This document shows, piece after piece, positions 1 to 64,000 of a stretch of 64,000 nt of DNA. The stretch lies in NCBI RefSeq assembly GCF_014126615.1, contig NZ_CP059897.1, positions 372,001 to 436,000 of the forward strand. Direction: 5' to 3'. The stretch is from Ciceribacter thiooxidans (lineage in GTDB: Bacteria; Pseudomonadota; Alphaproteobacteria; Rhizobiales; Rhizobiaceae). The position numbers and the translations under genes are program-made. How positions within the stretch are numbered: position 1 is the first letter of the stretch; each line of letters begins with the position of its first letter. A model generated the notes under the pieces. It did no database searches. It was given only the letters and a program-made list of their open reading frames with translations, and was not told the origin of the DNA.

Positions 1-584
1 GCGAAGGCCAGCACGGCGCCCGACAGCACACCCGGCATGGCAAGCGGCAAGGTGATGCGGCGAAAGACCGTCGTCGGCGAGGCGCCGAGGCTCTGGGCGG
101 CACGCTCCACCCGCTCGTCGATGCCCGCAAGCGCTCCCGTGACGCTCACCACCACGAAGGGCACGGCGACGACCGTGTGGGCGATGATGACCCCAAGATA
201 GCTGTTGGTGAGGCCAAATCCCGACAGGAGCACTTGCAAACCGACACCAAGGACGACGGCAGGCACGACCATGGGCAGAAGGAAGAGCGTGCGCATCGAG
301 CCCCGGAAGAAGAGCAGCCGGTTGCGCAGGCCGAGCGAGGCGGCCGTGCCGAGGACCGTCGCCAGCAGTGTCGTTCCCGTTCCTATGATCAGGCTGTTGA
401 CGATCGCCCGCCGCCAGGCATCGGCGAAGAACAATTCCTCGAACCAGCGCAGCGACCAGGAGGGGATCGGATAGGTGAGGATGACGCTCGACGTGAAGGC
501 GAGCGGCAGGATGGCGATCAGCGGCGCGACGAGGAAGAGAATCGTCAGCGTAGCGAAGGTAGCCTTGGCGATCTTCGTCGACAT
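1..584 (-). CDS. Pot-type ABC transporter permease (PotC/YdcV-like), cut by window edge
   Basis: This is an inner-membrane permease of a spermidine/putrescine-type ABC importer. Its 3' end lies outside the window. The reading frame is open from an ATG at 584, preceded by GGGAGGAG, to base 1 without a stop. The visible 194 residues hold an N-terminal membrane helix, several more hydrophobic segments, and the start of the permease (EAA-type) loop reading ERAAQSLGASP, which docks on the ATPase. It starts 2 bases after the stop of the other permease gene, so the two are co-transcribed. The solute is inferred from the transporter class only. Confidence 0.85.
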   Translation of the reverse strand, partial: MSTKIAKATFATLTILFLVAPLIAILPLAFTSSVILTYPIPSWSLRWFEELFFADAWRRAIVNSLIIGTGTTLLATVLGTAASLGLRNRLLFFRGSMRTLFLLPMVVPAVVLGVGLQVLLSGFGLTNSYLGVIIAHTVVAVPFVVVSVTGALAGIDERVERAAQSLGASPTTVFRRITLPLAMPGVLSGAVLAF

Positions 585-586
585 CG

Positions 587-1765
587 TCAGCTCCTCCCTG
601 GCTCGTCGCTGGAGAGCCGTGCATAGACGCTGTAGAGCAGGAGCGTCGCGACGAGCAGGACGACGCCGAGCGCGCCGGCCATGCCCCAGTTCGCGGAACC
701 GGTGGCATAGAAGGCGATGATGGACGAGATCATCTGGTCGCCCGGTCCGCCGATCAGCGCCGGTGTGATGTAGTAGCCGATCGCCGAGATGAAGACGAGC
801 AGCCCGCCCGAGGCGACGCCGCGCAGACTGAGCGGCAGCAGCACGCTCACAAAGGCGCGCAACGGAGGTGCCCCGAGTGAGGCGGCGGCGGGCATCAGGT
901 TCTCCGGGATGGTGATCAGCACGGAATAGATGGGCAGCACCATGAAGGGCAGGAGCACATGGGTCATGGCGATCATGACGCCGGTGCGGTTGAAAATCAG
1001 CGCGAGCGGTGCGTCGACGATGCCGAGCATCAACAGGAGATCATTGATCAGTCCCTTTTCCTGCAACAGGATGAACCAGGCCGCAGTGCGAACCAGGAGT
1101 GAGGTCCAGAGCGGCAGCAGCACGGCGGCAAGCATCAGATCGCGCTTCCAGCCGGACAGCGAGGCAGCGATAATGGCATAGGGATAGCCGATGCAGGCAC
1201 AGGCGAAGGTGACGAGCGCGGCGATCCAGAAGGTGCGCGCGAGGATCACACTGTTGACCGACTGGTCCGGCGGCAAATGCTCGATCTCGCCGGCGGCATT
1301 GCGCCCAAGGTCCACGGCGGCGAGAAGGTTGCGATCGGTATAGGGCGAGAGCGCATCGGCAATCGCCAGCCAGAATTCCGGCTTTTCCCAGCGCTTATCG
1401 ATGGAAACGAGGTCGCTGTGCGGGTTTTCGGTATCCTTCAGCGCACTCGTGGTCTTGCCCATGAGCGTGCGGAAGCCGGGGCGCGCGCTATTGAGGCGAC
1501 GCACCATGTCGCCGAGCGCCTGGTCGTTGTCTACCGCCTTCAGGTCCTCCATCATGGCGAGCTGCATCGGCATGGTCGGGGGTGACTTGCGGTCCCAGTC
1601 GGCGAGAACCTCCGCACTGCGTGGCAAAAGCCGCAGCACGGCGGGATCGGACACGGCCTGCGACATCATGCTGAAAAGCGGCCACACGAAGAAGCCGATG
1701 AGGAAGAGCATCAGCGGCGAGAGCAGGAGAAGCGACCGCCTGGTGCGGGAGGGAGCCATACTCAT
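587..1765 (-). CDS. Pot-type ABC transporter permease (PotB/PotH-like) with large periplasmic insert
   Basis: This is the second permease of the same importer, 392 residues and longer than the roughly 280-310 usual for PotB. A first membrane helix at about residues 10-32 is followed by about 130 hydrophilic residues (roughly 40-170), then the five remaining helices. The cytoplasmic loop reads PAAASLGAPPLRAF. The insert is presumably periplasmic and may contact the binding protein. The start ATG at 1765 overlaps the ATPase stop by 4 bases (ATGA), which indicates translational coupling. Confidence 0.85.
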   Translation of the reverse strand: MSMAPSRTRRSLLLLSPLMLFLIGFFVWPLFSMMSQAVSDPAVLRLLPRSAEVLADWDRKSPPTMPMQLAMMEDLKAVDNDQALGDMVRRLNSARPGFRTLMGKTTSALKDTENPHSDLVSIDKRWEKPEFWLAIADALSPYTDRNLLAAVDLGRNAAGEIEHLPPDQSVNSVILARTFWIAALVTFACACIGYPYAIIAASLSGWKRDLMLAAVLLPLWTSLLVRTAAWFILLQEKGLINDLLLMLGIVDAPLALIFNRTGVMIAMTHVLLPFMVLPIYSVLITIPENLMPAAASLGAPPLRAFVSVLLPLSLRGVASGGLLVFISAIGYYITPALIGGPGDQMISSIIAFYATGSANWGMAGALGVVLLVATLLLYSVYARLSSDEPGRS

Positions 1766-2841
1766 GGCATGATGACTCGACAGTCGCCCGCCGAAAAGGC
1801 CGCAAAGACCCTGGTGCCCGGCGGAAACTCGCGCGACCTCCGGCCAAGCTTGGCGATCAACGGATGGCTGAGGTTTTGCAGCTGCACGCGCAGATGATCA
1901 CCCTGGTAGACGGAGTCGGTGACCTCAGTTTCCAGCACATTGCGCGCCCCGCCCGGCGTTTCGCTGAGATCGACCCGCTCCGGACGGATGGACAGGAGGA
2001 CGGGTTGGCCGGAAGCAACGCTGCCGGAGACGGCCGACACGATCTTCGCGCCCGAGGCAAGCCGCACGGTCGCCTCCGCGCCGTGTACGGTTTCCACGAC
2101 ACCTTCGAAGAGGTTGGTCTCCCCGATGAACTCGGCAACGAAGCGCGTCGCCGGTTCATCATAGACCTCGCGGGGCGTGCCGATCTGCTCGATCTTGCCC
2201 CGGTTGAAGACGGCGACGCGGTCCGACATGGTGAGGGCTTCGGACTGGTCGTGCGTGACGAAGACGATCGTGAGACCGAGACGGCGATGCAGATCGCGAA
2301 TATCGAGTTGCATCTGCTCGCGCAGCTGCTTGTCGAGCGCGCCGAGCGGCTCGTCCATCAGCACGACGCGGGGTTCGAAAACCAGGGCGCGAGCGAGCGC
2401 CACGCGCTGCTGCTGGCCACCGGAGAGCTGTATCGGGCGCCGGTCGGACAGGGCCGACATCTGAACCATGTCGAGCGCGCGGCTGACGCGCTCGCCGATT
2501 TCCGCCTTGCCGACACCGCGCATCTGCAGCGGAAAGGCGATGTTGTCGCCGACGGACATGTGGGGAAAGAGAGCGTAGCTCTGGAAGACGACGCCCATGT
2601 CCCGTTTGTGGGTGGGCACGGCGTTGATCGCTGCTCCGTCGAGCAGGATATTACCGGACGTCGGTTGCTCGAAGCCGGCGAGCATCATCAGAAGCGTCGT
2701 CTTGCCGGAGCCGGACGGGCCGAGCAGGCTGACGAACTCGCCCTTCCCGATGGCAAGATCAAGGTTCTCGACCACGCAGAGCGGGCCGTAGAATTTCGTG
2801 ATGCGGTCAAATCGAATGAACTCGGCCACGGAAGACTCCAT
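1762..2841 (-). CDS. Pot-type ABC transporter ATP-binding protein (PotA-like)
   Basis: This is the nucleotide-binding subunit that energises the importer. The Walker A motif is GPSGSGKTT, the signature is LSGGQQQRVALARAL, and the Walker B region is VVLMDEPLGALD. A C-terminal TOBE-like domain of about 100 residues follows, as in PotA and CysA types. I chose the ATG at 2841, giving 359 residues starting MESSVAEFIRF, because the family normally begins just before the first strand. An in-frame ATG at 2883 would add 14 unconserved residues; neither start has a strong ribosome site. Confidence 0.88.
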   Translation of the reverse strand: MESSVAEFIRFDRITKFYGPLCVVENLDLAIGKGEFVSLLGPSGSGKTTLLMMLAGFEQPTSGNILLDGAAINAVPTHKRDMGVVFQSYALFPHMSVGDNIAFPLQMRGVGKAEIGERVSRALDMVQMSALSDRRPIQLSGGQQQRVALARALVFEPRVVLMDEPLGALDKQLREQMQLDIRDLHRRLGLTIVFVTHDQSEALTMSDRVAVFNRGKIEQIGTPREVYDEPATRFVAEFIGETNLFEGVVETVHGAEATVRLASGAKIVSAVSGSVASGQPVLLSIRPERVDLSETPGGARNVLETEVTDSVYQGDHLRVQLQNLSHPLIAKLGRRSREFPPGTRVFAAFSAGDCRVIMP

Positions 2842-2892
2842 CGCTAGAGGCGAAGGTACACCTTGCGGAACGCACCCGGCCATGCAGGAAGA

Positions 2893-2908
2893 GCGCCCGA
2901 CGGGGCGC
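2893..2908 (-). terminator. Hairpin between binding-protein and ATPase genes
   Basis: GCGCCC-GACG-GGGCGC is a perfect 6-bp stem with a 4-base loop, lying between the binding-protein stop at 2927 and the ATPase start. There is no U-run, so it is better read as an attenuator or mRNA-stabilising hairpin. Such a hairpin would leave the binding protein expressed above the membrane components, a common arrangement in ABC operons. Confidence 0.45.
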
Positions 2909-2926
2909 CCTTCACCACGGATGTCC

Positions 2927-3979
2927 TTACTGGGCGAGCCAGGCGTTGAAGCGCTGCGTCAGCGTTTCGGCATTGTCGATCCAGAAATCAACGTTGAGCG
3001 GAATGGCGTCCGTCATGTTCGCCGGATCGGTCGGCAGATCCTTGGCGAACTCCGCCGGCACCTTGGCGGCCGCTTCCTTGTTCGGCAGACCGTATGCAAC
3101 GAACTCCGGCAGCTTCGCCTGGTTTTCCGGCAGGCTCGCAAAGGCGATGAAGTCCTGCGCGACGTCCTTGTTCTCGGCGTCCTTCAGCACGACCCAGCTG
3201 TCGACGGCATAGATGCTGCCCGGAAAGACGACCTTGAAGTTCTTGCCCTCCGAACGGTTGATGCCGGTGATGCGGCCGTTATAGGCCGAGGTCATGACGA
3301 CTTCGCCCGAAGCGAGGAACTGCAGCGGCTGGGCACCGGACTCCCACCAGATGATGTTCGGCTTCAATTCGTCGAGCTTCTTGAAAGCGCGGGCGACACC
3401 CTCTTCCGTGCCGAGCACGTCATAGAGTTCGTCCTTGGAGACGCCGTCGGCGAGCAGCGCGAATTCCAGCGTGTATTTCGGGCCCTTGCGCAGCGAGCGC
3501 TTGCCGGGGAACTTCTCGACGTTCCAGAAATCCGCCCAGGAGGTTGGGCCTTCGGCCAGCTTGTCGCCGTCATAGGCGATCGCCGTCGACCAGACAATCG
3601 CGCCGACACCACAGTCATTGACGGCGCTGTCGAGGTACTTGTCCTTGCCGCCCATCTTGTCCCAGTCGATCTTCTCATAGAGACCGTCGGCACAGCCGAG
3701 CGCCAGCTCCTCGGCTTCCACCTGCACGGCATCCCAGTTCGGGGCACCCGCCTTGACCTTCGACTGGATGACGCCGATCCCGCCGTCCCAGGCCTCGTCG
3801 AGCACCGGCTTGCCGATCTTTTCCGAGAACGGCTTGAAGTAGATGTTGCGCTGCGCGTCCTGGTAGTTACCGCCCCAGGAGACGACGGTGAGGTCACGCG
3901 CGAGAACCGGCGCAGCAAGGCTCGCCGACAGAACGACGGCGGCCGCCGCCAGGACACCCGATTTCAAGATGGTTTTCAT
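2927..3979 (-). CDS. Periplasmic solute-binding protein, PotD/polyamine-type
   Basis: This is the extracellular solute-binding component of the Pot-type importer, 350 residues. It opens with a Sec signal peptide (MKTILKSGVLAAAAVVLSAS, cleavage after VLA) and continues RDLTVVSWGGNYQDAQ, the hallmark opening of family-8 PotD-like binding proteins. The ATG at 3979 is preceded by AAGGGGAATGCC. The longer open frame upstream is not coding, since it lacks a signal peptide. The first gene of the operon, it suggests a cationic ligand. A diamino acid such as hydroxylysine would fit the neighbouring kinase and phospho-lyase, but that is inference. Confidence 0.88.
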   Translation of the reverse strand: MKTILKSGVLAAAAVVLSASLAAPVLARDLTVVSWGGNYQDAQRNIYFKPFSEKIGKPVLDEAWDGGIGVIQSKVKAGAPNWDAVQVEAEELALGCADGLYEKIDWDKMGGKDKYLDSAVNDCGVGAIVWSTAIAYDGDKLAEGPTSWADFWNVEKFPGKRSLRKGPKYTLEFALLADGVSKDELYDVLGTEEGVARAFKKLDELKPNIIWWESGAQPLQFLASGEVVMTSAYNGRITGINRSEGKNFKVVFPGSIYAVDSWVVLKDAENKDVAQDFIAFASLPENQAKLPEFVAYGLPNKEAAAKVPAEFAKDLPTDPANMTDAIPLNVDFWIDNAETLTQRFNAWLAQ

Positions 3980-4172
3980 GGCATTCCCCTTTTCTTCGTT
4001 GTATCGAGCCGTTGCCGGCTCCGTGTCGTATTCACGCCGACCGCCAACCCGATGCTTTGCACCTTCGGCTGCCGCCACTCCGGTCGTCGCGCCCTTTCCC
4101 CTGAACGTTTCGGCCGATTGATGCATTCCGGTCATCGCCGGTCAACGGGTAACTTGCCCCGCTTGACCGTTG

Positions 4173-4913
4173 TCAAACGTGCTGCCCTCCGTTGATGTGG
4201 ATCTCCGCTCCATTGATGTAGGAGGAGGAATCGGTGCAGAGGAAATAGATGGTTTCCGCGACTTCGCGCGGTTCGCCCAGCCGTCCCATCGGCACTTCCG
4301 CCGCCACCAGCGCATCGGTCCCCGGCGAGAGGATCGAGGTTTCGATTTCGCCCGGCGCTATCGCATTGGCGCGCACGCCGCGACGGCCGAATTCATGCGC
4401 CATCTCGCGCGTGAGCGCCGCAAGCGCCGCCTTCGACGCGGCATATGCAACGCCCGCGAATGGATGCACGCGCGAACCGGCTATAGAGGTGACGTTGACG
4501 ATCGAGCCCCTCGCCGCCTCCAGCTCCGGCATCAGCGTGCGCGCGAGCAGCGCCGTCGAGACGAGATTGACGTTGAGCACCTGCGTCCAGACAGTCGCAT
4601 CCGTGGCCATGACGCCGAGCCGGCTCCTGCCCGGCCCTTTCGGAGAGATGCCCGCATTGTTGACGAGCGCGTGCAGCTTGCCGTTCGGCAGCCGTTCACG
4701 CACGGTCGCGGCGAGACGGTCGATCTGCGAGAGATCGGCAAGATCGGCCTGAATGTGACTTTCGCGGGCGGACGGCCAGGCGCATTCCTCGGAAAACGGC
4801 TGGCGGGAAACGGTGAGCATGCGCCAGCCTCTCGACTGGAAGAGCTTCACCGTCGCATGACCGATGCCGCGGCTCGCCCCCGTCAGCAACATATAGCGGC
4901 ATTCTTCGGTCAT
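4173..4913 (-). CDS. SDR-family NAD(P)-dependent oxidoreductase
   Basis: This is a classical short-chain dehydrogenase/reductase of 246 residues. The Rossmann motif TGASRGIG is at residues 11-18, NNAG at 85-88, and the catalytic Ser143, Tyr157 and Lys161 (YAASK) are all present. The C-terminus ends with the NGAEIHINGGQHV pattern of the family. The start ATG follows GAGGAG, and a copy of the GntR-associated 13-bp motif lies just upstream at 4929-4941. The substrate is unknown; the context suggests a step in the amine or amino acid pathway served by the adjacent transporter and kinase. Confidence 0.85.
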   Translation of the reverse strand: MTEECRYMLLTGASRGIGHATVKLFQSRGWRMLTVSRQPFSEECAWPSARESHIQADLADLSQIDRLAATVRERLPNGKLHALVNNAGISPKGPGRSRLGVMATDATVWTQVLNVNLVSTALLARTLMPELEAARGSIVNVTSIAGSRVHPFAGVAYAASKAALAALTREMAHEFGRRGVRANAIAPGEIETSILSPGTDALVAAEVPMGRLGEPREVAETIYFLCTDSSSYINGAEIHINGGQHV

Positions 4914-4928
4914 ACAGAACTCCTCTTG

Positions 4929-4941
4929 ATGCTTGATACAT
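4929..4941 (+). promoter_or_regulatory. Candidate GntR operator, copy 1
   Basis: ATGCTTGATACAT lies 16-28 bases upstream of the SDR start codon. It matches ATACTTGATGCAT (5699-5711) and ATACTTGAAACAT (5722-5734, reverse strand) at 11 of 13 positions. The recurrence next to three genes around one GntR regulator suggests it is that regulator's binding site. Confidence 0.5.
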
Positions 4942-4987
4942 CATAATAAGCGGTCGACGAATTGCAAGTCTCTCTTTTCACCACTCC

Positions 4988-5677
4988 TCAGGCGCGCCGG
5001 GCCTCCCGGCCTGCATCCCGTTCGATGCACTCGAGAATCGGCTTTCCACCCAGAAGGATATCGTCGACGATGGCCATCGAGGCCGCCGTCGGATCATGAC
5101 GCCTGAGCGCCTCGACGACCGGATAGTGATGGTCGATCATCGCCCGGCCGCCGGCGAGATAAGCCCCGGAAATATGCGGACCCATCTGCAGCCAGAGGCG
5201 GCGCAAGATGCTGGTGAGCACCGGAAGTCCGGCGATCTGCGGCAGCATGAAGTGGAAGGCCTGATTGAGCTGGGTGCCTTTCAGGCGGTCGCCAGCGGCG
5301 ATTGCCGCCTCGTTTTCCCGCAAGATCTGCTCCAGCGCCTGGATATCCGCAGTCGTCGCCAGCTGCGCGGCCGTTTCCGCCGCCAGTCCCTCGAGACGCA
5401 CGCGGATGGCGCGAATCTCGCGGTAGCGCTCTTCGCTGAGCCCGGCGATGCGGATGTCACGCGGAGAGCGAAAGGTGACCGCCTCGTCGTTGGCAAGGCG
5501 CAGGATAGCATCGCGGATCGGCGTGACGCTGGTGCCGAACTGTTCGGCAAGATCACGGATCTTCAAGCGATCGCCCGGCTGGAACCGCCCCTGCATCAAC
5601 GCATCGCAAAGGGCGCCGTAGACGACGCTGTTAAGGTTCGCATATTCCAGTGTCGAAAACTCGGCCATCGAACTCAT
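4988..5677 (-). CDS. GntR-family transcriptional regulator (FCD domain)
   Basis: This is a 229-residue DNA-binding repressor or activator. The N-terminal winged helix (about residues 10-75) contains GDRLKIRDLAEQFGTSVTPIRDAILRL, and the C-terminal part (about 90-215) is an all-helical FCD ligand domain with LNQAFHF and MIDHHYPVVEALRRHD. The ATG at 5677 (MSSMAEF) and the one at 5668 are both possible; GGATGAG precedes the second. It is divergent from the kinase gene and is probably autoregulated through the repeated motif in the shared intergenic region. Confidence 0.87.
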   Translation of the reverse strand: MSSMAEFSTLEYANLNSVVYGALCDALMQGRFQPGDRLKIRDLAEQFGTSVTPIRDAILRLANDEAVTFRSPRDIRIAGLSEERYREIRAIRVRLEGLAAETAAQLATTADIQALEQILRENEAAIAAGDRLKGTQLNQAFHFMLPQIAGLPVLTSILRRLWLQMGPHISGAYLAGGRAMIDHHYPVVEALRRHDPTAASMAIVDDILLGGKPILECIERDAGREARRA

Positions 5678-5698
5678 CCGGGAAATAAAAGTAACAAG

Positions 5699-5734
5699 AT
5701 ACTTGATGCATCTTTTTATGCATGTTTCAAGTAT
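5699..5734. promoter_or_regulatory. Inverted pair of GntR operator motifs, copies 2 and 3
   Basis: ATACTTGATGCAT (5699-5711) and the reverse-strand ATACTTGAAACAT (5722-5734) face each other across a 10-base AT-rich spacer, 22 bases upstream of the GntR start. They agree at 11 of 13 positions with each other and with the copy at 4929-4941. The position suits autoregulation of the GntR gene and control of the divergent kinase operon. Confidence 0.55.
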
Positions 5735-5845
5735 GCACAAATGGCATTGTGGCGATCTACGGGGAACGCCCCGTCGGCCGGCACAAGCGCCCGCCGTCGC
5801 AGAACCGTCCAGGGACGGGGAAAGCCGTATGCAATGGGAGCAAGT

Positions 5846-6892
5846 ATGACCGATCCATCGGCCGACAAAAAGACCGATTCGATGTCGGCGACATGGGAAC
5901 CGACATCGCTCGACGATGCGCAGCAGGCCGTCGCGACCGTCTATGGCCTTGTGGGTGCGGCCAAGCGTCTGTCCAGCGAGCGCGACGAGACCTTTCTCTT
6001 TACCCGCACGGACGGTACACCCTTCATCCTGAAGATCGCCAATCCTGCCGAAGATCCCGCCGCCCTCGTTTTCCAGGACGGCGCACTGCTGCACCTCGAA
6101 GCCGCAGCGCCCGCCGTGCCCGTCCCCCGGCTGGTGCCGACCCTTGAGGGCAAGCCCAGCGAGACGCTGTCCACGGCGGAAGGACCGCGTATCATGCGCC
6201 TCCTCACCTTCCTCGACGGGGAACTACAATACCGCACGCCGGCCTCGGAGACGCAGAGCCACAATGTCGGCCGGGCACTGGCCGAACTCGGGCTCGGTCT
6301 GGAAGGCTATGCCGGGCGGGCACCCGAGGGAAAGCTGATGTGGGACATCTCGCATACGCTCGATCTCGCCGCCGTCATCGACCATGTCGCACCGGAGCGC
6401 CGGGGCAAGGTCGAAGCCGTGCTCGCCGAATTCGAACGGTCGCTACCGGCGATTGCGGCGCTCAGGCGCCGGCAGATTATTCACAACGACTTCAACCCGC
6501 ACAACATTCTCCTCGATCCGGCCGAGCCGACACGAGTGGTCGGCATCATCGATTTCGGCGACATGGTGCATGCACCGGTCGTCAACGATCTCGCGGTCGC
6601 GCTCTCCTATCATCTCGCCACCGACAACTGGGCCGCCCGCATCGGCGCTTTCCTTGAAGGCCACCAGTCGGCGCGCGCGCTCGAAGAGGCGGAGATGGCG
6701 CTTCTGCCACTTCTCACGCGGGCGCGCCTCGCCATGTCGATCATCATCGCTGAGTGGCGCTCGGCCCGATTCCCGGAAAACAGCGCCTACATCATGCGCA
6801 ACCACGCCACCGCCTTGCGTGGTCTGCAAAACACTGCCGAACTCACTGCGGCCGGGCTGAAACGGCTTGTGCCCAACCTATCCGAGGGCTGA
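5846..6892 (+). CDS. APH-fold kinase, hydroxylysine kinase-like
   Basis: This is an aminoglycoside-phosphotransferase-fold small-molecule kinase of 348 residues. The catalytic loop HNDFNPHN is at about residues 211-218 and the metal-binding DFGD at about 234-237. The overall layout resembles animal hydroxylysine kinase (HYKK/AGPHD1), which makes 5-phosphohydroxylysine with GTP. The ATG at 5846 follows GGGAG, and the gene ends 2 bases before the phospho-lyase start. This kinase and lyase pairing is the main argument for function. Ethanolamine or another amino alcohol remains possible as substrate. Confidence 0.8.
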   Translation: MTDPSADKKTDSMSATWEPTSLDDAQQAVATVYGLVGAAKRLSSERDETFLFTRTDGTPFILKIANPAEDPAALVFQDGALLHLEAAAPAVPVPRLVPTLEGKPSETLSTAEGPRIMRLLTFLDGELQYRTPASETQSHNVGRALAELGLGLEGYAGRAPEGKLMWDISHTLDLAAVIDHVAPERRGKVEAVLAEFERSLPAIAALRRRQIIHNDFNPHNILLDPAEPTRVVGIIDFGDMVHAPVVNDLAVALSYHLATDNWAARIGAFLEGHQSARALEEAEMALLPLLTRARLAMSIIIAEWRSARFPENSAYIMRNHATALRGLQNTAELTAAGLKRLVPNLSEG

Positions 6893-6894
6893 TC

Positions 6895-8211
6895 ATGTCG
6901 ATGGTGAATGCTTTTTCGCGCGAGGATTTCGAACGGCTGAGCGAAAGCGAACGGGCGCTGATCGCCCGCCGCGAAAAGGTGCTCGGTCCCGCCTACCGCC
7001 TGTTTTACGAAAAGCCGCTGCATCTCGTGCGCGGCGAAGGCGTCTTCCTTTATGACGCCGCAGGCGAACGCTATCTCGACGCCTACAACAACGTCGCCTC
7101 GCTTGGCCATTGCCACCCGCGCGTCGTGGAAGCGATCACGAAACAGACCGCCGTGCTCAACACCCATACGCGCTATCTGCACGAGGGCATCGTAGACTAT
7201 GCCGAAACGCTGACGGCGACCTTTCCCGAGGGCCTGAGCCAGGCCATGTTCACCTGCACGGGCAGCGAGGCCAACGACCTCGCCGTGCGCATCACGCGTT
7301 TCGTCACCGGCGGCACCGGCATCATCGCCACCGATCTCGCCTATCATGGCCTGACCAGCGCGGTTGCCGAGTTTTCGCCCTCGCTCGGCGAATCCGTGAC
7401 CCTCGGCCCGCACGTGCGCACGGTGCCCGCACCGGACAGCTACCGCCATTCGCCCGAGGAGATGATGGAAAAGTTCGGCCGCGACGTCCGCGCCGCCATC
7501 GCCGACCTGAAGCGCCATGGCATCAAGCCGGCCATGCTGATCACCGACACGATCTTTTCCAGCGACGGTATCTTTGCCGGCCCGAAGGGTTTCCTCAAGC
7601 CGGCAGTGGATGCCATCCACGAAGCAGGCGGCCTCTTCGTCGCCGACGAGGTCCAGCCGGGCTTCGGCCGCACCGGCGAGGCCATGTGGGGCTTCGAGCG
7701 TCACGGCATTGCGCCCGACATGGTGACCCTCGGCAAGCCGATGGGCAACGGCTACCCGATGGCAGGCATCGTGCTGCGCCCCGAGGTCATCGCCGATTTC
7801 GGCCCGAGGGCACGCTATTTCAACACCTTCGGCGGCAATCCGGTCGCCGCCGCCGCCGGCAAGGCGGTGCTCGACACCATCCGTATCGAGGGACTGCAGC
7901 AGAATGCGTTGGAGGTCGGCCGCTACCTGATGGACGGCCTGAAGGGTCTTGCCGGCCGCCATTCGGCCATCGGCGACGTGCGCGGCTCCGGCCTCTTCAT
8001 CGGCGTCGAGATCGTCGCCGACCGGGCGACGAAGAGCCCGGATGCGGCGCTGACCACCCGCATCGTCAACGGCCTTCGCGAGCGTCGCGTCCTCATCAGT
8101 GCGTCGGGCCCGCGGGCCAACGTGCTGAAGATCCGCCCGCCGCTGGTGTTCTCGCGCGAGAACGCCGACATGCTGGTGGAGGCGCTCGGAGACGTCATGA
8201 AGGCCCAGTGA
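6895..8211 (+). CDS. Class-III aminotransferase-fold enzyme, phosphohydroxylysine/ethanolamine-phosphate phospho-lyase-like
   Basis: This PLP enzyme has 438 residues. The cofactor lysine sits in [14 protein letters not shown] (about residue 281), after the [11 protein letters not shown] segment that contacts PLP. The N-terminal run, with [33 protein letters not shown] and [15 protein letters not shown], closely resembles the animal AGXT2L1/AGXT2L2 phospho-lyases, not ordinary transaminases. Those eliminate phosphate and ammonia from phosphoethanolamine or 5-phosphohydroxylysine. It follows the kinase by 2 bases, so the two steps should act in sequence. GAGGG precedes the chosen ATG. The exact substrate is unproven. 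Confidence 0.83.
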
Positions 8212-8281
8212 CCGACGCCAAGAGAACGCTCGAACGAGGAGCAGATGTCAGGCGGCATGACGGCGCGAGCGGCCGCCGCAG

Positions 8282-8479
8282 TCACGCCCTGATGCCGGTT
8301 GTTCTGGCGAGCTCGAGCGCTTCGCTGATCACCCCGTGATCACCGATCTGGTTCATCAGGATCAGGATCAGGCGCGCATTCATGGCATGACTTTCTTCTT
8401 CCGAGAGCCCCTCATGCGCCTTGATCAGAAGCGCATAACTCTCATCCGGCCGGGAAAGATTGGACTTGGTCTGCAGCAT
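8282..8479 (-). CDS. DUF2783-family small protein
   Basis: This 65-residue protein is the last gene of the homogentisate operon, 3 bases after the monooxygenase stop. It resembles the small DUF2783 family, whose members I recall as repeatedly found beside FAD monooxygenases in Rhizobiales. It is acidic and probably helical (ESYALLIKAHEGLSEEESHAM), with no signal peptide, Cys cluster or catalytic motif. Its function is unknown; a subunit or stabiliser of the monooxygenase is a reasonable guess from linkage only. Confidence 0.75.
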   Translation of the reverse strand: MLQTKSNLSRPDESYALLIKAHEGLSEEESHAMNARLILILMNQIGDHGVISEALELARTTGIRA

Positions 8480-8482
8480 GGG

Positions 8483-10105
8483 TCAATCCTTTGCGATGGC
8501 TCGGGCAAGTGCCGCGCCGACGGCGACGGCATCAAAGCGATCCCATCGGGCGGCCACATGTTGATCCGGGCGGATCAGATAGACGGCACTTCCGGCGGTC
8601 CCAAGATAGCGCTCCTGGAGCCCGCTGTCGGGAGAAGCTTCGACCGACAGGACCTTGAGCGCGACGCCATGCGCTATGAATGTCGCGGGAACGTCCGTGT
8701 TGATCGCAAGAAGCGTGAAGACACCGCCGATCAGGCGCAGCAGCCAGTCCGTGCCGACCGGTGCGTCAGGGCATGGGCTTCCAGGACGCGTCCGGGCAGG
8801 CAGACCCGGTAGATCCGGTCCATTCAACCGCGAGCCGTCGTAAGTGCAGGGTATCGAAAGCCGGCCGGAATTGACCACGGTGCGGGCAAAGGGAAGTGTT
8901 TCCGCGAGATCGAGAACCGCATTGCGGAAGAGCTTCGAAATCGCCGATTTGGGGGTGATGAAATCTGTCGACCGCGTCGAGTTGGCGATGTTCTCGTCGG
9001 CTCCGAATACGCGTTCTTCGTCATATGTATCGAGCAGAGCCGCGGGCGCTAGACCGTTGACGACGAGAGCCAGCTTCCATCCGAGATTGTCAGCATCCTG
9101 AATGCCCGAATTGGCGCCGCGTGCACCGAAGGGCGAGACCTGATGGGCAGAGTCGCCGGCAAACAGAACCGGCCCATGGCGGAATTTTGCCATGCGGCGG
9201 CACTGGAACGTGTAGATAGAGCACCAGTCGAGCTCGTATTCGACGTCGGGGCCCAGCATCGCACTGACGCGGGCCTTGATGTTCTCCGGCTCCAGTTCCT
9301 TCGCCCGGTCGATGTTCCAGCCGAGCTGGAAATCGATGCGCCAGATATCGTCCGGTTGCTTGTGCAGAAGCGCGCTGTCGCCAGACTTGAAATGCGGCTC
9401 GAACCAGAACCAGCGCTCGGTGGGGAAATCGGCCTTCATCTTCACATCGGCGATCAGGAAGTTGTCCTCGAAGACACGCCCCTCGAAGCCGAGACCAAGC
9501 ATGTTCCGGATCGGGGAGCGCGCACCATCACAGGCGACCAGCCAGTCGGCCTCGATCCGGTACGGCCCGTCCGGCGTCATGATGTCGAGGGACACGTGAT
9601 CCTGGTGGCGGGTGACGGTATCGACGCGATTGCGGCCACGGATTTCGATCGGGGCTCCCTCTTCCTGCGCCGTGACCAGGCCGTCATGAAGAAACTTTTC
9701 GAACCATGGCTGCTGCAGATTGATGAAGGCGGGGAAAGCGTGGCCGTCTTCCGGCAGGAGGTTGAACTCGTAAAGCAGCCGGTCGTCATGAAAGACCTTG
9801 CCGATGTTCCACTGTATCCCCTTCGCCAGCATGGCCTCGCCCGCGCCCAGCCGGTCGCAGATTTCGAGCGTCCTCTTGGCAAAGCAGATCGCGCGGCTGC
9901 CGAGCCCCGGCCCCTCGTGGTCGTCGAGCAGAAGGACGGGAATGCCTCGCCGGCCGAGGTCGAGTGCGGTTGCAAGCCCCACCGGACCCGCACCGACGAC
10001 GATCACCTTGTGCCGGACCGGCGTCGCCGCATCCTGGTCCGGCGATCTGACATAAGGATACAGGCGGAACGCTACCGGATAGCGCTCCGTAATAGGGTTT
10101 TCCAT
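8483..10105 (-). CDS. FAD-dependent aromatic-ring monooxygenase
   Basis: This 540-residue group-A flavoprotein hydroxylase has the FAD-binding motif VVGAGPVGLATALDLG at about residues 35-50. The second dinucleotide motif reads DWLVACDGARS, and GPVLFAGDSAHQVSPFGARGANSGIQDADNLGWKL carries the conserved GD. GGAGGGAGGAGGG precedes the ATG. It sits in the hmgA operon, so it probably supplies a dihydroxylated aromatic acid to ring cleavage, for example 3-hydroxyphenylacetate to homogentisate. It also resembles 3-hydroxyphenylpropionate hydroxylases, so the substrate is open. Confidence 0.85.
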   Translation of the reverse strand: MENPITERYPVAFRLYPYVRSPDQDAATPVRHKVIVVGAGPVGLATALDLGRRGIPVLLLDDHEGPGLGSRAICFAKRTLEICDRLGAGEAMLAKGIQWNIGKVFHDDRLLYEFNLLPEDGHAFPAFINLQQPWFEKFLHDGLVTAQEEGAPIEIRGRNRVDTVTRHQDHVSLDIMTPDGPYRIEADWLVACDGARSPIRNMLGLGFEGRVFEDNFLIADVKMKADFPTERWFWFEPHFKSGDSALLHKQPDDIWRIDFQLGWNIDRAKELEPENIKARVSAMLGPDVEYELDWCSIYTFQCRRMAKFRHGPVLFAGDSAHQVSPFGARGANSGIQDADNLGWKLALVVNGLAPAALLDTYDEERVFGADENIANSTRSTDFITPKSAISKLFRNAVLDLAETLPFARTVVNSGRLSIPCTYDGSRLNGPDLPGLPARTRPGSPCPDAPVGTDWLLRLIGGVFTLLAINTDVPATFIAHGVALKVLSVEASPDSGLQERYLGTAGSAVYLIRPDQHVAARWDRFDAVAVGAALARAIAKD

Positions 10106-10132
10106 GATTCCCTCCTCCCTCCGGGAAACGCC

Positions 10133-11083
10133 TCAGCCCTGCAGGTCCGCCCACATCTGCAGGTCGCGCTCCGCCGTCCAGATGCGCGGGTGGTCGATCC
10201 CGCGCGCTTCGTCGTAGGCGCGCGCCACATTGAACGGCAGGCAGTGCTCGTAGATCGCGTAATCCTTGAACTTCGGATCGCATTCAACGCGAACCGCATC
10301 CCAGGCTTCCTTTAGCGAACCGCCCCGCGCTGCAATCCGCACCACCGGCCGGTAGGTCGAGTCCACGAAATCCTTCGTCCGGTCGAGCGCCCCGTTTACT
10401 GCGTCGCGACCGACCACGGCGTCGCCGCGACCGGGGGCGATCGCCGCCAGATCATAGGCGCGGATCGCCTCAAGCGTGCCGCCCCAGTCGGCAAAGTGTC
10501 CGTCGCCGCAGTAGCAGGCTGAATGCGCTTCGACGATGTCACCCGTGAACATCACGTTCTGGTCCGGCACGTGGATCACAGCGTCGCCCGCCGTATGGGC
10601 GCGGCCGAGCTGGAGAATGTCGACCCGGCGTTTGCCGAGAAAGACCGTCATCTTTCCATTGAAAGTCGTGGTCGGCCAAGTTAGGCCCGGAATCGATTCA
10701 TGGCCCTCGAACAGGCGGGGAAACCGCTGGAACTCGCTGTCCCAGTCCTCCTGTCCGCGCTCGACGACCATCTTGCGCGCTGCCTCCGACATGATCACCT
10801 GGCCGGCATTGAAGGCACTGGCGCCGAGCACGCGAACGGCATGGTAGTGGGTCAGCACAACATGGCTGATCGGCTTGTCGGTGACGGTGCGGATGCAGTC
10901 GATCACCTTCCGGGCGAGACGCGGCGTCGCCTGCGCCTCGACGACCATGACGCTGTCATCGCCGATGATGACGCCGGAATTCGGGTCGCCCTCGGCCGTG
11001 AAGGCATAGAGCCCGTCGCCGATCTCGGTAAAGCTGATCTTCTTTTCAGTGAGGTCGCCCTGGGAAGCGAATGCCTTTGCCAT
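10133..11083 (-). CDS. Metallo-beta-lactamase-fold hydrolase with altered HxHxDH motif
   Basis: This 316-residue MBL-fold protein carries the first metal motif as THYHAVRV (His79 and His81). The Asp and His normally following at positions +4 and +5 are replaced by Val83 and Arg84. The later HTAGD and FTGDIVE motifs are retained, so at least part of the metal site survives. It lies between the fumarylacetoacetase and monooxygenase genes, 6 bases from the former, and is co-transcribed. Its role in aromatic acid catabolism is unknown; thioester or lactone hydrolysis is possible. Confidence 0.82.
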   Translation of the reverse strand: MAKAFASQGDLTEKKISFTEIGDGLYAFTAEGDPNSGVIIGDDSVMVVEAQATPRLARKVIDCIRTVTDKPISHVVLTHYHAVRVLGASAFNAGQVIMSEAARKMVVERGQEDWDSEFQRFPRLFEGHESIPGLTWPTTTFNGKMTVFLGKRRVDILQLGRAHTAGDAVIHVPDQNVMFTGDIVEAHSACYCGDGHFADWGGTLEAIRAYDLAAIAPGRGDAVVGRDAVNGALDRTKDFVDSTYRPVVRIAARGGSLKEAWDAVRVECDPKFKDYAIYEHCLPFNVARAYDEARGIDHPRIWTAERDLQMWADLQG

Positions 11084-11089
11084 GGATGT

Positions 11090-12115
11090 CTATCCTTGCT
11101 GATGTTCAAGCTTTGTGACGGTTTGCTCGATGGCGCCGAAGATGGAATTTCCGCTCTTGTCCTTCATTTCGATGCGCACAGTGTCGCCGAACCTCATGAA
11201 GGGGGTCTTGGGCCTGCCGCTCTCGATCGTCTCGATCATGCGGATTTCGGCAATGCAGGAATAGCCGGCACCGCCTTGCGAAACCGGCTTTCCGGGACCG
11301 CCGCCCAGCTTGTTGGAGACGGTGCCGGAACCGATGATGGTGCCGGCGACAAGCGATCGAGTCCCCGCCGCATGGGCGATCAGTTGACCAAAATCAAAGG
11401 TCATGTCGATGCCGGCATTGGCGCGACCGAAGGGCTTGCCGTTGTAGTCCACTGAAAGAGGCAGATGGAGCTTGCCGCCGTCCCACGCTTCGCCGAGTTC
11501 ATCCGGTGTCACGGCGACCGGCGAGAATGCCGAGGAAGGCTTGGACTGGAAGAAGCCGAACCCCTTGGCCAGTTCGGCCGGGATAAGGCCCCGCAGCGAC
11601 ACATCGTTGGCCAGCATCACCAAACGGATCGCACGTCTCGCCTCTTCTGTCGAAACACCCATGGGGACGTCATCGACGATAACCGCGACTTCGCCCTCCA
11701 AGTCGATGCCGAGGCCTTCGTCTTCGGGCATGAAGATGGGTGCGCGTGGGGCGAGGAAACTGTCGGATCCGCCCTGATACATCAGGGGATCGGTCCAGAA
11801 TGTCTCCGGCATTTCCGCGTTGCGCGCTTTCCTCACCAGTTCGACATGGTTCACATAGGCCGAACCATCCGCCCATTGGTAGGCGCGCGGCAGCGGTGAG
11901 GCCGCATCATGCTCGTGGAAGCGTGTGAAGGGTTGCGAGCCGGTCTCCAGGCCTTCCGCGACGCGCTCAAGGCGCGGCCCGACATGGGCCCAGTCGTCGA
12001 GAGCCGCCTGCAGGGTGCGAGCGATATGACCGACTTCCGAACAGCGCGTGAGATCCCTGGAGACGACGACAAGTTTGCCGTCGCGCGTGGAGTCCTTCAA
12101 GGTGGCAAGCTTCAT
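11090..12115 (-). CDS. Fumarylacetoacetate hydrolase-family protein, probable fumarylacetoacetase
   Basis: This is the likely last step of homogentisate degradation, splitting fumarylacetoacetate to fumarate and acetoacetate. At 341 residues it is of the short bacterial type, opening MKLATLKDSTRDGKLVVVS. The FAH fold is shown by EGEVAVIVDDVPMG (metal-binding acidic residues) and by VAGTIIGSGTVSN with a following GGAGYSCIAE. GGAGGG precedes the ATG. It follows hmgA by 27 bases and precedes the MBL gene by 6, so it belongs to one minus-strand operon driven from the hmgA promoter. Confidence 0.88.
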   Translation of the reverse strand: MKLATLKDSTRDGKLVVVSRDLTRCSEVGHIARTLQAALDDWAHVGPRLERVAEGLETGSQPFTRFHEHDAASPLPRAYQWADGSAYVNHVELVRKARNAEMPETFWTDPLMYQGGSDSFLAPRAPIFMPEDEGLGIDLEGEVAVIVDDVPMGVSTEEARRAIRLVMLANDVSLRGLIPAELAKGFGFFQSKPSSAFSPVAVTPDELGEAWDGGKLHLPLSVDYNGKPFGRANAGIDMTFDFGQLIAHAAGTRSLVAGTIIGSGTVSNKLGGGPGKPVSQGGAGYSCIAEIRMIETIESGRPKTPFMRFGDTVRIEMKDKSGNSIFGAIEQTVTKLEHQQG

Positions 12116-12142
12116 TGTCCCTCCAACCCGGCTCGTGACCGT

Positions 12143-13506
12143 CTAATTCTTGATGCCCGGCGTGCCGTCGAACTTCTTCTCGAGGCTCTCCCAGCAGTCG
12201 ATGTAGTCATCCTGCAGCGGCGCATGCTTCGCAGCCCACTCCGTGAGATGCTGCGGGAAACGCGTCTCGAACATGAAGCTCATGGTTTCCGCCTGGAACT
12301 GCGGCACCATCGGCTCGTTCGAGCCGTGCTCGAACGCATTGCGATCCGGCCCATGCGGCAGCATGCAATTGTGCAGACTCATGCCGCCCGGCGCAAACCC
12401 CTTGGGCTTGGCGTCATAGACACCGTAGATATTGCCCATCAACTCCGACATAATGTTCTTGTGATACCAGGGGGGGCGGAACGAGTGCTCCGCCACCATC
12501 CAGCGCTCACGAAACAGCACGAAATCAATGTTGGCTGTGCCCTCCTGCCCGAAGGAGCCGTCAGAACGGTGAAGATCGACGGATCAGGATGATCGAAGAG
12601 GATCGCGCCGACCGGCGAATAGGTCCGCAGGTCATATTTGTAGGCACAGTAATTGCCGTGCCAGGCGACGATATCCAGCGGCGAGTGGTCGATATGCGTC
12701 TCATGGAACTGGCCGCACCATTTCAGAACGACGCGTGACGGCACTTCCCGGTCTTCGAAAGCGGCCACAGGGCACTTGAAATCGCGCGGATTGGCAAGGC
12801 AGTTCGCGCCGATCGGTCCGCGATTGGGGAGATCGAATTTCTGGCCGTAGTTCTCGCAAACGAAGCCGCGGCAAGGACCTTCGAGGACTTCGACACGATA
12901 GACCAGCCCGCGCGGCAGGAGCGCGATTTCCTTCGGCTCGACGTCGATCACACCGAGCTCGGTGCAGAAGCGCAGCTTGCCTTCCTGCGGCACGACCAGC
13001 AGTTCGCCATCGGCCGAGTAGAAATACTCGTCCACCATGGATTGGGTGACGAGATAAACATGGCTCGCCATGCCGGTCTGGGTGTTGACGTCACCTGCCG
13101 TCGTCACCGTGCGCATGCCGGTGACCCATGTCAGCTTTTCGTCCGCATGCGGGATCGGGTCCCAGCGATATTGCCCCAGGGAAGTCACGTCCGGCAGGAT
13201 GTGCGGGGCGGACTTCCAAAATGGCACATCGATTTTCGCAAACCGTGACGTGTGCTTGACGCTCGGGCGGATGCGGTAGCACCAGGTGCGCTCGTTCTGT
13301 CCGCGCGGCGCCGTGAAGGCCGTGCCGGAAAGCTGTTCGGCATAGAGACCATAATTGCATTTCTGCGGTGAGTTCTGACCCTGCGGCAACGCCCCGGGCA
13401 GCGCCTCGGTTTCGAAGTCGTTGCCGAAACCCGGCATGTAGCCTTCGTGCGCGCCGGAAGTGCCGAGCGCACGGGTCATGTCGGCGGCGAGCGGATGCTG
13501 GTTCAT
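12143..13506 (-). pseudogene. hmgA: Homogentisate 1,2-dioxygenase with single-base frameshift
   Basis: Homogentisate dioxygenase opens the aromatic ring to maleylacetoacetate. The upstream frame (13506 to about 12550) matches HmgA from [15 protein letters not shown] to [13 protein letters not shown]. The match then continues one frame over, from about [24 protein letters not shown] to GTPGIKN at 12143. Adding one base near 12545-12552 gives 454 residues, the normal family length. The three iron ligands of the family (His and Glu around WYHKNIMSE, His in LPHGPD) all lie after the lesion, so the upstream fragment alone cannot bind iron. It could be a true mutation or a sequencing error in a G-rich run. 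Confidence 0.9.
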
Positions 13507-13547
13507 CGTCTGCTCCGATCGGATCTGTATCTGGAGCCAGAGTAAAT

Positions 13548-13563
13548 AGTTGCATTCGCAACT
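13548..13563. promoter_or_regulatory. Candidate MarR operator between hmgA and maiA
   Basis: AGTTGC-ATTC-GCAACT is a perfect 6-bp inverted repeat with a 4-base spacer in the hmgA/maiA divergent gap, 42 bases from the hmgA start and 45 from maiA. TTGC/GCAA palindromes are typical of MarR-family sites, and a MarR gene follows maiA. This placement could control both transcripts. Confidence 0.55.
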
Positions 13564-13607
13564 TTGTCAAGGTAAAGATTGACGGAACGCAAGAAGGGGT
13601 TTCGTGG

Positions 13608-14246
13608 ATGGCCGAACACGACGTCATGCTGTTTGATTACTGGCGGTCCTCCGCCGCGTACCGCGTGCGGATCGGGCTCAACCTGCTGGGCATTTCCTAC
13701 GCCGGCGAGGCGGTCGACCTTCTCTCCGGCGCGCAGCGCGGCGAAGAGAACCTGGCGCGCAATCCGCAAGGCCTGGTACCGACCCTTTCAATCGACGGTG
13801 TCGAACTCACGCAGTCCCTGGCAATCCTCGAATATCTGAACGAGACGCGCTCCGCCGGATGGCTCCCGACCGATGCCGTCGGGAAGGCCAGAGTGCGAGC
13901 GCTGAGCTACGCCATCGCCATGGAAATCCATCCGGTCTGCAATCTGCGCGTCGCCCGCCACGCGGCCGCACTTGGCAGCACGACCATCGAGGAGTGGATG
14001 AAGCATTTCATCGCGGAAGGACTGGCGGATTTCGAGGCCATGCTGCAGCGCCAGTCGGAAAGCCGCTTCTGCTACGGCGATCAGGTGACACTCGCCGATA
14101 TCTGCCTCGTACCGCAGATCTACAACGCGCGGCGGTGGGGCGTGAACCTGGAAAATCTTACACGCACCAACACTGTTTCGGCTCGCTTGGAAGAGATCCC
14201 GGCCTTTGCGGCGGCCCATCCGGATCGCGTCCGGCCGCTGTCGTGA
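13608..14246 (+). CDS. maiA: Maleylacetoacetate isomerase
   Basis: This zeta-class glutathione transferase isomerises maleylacetoacetate to fumarylacetoacetate, linking hmgA and fumarylacetoacetase. It has 212 residues, the usual length. The N-terminal thioredoxin-like domain carries the glutathione motif YWRSSAAYRVRIGLN and the cis-proline segment GLVPTL. The C-terminal helical domain contains the family ADICLVPQIYNARR signature. The ATG at 13608 is preceded by AAGAAGGGG. It diverges from hmgA across a gap with a palindromic operator. Confidence 0.9.
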   Translation: MAEHDVMLFDYWRSSAAYRVRIGLNLLGISYAGEAVDLLSGAQRGEENLARNPQGLVPTLSIDGVELTQSLAILEYLNETRSAGWLPTDAVGKARVRALSYAIAMEIHPVCNLRVARHAAALGSTTIEEWMKHFIAEGLADFEAMLQRQSESRFCYGDQVTLADICLVPQIYNARRWGVNLENLTRTNTVSARLEEIPAFAAAHPDRVRPLS

Positions 14247-14298
14247 CTTCAGCGGCGGGCTATGGCAGGTTCGCGCCCCAGACTCATGGACAACCGGA

Positions 14299-14766
14299 AT
14301 GGCCGACCAAGAACACGACGTGGATTTCGATCTCGAACAATTCCTGCCCTACCTGTTGAACCAGGCGGCAGAGGTGACATCCCGTTCGTTTCAGGCAATC
14401 TACCGCGAATACTACGGCATGACACGCACGCAATGGCGGGTGATGGCCAACCTCGGCAAGTTCGGCGCGATGACGGCAAAAGACATCTGCGTCATTTCCC
14501 ATGTCGAGAAGACGAAGGTCAGCCGCGCGGTCTCCGCACTGGAAGCGGACGGCTTTCTCCTGCGCACGCCGAGTGAAGAGGACAGGCGGGCCGAAATCCT
14601 GAGCCTTACCGACAAGGGTCGCATCGCCTTTGCGGATCTCGGTCAGCGCGCCATCGCTTATGATCGCGATCTGCGCCACAGGCTCGGTCCGGAACTGACG
14701 ATCCAGCTCGACGCGCTGCTGAAAAGGCTGATTGCCGAAGTACCGCCCGGGCGCGACGACGAGTGA
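14299..14766 (+). CDS. MarR-family transcriptional regulator of the homogentisate genes
   Basis: This 155-residue winged-helix regulator contains the recognition region KDICVISHVEKTKVSRAVSALEADGFLLRTPSEEDRRAEILSLT, with the conserved wing DRR. It lies 52 bases after maiA in the same direction. By linkage it should repress the homogentisate genes and be relieved by a pathway intermediate, as HmgR-type regulators are. The likely site is the TTGC/GCAA palindrome at 13548-13563. The start is the ATG giving MADQEHDVDFD; the ribosome site is weak. Confidence 0.85.
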   Translation: MADQEHDVDFDLEQFLPYLLNQAAEVTSRSFQAIYREYYGMTRTQWRVMANLGKFGAMTAKDICVISHVEKTKVSRAVSALEADGFLLRTPSEEDRRAEILSLTDKGRIAFADLGQRAIAYDRDLRHRLGPELTIQLDALLKRLIAEVPPGRDDE

Positions 14767-14800
14767 TCGGACGGCACCTCCGGCCTGCTCGCTCGCGCAA

Positions 14801-15265
14801 TCAGTCTCCGAGTTCGAGGACTTCACTGTCCTTCAGCGTCCTCAGCACGAAATCAGATCGCACCTGTGCGACCTGTGGCTGGATCAGCAGGCGATCATGG
14901 ACGAAGTCCGAAAAGCGTTCGAGGTCGCGCACGCGCACGTCGAGGACGTAATCTGCGTCGCCGGACACGGAAAATGCCGACTGCACTTCCGGCTGCCGTT
15001 CCAGCCATGCCGAGAAATTCTTGTCGGTGTCCCTGTCATGCATTCGCAGGTTGACACGCACGATCGCACGTACCTTGACCCCGAGTTTCGCTGCATCCAG
15101 CCTCGCGTGATAGCCCGCGACCAGACCCGCCTCTTCGAGCGCCATCCGCCGCCTCGAACATTGCGACGGCGACAGGTTGATCAGTTCGGACAGCTGCCCG
15201 TTGGTCAGCGAGCCGTCTTTCTGCAGGGCGTGCAGAATCTGGCGGTCATGGCGGTCGATAAGCAT
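14801..15265 (-). CDS. Lrp/AsnC-family transcriptional regulator
   Basis: This is a 154-residue feast/famine regulator. The N-terminal HTH (about residues 5-50: DRQILHALQKDG...LSELINLSPSQCSRRRMALEEAGLV) is followed by a RAM ligand domain that includes VSGDADYVLDVRVRD. AGGAG precedes the ATG at 15265. It is divergent from the ThDP enzyme and aromatic aminotransferase pair, so an aromatic or other amino acid is the likely effector. A palindrome at 15333-15351 in the shared gap is a plausible binding site. Confidence 0.9.
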   Translation of the reverse strand: MLIDRHDRQILHALQKDGSLTNGQLSELINLSPSQCSRRRMALEEAGLVAGYHARLDAAKLGVKVRAIVRVNLRMHDRDTDKNFSAWLERQPEVQSAFSVSGDADYVLDVRVRDLERFSDFVHDRLLIQPQVAQVRSDFVLRTLKDSEVLELGD

Positions 15266-15332
15266 GGCGGCTCTCCTGTGTCGCGCATCATTCACGATAT
15301 GATTACACATACCATGCAGATTTGTCGTCGTA

Positions 15333-15351
15333 TTCACACATATTGTGCGAA
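15333..15351. promoter_or_regulatory. Candidate Lrp-type operator
   Basis: TTCACACA-TAT-TGTGCGAA is an inverted repeat with 7 of 8 arm positions paired, centred between the divergent Lrp gene and the ThDP enzyme. Its size and AT-rich centre suit a regulator of the Lrp/AsnC family. No other copy was noticed in the window. Confidence 0.4.
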
Positions 15352-15450
15352 CTTTCCGCCGATCGTCGTGCAAGTCGCACACCTCGTGCACAGCGCCGCG
15401 GCTATTCTCGCTTTCACGCCAAGGAGAACGGCGACGGGAGGATATCGGCC

Positions 15451-17079
15451 ATGACGCCAAAGACGGACTATGTCTATCAATCCATCGCGCGGGCGGTGCG
15501 CGACCACGACGTCGGCACGATGTTCGGGCTCATGGGCGATGCAAACCTCTTCATGGTCGACCACTTCGCGCGGGGCTGCGACGGTCGCTTCGTGCCGGCG
15601 GCCCATGAGGGGAGTTCCGTTCTCATGGCACTCGCCTTCGCCCATGTGTCGGGCGGCGTCGGCGTGGCGTCCGTGACGCATGGCCCCGCCCTCACGAATT
15701 GCGTGACGGCACTCACCGAAGGCGCGCGCGGCAATATTCCGATGGTGCTTCTGGCGGGCGATACCCCCGTCATGAATCCGCGCCACGTCCAGAGTATCGA
15801 CCAGCGCGAAGTGGTGAAGGCGACCGGTGCCGGGTTCGAGCAGATGCGCGCACCCGAAACTGCGACATACGACGTGGCGCGGGCCTTCTATCGCGCCCGC
15901 GTCGAGCGGCGCCCGATCATCCTAAACATGCCGGTCGATTTCATGTGGCACGAACACCCCTATCAACCCCATCGCTTCGAGGTGTTCGAAACGCCGGCCT
16001 ATGTTCCGGAGGGTGATGCGCTGAACAAGGCGATCGGCGTTATCGCCGCTGCCCGCCGGCCTCTGATCCTCGCCGGAGGTGGCGCTTGCGGCGCACGCGA
16101 ACAATTGATCCGGCTTGCCGACCGGCTCGAAGCACCGCTCGCCACGACATTGAAGGCAAAGGGTCTCTTCTCCGGCCATCCTTACAACATGGACATCTTC
16201 GGCACGCTCAGCACGCCAGCGGCCTATGATGTGATCGCCAAGTCCGACTGCATTCTCTGCTTCGGTTCCGGCCTGCATGATTTCACCACCGAGAAGGGCG
16301 GCCTGATGAAGGGCAAGCGGGTCGTTCAGGTCGATGTCGAACAACGCTTCATCGGCCGCAGCCTCCATCCGGATGTGGCCCTAGTGGCCGACAGTGCGCT
16401 GACCGCGGACAATATTCTCTATTGGCTCAACGAGGCGGAAATTCCGCCGAGCGGCTTCACCGGCGAACTGACACCCGAAACGCTGACGACCCATGTGCCC
16501 GGGCAGCGCGACAAAGCCGGACCGGGTTTCGTCAACTATGTCTGGGCGATGGAAGAACTCGACAAGGCGCTCCCTGATGACCGGATTCTGGTGACCGACG
16601 GCGGACGTTTCATGACCGAAGTCTGGTGCCGTATATCGGTGACCGACCCGAAGAGCTTCATGGTAACCGCCAATTTCGGTTCGATCGGGCTCGGCCTCGC
16701 AGAAGCAATCGGCGCAGGGCTCGCCGCACCCGAGAGGCCGGTCGTCCTCTTTACCGGCGACGGTGGTTTCATGATGGGCGGGATCAACGAGTTCAACACC
16801 GCTGTGCGACTGCGCCAGAACCTGATCGTCATCGTCTGTAACGATTCCGCCTACGGGGCGGAACACATCCAGTTTCTCGACCGCAAGATGGACCCCGGAC
16901 TCACCGAATTCGACTGGCCATCCTTTGCCGAGATCGCGAAGGCCCTCGGGGGCCATGGCATCGCCGTCCGCTCCGCTGACGAGCTCGGCGCCGCCATCGC
17001 CGCAATCGAAGATCGCACCCGACCCCTGCTGATCGAATTGCGGCTCGATCCGAACGACGTTCCGCGGATGCGCGTTTGA
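15451..17079 (+). CDS. ThDP-dependent acetolactate synthase/2-oxoacid decarboxylase-like enzyme
   Basis: This is a 542-residue ThDP enzyme. The catalytic glutamate sits in AAHEGSS (Glu53). The C-terminal ThDP/Mg motif begins FTGDGGFMMGG and runs to VCNDSAYG, about residues 433-470. The central domain has the AGGGACGAREQ pattern of the acetolactate synthase superfamily. GGGAGGATATCGGCC precedes the ATG. The next gene is an aromatic-type aminotransferase, so a decarboxylase acting on an aryl-pyruvate is likely (phenylpyruvate or indolepyruvate type). Acetolactate synthase or benzoylformate decarboxylase activity cannot be excluded. Confidence 0.8.
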   Translation: MTPKTDYVYQSIARAVRDHDVGTMFGLMGDANLFMVDHFARGCDGRFVPAAHEGSSVLMALAFAHVSGGVGVASVTHGPALTNCVTALTEGARGNIPMVLLAGDTPVMNPRHVQSIDQREVVKATGAGFEQMRAPETATYDVARAFYRARVERRPIILNMPVDFMWHEHPYQPHRFEVFETPAYVPEGDALNKAIGVIAAARRPLILAGGGACGAREQLIRLADRLEAPLATTLKAKGLFSGHPYNMDIFGTLSTPAAYDVIAKSDCILCFGSGLHDFTTEKGGLMKGKRVVQVDVEQRFIGRSLHPDVALVADSALTADNILYWLNEAEIPPSGFTGELTPETLTTHVPGQRDKAGPGFVNYVWAMEELDKALPDDRILVTDGGRFMTEVWCRISVTDPKSFMVTANFGSIGLGLAEAIGAGLAAPERPVVLFTGDGGFMMGGINEFNTAVRLRQNLIVIVCNDSAYGAEHIQFLDRKMDPGLTEFDWPSFAEIAKALGGHGIAVRSADELGAAIAAIEDRTRPLLIELRLDPNDVPRMRV

Positions 17080-17124
17080 CGCAGCACCCGTCATTTCCAC
17101 GAGACCAACTTTGAGGCAAACCCT

Positions 17125-18300
17125 ATGTTCGAAACCCTTAGCCGCGAAGCCGATGATCCGCTGCTGGCGCTGACTCCCCTGTTCAGGGCGGACCCGAACC
17201 CCGCGAAGGTCGACCTCGGCGTCGGGGTCTATCGTGATGAGCTCGGCAGAACCCCCGTCTTCCGCGCGGTCAAACGGGCGGAAGCCCACCTTCTGGAAAC
17301 GCAGGAGACGAAGGCTTATGTCGGGCCGGAAGGCGACCGCACCTTCATCGAGGCATTCTGGACGTTCGTCGCTGGTGAAGGACGACACGCTGCCGGTGTC
17401 CAGACCGTCGGCGGGACCGGCGCCCTGCGGCTGGCCGCGGAACTGCTCCGACGCTCCGGCTCCTCGCGGATCTTTCTCGGCACGCCCACTTGGTCGAACC
17501 ATTCGGCGATCTTCGCGGCGGCAGGGCTATCGGTGGTGACCTATCCGTCGTTTGACGTTGCAGGCCAGAGATTGCTCGCCGGAGAGATGATCTCTGTAGT
17601 TGCAGACAAGGCGCAGCCGGGCGACGCCATTCTCCTCCACGCGAGCTGCCATAATCCGACCGGAGCCGTCATGGACGACGCCACCTGGGCGGCGGTCGCC
17701 GAAGTGGCCCTCGAGAAGGGTCTCGTGCCGGTGATCGATAGCGCCTATCAGGGTTTCGGCACCGGCATCGAAAGTGATGCCGCTCCGTTGCGCCGCTTGC
17801 TCGACCGAGTTCCCGAAGCGATCGTTGCGGCTTCGGCTTCCAAGTCCTTCGGGCTATACCGGGAACGGACGGGTGCGGTCTATGCAACGTCTGCGTCGCC
17901 GGAGACGCGCGACAAGCTGAAGTCCCACCTCGTGACCATCGGACGAGGCGCCTATTCCATGCCGCCGGACCACGGCGCGGCCGTCGTCCGCACCATTCTG
18001 ACAGATCCCGAACTGCGGACGGACTGGCGGACCGAACTCGATGACGCACGCAAACGGATTACCTCGATGCGGACGATCCTCGCGAAGGGCCTTTCCCGCC
18101 TCTCTCCTGCGCTCGCTGCCATTGCCACCCAGCAGGGCATGTTCTCGCTTCTGCCGATTGATGAGACCCGCATCGTCGAACTACGCCATCGACGTGGAAT
18201 CTACATGCCGCTCTCCGGCCGAATCAACATCGCCGGGCTGAACAGCAGCCAGGCTCCGGGCGTGATCGAGGCACTCTGCGCCCATGCCGCGCTTGGCTGA
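17125..18300 (+). CDS. Class-I aromatic/aspartate aminotransferase
   Basis: This 391-residue PLP enzyme of the AspC/TyrB subgroup opens with FETLSREADDPLLALTPLFRADPNPAKVDLGVGVYRDE. It carries HASCHNPTGAVMD, the PLP lysine in ASASKSFGLYRERTG (about residue 240), and the closing SGRINIAGLN with the substrate-carboxylate arginine. It is co-directional with the ThDP enzyme 45 bases upstream. Tyrosine, phenylalanine or tryptophan would yield the aryl-pyruvate the neighbour could use. The exact specificity cannot be read from sequence. Confidence 0.85.
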   Translation: MFETLSREADDPLLALTPLFRADPNPAKVDLGVGVYRDELGRTPVFRAVKRAEAHLLETQETKAYVGPEGDRTFIEAFWTFVAGEGRHAAGVQTVGGTGALRLAAELLRRSGSSRIFLGTPTWSNHSAIFAAAGLSVVTYPSFDVAGQRLLAGEMISVVADKAQPGDAILLHASCHNPTGAVMDDATWAAVAEVALEKGLVPVIDSAYQGFGTGIESDAAPLRRLLDRVPEAIVAASASKSFGLYRERTGAVYATSASPETRDKLKSHLVTIGRGAYSMPPDHGAAVVRTILTDPELRTDWRTELDDARKRITSMRTILAKGLSRLSPALAAIATQQGMFSLLPIDETRIVELRHRRGIYMPLSGRINIAGLNSSQAPGVIEALCAHAALG

Positions 18301-18432
18301 AGGAAACGAACGGCCGCCGCTCAATCCACTTGCCGCCGGGAATAGTCACGTATTCGGGCGAGTAATGTCTGTCCCATAGATCGGAGCTTCGACTGCGACG
18401 ACCTGAGGTCAGCTCAGTCGGAGGACGAGCTT

Positions 18433-18687
18433 TCACTTCGGCTGACCGGTCTTCTCCGCGATATAGGCGACGATGGCCGAGATGGTCGCAAGACGAGGGT
18501 AGTCCTCCTCGGGCATCGGCAGGTCGAACCGCTTGCCGACCGCCGCCATCAGGTTGAGGAAGTCGATCGAGTCGAGGTCATACTGTTCCCGTAACGAACG
18601 GTCGGGGACGACCTCGGCCGGATCGATGTCGGGAGCGATCCGCCGCAGCTCCGCCTTGACGGCATTTTCGATGTCCTGTGCGGTCAT
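18433..18687 (-). CDS. Acyl carrier protein linked to a 2-oxoacid dehydrogenase operon
   Basis: This is an 84-residue acyl carrier protein. The phosphopantetheine site is Ser40 in the motif YDLDSIDFLNLM, within a four-helix-bundle acidic sequence. Its ATG overlaps the E2 stop by 4 bases (ATGA), so it is translated together with the dehydrogenase genes and is not the housekeeping AcpP. An ACP here suggests that an acyl unit is moved to or from the E2 or the acyl-CoA ligase, which is unusual for a pyruvate-dehydrogenase-like system. The phosphopantetheinyl transferase would be encoded elsewhere. Confidence 0.85.
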   Translation of the reverse strand: MTAQDIENAVKAELRRIAPDIDPAEVVPDRSLREQYDLDSIDFLNLMAAVGKRFDLPMPEEDYPRLATISAIVAYIAEKTGQPK

Positions 18688-19883
18688 AACGCCTCCGGTC
18701 GCTGAAGCAGATCTGTGATGGTGCCGAGGAAAAGCGCGCCGCGATGACCGTCGCTGACCCTGTGATCGCCGGCGAGCGAAAGGCTGACGACGCGTCGCGG
18801 CACGATGTTGTCGTCTTCGACGACAGCTTTCGTCGCGGGAGTGCCGAAACCAACGATCGCCACCTGCGGCGGATAGATGACGCCATAGAGCGTCTCCACG
18901 CCCCGGTCCCCGAGGCTTGAGATCGTAATTGTGGGGTCGGCCAGTTCCGAGCCCCGGAAGCGTCCGGCGCGCACGCGGGCAACGAGATCCTTCAACTTCT
19001 CCATGAGCTCCGGAAGGGGCAGCCGGTCGGCATCATGGATCGCCGGGGCGACGAGCCCGCCGCCGCGGAGGTTGATCGCTACGCCGGCATGCACTGCGCT
19101 CGCCGGCGCGAATGCGCCATTCTGATATTGGCCATTGAACTCCGGGTAACTCTTTGCCGCGACGGCCACGGCCCTGACGAAGAGAGCGCCGAGCAACAAT
19201 CGGCTTGCGGGGTCCCGGCCGGCATTGTAGGCGGCAAGCCATGTCTCGGCCTTCGTGAGCTCTGCCGTGTGGGCGAGGTAATAGTGAGGGATTTCGCGTT
19301 TCGATCGCGCCATCGCCGCAGCGATCGCGGCGCGCATGCCCGTCATCGCCTGGCCCGTCGAGGCCGCCTCGCCTTGCCGCAGCGTGTCCTCCCGGCCCTT
19401 CCGGGCCTCGACATCGGCAAGCACGATCTCGCCCCGGGGACCGCTGCCATGCAGTTCCGCCAGCGCAATTCCCAACTGTTCCGCGCGCTGTCGCGCCGCC
19501 GGCGTAACAAGAATGCGTGCGGTTATCCCCGGCGGCGCCGGAACCACGGACACTGCCTGTGGAACGGGCGGCGGGGCGACGGCTGTCACGATCGTCTCCG
19601 CCGCCTTCACAGAAACCGGCGGCGCCGGAGCTTCGACGGCAACCTCACCGGGATGGGCGATCACCGCCATCGGCGCACCGACCGGCAGCCGGTCGCCGAT
19701 CGCTGCGAGGCTCTTTTCGAAGATCCCGTCTTCGAAGACCTCGATCTCAATCGCTCCCTTCTGGGTCTCGACGACGGCAATGACATCGCCGTGGCGGACG
19801 GTCGCGCCCGGCTTGACGAGCCATTCGACCAGTGTCCCCGCCTCCATGTCGGCGCCGAGCGAAGGCATGTGGAAGGTGCCCAT
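18684..19883 (-). CDS. Dihydrolipoamide acyltransferase (E2) of a 2-oxoacid dehydrogenase complex
   Basis: This 399-residue E2 has a lipoyl domain at about residues 1-78, with the lipoyl lysine Lys42 in ETQKGAIEIE. A peripheral-subunit-binding domain follows at about 120-160 (VTPAARQRAEQLGIALAELHGSGPRGEI), and a catalytic domain with the active-site DHRVSDG near the C-terminus. It transfers an acyl group from lipoamide, normally to CoA. Linkers are proline/alanine-rich. The gene follows the fused E1 by 2 bases and overlaps the ACP gene. The acyl substrate and whether the acceptor is CoA or ACP are not evident. Confidence 0.88.
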   Translation of the reverse strand: MGTFHMPSLGADMEAGTLVEWLVKPGATVRHGDVIAVVETQKGAIEIEVFEDGIFEKSLAAIGDRLPVGAPMAVIAHPGEVAVEAPAPPVSVKAAETIVTAVAPPPVPQAVSVVPAPPGITARILVTPAARQRAEQLGIALAELHGSGPRGEIVLADVEARKGREDTLRQGEAASTGQAMTGMRAAIAAAMARSKREIPHYYLAHTAELTKAETWLAAYNAGRDPASRLLLGALFVRAVAVAAKSYPEFNGQYQNGAFAPASAVHAGVAINLRGGGLVAPAIHDADRLPLPELMEKLKDLVARVRAGRFRGSELADPTITISSLGDRGVETLYGVIYPPQVAIVGFGTPATKAVVEDDNIVPRRVVSLSLAGDHRVSDGHRGALFLGTITDLLQRPEAL

Positions 19884-19885
19884 GC

Positions 19886-21888
<2,003 letters not shown>

Positions 21889-21892
<4 letters not shown>

Positions 21893-23637
21893 CTTTCGTC
21901 ACTCTCGAGCGTGGAGATATCGCCCTCGGGAAGGCCGAGTTCGCGGGCCTTCAGGAGCCGCCGCATGATCTTGCCGCTTCGGGTCTTCGGAAGATTCGTC
22001 CGGAAGGCGATCTGTTTCGGCGCGACGGCCGGACCGAGACGACGCCGGGCATGGCCAAGCAGGTCGAGTTCGAGCTCCTCGCCGGGCGCGTATCCGTGCT
22101 TCAGCGCAACGAAGGCCTTGACCACCTCCCCCGCCGTCTCGTCGGGAATGCCGATGACCGCAGCTTCGGCGACGGCCGGATGCTCCATCAACGCGCTTTC
22201 GACCTCGAAGGGGCCGATCAGATGGCCGGAACTCTTGATCACGTCGTCATCTCGCCCGACGAACCAGTAATAGCCGTCGCTATCCCGCATCGCGAGATCG
22301 CCGGAGAGATACCAGCCGTCGAGGAAACACTTGCGATAACGCTCCTCCTCATGGAGATAGGCACGCATCATCGATGGCCAGCCGGGTCGAAGGGCCAGAT
22401 GTCCGATCGTCATCGGAGTCGTCACCTCGCGCACGCCGGTTGCAGTTTTTTCGAGAATGCCGGCCGTTACCCCGGGAAGCGGCTTGCCCATGGAGCCGGG
22501 CTTTACGTCCATCGCGGCATAGTTGGCGATCATGATGCCGCCGGTCTCCGTCTGCCACCAGTTGTCATGGAACGGCTTGCCGAAGGTCTCGTTGCCCCAG
22601 ACGACCGCCTCGGGATTGAGCGGCTCGCCAACGCTGGCCATGAAGCGAAGACGCGAAAGATCACGGCGTTTCGCCGGCCCGGCGCCGACCTTCATCAGCA
22701 TGCGGATCGCCGTCGGTGCCGTGTACCAGACATTGACCCGTTCGGCCTCGAGAATGCCGTACCAGCGATCGGCGTCGAACTCCGCCTCGTCGACGATCAT
22801 CGTCACGCCGTTAGTCAGCGGGGAGATGATGCCGTAGGAGGTACCCGTCACCCAGCCCGGATCGGCCGTGCACCAGAAAACGTCGTCGGGATGCAGGTCG
22901 AGCGCGATCCGGCCGGTGACATGATGGGCGACGACCGCCTCGTGCACGTGCACCGCGCCCTTCGGCCGGCCCGTGGTGCCGCTCGTGAAATGCAGGAGCG
23001 CCATGTCTTCCGGCATGGTCCGCGCCACCTCGAAGTGCGGCGACGCCTCGGCCATCAGCTTGCGAAGGTCCGACATCCCCTGCGGCGCCTCGCCGTCACC
23101 GTCGATGATGAGGACATGGGCAAGACCCGGAAGCTCACGCCACCAGCCGGCCACCTTGCGCTTGAAGAGCGCGGCCGATGTGACCAGCACCCGCGCGTCG
23201 CCGATTTCCATGCGCGCCCTGACCGGCTCGGGGCCGAATTGCGAGAACATCGGACAGAAGACCGCGCCGGCCTTCAGCGTCCCGAGCGCTGCGATGTGGA
23301 GCTCGGGTACCCGCCCGAGAAGCGCGTAGACACGCTCTCCCCTCCCGATACCGAGCGACGAAAGCACATTCGCAAAGCGGTTCGTCCGGTCCTTCAGGTC
23401 GGCATAGGTGAAGTCGTGACGGCTCTCGTCCTTGGCGATCCAACGAATGGCGACCTTGTCAGCAAGACCGCCAGCGACATGGCGGTCGACCGCCTCGTGG
23501 GCGATGTTGAGGCCGCCACCCGGCAGCCCGTCGAGAAGGGAGCGGGCCTTGTCCCAGGCGAAGTCTTCGAGCAAAGCCTCGTAGCTCGAGAAATTCGCGC
23601 CCTCCACGGTGCTCCGGTCTTTGGCAATGACCTCCAT
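21889..23637 (-). CDS. Acetyl-CoA synthetase-like AMP-forming ligase
   Basis: This 582-residue adenylate-forming ligase activates a carboxylic acid to acyl-AMP and then acyl-CoA. The P-loop is [10 protein letters not shown], the aromatic loop WWQTETGG, and the C-terminal catalytic lysine is in [13 protein letters not shown], matching acetyl-CoA synthetase. GGGAGGCAGGG precedes the chosen ATG at 23637; an in-frame upstream ATG at 23691 adds 18 unconserved residues. It heads the operon with E1, E2 and ACP, so an acid related to the E1/E2 product is a likely substrate. Confidence 0.87.
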
Positions 23638-24721
23638 CCCTGCCTCCCATCCGGTTCGATCCGGCATCAACCGGCGATCGCTGCCTGCCACCGGTTCATC
23701 GAACTTCGTTCGCAGTCGGCCCGTTACTGGACCGATCCTCGACGACGCTTTTATTCTTCTATTCGGATATAATTACATTGTTGTTGGCCTATATCAATCA
23801 ACCGCAATTGTGGGAAAAGGCCTGGAACAGCGGGGCGGTTGTCGAGGGGTCATTCGATCTCCTCAGACGGCCGCGGCGCATTATCACTTTCTTGCAGCGC
23901 CCTACCACCTTCCCAATCGAACCTGACGCGTCGTTGCCGTAGCGTTCGCCCATTCCAGCAGGCAAACGCTGACATGTCCGAAACTGTCTTTCTGATATTG
24001 GGCTGCAGCACGCTATTGACGCTTGTGCTCTACCCCCCGGCGCGCTGCTCCGGAGCGTGCCTCGCGGCCATTCCCGGCGCTGGCAAACACATCGAACATA
24101 AGCAGCTAAGGCAATGACAGAGGTCTGCACGGCCAATGCAGACGCGTCGACTGTGGGCGCTGCGGCGGCGAATTAATCGGACGCTGCTGCCCTCGCACGT
24201 GTCGTTATGCGATTCGACTTGTCAGGTGTCGCTCGCTGCCGGACTGGTCTGAGATTACATTGGCTCGTCCTGGAGCCTGACGACGTGGATGTCTGTCCAA
24301 GGATCCGGGCCATCCCGTGGATGCCATTGTAGCCGGCCCAATTTCGATCCTCATCGACGTCTATCTGGGATATCGTCCGTGGCGAGAGGCTGTGTGCGGC
24401 TCGCTTACACTCGACGGAAGCCGTACAATCACAGGACAGCTCGAAAAGTGGCTGCGCCTGGACCACCTAGTCGGTCGTGACCTGCCGATCGTACCACCGC
24501 GGCCGGCGTAACGACCCGTCCACGCGATCAGGGCCTCCGCCGGCAGGTGGAGTCGACGTGCGCTCCCGTAGAGGCCATGGTCGGTAGCCGTCAAGATCGG
24601 CAGCCGGCGGGCTCGATCAGCCGTACTCACGAACTGCGAGATCGAGATGGCTTCGGATCCAATTCGAAAGAGAGTCCCTGGCAGCGCGCTAAATCGCTCC
24701 GGCCATCAACCGAAACATCGA
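23638..24721. other. Gene-poor intergenic stretch
   Basis: About 1.1 kb holds no gene I can support. The 23730-23800 part is AT-rich (TTATTCTTCTATTCGGATATAATTAC and neighbours) and probably carries the promoter of the ligase operon. The part around 24300-24510 holds a short open frame that looks like a regulator remnant and is listed separately. The rest shows no conserved protein, RNA gene or repeat. Confidence 0.6.
24317..24511 (+). pseudogene. Possible C-terminal remnant of a winged-helix regulator with SCP-like domain
   Basis: The frame MDAIVAGPISILIDVYLGYRPWREAVCGSLTLDGSRTITGQLEKWLRLD has the look of the sterol-carrier-like tail found behind some HxlR/MarR-type winged helices. In those, a phrase like GDRPLR...G.I.VDG.R.L....WL is common. 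No DNA-binding domain precedes it in any frame, so if the resemblance is real it is a decayed fragment. I hold this weakly. Confidence 0.3.
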
Positions 24722-25030
24722 TCATTTGGCCGCGATGATCTTGAATGGGACGCGTTCCGGCATCGCCTTGCTGTTGTTCATCAGGTAAATCAGACAACTA
24801 GTGCGCAGAAGCGAGCTGAAATTGGAAATCGAGCCATTGATCTCGAGTGCCTCGTCATGAAGGGCCGACAGGAATCGGGCAGTAGAACAGCCCTGCGTCT
24901 CCGCGATTTCGTCGATCAGAACCCAAAATGCCGCTTCCAATTGAATGCTGGTGGAATGGCCGGCAATACGGACAGAACGGTTGATCGGGCGATACCGTCC
25001 AGGGTCCTGGCCCGCATAGATCTCGCACAT
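24722..25030 (-). CDS. Ribbon-helix-helix domain protein
   Basis: This 102-residue protein matches the RHH_4-type family common in rhizobia, with MCEIYAGQDPGRYRPINRSVRIAGHSTSIQLEAAFW. The strand (RSVRIAGHSTSIQLE) and following helices (FWVLIDEIAETQG, TARFLSALHDEAL) form the RHH fold, seen in small DNA-binding proteins. AGGAGGG precedes the ATG. It is isolated, and its target is unknown. Confidence 0.8.
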   Translation of the reverse strand: MCEIYAGQDPGRYRPINRSVRIAGHSTSIQLEAAFWVLIDEIAETQGCSTARFLSALHDEALEINGSISNFSSLLRTSCLIYLMNNSKAMPERVPFKIIAAK

Positions 25031-25200
25031 GGTTCCCTCCTGCTTTTTGTTGTCACTATGGCCCTCGGCACTGCGGCCGTCAAACGTCTTCGACCGGGGG
25101 ATAGCCCAGAATCGTTCCTACATTTTTTCCGCTGCGGTAATCCGCTGCTACCGCCCCCGCCGGGTTCTTCGTATTCTTTGCGAAACGAAGGAGCACACAT

Positions 25201-25596
25201 TTGGCGAAAACCATCCACTCAATGATCCGCGTCCTGGACGAAGCGCGTTCGACGGCATTCTACGCAAAAACCCTCGGTCTCGACGTTGCCGAACGGCTGG
25301 ACTTCGACACCTTCACGCTGATCTATCTCAGCAATGCCGAGAGCGAGTTCGAGCTTGAGCTGACCGTCAACAAGGGGCGGGAAGAGCCCTATGACCTCGG
25401 CACCGGCTACGGTCATCTCGCCGTCAGCGTCGCTGACCTCGATGCCGAGCACAGTCGCATCACCGCGCTCGGCCTCAACCCCGGCAAGATCGTCGAATTC
25501 AACCGCGACGGCGCCCTGCTGGCTCGCTTCTTCTTCATCACCGACCCCGACGGCTACAAGATCGAGGTTCTGCAGCGCCACGGGCGCTTCAAGTAG
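25201..25596 (+). CDS. VOC-family (glyoxalase I-like) protein
   Basis: This 131-residue protein has two beta-alpha-beta-beta-beta repeats of the vicinal-oxygen-chelate fold. Putative metal ligands are His6 (TIHSMIRV), Glu in EFELEL, His in GYGHLAVSV and the Glu of YKIEVLQ near the C-terminus, the lactoylglutathione-lyase pattern. The start codon is TTG at 25201, preceded by AAGGAG with proper spacing; no better start exists. Similarity to GloA-type lyases is good, but the substrate is not certain. Confidence 0.85.
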   Translation: MAKTIHSMIRVLDEARSTAFYAKTLGLDVAERLDFDTFTLIYLSNAESEFELELTVNKGREEPYDLGTGYGHLAVSVADLDAEHSRITALGLNPGKIVEFNRDGALLARFFFITDPDGYKIEVLQRHGRFK

Positions 25597-25737
25597 GCGC
25601 ATCGCCCGGCGGGTTAGAGGACCCTGATGGGCGTTGCCGACAAGAGGGGAAGGCGCGGGGAGCCGCGCCGCCCATCGACGGGGCCCTGAGAGGAGGGCAT
25701 CGCCGACATTGCCACACGATCCTGGGAGGAGAATGAC

Positions 25738-26271
25738 GTGGTCACGCTTTACGAAAAATCGAATGGGATTTCCCGCCGCGAGCTGTTGAAGCGCAGCGGT
25801 ACCGCCGGCGCGCTGCTGGTGATCAGTGGCTCGGCAGTGATCTGTCCGCAGGCCGCCTGGGCGCTGGAGACCAAGGCGCTGAAGCCCGAGACCATGGCGA
25901 CGCTGATCAAGCTCGCCCGCGACATCTATCCGCACGACCAACTGGCCGACCGCTTCTATGCTATCGCCGTCAAGGGACACGACGATCGCGCCGGCAAGGA
26001 TGAAGCCCACAAGCGGCTGATCGAGGACGGCATCGCCGATCTCGACAAGCGGGCGGGCGCTGGCGGCTATCGCGGCCTCGGCTGGGAGGACGACCGCGTC
26101 GCCATCCTGCGCGACATCGAGACCACCCCCTTCTTCCAGGCGGTGCGCGGCGACCTCGTCGTCAGCCTCTATAACCAGAAGGAGCTGTGGCCGATCTTCG
26201 GCTACGAGGGCGAGTCCTATTCCAAGGGCGGCTATATCGAGCGTGGCTTCGACGACCTCGAGTGGCTCTGA
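25738..26271 (+). CDS. Gluconate 2-dehydrogenase subunit-3-like protein with Tat signal
   Basis: This 177-residue protein has a twin-arginine signal (ISRRELLKRSG, then a hydrophobic stretch to AWA), so it is probably exported folded. The mature part resembles the small subunit of membrane-bound gluconate 2-dehydrogenase-type enzymes (LKPETMATLIKLARDIYPHD, and FGYEGESYSKGGYI). It starts with GTG at 25738 after GGGAGGAG. The next gene is the GMC flavoprotein partner. Such small subunits are thought to chaperone the flavoprotein through Tat. Confidence 0.83.
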   Translation: MVTLYEKSNGISRRELLKRSGTAGALLVISGSAVICPQAAWALETKALKPETMATLIKLARDIYPHDQLADRFYAIAVKGHDDRAGKDEAHKRLIEDGIADLDKRAGAGGYRGLGWEDDRVAILRDIETTPFFQAVRGDLVVSLYNQKELWPIFGYEGESYSKGGYIERGFDDLEWL

Positions 26272-26372
26272 CGCCGGCCCAAGAGACAGCATCGTCGCCC
26301 GAGGAGGCCCATCGCGGATGGGAGCGGCGGCGCATTCCACACATGCCGATCTGACATTCCTGGGAGGAAATC

Positions 26373-27944
26373 ATGGCAGCGCCTTACGATCTCAACGACG
26401 ACAGCGTGGTCGTCATCATCGGTTCGGGTGCGGGCGGCGGAACGCTCGGCAACGAACTCGCCCAAAAGGGTATAGACGTCGTCATTCTCGAAGCCGGCAG
26501 CCGGCATGAGTACGAGGATTTCATCAACGACGAATGGGACAGCTTCGCCCAGCTCGCCTGGCTGGACAACCGCACCACCGGCGGCGGCTGGCGCGTGTCG
26601 AAGGACTTCCCCAATCTGCCGGCCTGGATCGTCAAGGCGGTCGGCGGCACCACCACCCACTGGGCGGGTGCCTCGCTGCGCTTCCAGGAGCACGAGTTCA
26701 AGGATCTGACGACTTACGGAAAGGTCGAAGGCGCCAATCTGCTCGACTGGCCGATCACGCTTTCCGACCTCGAACCCTACTATGCCAAGGCCGAGGACAA
26801 GATGGGCGTGACCCGCACGAACGGCATCGAGGGCCTGCCGGGCAACAACAATTTCAAGATCCTGAAAGCCGCCGCCGACAAGCTCGGCTACAAGGAATGT
26901 CACACCGGCAACATGGCGATCAATTCGGCGCCGCGCGACGACCGCAACAGCTGTCAGCAGACCGGCTTCTGCTTCCAGGGCTGCAAATGGGGCGCCAAGT
27001 GGTCGACCCTCTACACCGAAATCCCCAAGGGCGAAGCGACCGGCAAGCTGGAAGTGCGGCCGAATTCCCATGTCGTCAAGATCGAGCACGACAAGTCGGG
27101 CAAGGTGACGGCGGTCGTCTATGCCGACAAGGATGGCAATCTGAAGAGCCAGAAGGCGCGCATCGTCTGCGTCGCCGGCAACTCGATCGAGAGCCCGCGC
27201 CTGCTGCTCAATTCACATTCCTCGATGTTCCCGGACGGCCTTGCCAACTCGTCGGGCCAGGTCGGCAAGAACTACATGCGCCATACGACCGGTTCGGTCT
27301 ATGCCGTGTTCGAAAAGCCGGTGCACATGTACCGCGGGACGACCATGGCCGGCATCATCCGCGATGAGGCGAGGCATGATCCCTCACGCGGCTTCGTCGG
27401 CGGCTACGAACTGGAGACGCTGTCGCTCGGCATTCCGTTCATGGCGGCCTTCCTCGATCCGGGCGGCTGGGGCCGCTCCTTCACCTCGGCCATGGATCAA
27501 TATGCCAACATGGCGGGGCTATGGATCGTCGGCGAGGACATGCCGCAGGAGAGCAACCGAGTGACCCTGCACAAGGAACTCAAGGACAAGTACGGCATGC
27601 CGATCCCGGATGTTTCGTTCACCGACCATCCGAACGACGAGGCCATGCGCAATCACGCCTACAAACAGGGCATGGCGCTATATGAAGCCGTCGGGGCGAC
27701 CCGCTCCTTCCCGACGCCGCCCTATCCGTCCACCCACAATCTCGGCACCAACCGCATGAGCGAGAAGGCTAAGGACGGCGTGGTCAACAAGCATGGCCAG
27801 ACGCACGACATCAAGAACCTGTTCGTGTCCGACGGCAGCCAATTCACCACCGGTGCGGCTGAGAACCCCACGCTCACCATCGTGACGCTGGCGATCCGCC
27901 AGGCCGACTACATCGCGCAACAGATGGGTTCCGGCGACATCTGA
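26373..27944 (+). CDS. GMC-family flavin oxidoreductase, catalytic subunit
   Basis: This 523-residue GMC oxidoreductase has the FAD motif IGSGAGGGTLGNELAQKG at about residues 16-33. The second flavin segment is AVGGTTTHWAGA, and the C-terminal SDGSQFTTGAAENPTLTIVTLA is typical. His in STHNLGTNRM is a likely catalytic residue. It lacks its own signal peptide and is probably carried out by the Tat-tagged small subunit. Gluconate-2-DH-type enzymes usually also have a cytochrome c subunit; none is adjacent. Sugars, polyols or sugar acids are likely substrates. Confidence 0.87.
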   Translation: MAAPYDLNDDSVVVIIGSGAGGGTLGNELAQKGIDVVILEAGSRHEYEDFINDEWDSFAQLAWLDNRTTGGGWRVSKDFPNLPAWIVKAVGGTTTHWAGASLRFQEHEFKDLTTYGKVEGANLLDWPITLSDLEPYYAKAEDKMGVTRTNGIEGLPGNNNFKILKAAADKLGYKECHTGNMAINSAPRDDRNSCQQTGFCFQGCKWGAKWSTLYTEIPKGEATGKLEVRPNSHVVKIEHDKSGKVTAVVYADKDGNLKSQKARIVCVAGNSIESPRLLLNSHSSMFPDGLANSSGQVGKNYMRHTTGSVYAVFEKPVHMYRGTTMAGIIRDEARHDPSRGFVGGYELETLSLGIPFMAAFLDPGGWGRSFTSAMDQYANMAGLWIVGEDMPQESNRVTLHKELKDKYGMPIPDVSFTDHPNDEAMRNHAYKQGMALYEAVGATRSFPTPPYPSTHNLGTNRMSEKAKDGVVNKHGQTHDIKNLFVSDGSQFTTGAAENPTLTIVTLAIRQADYIAQQMGSGDI

Positions 27945-27954
27945 AGCGACACTC

Positions 27955-27980
27955 GCCTGGCCGGAATACACCGGCCAGGC
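27955..27980 (+). terminator. Hairpin after the GMC oxidoreductase gene
   Basis: GCCTGGCCGG-AATACA-CCGGCCAGGC is a perfect 10-bp stem with a 6-base loop, starting 11 bases after the stop codon at 27944. It is followed by the pyrimidine-rich TCTCTCCC and no long U-run. It is a good candidate terminator for the two-gene operon. Confidence 0.7.
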
Positions 27981-28149
27981 TCTCTCCCGAATCTGATCTG
28001 ACTCTATGGATGGCGGCCAATCGCAGCGACACGAGCCGTCCGATGTCAATGCTTCGGCCGCTCTGTCGCCCGCGCGGATCAACGCCGGGAATTCCTCGTT
28101 ACGCCGGCTGCGGGACGCTCAACAAAACCGCCGGATCGGAAACCTTCAG

Positions 28150-28361
28150 TATTCACGTCCGACCCAGAACTGCCATGGAGGGACCGGAACGGGAACGGTC
28201 TCGCTGACAGGCTTCAGTTGCTTGGTCTTGGTGCGCTTGTTGAACTCATGCTCGCCCATGTAGGCCCGCCGGGTGAGAATACCGTGAACTTGTCCGATGC
28301 CCATCGCCCGCCGTCGCAGGTGAAGATCTCGATCTCGGCCTGAGCGACGGAACGGGGCCAC
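28150..28361 (-). pseudogene. Fragment of a large serine recombinase
   Basis: The frame reads GQVHGILTRRAYMGEHEFNK and then KTKQLKPVSETVPVPVPP, matching the recombinase domain (Recombinase Pfam family) that follows the catalytic domain in large serine recombinases. There the motif VHxILTNPAYxGxxxxN and a following VEVPAI are conserved. The catalytic N-terminal domain and the C-terminus are absent, so it is a non-functional remnant. Confidence 0.6.
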
Positions 28362-28554
28362 ACCAGTCGTCGGCTACGGTCCATGTGCCGAGGTCGTGTT
28401 TGGGCGGCCTGCCGGGAAAGAGACAAGATGGCCCAGAAGTTCCTCAAGCTGCTCCGACGCCGTGGGAAGTCTCATAGTGCAGCGAGAGGCGGATACCGTC
28501 TCCTGTTTGTCGCTGTCTTCGCGATCAATATTCATGGAAGGAATCGAACACGTT

Positions 28555-28649
28555 GCGAGGGCGCCATGCGACCGGGTCTGCAATCCACCGATTGATCTCT
28601 GATTCGTGCCATCCCGCGCGTTGACGCTGATCTGGGCGGGAAATGTGCC
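28555..28649 (-). pseudogene. Frameshifted fragment of an AlpA-family regulator
   Basis: One frame reads GTFPAQISVNAR and the next frame continues AGWHESEINRWIADPVAWR. Joined, they give the second half of AlpA-type prophage/island activator proteins (FPxQxxIxxRxxGWxESEIxxWIxDP). The N-terminal helix-turn-helix start is missing and a frameshift splits the rest. It lies near the recombinase fragment, consistent with remains of an integrated island. Confidence 0.55.
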
Positions 28650-28726
28650 CCACGATGGAACACATGAGCAGCCGCGGACTCATCATCATGCCAACATTGC
28701 TCTTCTCCTCCCAAGGAGAAGGTCGA

Positions 28727-30490
28727 TCAGAACAGGTCGGCGTCGAGCGCCATGATATCGGCAGCGCCGGCGCGAATGGCCGCGTCGAGGCTCGCAGTCT
28801 GTGGCAGCAGGCGGGCCGCGAAGAAGCGGGCAAGCACAAGCTTGCGCTGCTTCAGCGGCGTCGTTGCATCGGCAGCGGCCTTGCCCGCCATTCGCACCCA
28901 GAGCCAGCCGAAGCTCACCAGCGCGAAGAAGCGCAGGTAGTCGGTGGCGCTCGCTCCGGCCTCCACCGGATCTGCGCCCCTGGCCAGCAAGTCTTCCGTC
29001 AGTTTCTCCAGCCGGGCAAGGGCTTCGGTGACGGAAGTCTTCACCGTTTCCAGTTCGGCCCGCCCCTTCGTCGCCGAAAGCTCGCTGCGCACCAGCGCGA
29101 AGAAGCCGCGCACCACATTGCCGTTGTCCATCGGCAGCTTGCGGCCGACGAGGTCCATGGCCTGCACGCCATTGGTGCCCTCGTAGATCTGGGCAATGCG
29201 GGCGTCGCGTACATACTGCTCCATGCCCCATTCACGGATATAGCCGTGGCCGCCGAACACCTGCTGCGACTGGACGGCGATCTCGAAGCCGAAATCGGTA
29301 AACGCCGCCTTCACCACCGGCGTCAGGAGCGCGACGAAACCGTCGGCCTTGCGGCGCGCTTCCGGATCGGGATGGCGGGCGGCGATATCCATCTGCAGCG
29401 CGGTCCAGACGGCAAGCGCGCGGCCGGCCTCGGTCAGCGAGCGGCCGGTCAAGAGCATCTTGCGCACGTCGGCATGCTCGATGATCGGCACGGGACCGCG
29501 TGTTCCGTCGGCGGAACGGCCCTGCAGGCGCTCGCGGGCGTAAGTGACGGCCTTCTGGTTTGCGGCCTCGCCGATGCCCAGCCCCTGGATGCCGACGAAC
29601 AGGCGCTCGGCATTCATCATCGTGAACATGGCGTTGAGGCCGCGGCCGGGTTCGCCCACCAGCCAGCCGATGGCGCCGTCATAATTCATCACGCAGGTCG
29701 GCTGGGCGTGGATGCCCATCTTGTGCTCCAGCGAGCCGACCGACATGCGATTTCGGTCACCGAGCGAGCCGTCTTCCTTGACGAGGAACTTGGACGACAG
29801 GAAAAGGCTGATGCCCTTCACGCCCTTCGGCGCGTCGGGCAGGCGGGCAAGCACCAGATGCACGATATTGCCGCCGAAATCCTGGTCGCCGGAGGAGATG
29901 AAGATCTTCGTGCCCTTGATCGCGTAGGATCCGTCACCCACCGGCTCGGCGCGGGTGGTGAGCAGGCCGAGGTCGGTGCCGGCGGAGGATTCGGTGAGCG
30001 CCATGGCGCCCGTCCATTCGCCGGAGATCATTTTCGGCAGATATTTCTGCTTCAGTTCGTCGCTCGCATGATGTGCGATCGCCTCGACCGCGCCGCGGGT
30101 CAGCCCCGGAAACAGGCCGAAGGAGAGGTTGGCGGAAGACAGCATCTCGTCGAGCAGGATCTGCAGCACGCGCGGCAGGCCTTGTCCGCCGAATTCCGGA
30201 TCCCCGGAAAGTCCGCCCCAGCCGGCCTCGACGAAGGCCCTGTAGGCATCGGCCACGCCCTTCGGCGTCGTCACTAGCCCGTTTTCCAGCCTGCAGCCTT
30301 CCTCGTCGCCGGGACGGTTGAGCGGTTCGAGGATTTCGGCGCAGAACTTGCCGCCCTCTTCGAGAACGCTCGCTGCGAGTTCCGTATTGACCTCTTCAAA
30401 GCCGGGAAGGGCGGCCACCTGCGCGTCGAAGTCGAAGACCTCGCCGAGCAGGAAGGAGATGTCGTCGACGGGAGGGATATAGCCAGCCAT
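28727..30490 (-). CDS. Acyl-CoA dehydrogenase (beta-oxidation)
   Basis: This FAD enzyme of 587 residues catalyses the first oxidation of acyl-CoA. The N-terminal extension ([22 protein letters not shown]), the flavin-contact [11 protein letters not shown] and the closing [19 protein letters not shown], which contains the catalytic glutamate, mark the ACAD family with C-terminal extension seen beside FadAB. It is the last gene of the etf-QO, fadA, fadB, acd operon, 23 bases after fadB. Long-chain fatty acids are the expected substrates. Confidence 0.9.
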
Positions 30491-30513
30491 GGGGCGTCCT
30501 TGCCTCTTCTTGT

Positions 30514-32808
30514 TCAGTTGCGCAGCGGCTTGCCGGTCGCCAGCATGTGCTTGACGCGGTCCACGGTTGCGGGTGTTGCGAGCAGGTCGATGAAGGCCTC
30601 GCGCTCCAGCGCGATCACATCGTCTTCCGTCAGCGGTTTCAGCGGATCGGAAGGGCCGCCGGTCAGAACATTGGCAAGCGCGCGCCCAACCACCTCGTCA
30701 TGCACGGTGGCCCGGCCGGCGAGCGCTTCGCTTTCGATGATGTTGTGGATCGCCGAAGCGCCCGACGGGCCAGACATGGCGATCACGGGCGGTTCCGGCG
30801 GCACATAGCCTTCCGCGAGTGCGAGCGCCTTTGCCTTGGCATCGCTGATCAGCCGGCTGCGGTTCATGGTGATGCCGTCGGTGGCCTTCAGGAAGCCAAG
30901 GTTGCGGGCGTCGAAGGCGCTGGCCGAAACCTTGGCCGGCGCAATCAGGTTGAAGGCGGCAATCGCCGGAGCGACCGGCCCGCGCACGGCGGCGGTGGAA
31001 GCCGAGAAGCGCAGCATCATTTCCTTGCAACCACCCCAGCCCGGCACGACGCCGATGCGGGTCTCGACGAGGCCGATGGAAAGCTCCGCATGGGCCTGGA
31101 TCGCGTCGCAATGCAAAAGGATCTCGCAGCCGCCGCCGAGCGCCAGACCGGCTGCCGCACCGACCACCGGGAAGGGGGCGTATTTCACGGACTTGAAGGT
31201 ACGGTGGCCATGGTCGATGAAGGCACCCAGCGCCTCGCGACCGCCCTTCTCCACCGTGTCGAGGAAGACGCGCAGATCCGCGCCCGCGCTGAACACGGCA
31301 GCATCGCTGCCGATGACCAGCGCCTTGAAATCCTTCGCCGCCCGTTCGAGAGCCTTGTTGATGACGTCGAGCAGGGCCGGATTGAAGGTGTTCATCTTGG
31401 TGCGGAATTCGAGGCAGGCCACACCGTCGCCAAGATCCCAGAGGCTCGCCGCGCCCCAGTCCTCGACCGGCTTGCCGGCGAGCTTGAGGTCGGAAAGGAG
31501 CAGCACGCCGTCACCCTTGGCGACCGGCTCGATCTTGCCGTCAGGCAGAAGGTTGGCGCGCTCTCCGCCGACGACCGAATAAAAGCCGCCCTTTTCTGCT
31601 GCAAGCGCGAGATAGGCGGGCACGGCAACGCCGCGCGCTTCGAGCCGCGCCTTCAGCCAGCCGGCGCCGAGCCGGTCGATCAGTTCGAACGGACCCTGCT
31701 TCCAGCCGTAGCCGGTGCGCATGGCCTCATCCACGGCATCGGGCGCGTCGGCGATTTCGGGTACCAGCGATGCGGCATAGGCGAGCGCCTTTTCCATAAC
31801 CACCGAGGCATAGCGACCGCCGAGGCCGGGATGTTCCATCAGCGCGCGCGGATCGCCGCCCGCGGCCTCGAGGCTTTCGGAGGAAACCGCCTTCTGCGGC
31901 CGGTAGTCGCCGGTCTTGAGGTCGGTCACGTCGCGCGACTTGCGGTCGGGCGAAAGGCGCACGAAACCCGCGCCGCTTTTGCGGCCGAGACGGTTTTCCG
32001 CGATCATGCGGGCGATCAGCGCCGGTTCGGCGTCATAGTCCTTCATCGCGTCGCCGGCGGGCGTCGCGTTCTGCAGGCTGCGCAGGATGGTCGGCATGAG
32101 GTCGATGCCAACGAGATCCAGCAGTCCGAAGACGCCGGTGGAGGGGATGCCGAACGGCTTGCCGATGATGGCGTCGGCTTCCTCGACATCGAGGCCGAGT
32201 TCGATCGCCTCGTTCTGCGCCACCACCATCCAGTAGTTGCCGATGCGGTTGCCGATGAAACCCGGCGTGTCCTTGCAGATGACGACGCTCTTGCCGAGGC
32301 CGCGATCCGCGAAGTCACGGATCGTTGCGGTGACTTCGGGTTTCGTCGCCATGCCCGATACCAGTTCCAGCAGCCGCATGATGCGCGGCGGATTGAAGAA
32401 ATGGGTGATGAGGAAGTCGGCAGCAAAATCTTCTGGGAGACCCTCGACCAGCAAATGCAGCGGAATGGTCGAGGTGTTGGAGGAGACGATCGAGCCCTTC
32501 TTCCTGACGCCGTCGATGGCGCGGTAGAGCGTCTGCTTGATCTCCAGCTTTTCCGCGACAGCCTCGACGATCCAGTCGGCATCGGCGATCAGCGCGAGGT
32601 CGTCCTTCGTCGAACCAGTAGTGACGCGCGTGGCGAATGCCGGGTCCATGAAGCCGCCCGCCCTGAGCTGGCGGGCGACGCCGCCATCGGCGAATTTCTT
32701 CTCCATGTCGAGCAGCACCACGTCGAGCCCCGCATTGGCGAGATGGGCGGCGATGCCCGAACCCATGACGCCCGCGCCGATGACGGCGGCTTTCCTGATC
32801 TCGGCCAT
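30514..32808 (-). CDS. fadB: 3-hydroxyacyl-CoA dehydrogenase / enoyl-CoA hydratase
   Basis: This bifunctional beta-oxidation enzyme has 764 residues. The 3-hydroxyacyl-CoA dehydrogenase part comes first, with NAD motif VIGAGVMGSGIAAHLANAG at residues 9-27 and the catalytic His in LITHFFNPP. The enoyl-CoA hydratase part follows in the C-terminal half (FSAGADLRVFLD, then GLALGGGCEILLHCDAIQAHAELSIGLVE). This order is the reverse of E. coli FadB. GGAGG precedes the ATG at 32808, 2 bases after the thiolase stop. Confidence 0.9.
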   Translation of the reverse strand: MAEIRKAAVIGAGVMGSGIAAHLANAGLDVVLLDMEKKFADGGVARQLRAGGFMDPAFATRVTTGSTKDDLALIADADWIVEAVAEKLEIKQTLYRAIDGVRKKGSIVSSNTSTIPLHLLVEGLPEDFAADFLITHFFNPPRIMRLLELVSGMATKPEVTATIRDFADRGLGKSVVICKDTPGFIGNRIGNYWMVVAQNEAIELGLDVEEADAIIGKPFGIPSTGVFGLLDLVGIDLMPTILRSLQNATPAGDAMKDYDAEPALIARMIAENRLGRKSGAGFVRLSPDRKSRDVTDLKTGDYRPQKAVSSESLEAAGGDPRALMEHPGLGGRYASVVMEKALAYAASLVPEIADAPDAVDEAMRTGYGWKQGPFELIDRLGAGWLKARLEARGVAVPAYLALAAEKGGFYSVVGGERANLLPDGKIEPVAKGDGVLLLSDLKLAGKPVEDWGAASLWDLGDGVACLEFRTKMNTFNPALLDVINKALERAAKDFKALVIGSDAAVFSAGADLRVFLDTVEKGGREALGAFIDHGHRTFKSVKYAPFPVVGAAAGLALGGGCEILLHCDAIQAHAELSIGLVETRIGVVPGWGGCKEMMLRFSASTAAVRGPVAPAIAAFNLIAPAKVSASAFDARNLGFLKATDGITMNRSRLISDAKAKALALAEGYVPPEPPVIAMSGPSGASAIHNIIESEALAGRATVHDEVVGRALANVLTGGPSDPLKPLTEDDVIALEREAFIDLLATPATVDRVKHMLATGKPLRN

Positions 32809-32810
32809 GA

Positions 32811-33932
32811 TTACGCGGCCTCCAGAACCATGGCGATGCCCTGACCGCCGCCGATGCACTGGGTGGCGAGGCCGCGGCGTCCGCCGTCGCGCTTCAGGAG
32901 CAGGGACGCCTTGCCGACGAGGCGGGCGCCGGTCGCACCCAGCGGATGGCCGAGCGCAATTGCGCCGCCATCGCGGTTGACGCGGCTGGGATCGATGTCG
33001 AGATCGCGGCAGCAGGAAAGCACCTGCACGGCGAAGGCCTCGTTCATCTCGATCACGTCGAGGTCGGCGGCGGAAATGCCGGCGCGCTTCAGCGCCTTGC
33101 GGCTCGCCTCGACCGGGCCGATGCCCATGATTTCCGGCGCGCAACCGGAGACCGCATAGCCCGAGATGCGGGCGAGCGGTGTCAGGCTATGGCGCTTCAC
33201 GAAGTCCTCCGAGCAGACCAGCGTCGCGGATGCACCGTCAGTGAGCGGCGAGGAATTGCCGGCCGTCACCGAGCCGCCGGCCTTGAAGGCGGTCTTGAGG
33301 CCGGCGAGCTTTTGCGTATCCGTCTCGCGCGGGCAGCCGTCCTGGGTGACGTCACCAACCGGCGCGATCTCGGCGGCCAGCCGGCCATCGGCACGGGCGG
33401 CGAGCGCCTTCTTTTGGCTCTCCAGCGAATAGGCGTCCTGTTCCTCGCGCGAGATGCCATAGCGGTCGGCAAGGTTTTCCGCCGTCAGTCCCATGTTTAG
33501 GAAGGCGATGCGCTGGGCGTCGCTCCAGGCCGGATTCGGCATGGGGTTGAAGCCCATCATCGGCACACGGCTCATGCTTTCCACGCCGCCCGCGACGAAA
33601 GCGTCACCGGCACCTATCGCGATCGCGCCGGCCGCCATCTGGATCGCCTGCATGGAGGAGCCGCACCAGCGGTTGACGGTCGAGGCGCCGACCGATTGTG
33701 GCAGGCCGGCGATCAGCGCAGCACAGCGGGCGATGTTGAGGCCCTGTTCTCCCTCGGCGAAGGCGCAGCCGAGGTTCACGTCCTCAATCTCGACCGGATC
33801 GATGCCGGAGCGGTCGACCAGCGCCTCGATGACGCCGGCGGCGAGATCGTCCGGACGTACGCCGGCAAGGGCGCCGCGATAGGCGGGTGCAAAGGGGCTG
33901 CGCAGGTAGTCGACGATGTAGATTGCGGTCAT
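32811..33932 (-). CDS. fadA: Acetyl-CoA acyltransferase (thiolase)
   Basis: This thiolase closes the beta-oxidation cycle by cleaving 3-ketoacyl-CoA. It has 373 residues. The nucleophile Cys is in VNRWCGSSMQAI (about residue 89), with GHPLGATGAR and the C-terminal CIGGGQGIAMV providing the catalytic His and second Cys. AGGAAGAG precedes the ATG at 33932. It sits between fadB and etf-QO in the same operon. Confidence 0.92.
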   Translation of the reverse strand: MTAIYIVDYLRSPFAPAYRGALAGVRPDDLAAGVIEALVDRSGIDPVEIEDVNLGCAFAEGEQGLNIARCAALIAGLPQSVGASTVNRWCGSSMQAIQMAAGAIAIGAGDAFVAGGVESMSRVPMMGFNPMPNPAWSDAQRIAFLNMGLTAENLADRYGISREEQDAYSLESQKKALAARADGRLAAEIAPVGDVTQDGCPRETDTQKLAGLKTAFKAGGSVTAGNSSPLTDGASATLVCSEDFVKRHSLTPLARISGYAVSGCAPEIMGIGPVEASRKALKRAGISAADLDVIEMNEAFAVQVLSCCRDLDIDPSRVNRDGGAIALGHPLGATGARLVGKASLLLKRDGGRRGLATQCIGGGQGIAMVLEAA

Positions 33933-33959
33933 GTTTCTCTTCCTGTTGGCGATTGGGCG

Positions 33960-35636
33960 TCACATGTTGGGATAGTTCGGGCCGCCGCCGCCTTCGGGCG
34001 GAACCCAGGTGATGTTCTGCGACGGGTCCTTGATGTCGCAGGTCTTGCAGTGCACGCAGTTCTGCGCGTTGACGACGAAACGGGGGTCGGTCTTCGCCGG
34101 TTCGTCGTCATAGACGACCTCGTAGACCCCGGCGGGACAGTAGAGCCGCGCCGGCTCGCCATAGAGCGGCAGGTTGTGGGTCAGCGGGATGGCGGGATCG
34201 GCAAGTCTCAGATGAACCGGCTGGTCCTCGATATGGTTGGTGTTCGACAGGAAGACCGAAGACGGCTTGTCGAAGGTAAGCTTCCCGTCCGGCTTCGGAT
34301 AGCGGATCGGGGGGACCTCCGAGAGCGGCTTCAGGCTCTCGAAATCGGCCTTCCTGTGCATGAGCGTGCCGAAGGGCGAAAGGCCGAACAGCGTCTGCAG
34401 CCACATGTCGATGCCGCCGAGACCGACACCGAGCACCGTGCCGAACCGCGACCACAGCGGCTTGACGTTGCGAACGGGCTTCAGGTCCCGCCCGATCGCC
34501 GACGTGCGCCAACCGGCCTCATAGGCTTCGAGCGTATCGTTGGCGCGGCCGCCGGCGAGCGCCTCGAACATGGCATCCGCGGCTTGCATGCCGGAATGGA
34601 TGGCGTTGTGCGAGCCCTTGATGCGCGGCACGTTCATGAAGCCCGCCGCGCAGCCGGCGAGCACCCCACCGGGAAAGGCAAGCTGTGGCACCGACTGGTA
34701 GCCGCCTTCGGTCAGCGCGCGAGCGCCATAGGCGATGCGCTTCGCCCCATCGAAGGTGTCGCGGATCAGGGGATGGGTCTTGAAACGCTGGAACTCGTCG
34801 AAGGGCGAGAGCGTCGGATTCCTGTAGTCGAGATGCAGCACGAAGCCGACGGTCACGAGATGATCGTCGAAATGATAGAGGAACGAGCCGCCGCCGGTCT
34901 TCATGTCGAGCGGCCAGCCGAACGAGTGCTGCACCAGTCCCTTGCGGAACGTCTCCGGCTTGACCTGCCAGAGTTCCTTGATGCCGATGCCGAATTTCTG
35001 CACCGAGCGTCCCTCGGTCAGGTTGAAGCGGGCGAGAAGCTGCTTGGTCAGGCTGCCACGCGCGCCCTCGGCGAACACGGTATATTTCGCCCGAAGCTCC
35101 ATGCCGGGGGTGAAATCGTCCTTCGGCTCGCCGTCACGACCGATCCCCATGTCGCCGGTGGCGATGCCGGCAACCGCGCCATTGTCGTCGTAAAGCACTT
35201 CCGTCGCCGCAAAGCCCGGATAGATCTCGACGCCGAGCGCTTCGGCCTGGGCGCCGAGATAGCGGGCGACATTGCCGAGCGAGCCAATGAAGTTGCCGTG
35301 GTTGTTCATCAACGGCGGCATCAGCGCATTGGGCAGACGGACAGAGCCGGCTGGGCCGAGCACATGGAAACGGTCGACGGTGACTTCGGTCGTGAGTGGC
35401 CGGTCCGGGTCGGTCCGCCACTCGGGCAACAGCGCATCGAGGCCGGAAGGGTCAATCACCGCACCCGACAGGATATGCGCGCCGACTTCCGAACCCTTTT
35501 CCACGACGACGACGGAGATTTCCTGGCCCGCCTCCAGAGCGCGCTGTTTGAGGCGGATCGCCGTCGCAAGGCCGGCCGGTCCAGCGCCCACAATCACCAC
35601 GTCGAAGTCCATGGCCTCCCTGATTGCCTCGCTCAA
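33960..35636 (-). CDS. Electron transfer flavoprotein-ubiquinone oxidoreductase
   Basis: This enzyme moves electrons from acyl-CoA dehydrogenases, via ETF, to ubiquinone. The FAD motif VVIVGAGPAGLATAIRLK is near residues 12-30, and the C-terminal 4Fe-4S region carries NCVHCKTCDIKDPSQNI. I choose TTG at 35636, preceded by AAGGAGGAGAGG, giving 558 residues. An ATG 30 bases upstream has no ribosome site. It heads the operon with fadA, fadB and the acyl-CoA dehydrogenase. Confidence 0.92.
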   Translation of the reverse strand: MSEAIREAMDFDVVIVGAGPAGLATAIRLKQRALEAGQEISVVVVEKGSEVGAHILSGAVIDPSGLDALLPEWRTDPDRPLTTEVTVDRFHVLGPAGSVRLPNALMPPLMNNHGNFIGSLGNVARYLGAQAEALGVEIYPGFAATEVLYDDNGAVAGIATGDMGIGRDGEPKDDFTPGMELRAKYTVFAEGARGSLTKQLLARFNLTEGRSVQKFGIGIKELWQVKPETFRKGLVQHSFGWPLDMKTGGGSFLYHFDDHLVTVGFVLHLDYRNPTLSPFDEFQRFKTHPLIRDTFDGAKRIAYGARALTEGGYQSVPQLAFPGGVLAGCAAGFMNVPRIKGSHNAIHSGMQAADAMFEALAGGRANDTLEAYEAGWRTSAIGRDLKPVRNVKPLWSRFGTVLGVGLGGIDMWLQTLFGLSPFGTLMHRKADFESLKPLSEVPPIRYPKPDGKLTFDKPSSVFLSNTNHIEDQPVHLRLADPAIPLTHNLPLYGEPARLYCPAGVYEVVYDDEPAKTDPRFVVNAQNCVHCKTCDIKDPSQNITWVPPEGGGGPNYPNM

Positions 35637-35670
35637 CCTCTCCTCCTTCAGCTGATGGTGATACATGTAC

Positions 35671-35684
35671 CAAACGATTGTTAC
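35671..35684. promoter_or_regulatory. Candidate TetR operator
   Basis: CAAACGATTGTTAC lies in the divergent gap between etf-QO and the TetR gene and contains AAC-GATT-GTT. It resembles the CAAAC(N)GTTTG-type sites of fatty-acid-responsive TetR regulators such as PsrA. The palindrome TACATGTA is also present at 35662-35669. Which is the true site is not known. Confidence 0.4.
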
Positions 35685-35821
35685 AGTTCGCAAGTGCAAA
35701 ATTCTTCTCGCGCTTGCGAAGCCAGTGGAGAGTGTTGCAAGGGCATTTGGGAAAAGCGCCGGTCTGGGCTATGAGCATTGAAGAGCTGCAGTCGGACGAT
35801 GAACGAATGCCGGGAGATGCA

Positions 35822-36445
35822 ATGACGGACGGAGATCGCCGGGAGGAGCTGCGCGTGCCGCGGCGCGCGCTGGTGGGCGCATCGCAGCTGAGCGGCCTGA
35901 GCGACCGTCATCGCGATATCCTTGAAGCCGCCGCCACCCTCTTTGCCGAACGCGGCTATGCGGCGACGTCGGTGCGCGATATCGGCGAGCGGGTCGGGCT
36001 GCTCGGCGGTTCGCTCTATCATTACATCAAGTCAAAGGAAGCGCTGTTCGTCCGCATCCACGACATCGCCCTGCAGGTGGCGGAGGATCGTATCCGCGCG
36101 GCCATCGCGCCGCTTTCCGATCCGTGGGAACGACTGGAAGCGGCCTGCGTCACCATGATGGAAATCCAACTCGACCCCAATTCGCTGACCATGCCACTGA
36201 TGAATGACTTCGCCTCGGCCCCGCCGGAGATCCGTGAACGGCTGGTGGAAAAGCGCGACACTTTCGAATTGGTGTTTCGCGGTCTGATCGCCGCTCTGCC
36301 ACTCGACCCGACCCTTGACCGCGGAGTCTACCGCCTGCTGCTGCTGACGCTGCTCAACAATGTCTCCAGCTGGTATCGCCCCGGCCGCCTGACCCCCGAC
36401 GAGATCGGCCGCCAGATCGTGAAGATCTTCCGGCACGACAAGTGA
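35822..36445 (+). CDS. TetR-family regulator, probable fatty acid degradation control
   Basis: This 207-residue TetR regulator has a helix-turn-helix at about residues 28-75 (RHRDILEAAATLFAERGYAATSVRDIGERVGL, then SLYHYIKSKEAL). The C-terminal half is a helical acyl-CoA-binding-like domain, as in FadR/KstR-type regulators. It is divergent from the beta-oxidation operon, which is its likely target. I chose the ATG at 35822 after GGGAG; an ATG at 35771 would add 17 residues. Confidence 0.85.
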   Translation: MTDGDRREELRVPRRALVGASQLSGLSDRHRDILEAAATLFAERGYAATSVRDIGERVGLLGGSLYHYIKSKEALFVRIHDIALQVAEDRIRAAIAPLSDPWERLEAACVTMMEIQLDPNSLTMPLMNDFASAPPEIRERLVEKRDTFELVFRGLIAALPLDPTLDRGVYRLLLLTLLNNVSSWYRPGRLTPDEIGRQIVKIFRHDK

Positions 36446-36577
36446 CGGAGGCATCGAGTTTCGCTCGGGCCTGGAAACACGAACCTCAACAACGTTATCC
36501 GTCTTGCTGCTGCTGGAATCCGCGATGGTATTGCGCCTTCTGTCTCCGCTGGCGGCCGACGCAAGCAGCGTACGACT

Positions 36578-36928
36578 CTAGACGTGTACGAGGATGTTCA
36601 CCAGCTGGCCGAACGGGTCGCGGACGAAAAACCGGCGCACGCCCCACGGCTCCACCGCCGGCCCGTATTCTACGGGAAGGCCCGCCGTCGAAAGGCGATC
36701 CAGCACATCGTCCAGATCGTCGACTTCTATCGAGAGGTCGGGGACTGGTGTGCCGGAACCGCCTTCGGATGCGAAGCTCACCTGCACTCTCGCCTGGGCA
36801 TCACTTGCAAATGTCCGGATCCAGCCGTGATCCATGACGACCTCAAGTCCGAGGATGTCGCCGTAGAAGGTTTTTGCATCTTCGGGTCGGACACAGGCAA
36901 TATTGGCAACGATGCGTCTGACGGTCAC
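36578..36928 (-). CDS. VOC-family (glyoxalase/bleomycin-resistance-like) protein
   Basis: This 116-residue protein has the glyoxalase fold, with MTVRRIVANIACVRPEDAKTFYGDILGLEVVMDHGW and a C-terminal VRRFFVRDPFGQLVNIL. It starts at a GTG at 36928, after CAAGGAGGACC; the upstream part of the frame is not coding. Its substrate is unknown; many family members act on antibiotics or glutathione adducts. It is a single gene with no operon context. Confidence 0.75.
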   Translation of the reverse strand: MTVRRIVANIACVRPEDAKTFYGDILGLEVVMDHGWIRTFASDAQARVQVSFASEGGSGTPVPDLSIEVDDLDDVLDRLSTAGLPVEYGPAVEPWGVRRFFVRDPFGQLVNILVHV

Positions 36929-37055
36929 GAAAGGTCCTCCTTGCGTCATCGTCTGCAGACATAGCCTGAATTCGCCTGCCGGACAGGTGTGTCGATGACA
37001 AAAGACGAAGGCGACCGGTCCGACGATCCTCTCTTTGGGGCGGAACGCCCCGTCG

Positions 37056-37961
37056 TCACTCCCTGCCGGTGATCTCTTCGGCAATGACGCGATAGAGGGC
37101 CATCTGGCTCGCTGCCCATCCTTCGAATTCCCGCACCAGGTCGACGGATACGGCAACGGATTGTCCGCCCTGGGTAACCGAGAACCAACCTTGCTGTCTG
37201 GCTTCGATCAGGAGATTGCCCACGTGCTGCCTTGAAACCCGAAACCGTTCCGCCAGTGCCGCGTAGGTCAGCGGAAGCGTGAACGTCGTGCTCCCCGACC
37301 GTGCCGCATAATTCGCGCCCATGACGGCGGCAAGCAGAGGATAGCCGCTGTCGCGTTCGGCGAACTGAACAATCGTCGAGAACGGCGAGAAATAGATATC
37401 CTCGTCATGGAACCGCTCCGCCGCGCGACCGAGCCAGTCGGCGAGCAGGATCTCGTCGTCGCGGATACGGTCGGTGAGCGATGCCGGAAGAATGTGCTCG
37501 CAGGCCCGAAGGAAAGCGAGCGGAGAGCGCGCGATTTCCGTGAGAAGCGCCGGGGATGGACGCAGATGAAGGCTACGGCGGTCTCCGCCGGGTTCCGCAA
37601 TCACGTAACCTCGATGCCGAAGTGCGTCGACGAAACTCGCAACCTGCCGCGCGCTCGCCGGCACCTTCCGCTGTAAGGCCGTCAAGGTCGGCGGAGCTGT
37701 CCCATCGCGGCGCCACCGCGCATAGTTCCCGATGAGATCAAAGCAGACAATGTAGCGCATGCTCTGCCCGAACAGCTTGTTGATCGGCCACAGCACGTCC
37801 GGTGGACGGATCATCTCCGCGCAATAGGACACCAGCGCTTCGCCGAAGAGTGGCCGCCCAATCAGCGACGCCGCAAGCGACGGAACATCCGTTTGCACCG
37901 CAACGCCAACGGCGCTGCGCGAAAATCCCGCCTCCCGACCATCCGGCAATGACCTGCTCAT
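37056..37961 (-). CDS. Unrecognised protein with two winged-helix-like segments
   Basis: I do not recognise this 301-residue protein. Its C-terminal part has a helix-turn-helix-like segment (TYAALAERFRVSRQHVGNLLIEARQQGW). A second, MarR-like segment occurs at about residues 85-130 (TLTALQRKVPASARQVASFVDALRHRGYV). The middle is rich in helices. It may be a transcriptional regulator. An ATG at 37961 is preferred; a TTG 51 bases upstream is possible. No transport or catalytic motif is seen. Confidence 0.6.
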   Translation of the reverse strand: MSRSLPDGREAGFSRSAVGVAVQTDVPSLAASLIGRPLFGEALVSYCAEMIRPPDVLWPINKLFGQSMRYIVCFDLIGNYARWRRDGTAPPTLTALQRKVPASARQVASFVDALRHRGYVIAEPGGDRRSLHLRPSPALLTEIARSPLAFLRACEHILPASLTDRIRDDEILLADWLGRAAERFHDEDIYFSPFSTIVQFAERDSGYPLLAAVMGANYAARSGSTTFTLPLTYAALAERFRVSRQHVGNLLIEARQQGWFSVTQGGQSVAVSVDLVREFEGWAASQMALYRVIAEEITGRE

Positions 37962-38126
37962 CGGCGATACCTGCAAAGTTTGGACTTTGCAGTTGCATGC
38001 CACGAATGACAATAATCAACCAGAGGTTATGGCGTCATCCCCGCCAAACGGTTAACAATTGGTTGTCGTGGTTGACGAGGCAGACTTCCTTTCAGTTTCG
38101 ATGGACCAACATTGTGAGGTGTCGTC

Positions 38127-38846
38127 ATGTGTGACCTGTGTTCCGTGAATGCGACGAAACTGTCCCGGCGCGGGCTGCTCCTCGGCGGTGCGGCGCTTGC
38201 CGGTATGTCGATGACTGCGCCGACAGTGGCGTGGTCGCAGACGGCCACACCGCAGAACGCGATCTCACCGGATGCCGCGCTTGAGCGATTGATGGAGGGT
38301 AACGCCCGTTATGCCGCAAATACCTCGGCTAACAACGACTATTCGGCCGGCCGGGCAGCGCGTGTGAACGCGCAATATCCAATCGCCGCGATCCTGAGCT
38401 GCGCCGACGCACGCGTCGCTCCGGAGCTTGCCTTCGACCAGGGGCCGGGCGATCTTTTTGTGGTCCGCGTTGCCGGCAACTTCCTTAACGATGACGGGCT
38501 TGCGAGCTTCGAATACGCGGTGAAATACCTCAACACACCACTTCTGATGGTGCTCGGTCACTCCAATTGCGGCGCTGTCGGCGCGACGATCAAGGTGATC
38601 CAGGACGGCGTCACGCTGCCCGGTCACCTGCAGGACATGATCCGCGACATCAAGCCCGCGGTGGAGACGGCGGAAAAGGCGAAGCCCGCCGACTTGCTGT
38701 CCGCGTCGATCGCGGAGAACGTGCGTCTGGCGGCACATCGGCTCGAGACTGCCTCGCCGATCCTCTCGGAATATGTGAGCTCCGGAAAAGTGAAGGTCGT
38801 CGGCGCACAGTACGACCTCGCGACCGGCAAGATCGCGCTACTCTGA
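38127..38846 (+). CDS. Tat-exported beta-carbonic anhydrase
   Basis: This 239-residue beta-carbonic anhydrase hydrates CO2. The zinc ligands are Cys92 and Asp94 in SCADAR and His145 and Cys148 in GHSNCG, all conserved. The N-terminal SRRGLLLGGAALAGM is a twin-arginine signal, placing the enzyme in the periplasm, which is unusual since most beta-class enzymes are cytosolic. An N-terminal CxxC (MCDLC) precedes the signal. It stands alone. Confidence 0.9.
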   Translation: MCDLCSVNATKLSRRGLLLGGAALAGMSMTAPTVAWSQTATPQNAISPDAALERLMEGNARYAANTSANNDYSAGRAARVNAQYPIAAILSCADARVAPELAFDQGPGDLFVVRVAGNFLNDDGLASFEYAVKYLNTPLLMVLGHSNCGAVGATIKVIQDGVTLPGHLQDMIRDIKPAVETAEKAKPADLLSASIAENVRLAAHRLETASPILSEYVSSGKVKVVGAQYDLATGKIALL

Positions 38847-38889
38847 TCCTCCGGCGCCGGTCGAAGTCCCGCGCGGCGGCGTCTACAAC

Positions 38890-39861
38890 TCAGGACGTCG
38901 CCGCAGTCGCCTTCAGCAGAGAGCGTGCCGTCTCCTCGTCCGTAATGAGGCCGTTCACGTGGCCGCCACGCACGGCCGCCAGGATTGCCGCGTGCTTTCG
39001 CCGCCCACGCGCGAGACCGATGACCGTCGAGGTCTCCCGCGGAGGGATGGAAATACTGGCGACACGTTCGTTGACCGGATCGTCGAGAAGCCGGCCATCG
39101 GCGCCGAAGACCCAGCCGCAGATCTCGCCGGTCGCGCCGGTTTCGAGGAGCGCCTCCATTTCCGGGCGTTTCAGGAAGCCGTCGAGCAGCAGCGGTGCAT
39201 CGAGCCCCATATGGCCGATGCCGACGAAGGTGACATTGGCCTTCGATCCGAGTTCGATCGTCGGGGCGACGAGCGGCTGGCTGCGCAGGAGATCGCGTTC
39301 GGCGCGCGAGGAAACGAGAACCGGCAGCGGCATCGGGAAATGCGGCGCCTTCACCGCATCGGCCATCGAGAAGATGACGTTGAAATAGGCCGCCGATCCG
39401 TCCGGACTGATATTGCCGGTGAGTGACACGATCTTGTGCTGTGGGCACTCCATCGGCGACAGCTGGTCGATCACCGCCCGTAGCGTGCGACCGGTTCCCA
39501 TGCCGAGGATTAGCGGATCGGTGTGTTTCAGCCAGCGCTCGAGTTCGGCGGCGCCTGCCTCCGCCACCCCGACGGTCGCGGAATCCCCTCCGCCGTCGAA
39601 TGACGGCACGACTTCGACCTGCTTCAGGCCGAACTTGTCTTTCAGCCCCTCCGCAAGCTCCATGCAGGCCGCTATCGGATGATCGAGCCGGACCTTGATC
39701 AGCTTCTCCGCAACGGAAAGCGAGACGAGCCTTTGCGCACTCTGGCGCGAAATCCCCATGGCCGCGGCAATCTCGTCCTGCGTGCGGCCGGCGACGTAGT
39801 AGAGCCAGCCAGCCCGCGCCGCGTCGTCAAGCCGTGTCTGCCCTTCCGATCGTCTCGCCAT
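38890..39861 (-). CDS. SorC/DeoR-type sugar-binding transcriptional regulator
   Basis: This 323-residue regulator has an N-terminal helix-turn-helix (YYVAGRTQDEIAAAMGISRQSAQRLVSLS, residues 21-49). A large C-terminal sugar-phosphate-binding domain follows, with GMGTGRTLRAVIDQL and GIGHMGLDAPLLLDGFL. It is adjacent to but not in the CoA-transferase operon and may regulate a distant sugar pathway. Confidence 0.85.
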   Translation of the reverse strand: MARRSEGQTRLDDAARAGWLYYVAGRTQDEIAAAMGISRQSAQRLVSLSVAEKLIKVRLDHPIAACMELAEGLKDKFGLKQVEVVPSFDGGGDSATVGVAEAGAAELERWLKHTDPLILGMGTGRTLRAVIDQLSPMECPQHKIVSLTGNISPDGSAAYFNVIFSMADAVKAPHFPMPLPVLVSSRAERDLLRSQPLVAPTIELGSKANVTFVGIGHMGLDAPLLLDGFLKRPEMEALLETGATGEICGWVFGADGRLLDDPVNERVASISIPPRETSTVIGLARGRRKHAAILAAVRGGHVNGLITDEETARSLLKATAATS

Positions 39862-39962
39862 CCGCTCTTCCGCCCCTCTTCTCCGTCAGTGCTGCCAAGT
39901 TTTGCGTGCCCTGTCAAACCGTCGCCTCGCTCGCTGGCATCGAGTTTGCTCTTGCAGGGTTT

Positions 39963-39995
39963 ACTCATATGTGAAAGAAGAATTCAAATAAGAAT
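39963..39995 (+). promoter_or_regulatory. Candidate IclR operators upstream of CaiB/BaiF gene
   Basis: ATTCAAATAAGAAT (39982-39995) is a near-palindrome matching a copy upstream of the amidohydrolase gene (ATTCAAATACGAAT). A weaker match, ACTCATATGTGAAA, sits at 39963-39976, with 19 bases between starts. They lie about 49-81 bases before the CaiB/BaiF start, a plausible operator/promoter location. Confidence 0.55.
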
Positions 39996-40043
39996 TTTGA
40001 CACAGAGCCGCAGGACCCGCCGCTGGACGGGGAGGAGTGAGGA

Positions 40044-41204
40044 ATGCAGGATAGATCCGAGTCGTTGCTGGCGGGTCTCACCGTCATCGACATGAGCCAG
40101 TTCCTTTCGGGTCCCTATTGTTCGTTGCGCCTTCTCGATCTCGGCGCCCGGGTGATCAAAGTGGAGCGGCCCGACGGCGGAGATCTGTCGCGACGACTTT
40201 ATCTCAGCGACACCGACGTCGGCGGAGACTCCACCCTCTTCCATGCGATCAATCGCGGCAAGGAAAGCCTCGGCATCGACCTCAAGAACCCGGAGGACCT
40301 CGCCTTCCTGCGCAAGCTGCTGGCGAAGGCCGACGTGATGATCCAGAATTTCCGGCCGGGCGTCATCGAGCGGCTCGGCCTCGACTACGAGGCCGTCAAG
40401 GCGATCAACCCCTCCATCGTCTATGCCTCGATCAGCGGCTATGGCGAGGAAGGTCCGTGGATGATGCGGCCGGGGCAGGACCTTCTCGCGCAGGCCCGTT
40501 CCGGCGTGATGTGGCTCAACGGCGACGATGGCCAGGGACCCGTGCCGGTCGGCCTTTCGATTGCGGACATGCTTGCGGGCGCCAATACCTGCGAAGGGAT
40601 CCTTGCCGCCCTCGTCCGACGCGGCCTGTCCGGCAAGGGCGCGCACGTCCAGACGAGCCTGCTCGAGAGCCTCATCGACCTGCAGTTCGAGCTTTTGACG
40701 ACGCACCTGAACGACGGCCGGCGGATGCCGAAGCGCGCCGCCTTCCGCAACGCCAATGCCTATCTCTCGGCACCCTACGGCGTCTATCCGGCGCGCGACG
40801 GTTATCTCGCGATCGCCATGACACCGATCGGTCGCCTGCAGGATCTTATTGGCCTCGACGCCTTGTCGCCCTTCCGCGACGACCCGAAGTCCTGGTTCAC
40901 GCATCGAGACGAGATCAAGTCGATCATCGCCGGGCGGATCGCCGAGGAGACCGTCGGCCACTGGCTTTCGATTCTCGAACCCGCCGACATCTGGTGCTCG
41001 AAAGTCCTCGACTGGGAGGAACTCCTGTCCAGCGAAGGCTTCGCCGTGCTCGACATGCTGCAGACCGTGACACGAAAGGACGACATCTCGATCGGCACGA
41101 CACGTTGCCCGGTCCGGATAGACGGCGTGCGTCCGAAGGGCGGACGCGCCGCGCCGCTCGTCGGCGAACACACGGCAGCCATCCGCGCGGAGTTCGACCG
41201 ATGA
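40044..41204 (+). CDS. CaiB/BaiF-type CoA-transferase
   Basis: This class-III CoA-transferase has 386 residues and is expected to move CoA between organic acids. Family features include LTVIDMSQFLSGPYCSLRLLDLGARVIKVERP, DVMIQNFRPGVIERLGLDYE and the likely catalytic Asp in PGQDLLAQA (about residue 150). Its TGA overlaps the ATG of the next gene (ATGA), so the two are coupled. Together with the MaoC gene it hints at a CoA-thioester branch of the locus; substrates are unknown. Confidence 0.87.
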   Translation: MQDRSESLLAGLTVIDMSQFLSGPYCSLRLLDLGARVIKVERPDGGDLSRRLYLSDTDVGGDSTLFHAINRGKESLGIDLKNPEDLAFLRKLLAKADVMIQNFRPGVIERLGLDYEAVKAINPSIVYASISGYGEEGPWMMRPGQDLLAQARSGVMWLNGDDGQGPVPVGLSIADMLAGANTCEGILAALVRRGLSGKGAHVQTSLLESLIDLQFELLTTHLNDGRRMPKRAAFRNANAYLSAPYGVYPARDGYLAIAMTPIGRLQDLIGLDALSPFRDDPKSWFTHRDEIKSIIAGRIAEETVGHWLSILEPADIWCSKVLDWEELLSSEGFAVLDMLQTVTRKDDISIGTTRCPVRIDGVRPKGGRAAPLVGEHTAAIRAEFDR

Positions 41205-42346
41205 TCCGTCGCCTGAAAGGCATGACCTGGAGCCATCCCCGCGGCTACGACCCGATGGTCGCCTGCTCGGCCGACTGGCTGTCGACGACGGGCGTCGCCA
41301 TCGACTGGGACAAGCGTTCGCTGCAGGATTTCGAGAGTTTCCCGGTCGAGGAGCTCGCCCGCCAATACGACCTGATCGTGATCGACCATCCGCATGTCGG
41401 CCAGATCACCGCGGAAGGCTGTTTGGCACCGCTCGACATACCCGGGCGTCACGGGGACCTGGCAGAGTTGGCGAAGGCCAGCGTCGGCGCCTCGTTTCCG
41501 AGCTACAATTGGCGCGGCCGGCAATGGGCCCTTCCGATCGACGCGGCAGCCCAAGTGCTCGCCTGGCGCCCCGACCGGCTCGGCATCGCGCCGACACAAT
41601 GGAGCGAGGTTCTCGATCTTGCCCGTAACGGTGAAGTGCTGTTGCCGCTACTTCCGCCGCACTCGCTTATGGGTTTTTTCACGCTCTGCGGCCAACTCGG
41701 GCGACCCTGCTCTGTCGCAGCGGAAAAACCGTTTGCGGATGTTGAGATCGGCGAACGCGCCCTGGAGATGATCCGCGAACTTGCCAGCCTAGTCGATCCG
41801 GCTTGCTTCGCCGCGGACCCGATCGCGGTCCTCGACCTCATCGGCGAGGTCGGATCACCCTTCGCAGTGTCGCCACTCATCTACGGCTACGTCAGCTATT
41901 CGCTCGAAGGCTTCCGCGCCAACCGCATCGCGTTCGCCGATTTGTCCGGCGGCGAGGCACTCGGGCCGGTCGGCTCGGCGCTCGGCGGCACGGGCATTGC
42001 GGTTTCCGCCTTCTCGGCCGATCGGGGTGCAACAATCGACTTCGCCTACTGGGTCGCCGGCGAGGCGATCCAGGCCGGTCCTTACTGGCGCTCGGGTGGC
42101 CAGCCCGGCCACGCTGCGGCGTGGGACGACGGCAAAGCCAATGCCGCGACACTCGACTTCTATCGCGCGACCCGCCGCACGCTGGAGGGCGCATGGCTGC
42201 GGCCGCGCCACAACGGCTACATGCCCTTCCAGGAGAAAGCCTCTCACATCGTCAACGCTGCGGTCTCGGGCGACATCTCTGTCGCGCATGCGATCGAGCG
42301 CCTGAACGACGACTTCCGGCGAAGCTTCGGGGCTGATGAACCCTGA
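41201..42346 (+). CDS. Solute-binding-fold protein without signal peptide
   Basis: This 381-residue protein resembles ABC sugar-binding proteins of family 1 (RGRQWALPIDAAAQVLAWRPDRLG, VAVSAFSADRGATIDFAYWVAG). It starts at MIRRLKGMTWSHPRGYDP, with no hydrophobic signal sequence and no candidate start upstream. It is translationally coupled to the CoA-transferase. It probably acts in the cytoplasm, as a ligand sensor, carrier or enzyme partner; an alternative is a mis-called start or loss of export. Confidence 0.75.
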   Translation: MIRRLKGMTWSHPRGYDPMVACSADWLSTTGVAIDWDKRSLQDFESFPVEELARQYDLIVIDHPHVGQITAEGCLAPLDIPGRHGDLAELAKASVGASFPSYNWRGRQWALPIDAAAQVLAWRPDRLGIAPTQWSEVLDLARNGEVLLPLLPPHSLMGFFTLCGQLGRPCSVAAEKPFADVEIGERALEMIRELASLVDPACFAADPIAVLDLIGEVGSPFAVSPLIYGYVSYSLEGFRANRIAFADLSGGEALGPVGSALGGTGIAVSAFSADRGATIDFAYWVAGEAIQAGPYWRSGGQPGHAAAWDDGKANAATLDFYRATRRTLEGAWLRPRHNGYMPFQEKASHIVNAAVSGDISVAHAIERLNDDFRRSFGADEP

Positions 42347-42386
42347 CACCCACCCTTACCGGCCACGCGGTCCGGAGCGGCCCGTC

Positions 42387-43223
42387 TCAGGTGAGACGCC
42401 AGATCCTGCGGGCATTGGCGGAGAATACCTTTTCCCTGTCCTGGAGGCTGACACCGGACAGCAGGGCCTGGGTTGCCCCGACCCAGGTCGAGAGACCCCC
42501 GCCGAGCGTGCAGACGGGCCAATCGCTGCCCCATACCATACGATCGAAGCCGAACGTCTCGGCCACATGCGAGAAATACGGCTTTAGATCCTCGAGCGTC
42601 CAGTCCTCCACTCCGTAGGCGGGGAGCCCGGAGAGCTTGACCGTCACATTCGGCCGCCGGGAGATCTCCGCAAGCGGTCCTTCCCAGGCTTCGAACCCGC
42701 CGCCCTTGATGTCGGGCACGCCGCAGTGGTCGAGAATGAACGGGACGTCCGGCGCGAGGTCGGCAAGGGCGATCGCCTTCCCGATCTGGTGCGGCAGCAC
42801 GCAGAGATCGAAGGTCAGACCCGTCCCGGCGAGCCTCTTCACATTCTCGCGAAACAGGCTTCCCTCGGACACGTCGTCCGGCACCACATGCAGCACGCGA
42901 CGGAAGCCCCTCACGAAACCGTTGGCGCGGACCCGCTCCAGATAGTCGGCGAAGCCCGCCTGTTCCGGCCGGCAGGAGGCAATCGCGCCGACGAGGAGGC
43001 TTTTCTCCGCTCCGGCGAGATCACCGACGAGAGCCGTTTCGCGCTCGATGTCCTCCTCTGCGACATCGACTTCCATGTGGAGAGTCGCGCCGATGCCCAG
43101 CCTGCGCGCTTCCCGCGCATAGCGCTCGTAGGTGAAGTCGGCATCGAGCGGCGGAACGCTCTTCAGCCATGGATAGGAAAGCCGTTCGCGGTAGATGAGA
43201 TGCAGATGGGTGTCGACGATCAT
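42387..43223 (-). CDS. TIM-barrel amidohydrolase, probable sugar lactonase
   Basis: This amidohydrolase-2-type enzyme has 278 residues. The metal motif DTHLHL is at the N-terminus and ILDHCGVPD and WGSDWPV supply the remaining His/Asp, as in COG3618 L-fuconolactone and rhamnonolactone hydrolases. GAGGAGG precedes the ATG at 43223. By linkage it would open L-fucono-1,5-lactone to L-fuconate. It converges on the CoA-transferase operon, and an IclR-type motif precedes it. Confidence 0.85.
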   Translation of the reverse strand: MIVDTHLHLIYRERLSYPWLKSVPPLDADFTYERYAREARRLGIGATLHMEVDVAEEDIERETALVGDLAGAEKSLLVGAIASCRPEQAGFADYLERVRANGFVRGFRRVLHVVPDDVSEGSLFRENVKRLAGTGLTFDLCVLPHQIGKAIALADLAPDVPFILDHCGVPDIKGGGFEAWEGPLAEISRRPNVTVKLSGLPAYGVEDWTLEDLKPYFSHVAETFGFDRMVWGSDWPVCTLGGGLSTWVGATQALLSGVSLQDREKVFSANARRIWRLT

Positions 43224-43275
43224 GCCGCGGGTCCTCCTCTTTATGTGCAAAGACCATGCCACAGAAAAATCACCC

Positions 43276-43289
43276 ATTCAAATACGAAT
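43276..43289. promoter_or_regulatory. Candidate IclR operator upstream of amidohydrolase
   Basis: ATTCAAATACGAAT lies 53-66 bases upstream of the amidohydrolase start, just after the IclR stop at 43300. It is the best-formed copy of the motif also found upstream of the CoA-transferase (39982-39995) and the sugar-binding protein (44116-44190), with ATTC/GAAT arms. Confidence 0.6.
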
Positions 43290-43299
43290 TCCCCCGGAC

Positions 43300-44097
43300 T
43301 CAGGAATCCTTTTGAAAACCGGAGCCGGCCATTTCCGAAAGCCGGTGGGTGGTCTCGGCGAGAAGATGAATGGTGCTCGAAATGTCCGGGGCGCCCGGGG
43401 TGTTGATCAATGTGATATAAGGCACGGTGAGCGCGGCGATCGCCTTGCCGTCGGCTCCAAGGACAGGCGCGGAAAGGTTGATGACGCCGGCAGTCTGGGC
43501 GCTCGGCATCATCTCGTAGCCGCGCGAGCGTATCTGGTCGAGCCTGGCCAAGAATTCCGCCGTCACCTTGCTCTGATCGCCGCCACTGCCGAGATACTCG
43601 GCGATCATCATCTTGCGCTCTTCCGGCGTGCGGAATGCGAGCAGGACATGTCCCGAACCTGTGTCGAACAGGCTGATGCGCGATCCGACACGGATCGAGA
43701 TACCCCAGTAGCCCGGCGCCTCCTGCTGCGCGATGACAACCGGATTGCCGCGGTCGAAGACCACCAGCTGGTTCGCCTGGCGGGACGCCTCGGCGAGCTC
43801 GCGCATCAAAGGGACGGCGAAGGACACAAGGCGACGAACCGGGGCGTGGAGCTGCGCAAGACCAAAGAGCTTCAACGTCAGCGTAAACCGATCGCCATCG
43901 ATCCTGGTGACATATCCGCGTTTCACTAACCGGTCGAGCATACGGTAGAATTCATTGGGGCTGCGGTCGAGCCGCTTGGCGATTTCCGCCTGTGTCAGCC
44001 CACCGTCGACGGCCGCAAGAAGCTCGAGAATGTCGAGCCCCTTGTCGAGGGCAGGCGCACGGTAGCGATCATTCTCGTCTTCTGACACGCATTTCAC
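43300..44097 (-). CDS. IclR-family transcriptional regulator
   Basis: This 265-residue IclR regulator has the N-terminal winged helix (LDKGLDILELLAAVDGGLTQAEIAKRLDRSPNEFYRMLDRLVKRGYV) and a C-terminal effector domain ending with ALTVPYITLINTP. It is divergent from the fucose-type transporter operon. A palindromic motif recurring at three gene starts in the region is its likely binding site. The effector is expected to be a pathway sugar or acid. Confidence 0.9.
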   Translation of the reverse strand: MKCVSEDENDRYRAPALDKGLDILELLAAVDGGLTQAEIAKRLDRSPNEFYRMLDRLVKRGYVTRIDGDRFTLTLKLFGLAQLHAPVRRLVSFAVPLMRELAEASRQANQLVVFDRGNPVVIAQQEAPGYWGISIRVGSRISLFDTGSGHVLLAFRTPEERKMMIAEYLGSGGDQSKVTAEFLARLDQIRSRGYEMMPSAQTAGVINLSAPVLGADGKAIAALTVPYITLINTPGAPDISSTIHLLAETTHRLSEMAGSGFQKDS

Positions 44098-44115
44098 CCC
44101 CTAGTGAATACGTTC

Positions 44116-44190
44116 CTTCATATACGGATAGTCACCCCTTCACAAGACTTTCGGCTTGACGACGGATGAATGATTGGTTTGTATATGAAT
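44116..44190. promoter_or_regulatory. Two candidate IclR operators in the IclR / sugar-binding-protein gap
   Basis: CTTCATATACGGAT (44116-44129) and, on the reverse strand, ATTCATATACAAAC (44177-44190) match the ATTCAWATACGAAT motif at 12 of 14 positions each, 61 bases apart. They flank the likely divergent promoters of the IclR gene and the transporter operon, a spacing suited to looping or to separate control of each promoter. Confidence 0.55.
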
Positions 44191-44238
44191 GAAGCTCTCA
44201 TTGGTGAGGGCTAAGGCATAAGCCCATGGGAGGAGAGT

Positions 44239-45555
44239 ATGTCTAGATTTCTGACCGGCGTCGCAGCCGGCGCCCTGATATGTGCTTCGGCGGGGTTGGC
44301 CATCGCTGCCGACCTGCCCGGCAAGTTCGACGGTGTGACGATCGACGCCAAGCTGATCGGCGGCCAGCAATACGAAGCCCTCTATGCCCGCATCGCCGAA
44401 TGGGAGAAGCTGACCGGCGCCAAGGTCAATGTGCTGTCGAAGAAGAATCACTTCGAGCTCGACAAGGAAATCAAGTCAGACATCGCAACGGGGAACATCA
44501 CCTGGTGCGTGGGATCGAACCACTCGTCCTTCGCTCCGCAATATCCCGACGTCTACACCGACCTGGCGGCGCTCCTTCCGAAGGAGGAGATCGACGCCTT
44601 CGTGCCGGCCAACATCAAGGCCTCCACGCTCGACGGCAAGCTGGTGATGCTGCCGCGCGCCCAGTTCGACGTCTCAGCGCTCTACTATCAGAAGGGCCTC
44701 TATCAGGACGAAGCCAAGAAGAAGGCATTTAAGGAAAAGTACGGATACGATCTCGCCCCGCCGGATACCTGGCAGCAGGTGACGGATCAGGCCATTTTCT
44801 TCTCGAGCCCGCCGGACTTCTACGGCACCCAGTTCGCCGGCAAGGAAGAGGCGATCAACGGTCGCTTCTATGAAATGCTCGTCGCCGAAGGCGGCGAGTA
44901 CCTCGATGCGGACGGCAAGCCCGCCTTCAATTCGGAAGCCGGTGTCCGTGCGCTCGACTGGTTCGTCAACCTCTACAAGGCCAAGGCCGTCCCGGCCGGC
45001 ACCACCAACTACCTCTGGGACGATCTCGGCCAGGGCTTTGCCTCCGGTACCATCGCCGTCAATCTCGATTGGCCTGGCTGGGCGAGCTTCTTCAACGACC
45101 CGAAGTCTTCGAAGGTCGCCGGCAATGTCGGCGTGAAGGTCCAGCCGGCCGGCTCATCCGGCAAGCGGACGGGCTGGTCGGGTCATCATGGCTTCTCGGT
45201 CACCGAAAGCTGCGCGAACAAGGACGCTGCCGCCTCCCTCGTCTGGTTCCTCACCAACGAGGACAGTCAAAAGCTCGAAGCCGCTGCCGGACCCCTTCCG
45301 ACCCGCACTGCGGTTTGGGAATGGGACATCAAGCAGGCCGAGAACGATCCTTACAAGAAGGAAGTCCTGAGCGCCTTCCAGGAGGCGGCACAGCACGCCT
45401 TCCCGGTTCCGCAGACCCCGTCCTGGATCGAGATCTCGAACGCCGTCTATCCGGAGCTCCAGGCTGCGATCCTCGGCGACAAGACCTCGAAACAAGCCCT
45501 CGACGACGCCGCCAAGAAGGCGACGGAAATCCTCGAGGACGCGGGCGAGCTGTAA
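44239..45555 (+). CDS. Sugar ABC transporter substrate-binding protein (family 1)
   Basis: This 438-residue protein starts with a signal peptide (MSRFLTGVAAGALICASAGL, cleavage near AIA). The mature part is a family-1 sugar-binding protein, with an N-terminal lobe containing YEALYARIAEWEKLTGAKV and the C-lobe LVWFLTNEDSQKLEAAAGPLPTR. GGGAGGAG precedes the ATG. The following permease and ATPase genes complete the importer. L-fucose or a related deoxyhexose is the predicted ligand, by gene context only. Confidence 0.88.
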   Translation: MSRFLTGVAAGALICASAGLAIAADLPGKFDGVTIDAKLIGGQQYEALYARIAEWEKLTGAKVNVLSKKNHFELDKEIKSDIATGNITWCVGSNHSSFAPQYPDVYTDLAALLPKEEIDAFVPANIKASTLDGKLVMLPRAQFDVSALYYQKGLYQDEAKKKAFKEKYGYDLAPPDTWQQVTDQAIFFSSPPDFYGTQFAGKEEAINGRFYEMLVAEGGEYLDADGKPAFNSEAGVRALDWFVNLYKAKAVPAGTTNYLWDDLGQGFASGTIAVNLDWPGWASFFNDPKSSKVAGNVGVKVQPAGSSGKRTGWSGHHGFSVTESCANKDAAASLVWFLTNEDSQKLEAAAGPLPTRTAVWEWDIKQAENDPYKKEVLSAFQEAAQHAFPVPQTPSWIEISNAVYPELQAAILGDKTSKQALDDAAKKATEILEDAGEL

Positions 45556-45563
45556 GCAGAAAC

Positions 45564-45700
45564 TGCCCCTCATCCGCCTGCCAGCATCTTCTCCCCGTTC
45601 AGACGGGGAGAAGGATAGATCACGCGCCCGCCGCGAAGGAGACATCGCCGTGGTCGTCCCCTCGCCCCGCTTGCGGGGAGAGGGTCAGGGTGAGGGGCAT
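45564..45700. repeat. RIME-like intergenic mosaic repeat
   Basis: The element has terminal inverted repeats TGCCCCTCA and TGAGGGGCA. Two hairpins lie inside: CTTCTCCCCGT-TCAG-ACGGGGAGAAG (45588-45613, 11-bp stem) and CCCTCGCCCCGC-TT-GCGGGGAGAGGG (45658-45684). The text closely resembles the RIME1 repeats known in Sinorhizobium and Rhizobium. It sits between the binding-protein and permease genes and could reduce expression of the downstream genes or stabilise the upstream message. Confidence 0.8.
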
Positions 45701-45765
45701 TTCGCAAGCCATGCGGAAGACGCTGCGACCATAATCAGACCAAAAGGATACAGGAGAGGCATTAC

Positions 45766-46662
45766 ATGAAAGGCTGGAGACCCCCGGCAACCGTCCTGCT
45801 TCTGCTGCCCGCATTCATCGTCCTGGCAGCCGTCGTCGTCATCCCGCTCCTGCTATCGCTCTATTCGAGCTTCACGCCCTTCCGGCTGACGCAGCCGGCC
45901 TCGCTCTACAATTTCATCGGCTTCCGCAACTATGCGCGCATCCTGACCGACATCGAGTTCTGGACCGCATTCGGACGAACCGTGCTTCTGCTGACAGTCG
46001 CGCTCAACATGGAAATGCTGCTCGGCCTCGGCCTTGCCATGCTGGTCGAGAAAGCGACGTCCGGGCAACGCGTGTTGCGAACCATCATGATGTTCCCGAT
46101 GATGTTCTCGCCGATCCTCGTCGGCTTCCAGTTCAAGTTCATGTTCAACGACAATGTCGGGCTGATCAACAATGCGCTGCAGTCGCTCGGCCTAACGACC
46201 CAGGCGATCCCGTGGCTGATCGATGGTCAGCTCGCCTTCTGGGCGATCACGATTGCAGAGGTCTGGTCCTCCACCTCCGTCTTCGCAATCCTCATCCTCG
46301 CCGGCCTGCTCGCGATGCCGAAGGAGCCGATCGAGGCTGCGCGCGTGGACGGCTGCACGCCCTGGCAAACCTTCCGATACGTGACCTGGCCGTTCGTCAT
46401 GCCGTTTGCCTACATCGCGATGACGATCCGCTCGCTCGACGTAGCGCGCGCCTACGATATCGTGAAGATCATGACGGACGGTGGTCCGGCCAAGCGCACG
46501 GAGCTTCTCTGGACGCTGGTTTCGCGAACAGCCTATTCGGACGCCCGCATGGGGCTCGCCAACGCCATGGCCTATGTCGCGATCCTGCTCTCTATTCTCT
46601 TCACCGTCTACTTCTACCGGAAGCTGGCGGCAGCCCGCACCCAGATTGCCGCGGAGTGGTGA
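45766..46662 (+). CDS. Sugar ABC transporter permease (MalF/UgpA-type)
   Basis: This 298-residue permease has six hydrophobic helices and the EAA-type loop KEPIEAARVDGCTPWQTFRYVTWPFVMP near residue 190. It is one of a permease pair, with 1 base between its stop and the start of the next gene. It belongs to the importer of the fucose operon. Confidence 0.9.
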   Translation: MKGWRPPATVLLLLPAFIVLAAVVVIPLLLSLYSSFTPFRLTQPASLYNFIGFRNYARILTDIEFWTAFGRTVLLLTVALNMEMLLGLGLAMLVEKATSGQRVLRTIMMFPMMFSPILVGFQFKFMFNDNVGLINNALQSLGLTTQAIPWLIDGQLAFWAITIAEVWSSTSVFAILILAGLLAMPKEPIEAARVDGCTPWQTFRYVTWPFVMPFAYIAMTIRSLDVARAYDIVKIMTDGGPAKRTELLWTLVSRTAYSDARMGLANAMAYVAILLSILFTVYFYRKLAAARTQIAAEW

Positions 46663-46663
46663 G

Positions 46664-47530
46664 ATGAACGAAAACGCCCAACATCGCCTAAAGGCCGGCC
46701 TGCTCTCCGCCGCCCACAAGATCGGCCTCTTTCTCGCCATGGCCGTCATCTGCCTGCCGGGTCTCTGGATCGTGCTCGCCTCCTTCCGCCCGACGGTCGA
46801 GATCATGGCAAAGCCGCCGGTCTGGATCCCACAGGACCTGTCGCTCGAAGCCTACATCGCCATGTTCTCCGGTGTTGGCCAGGGCGGCATCCCGATCATC
46901 GACTATTTCCGCAATTCGCTGATCATCTCGGTGACCTCGACGGCGATCTCGCTGGCGATCGGCATGGCCGGCGGCTACGCCTTCGCCCGCTACCGCTTCA
47001 AGGCAAAATCCGCAATCTTTCTCGGCCTCATGCTGACGCGCACGGTGCCGGGCATCGCGCTCTCGCTTCCGCTCTTCTTCGTCTATGCCAAGCTCGGCAT
47101 CATCGACACGCATTTCGGCATGATCCTCGTCTATGTCGCGCTCAACGTTCCCTTCACGATTTGGCTGATCGACGGCTTCTTCCGCCAGGTGCCGAAGGAT
47201 CTCGCCGAGGCCGCACAGATCGACGGCTGCACGCGCTGGCAGGCCTTCTGGCAGGTCGAATTTCCGCTGGCGGGCCCGGGCATCGCTTCCGCCGGCATCT
47301 TCGCCTTCCTCACCTCGTGGAACGAATTCGCGCTCGCATCGCAACTCACCCGGTCCACCAATTCCAAAACACTCCCCGTCGGGCTGCTCGACTACACCGC
47401 CGAATTCACGATTGACTGGCGCGGCATGTGCGCGCTGGCGGTCGTGATGATCATCCCGGCGCTTGTGCTGACCTTCATCGTGCAGAAGCATCTCGTTTCC
47501 GGCCTCACCTCCGGCGCAGTCAAAGGATAG
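46664..47530 (+). CDS. Sugar ABC transporter permease (MalG/UgpE-type)
   Basis: This 288-residue permease is the second of the pair. The ATPase-docking loop reads KDLAEAAQIDGCTRWQAFWQVEFPLAGPG. The ATG at 46664 follows the previous TGA by 1 base. A longer open frame upstream overlaps the first permease and is not used. Hydrophobic segments fit six membrane helices. Confidence 0.9.
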   Translation: MNENAQHRLKAGLLSAAHKIGLFLAMAVICLPGLWIVLASFRPTVEIMAKPPVWIPQDLSLEAYIAMFSGVGQGGIPIIDYFRNSLIISVTSTAISLAIGMAGGYAFARYRFKAKSAIFLGLMLTRTVPGIALSLPLFFVYAKLGIIDTHFGMILVYVALNVPFTIWLIDGFFRQVPKDLAEAAQIDGCTRWQAFWQVEFPLAGPGIASAGIFAFLTSWNEFALASQLTRSTNSKTLPVGLLDYTAEFTIDWRGMCALAVVMIIPALVLTFIVQKHLVSGLTSGAVKG

Positions 47531-47533
47531 ACC

Positions 47534-48631
47534 ATGGCAACCGTCACCCTCGAAAAGCTGGTCAAGCGCTATGGCGCCCTCGACGTGGTTCACGGCATCG
47601 ACCTCGAAGTCGCCGATCGCGAATTCATTGCCCTCGTCGGGCCGTCCGGTTGCGGCAAGTCGACCACGCTTCGCATGATCGCGGGCCTCGAACCGATCTC
47701 GGGCGGAAACCTCAAGATCGGTGGCCGTGTCGTCAACGACCTGCCGCCACGTGCACGCAATCTCGCGATGGTCTTCCAGTCCTACGCCCTCTACCCGCAC
47801 ATGACGGTCCGCGAGAACATGGGGTTCTCGCTCAAGATCGCCGGTATGAAACCGGACGAAATCGCTCCGCGGGTGGAGGAAGCGGCGCGCACGCTCGATC
47901 TCACCCAGTTGCTGGACCGCAGGCCCTCGCAGCTTTCCGGCGGCCAGCGCCAGCGCGTCGCCATGGGACGGGCGATCGTCCGCAATCCCGAGGTCTTCCT
48001 GTTCGATGAACCGCTCTCCAACCTCGATGCCAAGCTGCGCACGCAGATGCGCACCGAGATCAAGAAGCTCCACGCCAAGGTCCAGTCAACGGTCATCTAC
48101 GTCACCCATGACCAGGTCGAGGCAATGACGCTCGCCGATCGCATCGTCATCATGCGCGACGGCTATATCGAACAGGTCGGCACGCCAGAGGACGTCTTCC
48201 AGCGCCCGGCCTCGAAATTCGTCGCCGGATTCATCGGCTCCCCGCCGATGAATCTCAAGGATGCCGAGATTGCAGATGGCCGCGTAGTCTTCGCCAATGG
48301 TGAAAGCCTGCCCCTGCCGAAACAGTTTTCCGGAAGGGTGAATACCGGCCAGAAAGTGACCTTTGGCCTGCGCCCCGACGACCTTTATCCGGCGGGCCAC
48401 GGCATCCACTCGGGTCATGAGACTGACGTCCACACCGCGAACCTGAGCGTCACGATCACGGAACCTCTTGGCAACGAGACGCTGGTGTTTGCCGATTTCG
48501 GCGCCGGCGAATGGGTGGCGCGCATGCTGAACCCGCGTCCGGTACGTTCCGGAGAGACGATGGCCTTCTGCTTCGATCTCTCGCAGGCCCATCTCTTCGA
48601 CCGGGAAACCGGCAGCACACTGAGAGGCTGA
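47534..48631 (+). CDS. Sugar ABC transporter ATP-binding protein (UgpC/MsmK-type)
   Basis: This 365-residue ATPase has Walker [10 protein letters not shown], signature [36 protein letters not shown] and a C-terminal TOBE-like regulatory domain. It drives the family-1 importer encoded just upstream; 3 bases separate it from the permease gene. The MsmK/UgpC type is shared by many oligosaccharide and sugar importers. Confidence 0.92.
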
Positions 48632-48632
48632 C

Positions 48633-49742
48633 ATGGCACGCATCGAGCGCATCGAACTCAAAATGGTCGACCTTCGCCCGAAGGTCGAACGCACCGACGC
48701 CATCCAGAGCTTCGTCAGCCAGGAAACGCCGATCGTCACGATTACCGACAGCGACGGCGCCGTCGGCACCGGCTACAGCTACACGATCGGCACCGGCGGC
48801 TCCTCGGTCATGCGCCTGCTTGCGGATCATTTGGCACCCCGCATTCTCGGCCGCGATGCCGACCAGATCGAGGCGATCTGGCGCGAGCTCGAGTTCCTGA
48901 CCCACGCCACCACGATCGGCGCCATCACCTCGATTGCGCTCGCGGCAGTCGATACCGCGCTCTGGGACCTGCGCGCGCGCAAACAGAACCTGCCCCTCTG
49001 GAAGCTCGCGGGTGGCGCCAAGGACCGCTGCCCGCTCTACACCACCGAGGGCGGCTGGCTGCACATTCCGACAGAGGCCCTTGTCGAGGATGCATTGGAA
49101 GCAAGGGCCCAAGGCTTCACCGGTTCGAAGATCAAGATCGGCAGATCCCACGGAACAGAGGACCTGGCACGGCTCACGGCCGTTCGCGAGGCGGTTGGCG
49201 ACAGCTACGAGATCATGACCGACGCCAATCAGGGCTTTGCGGTCGACGAGGCGATCCGGCGGGCCGGGCGGCTGCAGGAGCTTGATCTCGCCTGGATCGA
49301 GGAACCCCTGCCGGCGGACGACATCGACGGCCATGTGCGGCTCAACCGTTCCACGATCACGCCCATTGCGATCGGGGAGTCGCTCTATTCGATCCGTCAC
49401 TTCCGCGAATACATGCAAAAGGGCGCCTGCTCCGTCGTTCAGGCCGACGCCGGCCGGATCGGCGGCATCACGCCCTGGCTCAAGGTCGCCCATGCCGCAG
49501 AAGCCTTCGACATGCCGGTCTGTCCGCATTTCCTGATGGAACTGCATGTGAGCCTCACCTGCGCAGTTCAGAACGGCAAATATGTCGAGTACATTCCGCA
49601 GCTCGACGACATCACGACGTCGCGGCTCGTCGTCGAGAACGGCATGGCACTCGCCCCGTCGACGCCGGGCCTCGGTATTGCGTGGGACTGGGAGGCGATC
49701 GCCGCCCGCGCCATACCCGAATTCAGTCGCGACATTCGCTAG
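48633..49742 (+). CDS. Mandelate racemase/enolase-superfamily acid-sugar dehydratase-like enzyme
   Basis: This 369-residue enzyme has the enolase-superfamily catalytic set: Lys166 and Lys168 in SKIKIG, Asp197 in TDANQGF, Glu223/224 in WIEEPL, Glu249 in AIGESLYS, and His299 in PHF. This matches mandelate-racemase-like sugar acid dehydratases. It is the first enzyme gene after the transporter, 2 bases from the ATPase. A separate L-fuconate dehydratase is also encoded in this operon, so this protein may act on a second acid (for example L-rhamnonate-, galactonate- or arabinonate-type). Confidence 0.82.
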   Translation: MARIERIELKMVDLRPKVERTDAIQSFVSQETPIVTITDSDGAVGTGYSYTIGTGGSSVMRLLADHLAPRILGRDADQIEAIWRELEFLTHATTIGAITSIALAAVDTALWDLRARKQNLPLWKLAGGAKDRCPLYTTEGGWLHIPTEALVEDALEARAQGFTGSKIKIGRSHGTEDLARLTAVREAVGDSYEIMTDANQGFAVDEAIRRAGRLQELDLAWIEEPLPADDIDGHVRLNRSTITPIAIGESLYSIRHFREYMQKGACSVVQADAGRIGGITPWLKVAHAAEAFDMPVCPHFLMELHVSLTCAVQNGKYVEYIPQLDDITTSRLVVENGMALAPSTPGLGIAWDWEAIAARAIPEFSRDIR

Positions 49743-49754
49743 AGGGAGGATGAG

Positions 49755-50084
49755 ATGCAGCGTATTGGCATGGTGATTGGCATACGGCCGGAGAAGATCG
49801 AGGAATACAAGCGCCTGCACGCGGCCGTCTGGCCCGAGGTGCTGTCGATGATCGAGGCCTGCAATATCAGGAACTACTCGATCTTCCTGAAGGAGCCGGA
49901 AAACCTGCTCTTTTCCTTCTACGAGTATCACGGCACCGACTACGCCGCCGACATGGCGAAGATGGCGGCCGACCCGAAGACCCAGGAATGGTGGTCGGTC
50001 TGCATACCCTGCCAGCAGCCGCTCGACACCCGCAAGGAAGGCGAGTGGTGGGCGCAGATGCCCGAGGTCTTCTTCCATGCGTGA
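49755..50084 (+). CDS. L-rhamnose/L-fucose mutarotase
   Basis: This 109-residue protein is of the RhaM family, which interconverts alpha and beta anomers of 6-deoxyhexoses. It matches the family by MVIGIRPEKIEEYKRLHAAVWPEVLSMIEACNIRNYSIFL and EWWAQMPEVFF. The catalytic His (LHAAVW) is present. It supports a deoxyhexose substrate for the locus. GAGGGAGGATGAG precedes the ATG. Confidence 0.9.
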   Translation: MQRIGMVIGIRPEKIEEYKRLHAAVWPEVLSMIEACNIRNYSIFLKEPENLLFSFYEYHGTDYAADMAKMAADPKTQEWWSVCIPCQQPLDTRKEGEWWAQMPEVFFHA

Positions 50085-50117
50085 CGCACGCAGAGACCGA
50101 ACCCGGGAGAGGAGCCG

Positions 50118-51188
50118 ATGACCTTCGATCCGAGGACCCTTTCGCAGTCATGGCGGCTGCCGTCGAACCTAAGTCCGATCGTGACCTTCGGAGCCGGTTC
50201 GATCGTCGACGACGCACACTACCCGGCCTACGCAAAAGGCGGCTTCCCGGTCGCCGGTCTCTATGATCCCGACCACGAGAAGGCAAAAGCGCTCGCGGAC
50301 AAATGGGGCGTGAAAGCCTACCCGACCATTGAGGAAGCGGCAGCGGTCGACAACGCGATCTTCGACCTCGCAACGCCGCCGGCCGCCCACGCCAAGGTAC
50401 TCGCCGCCCTTCCCGACGGCGCCGCAGTGCTCATCCAGAAGCCGATGGGTACGGATCTGGCCGCCGCGACCGAGATCCTCACTCTCTGCCGGGAAAAAAG
50501 GCTCAAGGCTGCCGTCAATTTCCAGCTTCGCTTCGCGCCGATGATGCTTGCGCTGAAGGACGCGATCGCCAAGGGACTGTTGGGCGAGGTCGTCGACTTC
50601 GATGTCTATCTGGCACTCGATACGCCCTGGGAGCTCTGGGCGTTTCTCGAACGGTTACCGCGCGTCGAGATCGCCATGCACTCGATCCATTATCTCGATC
50701 TGATCCGGCAGGTGCTCGGCGATCCGCAGGGCGTGCATGCAAAGTCGATCGGCCACCCGAACCATAGCATGGCCCAGACGCGCACGACCGCGATCCTCGA
50801 TTACGGCGAACGCATCCGCTGCGCCCTGTCCATCAATCATGACCACAAGTTCGGGCGCCGTCATCAGGCCTGCGAGTTCCGCGTCTGCGGAACGGAAGGA
50901 GCAGCCTACATACAGTTGGGGGTCAACCTTGACTACCCGCGCGGCGAACCGGACATCCTGGAGATCTATCCGAAGGGTGGCGACGGATGGGTCACCGTTC
51001 CTCTCGAAGGCACTTGGTTCCCCGACGCCTTCGGCGGTCGCATGGCCAATCTTCAACGCTACGCCTCCGGCGAGGACCGCGAGCTCGTCTCCTCGGTCGA
51101 GGATGCTTGGATGACCATGGCACTTGTCGAAGCGCTCTATGCCTCCAGTGCCGCCCCCGCCACCCCGCTCGCCGCCAGACCGCAGTGA
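50118..51188 (+). CDS. Gfo/Idh/MocA-family oxidoreductase with altered EKP motif
   Basis: This 356-residue oxidoreductase has the N-terminal Rossmann motif FGAGSIVDDAHYPAYAKGGF and the dehydrogenase/isomerase-type C-terminal domain. The usual EKP is QKP (in LIQKPMGTD), so the conserved Glu is replaced. A sugar or sugar acid dehydrogenase is likely (L-fucose or another aldose). GGGAGAGGAG precedes the ATG. Confidence 0.82.
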   Translation: MTFDPRTLSQSWRLPSNLSPIVTFGAGSIVDDAHYPAYAKGGFPVAGLYDPDHEKAKALADKWGVKAYPTIEEAAAVDNAIFDLATPPAAHAKVLAALPDGAAVLIQKPMGTDLAAATEILTLCREKRLKAAVNFQLRFAPMMLALKDAIAKGLLGEVVDFDVYLALDTPWELWAFLERLPRVEIAMHSIHYLDLIRQVLGDPQGVHAKSIGHPNHSMAQTRTTAILDYGERIRCALSINHDHKFGRRHQACEFRVCGTEGAAYIQLGVNLDYPRGEPDILEIYPKGGDGWVTVPLEGTWFPDAFGGRMANLQRYASGEDRELVSSVEDAWMTMALVEALYASSAAPATPLAARPQ

Positions 51189-51197
51189 GGAGCCGAG

Positions 51198-51650
51198 ATG
51201 GAACAGCTCAGATACTTTGAAGACTATACCCTAGGCGAGCGGCGCGTGACGACAGGCCGCACGATCACCGAGACGGACTTCGTCGTCCATGCCGGCCACA
51301 CGGGCGATTTCTTTCCGCACCACATGGATGCCGAATTCGCCAGGACGACCCCCTTCGGCCAGCGCATCGCCCATGGCACGATGATCTTCTCGATCGGCAT
51401 CGGGCTGACGGCGAGCGTCATCAACCCCGCCGCGTTTTCGTACGGCTACGACCGGCTGCGTTTCATCCGGCCGGTCTTCATCGGCGACACGATTCATACC
51501 CGTGTGACGATCCATTCGAAGGAAGACGACCCCAAGCGCGCCGAGGTCGGCCGCGTCGTCGAACGTACCGAAGTCGTCAACCAGAAGGGCGATGTCGTGC
51601 TCGCCGCCGACCATATTCACATTGTCGAGCGCCGGCCGAAGGCGGCCTGA
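51198..51650 (+). CDS. MaoC-family dehydratase (hot-dog fold)
   Basis: This 150-residue hot-dog protein has the (R)-specific enoyl-CoA hydratase pattern, with the Asp/His pair in [11 protein letters not shown] and the following RIAHGTM. Such enzymes hydrate or dehydrate acyl-CoA thioesters. A hydratase in a sugar operon is unexpected, and fits the CaiB/BaiF CoA-transferase nearby, which shares IclR motifs. The gene is preceded by GAGGAG with good spacing. Confidence 0.85.
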
Positions 51651-51677
51651 ATGCCCATGAGAGAAAAGGAAGAAGAT

Positions 51678-52427
51678 ATGTCCGTCCCCCTTCAATCAAA
51701 ACGCGCACTTGTGACGGCATCGGGCCAGGGGATTGGCCGAGCGAGTGCGCTGGCCTTTGCGCGGGCGGGCGCAAGCGTGGTCGCGACCGACATTAATGAA
51801 GGGGCGCTCGACGGGCTCGCCGCGGAGGCGAAGGCCGAAGGGCTGGCCCTCGAGACCCGCGTGCTCGACGTCCTGAAGGATGCCGCCGTGGCAGACGTCG
51901 TCTCGGCCACCGGTCCCTTCGACGTCCTCTTCAACTGCGCCGGTTTCGTCCATTCCGGCACCGTGCTGGACATGGCCGACAAGGACCTCGACTTCGCCTT
52001 CGATCTCAACGTCCGCGCCATGATCCGCACCATCCGCGCCGTGCTGCCGGGCATGATCGCGAAGGGTGACGGTTCGATCATCAACATGGCCTCGGTCGCC
52101 TCTAGCGTGAAGGGCGTGCCCAACCGCTGCGCCTACACCGTCACCAAGGCCGCCGTCATCGGGCTGACCAAGTCGGTCGCCGCCGACTTCGTCGCACAAG
52201 GCATCCGCGTGAACGCCATCTGCCCCGGCACGGTCGAAAGCCCCTCCCTGCAGGAGCGCATGAAGGCGCAGGGCGACTACGAGACGGCACGCGCCGCCTT
52301 CATCGTCCGCCAGCCGATGGGACGGCTCGGAACCCCGGAAGAAATCGCCGGCCTCGCCGTCTATCTCGCAACCGCCACCTATACATCCGGCCAGGCCTAC
52401 GCCATCGATGGCGGCTGGACGATCTAA
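51678..52427 (+). CDS. SDR oxidoreductase, 2-keto-3-deoxy-L-fuconate dehydrogenase-like
   Basis: This 249-residue SDR has TASGQGIG at residues 13-20, FNCAG (85-89), Tyr153 and Lys157 in CAYTVTK. It resembles BDH2/UcpA-type and Xanthomonas 2-keto-3-deoxy-L-fuconate dehydrogenases. In the L-fucose pathway this enzyme oxidises C4 to make 2,4-diketo-3-deoxy-L-fuconate. AAAGGAAG precedes the ATG at 51678. Confidence 0.83.
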   Translation: MSVPLQSKRALVTASGQGIGRASALAFARAGASVVATDINEGALDGLAAEAKAEGLALETRVLDVLKDAAVADVVSATGPFDVLFNCAGFVHSGTVLDMADKDLDFAFDLNVRAMIRTIRAVLPGMIAKGDGSIINMASVASSVKGVPNRCAYTVTKAAVIGLTKSVAADFVAQGIRVNAICPGTVESPSLQERMKAQGDYETARAAFIVRQPMGRLGTPEEIAGLAVYLATATYTSGQAYAIDGGWTI

Positions 52428-52449
52428 CCCCTCTCGAAAGGAAACTCCC

Positions 52450-53289
52450 ATGAAACTGATGCGCGTCGGCCCGCCCGGCCGGGAAAAGCCGGCCCTCCTC
52501 GACAAGGACGGCAAGGTCCGCGATCTCTCCGCCCATGTCGCCGACATCGGCGGTGCGGCCATCTCCCCCGAAGGCCTGCAGAAGATCGCGGCAATCGACC
52601 CGGCCTCGCTGCCGGAGCTTTCCGTGGACCGCATCGGTGCTTGCGTTGCCGGCACCGGCAAGTTCATCTGCATCGGGCTCAACTATTCCGACCATGCCGC
52701 CGAGACCGGTGCGACCGTCCCGCCCGAGCCGGTGATCTTCATGAAGGCGACCTCGGCCATCTGCGGTCCCGATGACGAGGTGCGCATTCCCCGCGGCTCG
52801 GAAAAGACCGACTGGGAAGTCGAGCTCGGCGTCGTCATCGGCAAGACCGCAAAATATGTCTCCGAGGCCGACGCCCTCGATTACGTCGCCGGCTACTGCG
52901 TCTCCCACGACGTTTCCGAGCGCGGCTTCCAGACCGAACGTGCCGGCCAGTGGACCAAGGGCAAGTCGTGCGACACCTTCGGCCCGATCGGCCCCTGGCT
53001 CGTCACGAAGGACGAGGTCGCCGACCCACAGAACCTCCCGATGTGGCTGAAGGTCAACGGCGAGACCATGCAGGACGGTTCCTCGAAGACCATGGTCTAC
53101 GGCGTCGCCTTCCTCGTCTCTTACCTGAGCCAGTTCATGTCGCTCCATCCCGGCGACGTCATCTCCACCGGCACGCCTCCCGGCGTCGGAATGGGCATGA
53201 AGCCGCCACGCTACCTCAGGGACGGCGACACCGTCGAACTCGGTATCCAGGGACTCGGTACACAAAAACAGACGTTCAGAGCCGATTGA
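52450..53289 (+). CDS. FAH-family hydrolase, 2,4-diketo-3-deoxy-L-fuconate hydrolase-like
   Basis: This 279-residue FAH-fold protein opens MKLMRVGPPGREKPALLDK and has the metal-binding EVELGVVIG and core CIGLNYSDHAAE. In the L-fucose pathway this family splits 2,4-diketo-3-deoxy-L-fuconate to pyruvate and L-lactate. GAAAGGAAACTCCC precedes the ATG. It follows the SDR of the preceding step and is followed by the fuconate dehydratase, which supports this role. Confidence 0.87.
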   Translation: MKLMRVGPPGREKPALLDKDGKVRDLSAHVADIGGAAISPEGLQKIAAIDPASLPELSVDRIGACVAGTGKFICIGLNYSDHAAETGATVPPEPVIFMKATSAICGPDDEVRIPRGSEKTDWEVELGVVIGKTAKYVSEADALDYVAGYCVSHDVSERGFQTERAGQWTKGKSCDTFGPIGPWLVTKDEVADPQNLPMWLKVNGETMQDGSSKTMVYGVAFLVSYLSQFMSLHPGDVISTGTPPGVGMGMKPPRYLRDGDTVELGIQGLGTQKQTFRAD

Positions 53290-53319
53290 GCGGCACCAGG
53301 AAAGACAAGGCGGCACGCC

Positions 53320-54597
53320 ATGACCACGATCACAAGTCTGCGCAGCATCGATCTGCGCTTCCCCACCTCGCAGAGCCTCGACGGTTCAGATGCAATGAAC
53401 CCGGATCCGGATTACTCGGCCGCCTATGTGGTGCTCGGGACCGACACGCCGGGACTCGAAGGCCATGGCCTTACCTTCACGATCGGCCGCGGCAACGAGA
53501 TCTGCTGCGCGGCGATCGACGCACTGGAACATCTCGTCGTCGGCCTCGACCTCGAATGGGTGAAGGCCAATCCGGGCCGCTTCTGGCACTATCTCACCGG
53601 CGACAGCCAGTTGCGCTGGATCGGACCGGACAAGGGCGCGATGCATCTCGCCATCGGCGCGGTCGTCAACGCCGTCTGGGATCTCTGGGCAAAGGAGGCC
53701 GGCAAGCCGGTCTGGCGGCTCGTCGCCGATATGTCGCCGGAGGAGATCGTCTCGATCGTCGACTTCCGCTACCTGACGGACGCGCTGACGCCCGAGGAGG
53801 CGCTCGACATCCTGCGGAAGGCGGAGACCGGAAAGGCCGACCGCATCGCCATCCTCGAGAAGGAGGGCTATCCCTGCTACACGACCTCGGCCGGCTGGCT
53901 CGGCTATTCCGATGAGAAGCTTCGCCGCCTGTGCCAGGAAGCCGTCGATGAGGGCTTCACCCACATCAAGCTGAAGGTCGGCCGCGATCTCGAGGACGAC
54001 AAACGCCGTCTCAGGATCGCCCGCGAGGTGATCGGCGACGACCGCTTTATGATGATCGATGCCAATCAGGTCTGGGAAGTCGGACAGGCAATCGAATGGA
54101 TGAGGGAGCTCGCGCCCTATAAGCCGTACTTCATCGAGGAGCCGACGAGCCCGGACGACATTGCCGGTCACAAGAAGATCCGCGAGGCGATCGCGCCGAT
54201 CAAGGTCGCCACCGGCGAAATGTGCCAGAACCGCATCGTCTTCAAGCAGATGATCGCGGGCGGCGCCATCGACATCGTCCAGATCGACAGCTGCCGTATG
54301 GGCGGGCTGAACGAGGTGCTGGCGGTTCTCCTAATGGCGGCGAAGTACCAGCTACCGGTCTGGCCGCACGCTGGCGGAGTCGGTCTCTGCGAATACGTCC
54401 AGCACCTCTCGATGATCGACTATCTCGTCGTCTCGGGCACAAAGGAAGGCCGCGTCATCGAGTATGTCGATCATCTCCACGAGCATTTCCTCGAACCGTG
54501 CCGGATCGAGAATGCAGCCTACATGCCGCCGAAGCTGCCCGGCTTCTCGATCGAGATGAAGGCCGAGACGCTCTCGCAATACCGCTTCGCCGGCTGA
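53320..54597 (+). CDS. fucD: L-fuconate dehydratase
   Basis: This 425-residue enolase-superfamily enzyme has the catalytic set Lys217/Lys219 (KLK), Asp247, Glu273, Glu300 and His350 in PHAGGVGLCE. The numbers are one less than those I recall for Xanthomonas FucD. It removes water from L-fuconate to give 2-keto-3-deoxy-L-fuconate. It is the last gene of the plus-strand operon and the best evidence that the locus is for L-fucose. Confidence 0.92.
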   Translation: MTTITSLRSIDLRFPTSQSLDGSDAMNPDPDYSAAYVVLGTDTPGLEGHGLTFTIGRGNEICCAAIDALEHLVVGLDLEWVKANPGRFWHYLTGDSQLRWIGPDKGAMHLAIGAVVNAVWDLWAKEAGKPVWRLVADMSPEEIVSIVDFRYLTDALTPEEALDILRKAETGKADRIAILEKEGYPCYTTSAGWLGYSDEKLRRLCQEAVDEGFTHIKLKVGRDLEDDKRRLRIAREVIGDDRFMMIDANQVWEVGQAIEWMRELAPYKPYFIEEPTSPDDIAGHKKIREAIAPIKVATGEMCQNRIVFKQMIAGGAIDIVQIDSCRMGGLNEVLAVLLMAAKYQLPVWPHAGGVGLCEYVQHLSMIDYLVVSGTKEGRVIEYVDHLHEHFLEPCRIENAAYMPPKLPGFSIEMKAETLSQYRFAG

Positions 54598-54612
54598 ACC
54601 GGCTTCAGGGAA

Positions 54613-54632
54613 GGCGGAGGACAGCCTCCGCC
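54613..54632. terminator. Hairpin between convergent fucose operons
   Basis: GGCGGAGG-ACAG-CCTCCGCC is a perfect 8-bp stem with a 4-base loop between the fucD stop (54597) and the GntR stop (54645). It may terminate both converging transcripts. Confidence 0.7.
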
Positions 54633-54644
54633 CCCTATGCTGTA

Positions 54645-55547
54645 TCAGGCCAGCGCATGAACGCGCAGCGAAGAAAGAAGAGTTTGTTTGGAGGTGCTGA
54701 GATGGTCGATCATCGCCGCCTGCGCGGCGGCCGCATCCCGCGCCTTCAATGCCGCAATCAGCCGCAGATGCTCGCCGATGGCAGCCTCGTTTCGCTGGCG
54801 TTCAAGCGTCTTGTCCCACTGGAAGTGGTAGTGGAAGATCAGCGCCACGATCTTCTGGAACTCCGCGGCGAAACGGTTGCGAACCGCACTGCCGATCAGC
54901 GTGTGGAACTCTTCGTCCAGCAACGAAAAATCGTGGAACCGCTCGTCGATCTCAGCGGCGAGCTCTCGATGCTTCCGCTCGAGCTCGTCGAGCCGCGCCC
55001 AGATCGGATCGTCAGACGGCAGACCCACAAGATGAGAAACCGCATTCAATTCCAGGATCATCCGGAACTCCGACAGCTCGACCGCAAACTCCGGCGTGAA
55101 GCCGAGAAGTTGCCAGCCCCCTTTCGGTCGGCGCCGAACAAGACCGAACCGGCTGAGCGATGCCAGGAATTCGTGCAACATCTGGGGCGTGACGGAAAAT
55201 TGCCGTCTGAGCTTCGCGACGTTCAGGGCCGTTCCAGGTGCAACGTCGAAGCGAAGGATCCAGTCGAGAAACTGCCGCTCGAGTTGCTGCTCAGTAATCT
55301 GGCCGGTCTGGACCTCCAGACGATCCTTGTCCCTCGGTGTCCTGAGAAGCTGCTTCTGCCGGCCGACCCAGGTGATGATCTTCGCGTCCTGCAGTTTTTC
55401 CAGAATGGCGCGCACAACCGTGCGGCTGACGTCAAGCCGCTTGGCCAGATCGTTTTCCGATGGCAGGTGATCGCCTGCAGTCATCGTCTTGCAAAGGTCG
55501 AGCGCTTCGTTGAACGCCTCTCGAAACCGTTCGTCAGTCCGCGCCAT
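54645..55547 (-). CDS. GntR/FadR-family regulator with two winged-helix segments
   Basis: This 300-residue protein has an N-terminal GntR-type winged helix (HLPSENDLAKRLDVSRTVVRAILEKLQDAKII) and a second wHTH-like segment at about residues 85-150 (MLHEFLASLSRFGLVRRRPKGGWQLLGF). An FCD-type helical domain follows (LLDEEFHTLIGS). Two DNA-binding segments in one chain is unusual for FCD regulators. It is the last gene of the minus operon and likely controls it. The ATG at 55547 is preceded by AACCTGGAGC. Confidence 0.82.
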   Translation of the reverse strand: MARTDERFREAFNEALDLCKTMTAGDHLPSENDLAKRLDVSRTVVRAILEKLQDAKIITWVGRQKQLLRTPRDKDRLEVQTGQITEQQLERQFLDWILRFDVAPGTALNVAKLRRQFSVTPQMLHEFLASLSRFGLVRRRPKGGWQLLGFTPEFAVELSEFRMILELNAVSHLVGLPSDDPIWARLDELERKHRELAAEIDERFHDFSLLDEEFHTLIGSAVRNRFAAEFQKIVALIFHYHFQWDKTLERQRNEAAIGEHLRLIAALKARDAAAAQAAMIDHLSTSKQTLLSSLRVHALA

Positions 55548-55570
55548 TCATGCTCCAGGTTGCTCCCGCA

Positions 55571-56410
<840 letters not shown>

Positions 56411-57358
56411 TCAATCGTAGAGGACGGCCGCGATTTCCGGGCTGTCCATATTGGTTTTGTCGTACCAGTAGAAGCCGGTGTCGATCGTCTTCGGGAGGCT
56501 TTCTCCCTTGATCGCCGCGACGGCTGCCTTGACGGTCTCGTAGCCGATACCGACCGGGTTCTGCGTGATGGCACCAGCCATGACGCCGTCCTTGATCGCC
56601 TGCTTCTGCGCCGTACCGGAATCGTAGCCGATGACGGTCACACCCTTGGTGCCGGTTTCCTTGATGGCGTTGACGATGCCGATCGCCGAACCTTCATTTG
56701 CGCCGAAGAACCCCTTCAGATCCGAATTTGCAGCCAGGATCGCCTTGGCGATTTCGGTCGATTGCAACTGGTCACCACCGCCGTACTGGATGTCGACGAT
56801 CTCGATGTTCGGATGCTTCGCCTTCATCTGGTTCACAAAGCCGTCACGACGGTCGATGCCGGTCCGCGAGGTCTGGTCGTGAACCACCAGGGCGACCTTG
56901 CCGGCGTCCCCGATCAGCTCGGCCATCTTGTCGGCGGCAAGCGCTGCCGCAGCGACGTTGTCGGTCGTTGCCGTCGTGGCAGGGATATCACTGTCGACGC
57001 CCGAGTCGAATGCGATAACCGGGATCTTCGCATCCTGCGCCTGCTTCAGGAGCGGGATCGCAGCCTGGGTGTCGAGCGCGGCGAAGCCGATCGCCTGCGG
57101 GTTCTTGGCAAGTGCGGCAGACAGCATGTCGATCTGCTTGTCGACCTGGGTTTCGTTGTCCGGGCCCTCGAAAGTCACTTCGACGTTGAATTCGGCCGCG
57201 GCCTTGTCGGCGCCGGCCTTCACGGCCTGCCAGAACTGGTGCTGGAAGCCCTTCGAAATCAGCGGAATATAGGTCTTGTCCTGAGCATACGCCGCCCCTC
57301 CGGCGCTCAGGATGGCAGCCGCGCTCAGCGCTGCCATGATGCTACGTCTCGTAATCAT
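56411..57358 (-). CDS. Ribose-type sugar-binding protein (RbsB-like)
   Basis: This 315-residue protein has a signal peptide (MITRRSIMAALSAAAILSAG, cleavage near AYA) and the LacI/RbsB-like two-lobed fold (DTQAAIPLLKQAQDAKIPVIAFDSGV and VIGYDSGTAQKQAIKDG). It is the binding component of the second ABC importer in the locus. The two importers may differ in ligand or affinity. Confidence 0.9.
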   Translation of the reverse strand: MITRRSIMAALSAAAILSAGGAAYAQDKTYIPLISKGFQHQFWQAVKAGADKAAAEFNVEVTFEGPDNETQVDKQIDMLSAALAKNPQAIGFAALDTQAAIPLLKQAQDAKIPVIAFDSGVDSDIPATTATTDNVAAAALAADKMAELIGDAGKVALVVHDQTSRTGIDRRDGFVNQMKAKHPNIEIVDIQYGGGDQLQSTEIAKAILAANSDLKGFFGANEGSAIGIVNAIKETGTKGVTVIGYDSGTAQKQAIKDGVMAGAITQNPVGIGYETVKAAVAAIKGESLPKTIDTGFYWYDKTNMDSPEIAAVLYD

Positions 57359-57453
57359 TTCACTCCTCCATTTTTCGGCGATATGCCGTTGCTACGATTG
57401 AGACTGCGTTGTGGGACGTTGATCGTCCTTCTCGGAAATAATTTGCTTGCTCC

Positions 57454-58452
57454 TCACATGCGTTGGCGGCGAACCATGTCGGCGTAGACTGCCAGGATGA
57501 TGATCAGCCCGGTGACGACGGTTTGCCATTCCTGCGCGACCGACAGGATCCGGAGCCCGTTCAAAAGAACGGACATGATGAATGCGCCGATGATCGTACC
57601 GAGGATCGACCCGCGTCCCCCGGCCAGCGACGTTCCGCCGATGACCACCGCGGCGATGGCGTCCAGCTCATAGCCGAGGCCGAGCGCAGGTTGCGCTGAA
57701 TTCAGACGGGACGCGATGATTAGGCCTGCGATCCCGCAGATCCCTCCCGACAAGCTGTAGACGCAGGTTTTCCAGAAATCGGTGTTCACGCCGGAGAGCC
57801 GGGCAGCTTCTTCGTTGGAACCCAAAGCGAAGGTGTAGCGGCCGAGAGCCGTGCGATTGAGAATGAACGCCACGAAGATCGCCAGGACGAAAAGCACGAG
57901 CACGCCGTTCGGGATTGGGAGAAACGGAAACAGGGTGCCGATCAGCGAGCCGGTCGAGATCTGCGAAAAGCCCGGGGTTCCGTTGAAGTAGATCGGCTTC
58001 GTCCCGGAGATGACCAGTGACAATCCCTTCAGAATGAGCATCATACCGAGGGTCGCGATGAACGGCGGGATCTTCATCCGGGTGATGAGCGTGCCGGAAA
58101 CGAACCCGCAGAACGCGCCCGCTCCGACAGCGGCGGCGATGCCGAGCGGAAGCGGCATTCCGAGATATGTCAGCACGACGCCGGCGATCACCGCCGTGAA
58201 TGTCATCAGCGTCCCGACCGAGAGATCGATACCGCCTGTGATGATGACCATCGTAACCCCGACGGCCAGGACCCCATTGACAGACGTCGCCTGAAGGATC
58301 CCGATGAGGTTCGAGGTTTGGAGAAACTTGTCGGACGCCAGACTGAAGAAAATCAGCATCACGATCAGGCTGGCGGAAGCCAGAAGCTTCTGATGGAAGC
58401 CGGAGGATGTCCGCTTCTTCGCCTCGTTTCCGTTCTGTACTGTGAGCGTCAT
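57454..58452 (-). CDS. Ribose-type ABC transporter permease (RbsC-like)
   Basis: This 332-residue permease has the RbsC/AraH-like signature [19 protein letters not shown], and [19 protein letters not shown]. The ATG at 58452 follows GGGGAGAGGCAGC and overlaps the ATPase stop by 4 bases (ATGA), which shows coupling. The upstream part of the longer frame is not coding. Confidence 0.9.
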
Positions 58453-59969
58453 GCTGCCTCTCCCCCCATTTCCTCCCGGCGCTGGGTGGCCAGGTGCATT
58501 ATGTCTTCTTGTGTCGTTGCATTTCCGCCGGGGAGGATGCCCGTCAGGCGCCCCTCGCACATGACGGCAATCCGGTGCGATAGCCTGAGCACCTCAGGAA
58601 GTTCCGAGGAGATGACGACGATCGCCTTGCCCTCGCGTGCGAGGGACTGAAGAAGTCTGTAGATTTCGGATTTCGCGCCGATGTCGATGCCGCGGGTCGG
58701 TTCATCGAAGATCAGGATGTCGCAATTGCGCAGGAGCCATTTCGCGAGCACGACCTTCTGCTGATTGCCCCCTGACAACAGCCGGACCTCCTGACGCTCG
58801 GAGGGCGTGCGGATACTCAGCTTCTTGACGTAATCGCGTGTCACCGCGCCGAGCTGGGCATCAGCGATCACGCCGAAGCTGTTGGAGAAGCGTCCGAGAT
58901 TGGGCAAGCCGACATTGGCGGTGACGTCGAGTCCGAGCGCCAGACCGAGGTGTTTGCGGTCCTCCGAGAGATAGCCGATGCCGGCAGCCACGGCATCCTT
59001 CGGACTGTTAATTGGAGCCTTTTTGCCGTGAACGACAATCTCTCCGCCATCCCTCCGGTCCGCGCCGAAGATCAGTCTGGCGACCTCGGTTCTTCCAGCT
59101 CCCATCAGGCCGGCAAAGCCGAGAATCTCGCCTGCCTTGATCGAGAAGCCAACGTCCCGAACCGCCCTTCCCCGCGAAAGCCCGCGGACCTCCATGGCGA
59201 TCGGCGCGTTGGTGAGGTCGGGAATGTCGACCTCGGAATTTTCCAGTTCGCGCCCGACCATCATAGAAATGATCGTTGAAATCGGTGTGTCCGAAGCCCT
59301 GACCGTGCCGACATAGGCACCGTCGCGCATGACCGTCACCCGGTCGGCGATCCTCTTGATCTCGTCCATCTTGTGGCTGATGTAGACGACCCCGACACCC
59401 TCCGACTTCAGCCTTTCGATGATCGTGAAGAGCTCATGGACTTCCTTGTCGTTCAGAGCGGCTGTCGGCTCGTCCATGACAAGGACGCGGGACCGGTGCG
59501 AGAGGCTTTTGGCAATCTCGACCATCTGTTGCTGCGCAACCGACAAGGTCCGCACTTCCGCCTTCGGATCGATGGAAATGTTCATCGCCGAGAATATGTC
59601 CTGGGCTGCCCGGTTGATGGCCGCCTCGTCGAGGCGCCAGAAGCGCTTGCGCGGCTCGCGGCCAATGAAGATATTCTGGGCGACGGTCAGGTCGTTCATC
59701 AGGGCAAGCTCCTGATGGATCATGCCGATGCCGAGCGCCTGTGCGGCATGCGGACTGGGAATGGTGACCTCTTCGCCGGCAATACGGATCGTTCCCCCGT
59801 CCGGCTGCCATATACCGGACAGTACTTTCATCAGGGTTGATTTCCCGGCGCCGTTCTCGCCCATCAGAGCATGAACTTCCCCTGCGAGGAGGTCAAAGCT
59901 CACACCCTTCAGCGCATGCACGCCAGGAAAACGTTTGTCGATCGCCTCGAGCCTGATCAGTTCACTCAT
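58449..59969 (-). CDS. Ribose-type ABC transporter ATPase with two ABC domains (RbsA-like)
   Basis: This 506-residue ATPase has two nucleotide-binding domains. The first has Walker [10 protein letters not shown] and DEPTAALND; the second has [16 protein letters not shown] and [12 protein letters not shown]. This is the RbsA/MglA architecture. It overlaps the dehydrogenase gene by 8 bases and the permease gene by 4, indicating a tight operon. Confidence 0.93.
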
Positions 59970-61008
59970 GGTTCGACCTCCAGGCCGGCAAGGCCACCAG
60001 CGCCTTGATCAAGCCGGACCGATCGGCCGCGAGCTCCGGCAGACGCTCCGGCAGCTCTTCAAGAGACAGAACGGTCGACACGAGCTTGCCGCCCTCGACA
60101 GCACCCGAGGACAGGGCCTCGATCACGTGCAGGAAGTCCGGCGCCTGTGCGTTGCGGCTGCCGACGAGCTTCATTTCCCGCTTGTGGAACTCGGCGTCCG
60201 AGAATGTGAGATCTCCCTTGACGACCGACACAAGGACATAGGTTCCACCATGGGCAACGTGAAGAAAACCCGCCTCCATCGCCTTGGGATTCCCCGTCGC
60301 GTCGAAGACCACATCAAAGCCGTCTTCAAGTTCGCCGACGAGGAGAGGCTGGTCGGCCAGGTGAAGCTGCGTGAAACCCAATGACCTTGCCGCCTCGAGG
60401 CGTTCCGCGCTCATGTCCATCATGTGGACGTCTGCGCCGGCCAGACGCGCAAAGAGAGCCGCCCCCAAGCCGATGGGTCCGGCACCCGTAACGAGAACCC
60501 GGTCGCCGGGCGCCGCTTCGGACCGGCGGACGGCATGTGCGCCGATCGCGAGAAACTCGACGAGGGCGGCGTCTCGCTCCGACAGCTTGGACGCATCATA
60601 GAGATTGCCGGCCGGAACCACGATCCTCTCGCACATCCCCCCGTCCCGGTGGACTCCGAGGACACCGATCGCCATGCAGCAGTTCGGCTTGCCGCGCAGG
60701 CACGCCCGGCATTTGCCGCAGGCGATGTAGGGATTGACGGTAACGAGCTGACCCTTCGTCCACCCCTCGGCATCTTCCGCCACATAGCCTGAAAGCTCGT
60801 GGCCAATCACGCGCGGGTATTCCAGATAGGGATGCTTTCCTTCGAAGATGTGGTAGTCGGTGCCGCAAATACCTGCGGCGGCGAGGTCGATGAGAACCCA
60901 CCCATCGGGCGCGGCGACCGGAAGATCTCTTTCCAGCAGACGAAACTCGCCCGGCTCCACGCACACGCCGCTCATCATGCGACGGACCGATGTCCATTGA
61001 CTGCTCAT
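59962..61008 (-). CDS. Zinc-dependent alcohol/sugar dehydrogenase (MDR family)
   Basis: This 348-residue medium-chain dehydrogenase has GHELSGYV, the structural zinc Cys cluster [14 protein letters not shown], and the catalytic CGTDYH. The Rossmann motif is [11 protein letters not shown]-galactonate/idonate-like or sugar alcohol dehydrogenases are the nearest families. It is the first gene of the minus operon. Its role in the fucose locus is uncertain; it may handle a related sugar or lactaldehyde-type product. Confidence 0.85.
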
Positions 61009-61021
61009 TTGTCCTCCCAGA

Positions 61022-61052
61022 CAGTATGTTTTTTATGATTATAGACATACTG
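61022..61052. promoter_or_regulatory. Long inverted repeat upstream of the minus-strand fucose operon
   Basis: CAGTATGT and ACATACTG are perfect 8-bp inverted arms with a 15-base AT-rich spacer, 14 bases upstream of the dehydrogenase start. It may be the binding site of the double-wHTH GntR regulator. Confidence 0.45.
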
Positions 61053-61127
61053 CGATCGGCGCAAATGTTTTTTATTTTTTTGAGCAGATCAACACCGGCA
61101 CGGTGGGACAATGCGGCGAACGGTTCA

Positions 61128-61147
61128 GGCGGGATGGTCCACCCGCC
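61128..61147 (-). terminator. Hairpin after the MocR-type gene
   Basis: GGCGGG and CCCGCC pair, with an inner TGG-T-CCA, between the MocR stop (61169) and the dehydrogenase promoter. No U-run follows, so termination is only suggested. Confidence 0.4.
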
Positions 61148-61168
61148 AAGAGGTCGCCGCTAACCAGC

Positions 61169-62584
61169 TCAACCAGGCCAACTTCGCGCGAGGATCCGCA
61201 CCGCCCGGAGAATCTGCACCTCGTCCAGAGCCGCAAAGCCAAGACGAAAAGCCTGTGGTGGGAGACCATTGAGAGCAAAGCGCGTACCCGGCAACAAGGC
61301 CAGGCCAGCCCGGGCGGCATGCTCGGCCCAGACATCAACCTTCACGTCCTCGCTCCGCAGCCAAAGCGCCAGCCCGCCGGCCGGCAGTTCGAATGCCACT
61401 CGTGTGCCCAACTCTTGCGACAAGGCCCCGGCCAGGAAATCGCGGCGGGTGCGATAGATCCGGCGCGCCTTGCGGGCATGACGTCCGAGTTCTCCATCAC
61501 GGATCAGCTCGGCGAGTGCGCTTTCCAGCGCAGCATCGCCCTGTCGGTCGATCGCCGCTCGCGCCGTCGCCATCCGAGAGAGCAAGGGCTCCGGCGCCAC
61601 GGCATAGCCCAGCCGGATACCCGGAGAGAGAAGCTTGGAGAGAGAGCCGACATAGATCAGCGGCAGGTCCGCCGGCGCGCGGGTCGCAAGGGGCAGGACC
61701 GGGCGCCCCTCGAACCGGTACTCGTGGTCGTAATCGTCTTCGATCAGCGTGATACCATGACGCTGCGCCAGGTCCAGGAGCTGCAGCCGCCGTGCCGCGC
61801 CCATGGTGATCGTGGTCGGATACTGGTGGTGCGGTGTGACATAGACTGCCCTGATGCGTGGATCGCACCTCAGGGCAGCCTCCAGCGCGGAGACTGACAG
61901 CCCGCCGGCATCGACCGGTATGCCGTGGACGCTCGCCCCGGCGGCGCGGAACGCCTCCCAGGCGAGCGGGTAGCCGGGCTCCTCCACGGCAATCACCTGA
62001 CCAGGCTCGATGACCGCTCTCGCCGCCAGAAACAGCGCCATCTGGCTGCCGCGTGCGATCAGCACGCGTGCAGGGTCCGCAACCACGCCGCGGTCGGAGG
62101 CGAGATAGGCGGCGAGCGCCTCGCGCAGGGCAAGCGTGCCGCGCGCGTCTCCATAGTCCGCCCCGGCCCGAAACGCCGGAGACAAAAGCGCCCGGCGAAA
62201 GGCACGCGCCAGCGCCTTGTTCGGCACCAATTTGGGGTCGGGTGCACCATCGGTAAAAGCCAATGCCGGGCGGACTTCCGCTGTCTGGTGCGGAAGCGGC
62301 ACGATGCGCGAAGCCACCATCCCCTGAGGCAGGTCCTCGGCGACATATGTGCCCCGTGCCGGTTCGGCACGAAGCCACCCCTGCGTCAGCAGTTCCTGAT
62401 AGGCGGCGTCAACGGTATTGCGATGCACCCCGAGCTCTCGCGCGAGCGCGCGCGTTCCCGGTAGGCGGACACCGGGCGCCAGTCGGCCGCGAGTGATATC
62501 GCGGATGATCGCGTCGGCAATTGCCAGAAAGAGGGGACCGCGAGGTGTCCTGTCGATATCCAGGGAAAGCGGGTCACGTGCCAT
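61169..62584 (-). CDS. MocR/PdxR-family regulator (GntR HTH plus aminotransferase domain)
   Basis: This 471-residue protein has an N-terminal GntR winged helix (AIIRDITRGRLAPGVRLPGTRALARELGVHRNTVDAAYQEL). A fold-I aminotransferase domain follows with the PLP lysine in VGSLSKLLSPGIRLGY. Regulators of this type respond to PLP or amino compounds. It is divergent from the amidotransferase gene. The ATG at 62584 is chosen since it begins the conserved domain; a TTG at 62602 is possible. Confidence 0.88.
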   Translation of the reverse strand: MARDPLSLDIDRTPRGPLFLAIADAIIRDITRGRLAPGVRLPGTRALARELGVHRNTVDAAYQELLTQGWLRAEPARGTYVAEDLPQGMVASRIVPLPHQTAEVRPALAFTDGAPDPKLVPNKALARAFRRALLSPAFRAGADYGDARGTLALREALAAYLASDRGVVADPARVLIARGSQMALFLAARAVIEPGQVIAVEEPGYPLAWEAFRAAGASVHGIPVDAGGLSVSALEAALRCDPRIRAVYVTPHHQYPTTITMGAARRLQLLDLAQRHGITLIEDDYDHEYRFEGRPVLPLATRAPADLPLIYVGSLSKLLSPGIRLGYAVAPEPLLSRMATARAAIDRQGDAALESALAELIRDGELGRHARKARRIYRTRRDFLAGALSQELGTRVAFELPAGGLALWLRSEDVKVDVWAEHAARAGLALLPGTRFALNGLPPQAFRLGFAALDEVQILRAVRILARSWPG

Positions 62585-62611
62585 ACCAATCCGGCCTATC
62601 AATATTCCACA

Positions 62612-62637
62612 AACTGGAACTCCTGTATGGGCCAGTT
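62612..62637. promoter_or_regulatory. Candidate MocR operator
   Basis: AACTGG and CCAGTT are 6-bp inverted arms with a 14-base spacer, in the divergent gap of the MocR gene and the amidotransferase. Its position suits control of both. Confidence 0.35.
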
Positions 62638-62674
62638 ATCTGCGAGACCGGCACGGAAACGCAAGAGGACATCC

Positions 62675-63373
62675 GTGTCGAAATCCGCTCTTATCCTGCG
62701 CCATCTGACCTTCGAAGACCTCGGCAGCTTTGCCCCTGTTCTGGAGGATGAAGGCTATCGGCCTGTCCTGATCGAAGCCGGCATCGACCCCCTGCCCGAT
62801 CCGCTGGACGCCGACCTCGTCGTGGTTCTCGGCGGTCCGATCGGCGTGAACGACGAGCAGGCCTATCCATCCATGACGGCGGAGCGCGAATGGCTCGCAC
62901 CGCGCCTCGCCGCCCGCCGGCCGACGCTCGGTATCTGCCTCGGCGCGCAGCTCATGGCGGCAGCGCTCGGCGCAAAGGTGGCACCCATGCCCGGCAAGGA
63001 AATCGGATTCGCTCCGCTGGAACTGACGGAGGCAGGACGCAAGGGGCCGCTCGCGGCCCTTGATGGCGTTTCGGTCCTGCATTGGCACGGCGAGGCCTTC
63101 GAGACACCAGCCATGGCGGAAAACCTCGCGACGACCTCGGCCTGCGCCACGCAGGCCTTCGCGTTGGCGCCGAACGTGCTGGGATTGCAGTTTCATCCGG
63201 AGGCCGGGGAATTGCCGACCTTCGAACGCTGGCTGATCGGCCACAGCGTGGAACTTGCACACGCCGGCATCCGCCCCGAGGATCTTCGGCGCGCCGCAGA
63301 AGAGAACGGCCCTTCCCTGCGGATCGCGGGACAGGCCATGCTCAATACATGGTTGCGGGGGCTGCGGATATGA
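62675..63373 (+). CDS. Class-I glutamine amidotransferase-like protein (GMP synthase type)
   Basis: This 232-residue protein has the catalytic Cys88 in LGICLGAQL and His in GLQFHPE, the class-I glutaminase pair. It starts with GTG at 62675, after AAGAGGAC. It is a stand-alone glutaminase domain, with no synthetase. It overlaps the MOSC gene by 4 bases. Confidence 0.85.
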   Translation: MSKSALILRHLTFEDLGSFAPVLEDEGYRPVLIEAGIDPLPDPLDADLVVVLGGPIGVNDEQAYPSMTAEREWLAPRLAARRPTLGICLGAQLMAAALGAKVAPMPGKEIGFAPLELTEAGRKGPLAALDGVSVLHWHGEAFETPAMAENLATTSACATQAFALAPNVLGLQFHPEAGELPTFERWLIGHSVELAHAGIRPEDLRRAAEENGPSLRIAGQAMLNTWLRGLRI

Positions 63374-64000
63374 TCACGGCCACACTCCTGACAGGCCGCG
63401 CCAGCCCCCTGCCCGGCAGCGGTGCCCTCAGCGGAATCGTCAAGACACCGCCGGACCGGCCGCTCGCCCTCGGCCGTGAAGGGCTCGAAGGCGACGAACA
63501 GGCTGACCGTCGCGTGCATGGCGGGATCGAGAAGGCGATGCATCACTATCCGTTCGATCACTACGCCGCGTGGCGCAACGAGCTCGGCCCCCTGCCCCCG
63601 CTGCTCACGCCCGGCGGTTTCGGAGAGAACATTTCAACGACCAGTCTCACAGAAAGCACCGTCGCAGTGGGAGACGTCTTCCGGCTCGGCACAGCCATCC
63701 TGCAGGTATCCCAGGGACGGCAACCCTGCTGGAAACTCAACCGCCGGTTCGACGTGCCGGACATGGCTCGCCTAGTGCAACAGACCGGCCGCACCGGCTG
63801 GTATTACCGGGTTCTGCAGCCCGGCGTCGTGCGGTCCGGAGACCGGCTGGAGCTGATCGATCGGACCGCTCCCGACTGGACCCTGCGCCGACTCTGGCAG
63901 GCGCTCTATGTCGACCGGCTGAACCTGCGCGAACTGGCGGGCATCGCCGCGCTCGATGTGCTGGCCGAAGGCTGGCGCAAATATGCTGTCCGCCGGCTGG
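63370..64000 (+). CDS. MOSC-domain protein (YiiM-like), cut by window edge
   Basis: This partial protein (about 210 residues visible) has the MOSC-domain features GDEQADRRVHGGIEKAMHHYP and the conserved Cys in GRQPCWKLNRRF (about residue 120), as in YiiM. Such proteins reduce N-hydroxylated bases with molybdenum cofactor. The ATG overlaps the amidotransferase stop (ATGA). The 3' end lies outside the window. Confidence 0.85.
   Translation, partial: MITATLLTGRASPLPGSGALSGIVKTPPDRPLALGREGLEGDEQADRRVHGGIEKAMHHYPFDHYAAWRNELGPLPPLLTPGGFGENISTTSLTESTVAVGDVFRLGTAILQVSQGRQPCWKLNRRFDVPDMARLVQQTGRTGWYYRVLQPGVVRSGDRLELIDRTAPDWTLRRLWQALYVDRLNLRELAGIAALDVLAEGWRKYAVRRL

Follow-up and report, generated by a model that had tools for sequence, protein, structure and literature searches.

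A solute-binding-fold protein without a signal peptide is linked to a family III CoA-transferase in Ciceribacter thiooxidans and in distantly related bacteria

Two overlapping genes occupy positions 40,044 to 42,346 of the window, the 64,000-nucleotide stretch of Ciceribacter thiooxidans DNA that was analysed. The first encodes a CaiB/BaiF-type protein (CaiB) and the second a protein with the fold of a solute-binding protein (SBP), termed SBPL here (Table 1). A sequence-only reading of the window had placed the end of CaiB inside the start codon of SBPL. Its coordinates were correct: the join reads ATGA, with the SBPL ATG at 41201–41203 and the CaiB stop TGA at 41202–41204, a 4-nt overlap. Overlaps of this length are common in bacterial operons, and by itself this one is ordinary and carries little weight; its conservation is not ordinary. 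A 742-aa open reading frame at 40118–42346 was rejected as a protein, being merely the SBPL frame left open through the CaiB gene.

The pair is surrounded by genes of sugar uptake and oxidation. The SorC/DeoR-type protein is a putative regulator that possibly acts on the CaiB/SBPL pair. The transporter of the window has its own exported SBP (SBPx), separate from SBPL. SBPx had no Pfam match at E 0.1 and matched the NCBIfam models GanS and MalE weakly; it is presumed to be an ordinary transporter component. The amidohydrolase matched NCBIfam FuconLaconase far below the cut-off (6.4e-22), and the first MR/MLE dehydratase matched TalGalacDh below the cut-off (3.2e-87). Clusters for the oxidative (diketo-hydrolase) pathway of L-fucose and L-rhamnose are known. 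Like the window, they combine a lactonase-like amidohydrolase, MR/MLE dehydratases, a short-chain dehydrogenase, an FAH hydrolase, a mutarotase and a sugar ABC transporter. To our knowledge, that pathway needs no CoA-transferase, MaoC hydratase or cytoplasmic SBP. A wider module beyond the pair was also observed, with a MaoC/enoyl-CoA hydratase, a Gfo/Idh/MocA dehydrogenase and a sugar transporter.

Table 1. Genes in and around the CaiB/SBPL pair, with positions in the window
Feature	Position	Strand	Evidence and remarks
SorC/DeoR-type sugar-binding regulator	38890..39861	-	Pfam Sugar-bind 1.3e-65; divergent from the pair
CaiB/BaiF family III CoA-transferase (CaiB)	40044..41204	+	386 aa; Pfam CoA_transf_3 6.4e-99
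MalE-type solute-binding-fold protein (SBPL)	41201..42346	+	381 aa; Pfam SBP_bac_8 4e-07
Amidohydrolase_2, L-fuconolactonase-like	42387..43277	-	Pfam Amidohydro_2 7.7e-58; recurrent neighbour
IclR-family regulator	43300..44097	-	Pfam IclR_C 1.1e-16; recurrent neighbour
Exported sugar SBP (SBPx)	44239..45555	+	Hydrophobic, signal-peptide-like N-terminus; permease and ATPase genes next
Sugar ABC permeases	45766-46662, about 46661-47530	+	Homology to annotated loci
UgpC-type ATPase	47534-48631	+	NCBIfam UgpC 8.6e-146, above cut-off
MR/MLE dehydratase (enolase superfamily), L-talarate/galactarate dehydratase-like	48633..49742	+	Pfam MR_MLE_C 5.5e-67
L-rhamnose mutarotase family (RhaM)	49755..50084	+	109 aa; Pfam rhaM 7.2e-34
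Gfo/Idh/MocA dehydrogenase	50118..51188	+	Pfam GFO_IDH_MocA 2.6e-13
MaoC-type hydratase	51198..51650	+	150 aa; Pfam MaoC_dehydratas 8.5e-24; recurs as third partner to SBPL and CaiB
Short-chain dehydrogenase	51651..52427	+	Pfam adh_short_C2 2e-53
Fumarylacetoacetate-hydrolase family protein	52408..53289	+	Pfam FAA_hydrolase 4.2e-75
Second MR/MLE dehydratase	53320..54597	+	425 aa; Pfam MR_MLE_C 6.6e-64

By its domain, CaiB is a family III CoA-transferase, with predicted activity. CoA_transf_3 covers residues 9–377 (Pfam), and the whole protein aligns with formyl-CoA and succinate/HMG CoA-transferases of known structure. Residue D175, which we take to be the catalytic Asp of family III CoA-transferases, aligns with the conserved Asp of the solved relatives and is conserved at 95% or more in 52 partner CaiBs. 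The full-length domain and the Asp are common to the known formyl-CoA, succinate-glutarate, mesaconate and carnitine enzymes. The window CaiB differs from them in scoring far under the cut-offs of all NCBIfam models that it matched, on which ground a substrate class named after any of these models was rejected, and in being accompanied by SBPL. We know of no family III CoA-transferase with an SBP-fold partner.

SBPL matched Pfam SBP_bac_8 with 30.5 bits (cut-off 27), and 17 of the 19 SBPL members of set A1 matched the same family. At E ≤ 0.1, only SBP families matched SBPL in Pfam, and no DNA-binding or signalling domain was found. With the AlphaFold2 model (pLDDT 82.8, pTM 0.82), the top Foldseek match was MalE3 (6dtq; TM 0.71, E 2.7e-14), and profile comparison with TMBP gave E 1.8e-14. 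The best 50 of 964 Foldseek matches (E ≤ 0.001) comprised sugar SBPs and MBP-derived constructs. SBPL shares its fold with the MalE-type (cluster D) SBPs, among them T. maritima MalE3, T. litoralis TMBP, mycobacterial LpqY and SmoF, at a Foldseek TM of about 0.7. A phage origin was rejected, as a phage collection held no match to SBPL.

Residues D62 and R334 were present in 74 of 74 SBPL members and align with Asp80 and Arg404 of LpqY. According to PMC7949145, these two LpqY residues contact trehalose, and Arg404Ala abolishes binding. Judged by alignment, SBPL keeps both sugar-anchoring residues of a MalE-type relative. Identity to the window protein drops to about 30% across the 74 members, from which two loci were left out as cut or interrupted (L143 and L155). 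The polar or aromatic positions W10, R14, D62, H63, S101, Y102 and D114 are nevertheless invariant or nearly so, as are Y230, Y233, Q291, Q301, W308 and R334. Such an invariant polar set across distant members separates SBPL from the MalE-type SBPs, as do the absence of a signal peptide and the conserved CoA-transferase partner.

The sequence-only reading had described SBPL as an ABC sugar-binding-like protein without a signal peptide and had allowed for one missed upstream. The description stood, and a missed signal peptide was rejected on upstream stops, alternative starts and N-terminal hydrophobicity, as read from the genes. An in-frame stop lies no more than 10 codons upstream of the position of residue 1 in 22 of 68 SBPL places, which therefore leave no room for a signal peptide. 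An alternative start 11–60 codons upstream was found in 11 of the 68, none with a signal-like hydrophobic stretch. When the start was taken as the nearest start codon within 14 codons, 5–18 residues preceded the conserved W10 in the 74 members. Hydrophobicity was scored as the Kyte–Doolittle mean of the most hydrophobic 11-mer among the first 30 residues, with 1.8 as the mark. This value was reached by 0/74 SBPL members versus 79/81 homologues of SBPx. Because it has no signal peptide, SBPL is presumably cytoplasmic.

The tie between SBPL and CaiB was followed across genomes. Among 84 close loci (the window, three plasmid loci and the best 80 matches, all close relatives), CaiB lies directly upstream of SBPL in every one with a gap of at most 178 bp, and 74 have the exact overlap of the window; the start codon is not resolved in L084 and L100, and the matches of L082 and L101 hold a partial CaiB. 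A wider set counted 72 places, 55 plus 17 new among 25 listed in a second search, and 68 were examined (G130, both places of G183 and the second of G134 were left out). In 44 of the 68, CaiB directly neighbours SBPL on its own strand, upstream in 22 and downstream in 22, and in none is the nearest CaiB adjacent on the opposite strand. Within the fetched flanks, CaiB was found in 62/68; of 14 places without it at first, 12 were given wider flanks and the other two are whole short contigs. The SBPL set extends to Actinomycetota and Bacteroidota, and one species-level genome set holds at least 550 SBPL-encoding stretches.

Co-occurrence was assessed in 297 order-level genomes. Three SBPL-linked CaiB types (E ≤ 1e-100) were found in 26, 7 and 15 genomes, 34 together, and all 34 carry SBPL, which is present in 41 of the 297. 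The SBPL and CaiB distance matrices correlated with r = 0.83 over 52 pairs (51 loci and the window; L001, identical to the window, and L155 left out), compared with at most 0.29 in 2000 permutations. Both the co-occurrence and the correlation are uncorrected for species phylogeny. In a CaiB tree, all linked rows fell into a single group of 81 rows, from which 10 unlinked paralogues stood apart; four members of the group lack an SBPL within about 8 kb. Another row set was thinned from 79 to 71, with L079 left out as short. Chance neighbourhood was rejected on the linkage in 84/84 loci, the two gene orders and the 34/34 co-occurrence. The proposed tie of SBPL to a CoA-transferase is supported, in either gene order and, for three CaiB types, by genome co-occurrence; unrelated functions, which the earlier reading had named as counting against it, do not hold so far, the conservation of the pair making them unlikely.

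Strict coupling of SBPL to CaiB is not universal. Longer flanks were available for 52 places, and 43 of these have both CaiB and a MaoC or enoyl-CoA hydratase (ECH); the remaining 16 places, all of them CaiB-adjacent, had flanks of about 1.5 kb on either side. CaiB went uncounted in six of the 52. One of them, L140, is truncated at the edge of the stretch yet has a CaiB; L125 and L143 are short contigs, and in L117, L141 and L142 CaiB is truly missing at the depth searched. Several families keep CaiB next to the hydratase, with SBPL about 4–12 kb off. In the otherwise typical clusters L225 and L227, CaiB is the immediate neighbour of ECH and SBPL is missing locally, although both genomes encode it elsewhere. 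Nor is the partnership one-to-one: the SBPL of L171 is of the window type, but its CaiB is of another type. L161, L164 and L236 each carry an additional CaiB, divergent from SBPL.

The annotation of two Bacteroidota SBPL loci (19 kb) lists a RhaT symporter and neither an ABC permease nor an ABC ATPase. In both, a second CaiB stands beside a distinct second family of signal-less SBPs (SBPL2). The company of CaiB and RhaT, with no ABC permease or ATPase, points SBPL2 away from transport, as far as gene context can tell. SBPL2 lies beside CaiB only in these two loci. In L164 and Croceibacterium it comes after an ABC permease gene, and in Halostagnicola it is about 2.9 kb from a CoA-transferase.

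Taken with the hydratase, these data make it very probable that SBPL belongs functionally to the CaiB/hydratase module. The reading that we favour, at somewhat less than even odds, is that SBPL is a former sugar-binding transport protein which now serves in an intracellular CoA-dependent sugar-catabolic module with CaiB and the hydratase. It may act there as a binding partner that presents an acid to CaiB; this putative mechanism is put forward a shade more tentatively. The module would consist of SBPL, a group of CaiBs and a MaoC or enoyl-CoA hydratase, within clusters for sugar uptake and sugar oxidation. Oxidation of an imported sugar, probably a 6-deoxy sugar in clusters of the window type, would yield a sugar acid or a compound derived from it. 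SBPL would close on the sugar acid or its CoA ester and work next to CaiB, and the CoA-transferase would receive (or release) the hydrophilic acid. The CoA thioester would then be the substrate of the hydratase. A rather unlikely extension is that Venus-flytrap binding proteins were turned to intracellular use on at least two occasions, in SBPL and SBPL2, as substrate-loading subunits that capture a sugar-derived acid and present it to CoA-transferases. The earlier suggestion of a carrier, sensor or transferase partner is upheld in the SBP fold, the missing signal peptide and the conserved CaiB tie; the role among these remains a list of possibilities.

Nearly as likely as a sugar-acid-binding partner is an SBP-derived enzyme. 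SBPL could be a cofactor-free enzyme of the same pathway, for an elimination, hydration, epimerisation or C–C step, with CaiB, the hydratase and SBPL as successive enzymes. Among transport SBPs with different ligands the pocket usually varies. The invariant or nearly invariant polar and aromatic residues at identities down to about 30% speak for an enzyme, and so does the distance that can separate SBPL from CaiB within a cluster, which would suit a pathway enzyme. MqnA is one SBP-fold enzyme. There is also a precedent for the evolution of an SBP into an enzyme in cyclohexadienyl dehydratase, which, according to PMC7683729, evolved from an amino-acid SBP. Such enzymes are like SBPL in having an SBP fold outside transport, but they derive from other SBP subfamilies, and SBPL is linked to CoA enzymes. 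The best 50 of the 964 Foldseek matches included neither cyclohexadienyl dehydratase nor MqnA nor any other SBP-fold enzyme, so the search lent no support to membership of a known lineage of periplasmic-binding-protein-fold enzymes. Moreover, the kept sugar-anchoring Asp and Arg fit binding equally well, and the enzyme proposal names no specific missing chemical step.

It is improbable that SBPL is instead a cytoplasmic sensor or buffer of a pathway intermediate, modulating an IclR, LacI or SorC regulator or the transporter outside CoA chemistry. IclR or LacI markers occur in 41/52 places, an upper bound given that these families are promiscuous, and IclR directly follows SBPL in L132, L134–L136, L140, L168 and L173. 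However, the regulator type changes between clusters (IclR, LacI, GntR, SorC, DeoR), whereas CaiB stays, and adjacency is mostly to CaiB, with stop–start overlaps. SgrR-like regulators have a cytoplasmic SBP domain fused to a DNA-binding domain; SBPL has neither that nor a signalling domain.

A hitch-hiking relic, co-transferred by chance without joint function, is very unlikely: many loci are on plasmids and megaplasmids, but the occurrence of the pair in both gene orders, with several CaiB types and in several phyla, and the complete genome co-occurrence stand against it. Public records label SBPL an extracellular or ABC-transporter substrate-binding protein, but an ordinary transport SBP with a missed signal peptide or another export route is scarcely credible, given N-termini and upstream regions without signal-like stretches, an exported SBP already encoded in the window cluster and no ABC permease annotated near SBPL in the two annotated Bacteroidota loci.

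Keyword searches of the open-licence literature returned no description of an SBPL/CaiB module. By labelling SBPL an extracellular transport receptor, public records misread what is apparently a cytoplasmic and widespread part of sugar catabolism. If SBPL presents a substrate to CaiB, the SBP fold would have gained a new use, and substrate loading by SBPL and SBPL2, if real, would reveal a widespread CoA-dependent sugar-acid pathway so far undescribed. If SBPL is an enzyme, it would add another example of an SBP turned enzyme, this time from the sugar-binding branch. On either reading, soil, plant-associated and marine bacteria would have a CoA-dependent way of handling acids derived from sugars. 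The recurrence of SBPL, CaiB and their usual hydratase company in distantly related bacteria suggests a step of sugar breakdown that has yet to be worked out.

The genome has two contigs and totals 5.04 Mb; the window comes from a contig of 1.38 Mb and, by its best named matches, looks Rhizobiaceae-like. As the sequence-only reading had it, CaiB, the family III CoA-transferase gene, ends within the start codon of the gene for SBPL, a solute-binding protein (SBP)-fold protein; the two share the four bases ATGA. Every NCBIfam CoA-transferase model matched by CaiB scored far under its cut-off, and SBPL matched no NCBIfam model. Upstream of the pair, past a SorC-type regulator, an ORF at 38127-38846 was assigned by eye as carbonic-anhydrase-like, with a twin-arginine-like N-terminus (RRGLLLGG).

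Coordinates of the gene pair and of members of SBPL2, a second signal-less SBP-like family
Feature	Location	Source	Length	Pfam match
CaiB	40044-41204	window	386 aa	CoA_transf_3, 6.4e-99, full-length
SBPL	41201-42346	window	381 aa	SBP_bac_8, weak, 4e-07
SBPL2	L230:12655-13782	Rufibacter		
SBPL2	L231:12445-13677	Persicobacter		
SBPL2	L236:8992-10179	Croceibacterium		
SBPL2	L237:8992-10227	Halostagnicola		
SBPL2	L164:12767-13930			

The genome survey proposed for the coupled pair was run on two sets. The close set (n = 84) was made up of close relatives: besides the window itself, it held three plasmid loci and the best 80 of at least 550 SBPL-encoding stretches in GTDB species genomes. In all 84 loci SBPL directly follows CaiB, with a gap of at most 178 bp, and the 4-base overlap recurs in 74. 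The less biased set comprised 68 of the 72 SBPL places (matches) in 297 order-level and 397 phylum-level genomes. Here the nearest CaiB is the same-strand neighbour of SBPL in 44/68 places, half upstream and half downstream, and shared ancestry alone does not readily account for adjacency in both gene orders. In the other 24 places the nearest CaiB is within 1.5 kb (2), at 1.5–10 kb (8) or absent from the first flank (14); wider flanks for 12 of the 14 revealed CaiB in nine. By marker count, CaiB is within the fetched sequence in 62/68 places (46/52 longer and 16/16 short loci), and L140, which is cut at the stretch edge but whose CaiB was also seen whole, is a 63rd. Both genes also occur in Streptomyces (adjacent in L228, ~2.6 kb apart in L148), Variovorax (L149) and the Bacteroidota Rufibacter (L230) and Persicobacter (L231).

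Some individual records deserve mention. At L031:7833-8983, in the pSymB record of S. meliloti 1021, the match to the CaiB partner of SBPL spans two reading frames; in another S. meliloti strain (L032) it is one frame. Two tandem CaiB matches directly follow SBPL, and precede an enoyl-CoA hydratase (ECH), in L156 and L157, from two other families of the same phylum. MaoC, CaiB, SBPL and an AMP-binding (acyl-CoA synthetase family) gene stand in series on a Methylobacterium nodulans plasmid (L233:7318-11714). The SBPL of NZ_CP084754.1, a plasmid labelled Roseateles, is 73% identical to that of the window, as close as Rhizobiaceae copies, reflecting either recent transfer or a mislabelled record.

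SBPL is found in 41 of the 297 order-level genomes. Three SBPL-linked CaiB types, counted as present at E <= 1e-100, are found in 26, 7 and 15 of the 297, 34 combined, and all 34 also carry SBPL. Hypergeometric p-values for this overlap take no account of how related the species are, and so are not given here as probabilities. Seven SBPL genomes have none of the three types, and two of these (G029, G181) have a different CaiB within the flanks. SBPL and CaiB distances over 52 pairs correlate at r = 0.83, uncorrected for species phylogeny, the maximum of 2000 permutations being 0.29. A quick, midpoint-rooted tree of 91 CaiB rows with long branches flagged places every linked CaiB in one group of 81 rows, separate from 10 unlinked paralogues drawn from ten genomes (SH-aLRT 99). 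Four rows of that group (L205, L206, L207, L214) have no SBPL within ~8 kb on each side. Pairing of the two genes by chance is unlikely.

A stretch hydrophobic enough for a signal peptide was seen at the N-terminus of 0/74 SBPL members, against 79/81 homologues of the cluster's own exported SBP. The chosen starts leave 5–18 residues before W10 (window SBPL numbering), which ends the first strand in the predicted model. An in-frame stop lies no more than 10 codons upstream of the residue-1-equivalent position in 22/68 places; an alternative start 11–60 codons upstream exists in 11/68, none of them signal-like, and a search of 83 closer loci found no signal-like upstream start. At the level of sequence, the claim that SBPL lacks a signal peptide thus held, and an exported SBPL whose signal peptide was missed is unlikely. 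Since no signal-like N-terminus or upstream alternative was found, SBPL is, judged by sequence, presumably a cytoplasmic protein.

The suggested resemblance to ABC sugar-binding proteins was supported by an AlphaFold2 model built from 72 sequences (pLDDT 82.8, pTM 0.82; residues 66-73 poor), which Foldseek grouped with MalE-type proteins. The top match was MalE3 (2.7e-14, TM 0.71); LpqY, TMBP and SmoF were also among the 50 best, many of the remaining entries being MBP-tag fusions. A 19-member SBPL profile also recovered TMBP (1.8e-14) and LpqY. R14, D62, D114, Q301, W308 and R334 are invariant in the 74 members, and H63, Y102, Y230, Y233 and Q291 almost so. In a profile alignment with positions counted by hand, D62 and R334 correspond to LpqY Asp80 and Arg404. 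In LpqY these two residues touch trehalose, and binding is lost in the Arg404Ala mutant (PMC7949145). SBPL resembles LpqY in keeping these counterparts and may still close on a sugar-like ligand. Because the conserved residue set does not vary, one ligand or chemistry may be common to the whole family.

Module markers were counted by tblastn over 52 SBPL places with longer flanks. Besides CaiB, MaoC or ECH was present in 43/52, every one with CaiB (MaoC 23, ECH 21). Sugar ABC permeases (39/52), IclR or LacI regulators (41/52) and short-chain dehydrogenases (SDR; 30/52) belong to promiscuous families, so these are maximum figures for true neighbours. Gfo/Idh/MocA occurred in 18/52, MR/MLE (enolase-superfamily) dehydratases in 15/52 and fumarylacetoacetate-hydrolase family (FAH) genes in 2/52. 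In the window the pair is followed by a fuconolactonase-like amidohydrolase, IclR, the exported SBP, two permeases and a UgpC ATPase, and further on by an MR/MLE dehydratase, RhaM, Gfo/Idh/MocA, MaoC, SDR, a FAH-family hydrolase and a second MR/MLE. Since related clusters encode alpha-L-fucosidase (Croceibacterium, L236; Halostagnicola, L237) or the L-rhamnose symporter RhaT (Rufibacter, Persicobacter), a 6-deoxy-L-sugar is a reasonable guess for the substrate of this cluster type. A second cluster type (L149, L151, L152, L228, L241; also L124, L167) joins CaiB and SBPL with varied combinations of Gfo/Idh/MocA, an AP_endonuc_2 (xylose-isomerase-like) barrel, DUF4432, SDR and ECH, some with FAH-family genes, and probably acts on another substrate.

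Several loci argue against a simple two-subunit enzyme. In L225 and L227, otherwise matching an SBPL-bearing cluster type, CaiB directly adjoins ECH and local SBPL is absent; both genomes encode SBPL at another site. In some families the hydratase adjoins CaiB and SBPL lies ~4–12 kb off, L171 pairs a window-type SBPL with a different CaiB type, and L117, L141 and L142 have SBPL and no CaiB in the ~28–42 kb fetched. SBPL is therefore a pathway component tied to CaiB and not invariably encoded alongside it.

SBPL2 accompanies CaiB and MaoC in clusters from Bacteroidota, from some Alphaproteobacteria and from one haloarchaeon. It shows 25% identity (4e-21) to the window's exported SBP and no detectable BLASTP similarity to SBPL, and hence belongs to a different SBP branch. 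The Persicobacter, Croceibacterium and Halostagnicola proteins start only a few residues before the first conserved motif and lack a hydrophobic leader; the L164 protein, read by eye, has the same leaderless start, and the annotated Rufibacter start is late. SBPL2 is rare, with 2/397 phylum-level genomes (E <= 1e-50), of one genus, both within SBPL clusters (L161, L164). It adjoins CaiB in the two Bacteroidota loci only, where the order is SBPL, CaiB, CaiB, SBPL2; their annotated uptake genes are RhaT and SusD/TonB-type outer-membrane genes, and the annotated 19 kb contain no ABC permease or ATPase. An ABC permease gene precedes SBPL2 in L164 and L236. In Halostagnicola its neighbours are an AMP-binding gene on one side and MaoC on the other; a CoA-transferase lies ~2.9 kb off.

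At the level of sequence, the evidence supports the SBPL fold, the missing signal peptide, linkage to and co-occurrence with CaiB, and conservation of putative sugar-anchoring residues. We tentatively favour a role in which SBPL would bind a sugar acid, or the CoA ester of one, and serve the CaiB step. SBPL might itself catalyse a step of the same pathway as an enzyme derived from an SBP, a reading nearly as likely, for which cyclohexadienyl dehydratase (PMC7683729) offers a precedent. A regulatory role is less likely. In searches of open-licence papers we found no account of a CoA-transferase with an SBP-fold partner; each part belongs to a known kind, and the combination of SBPL with CaiB looks new.
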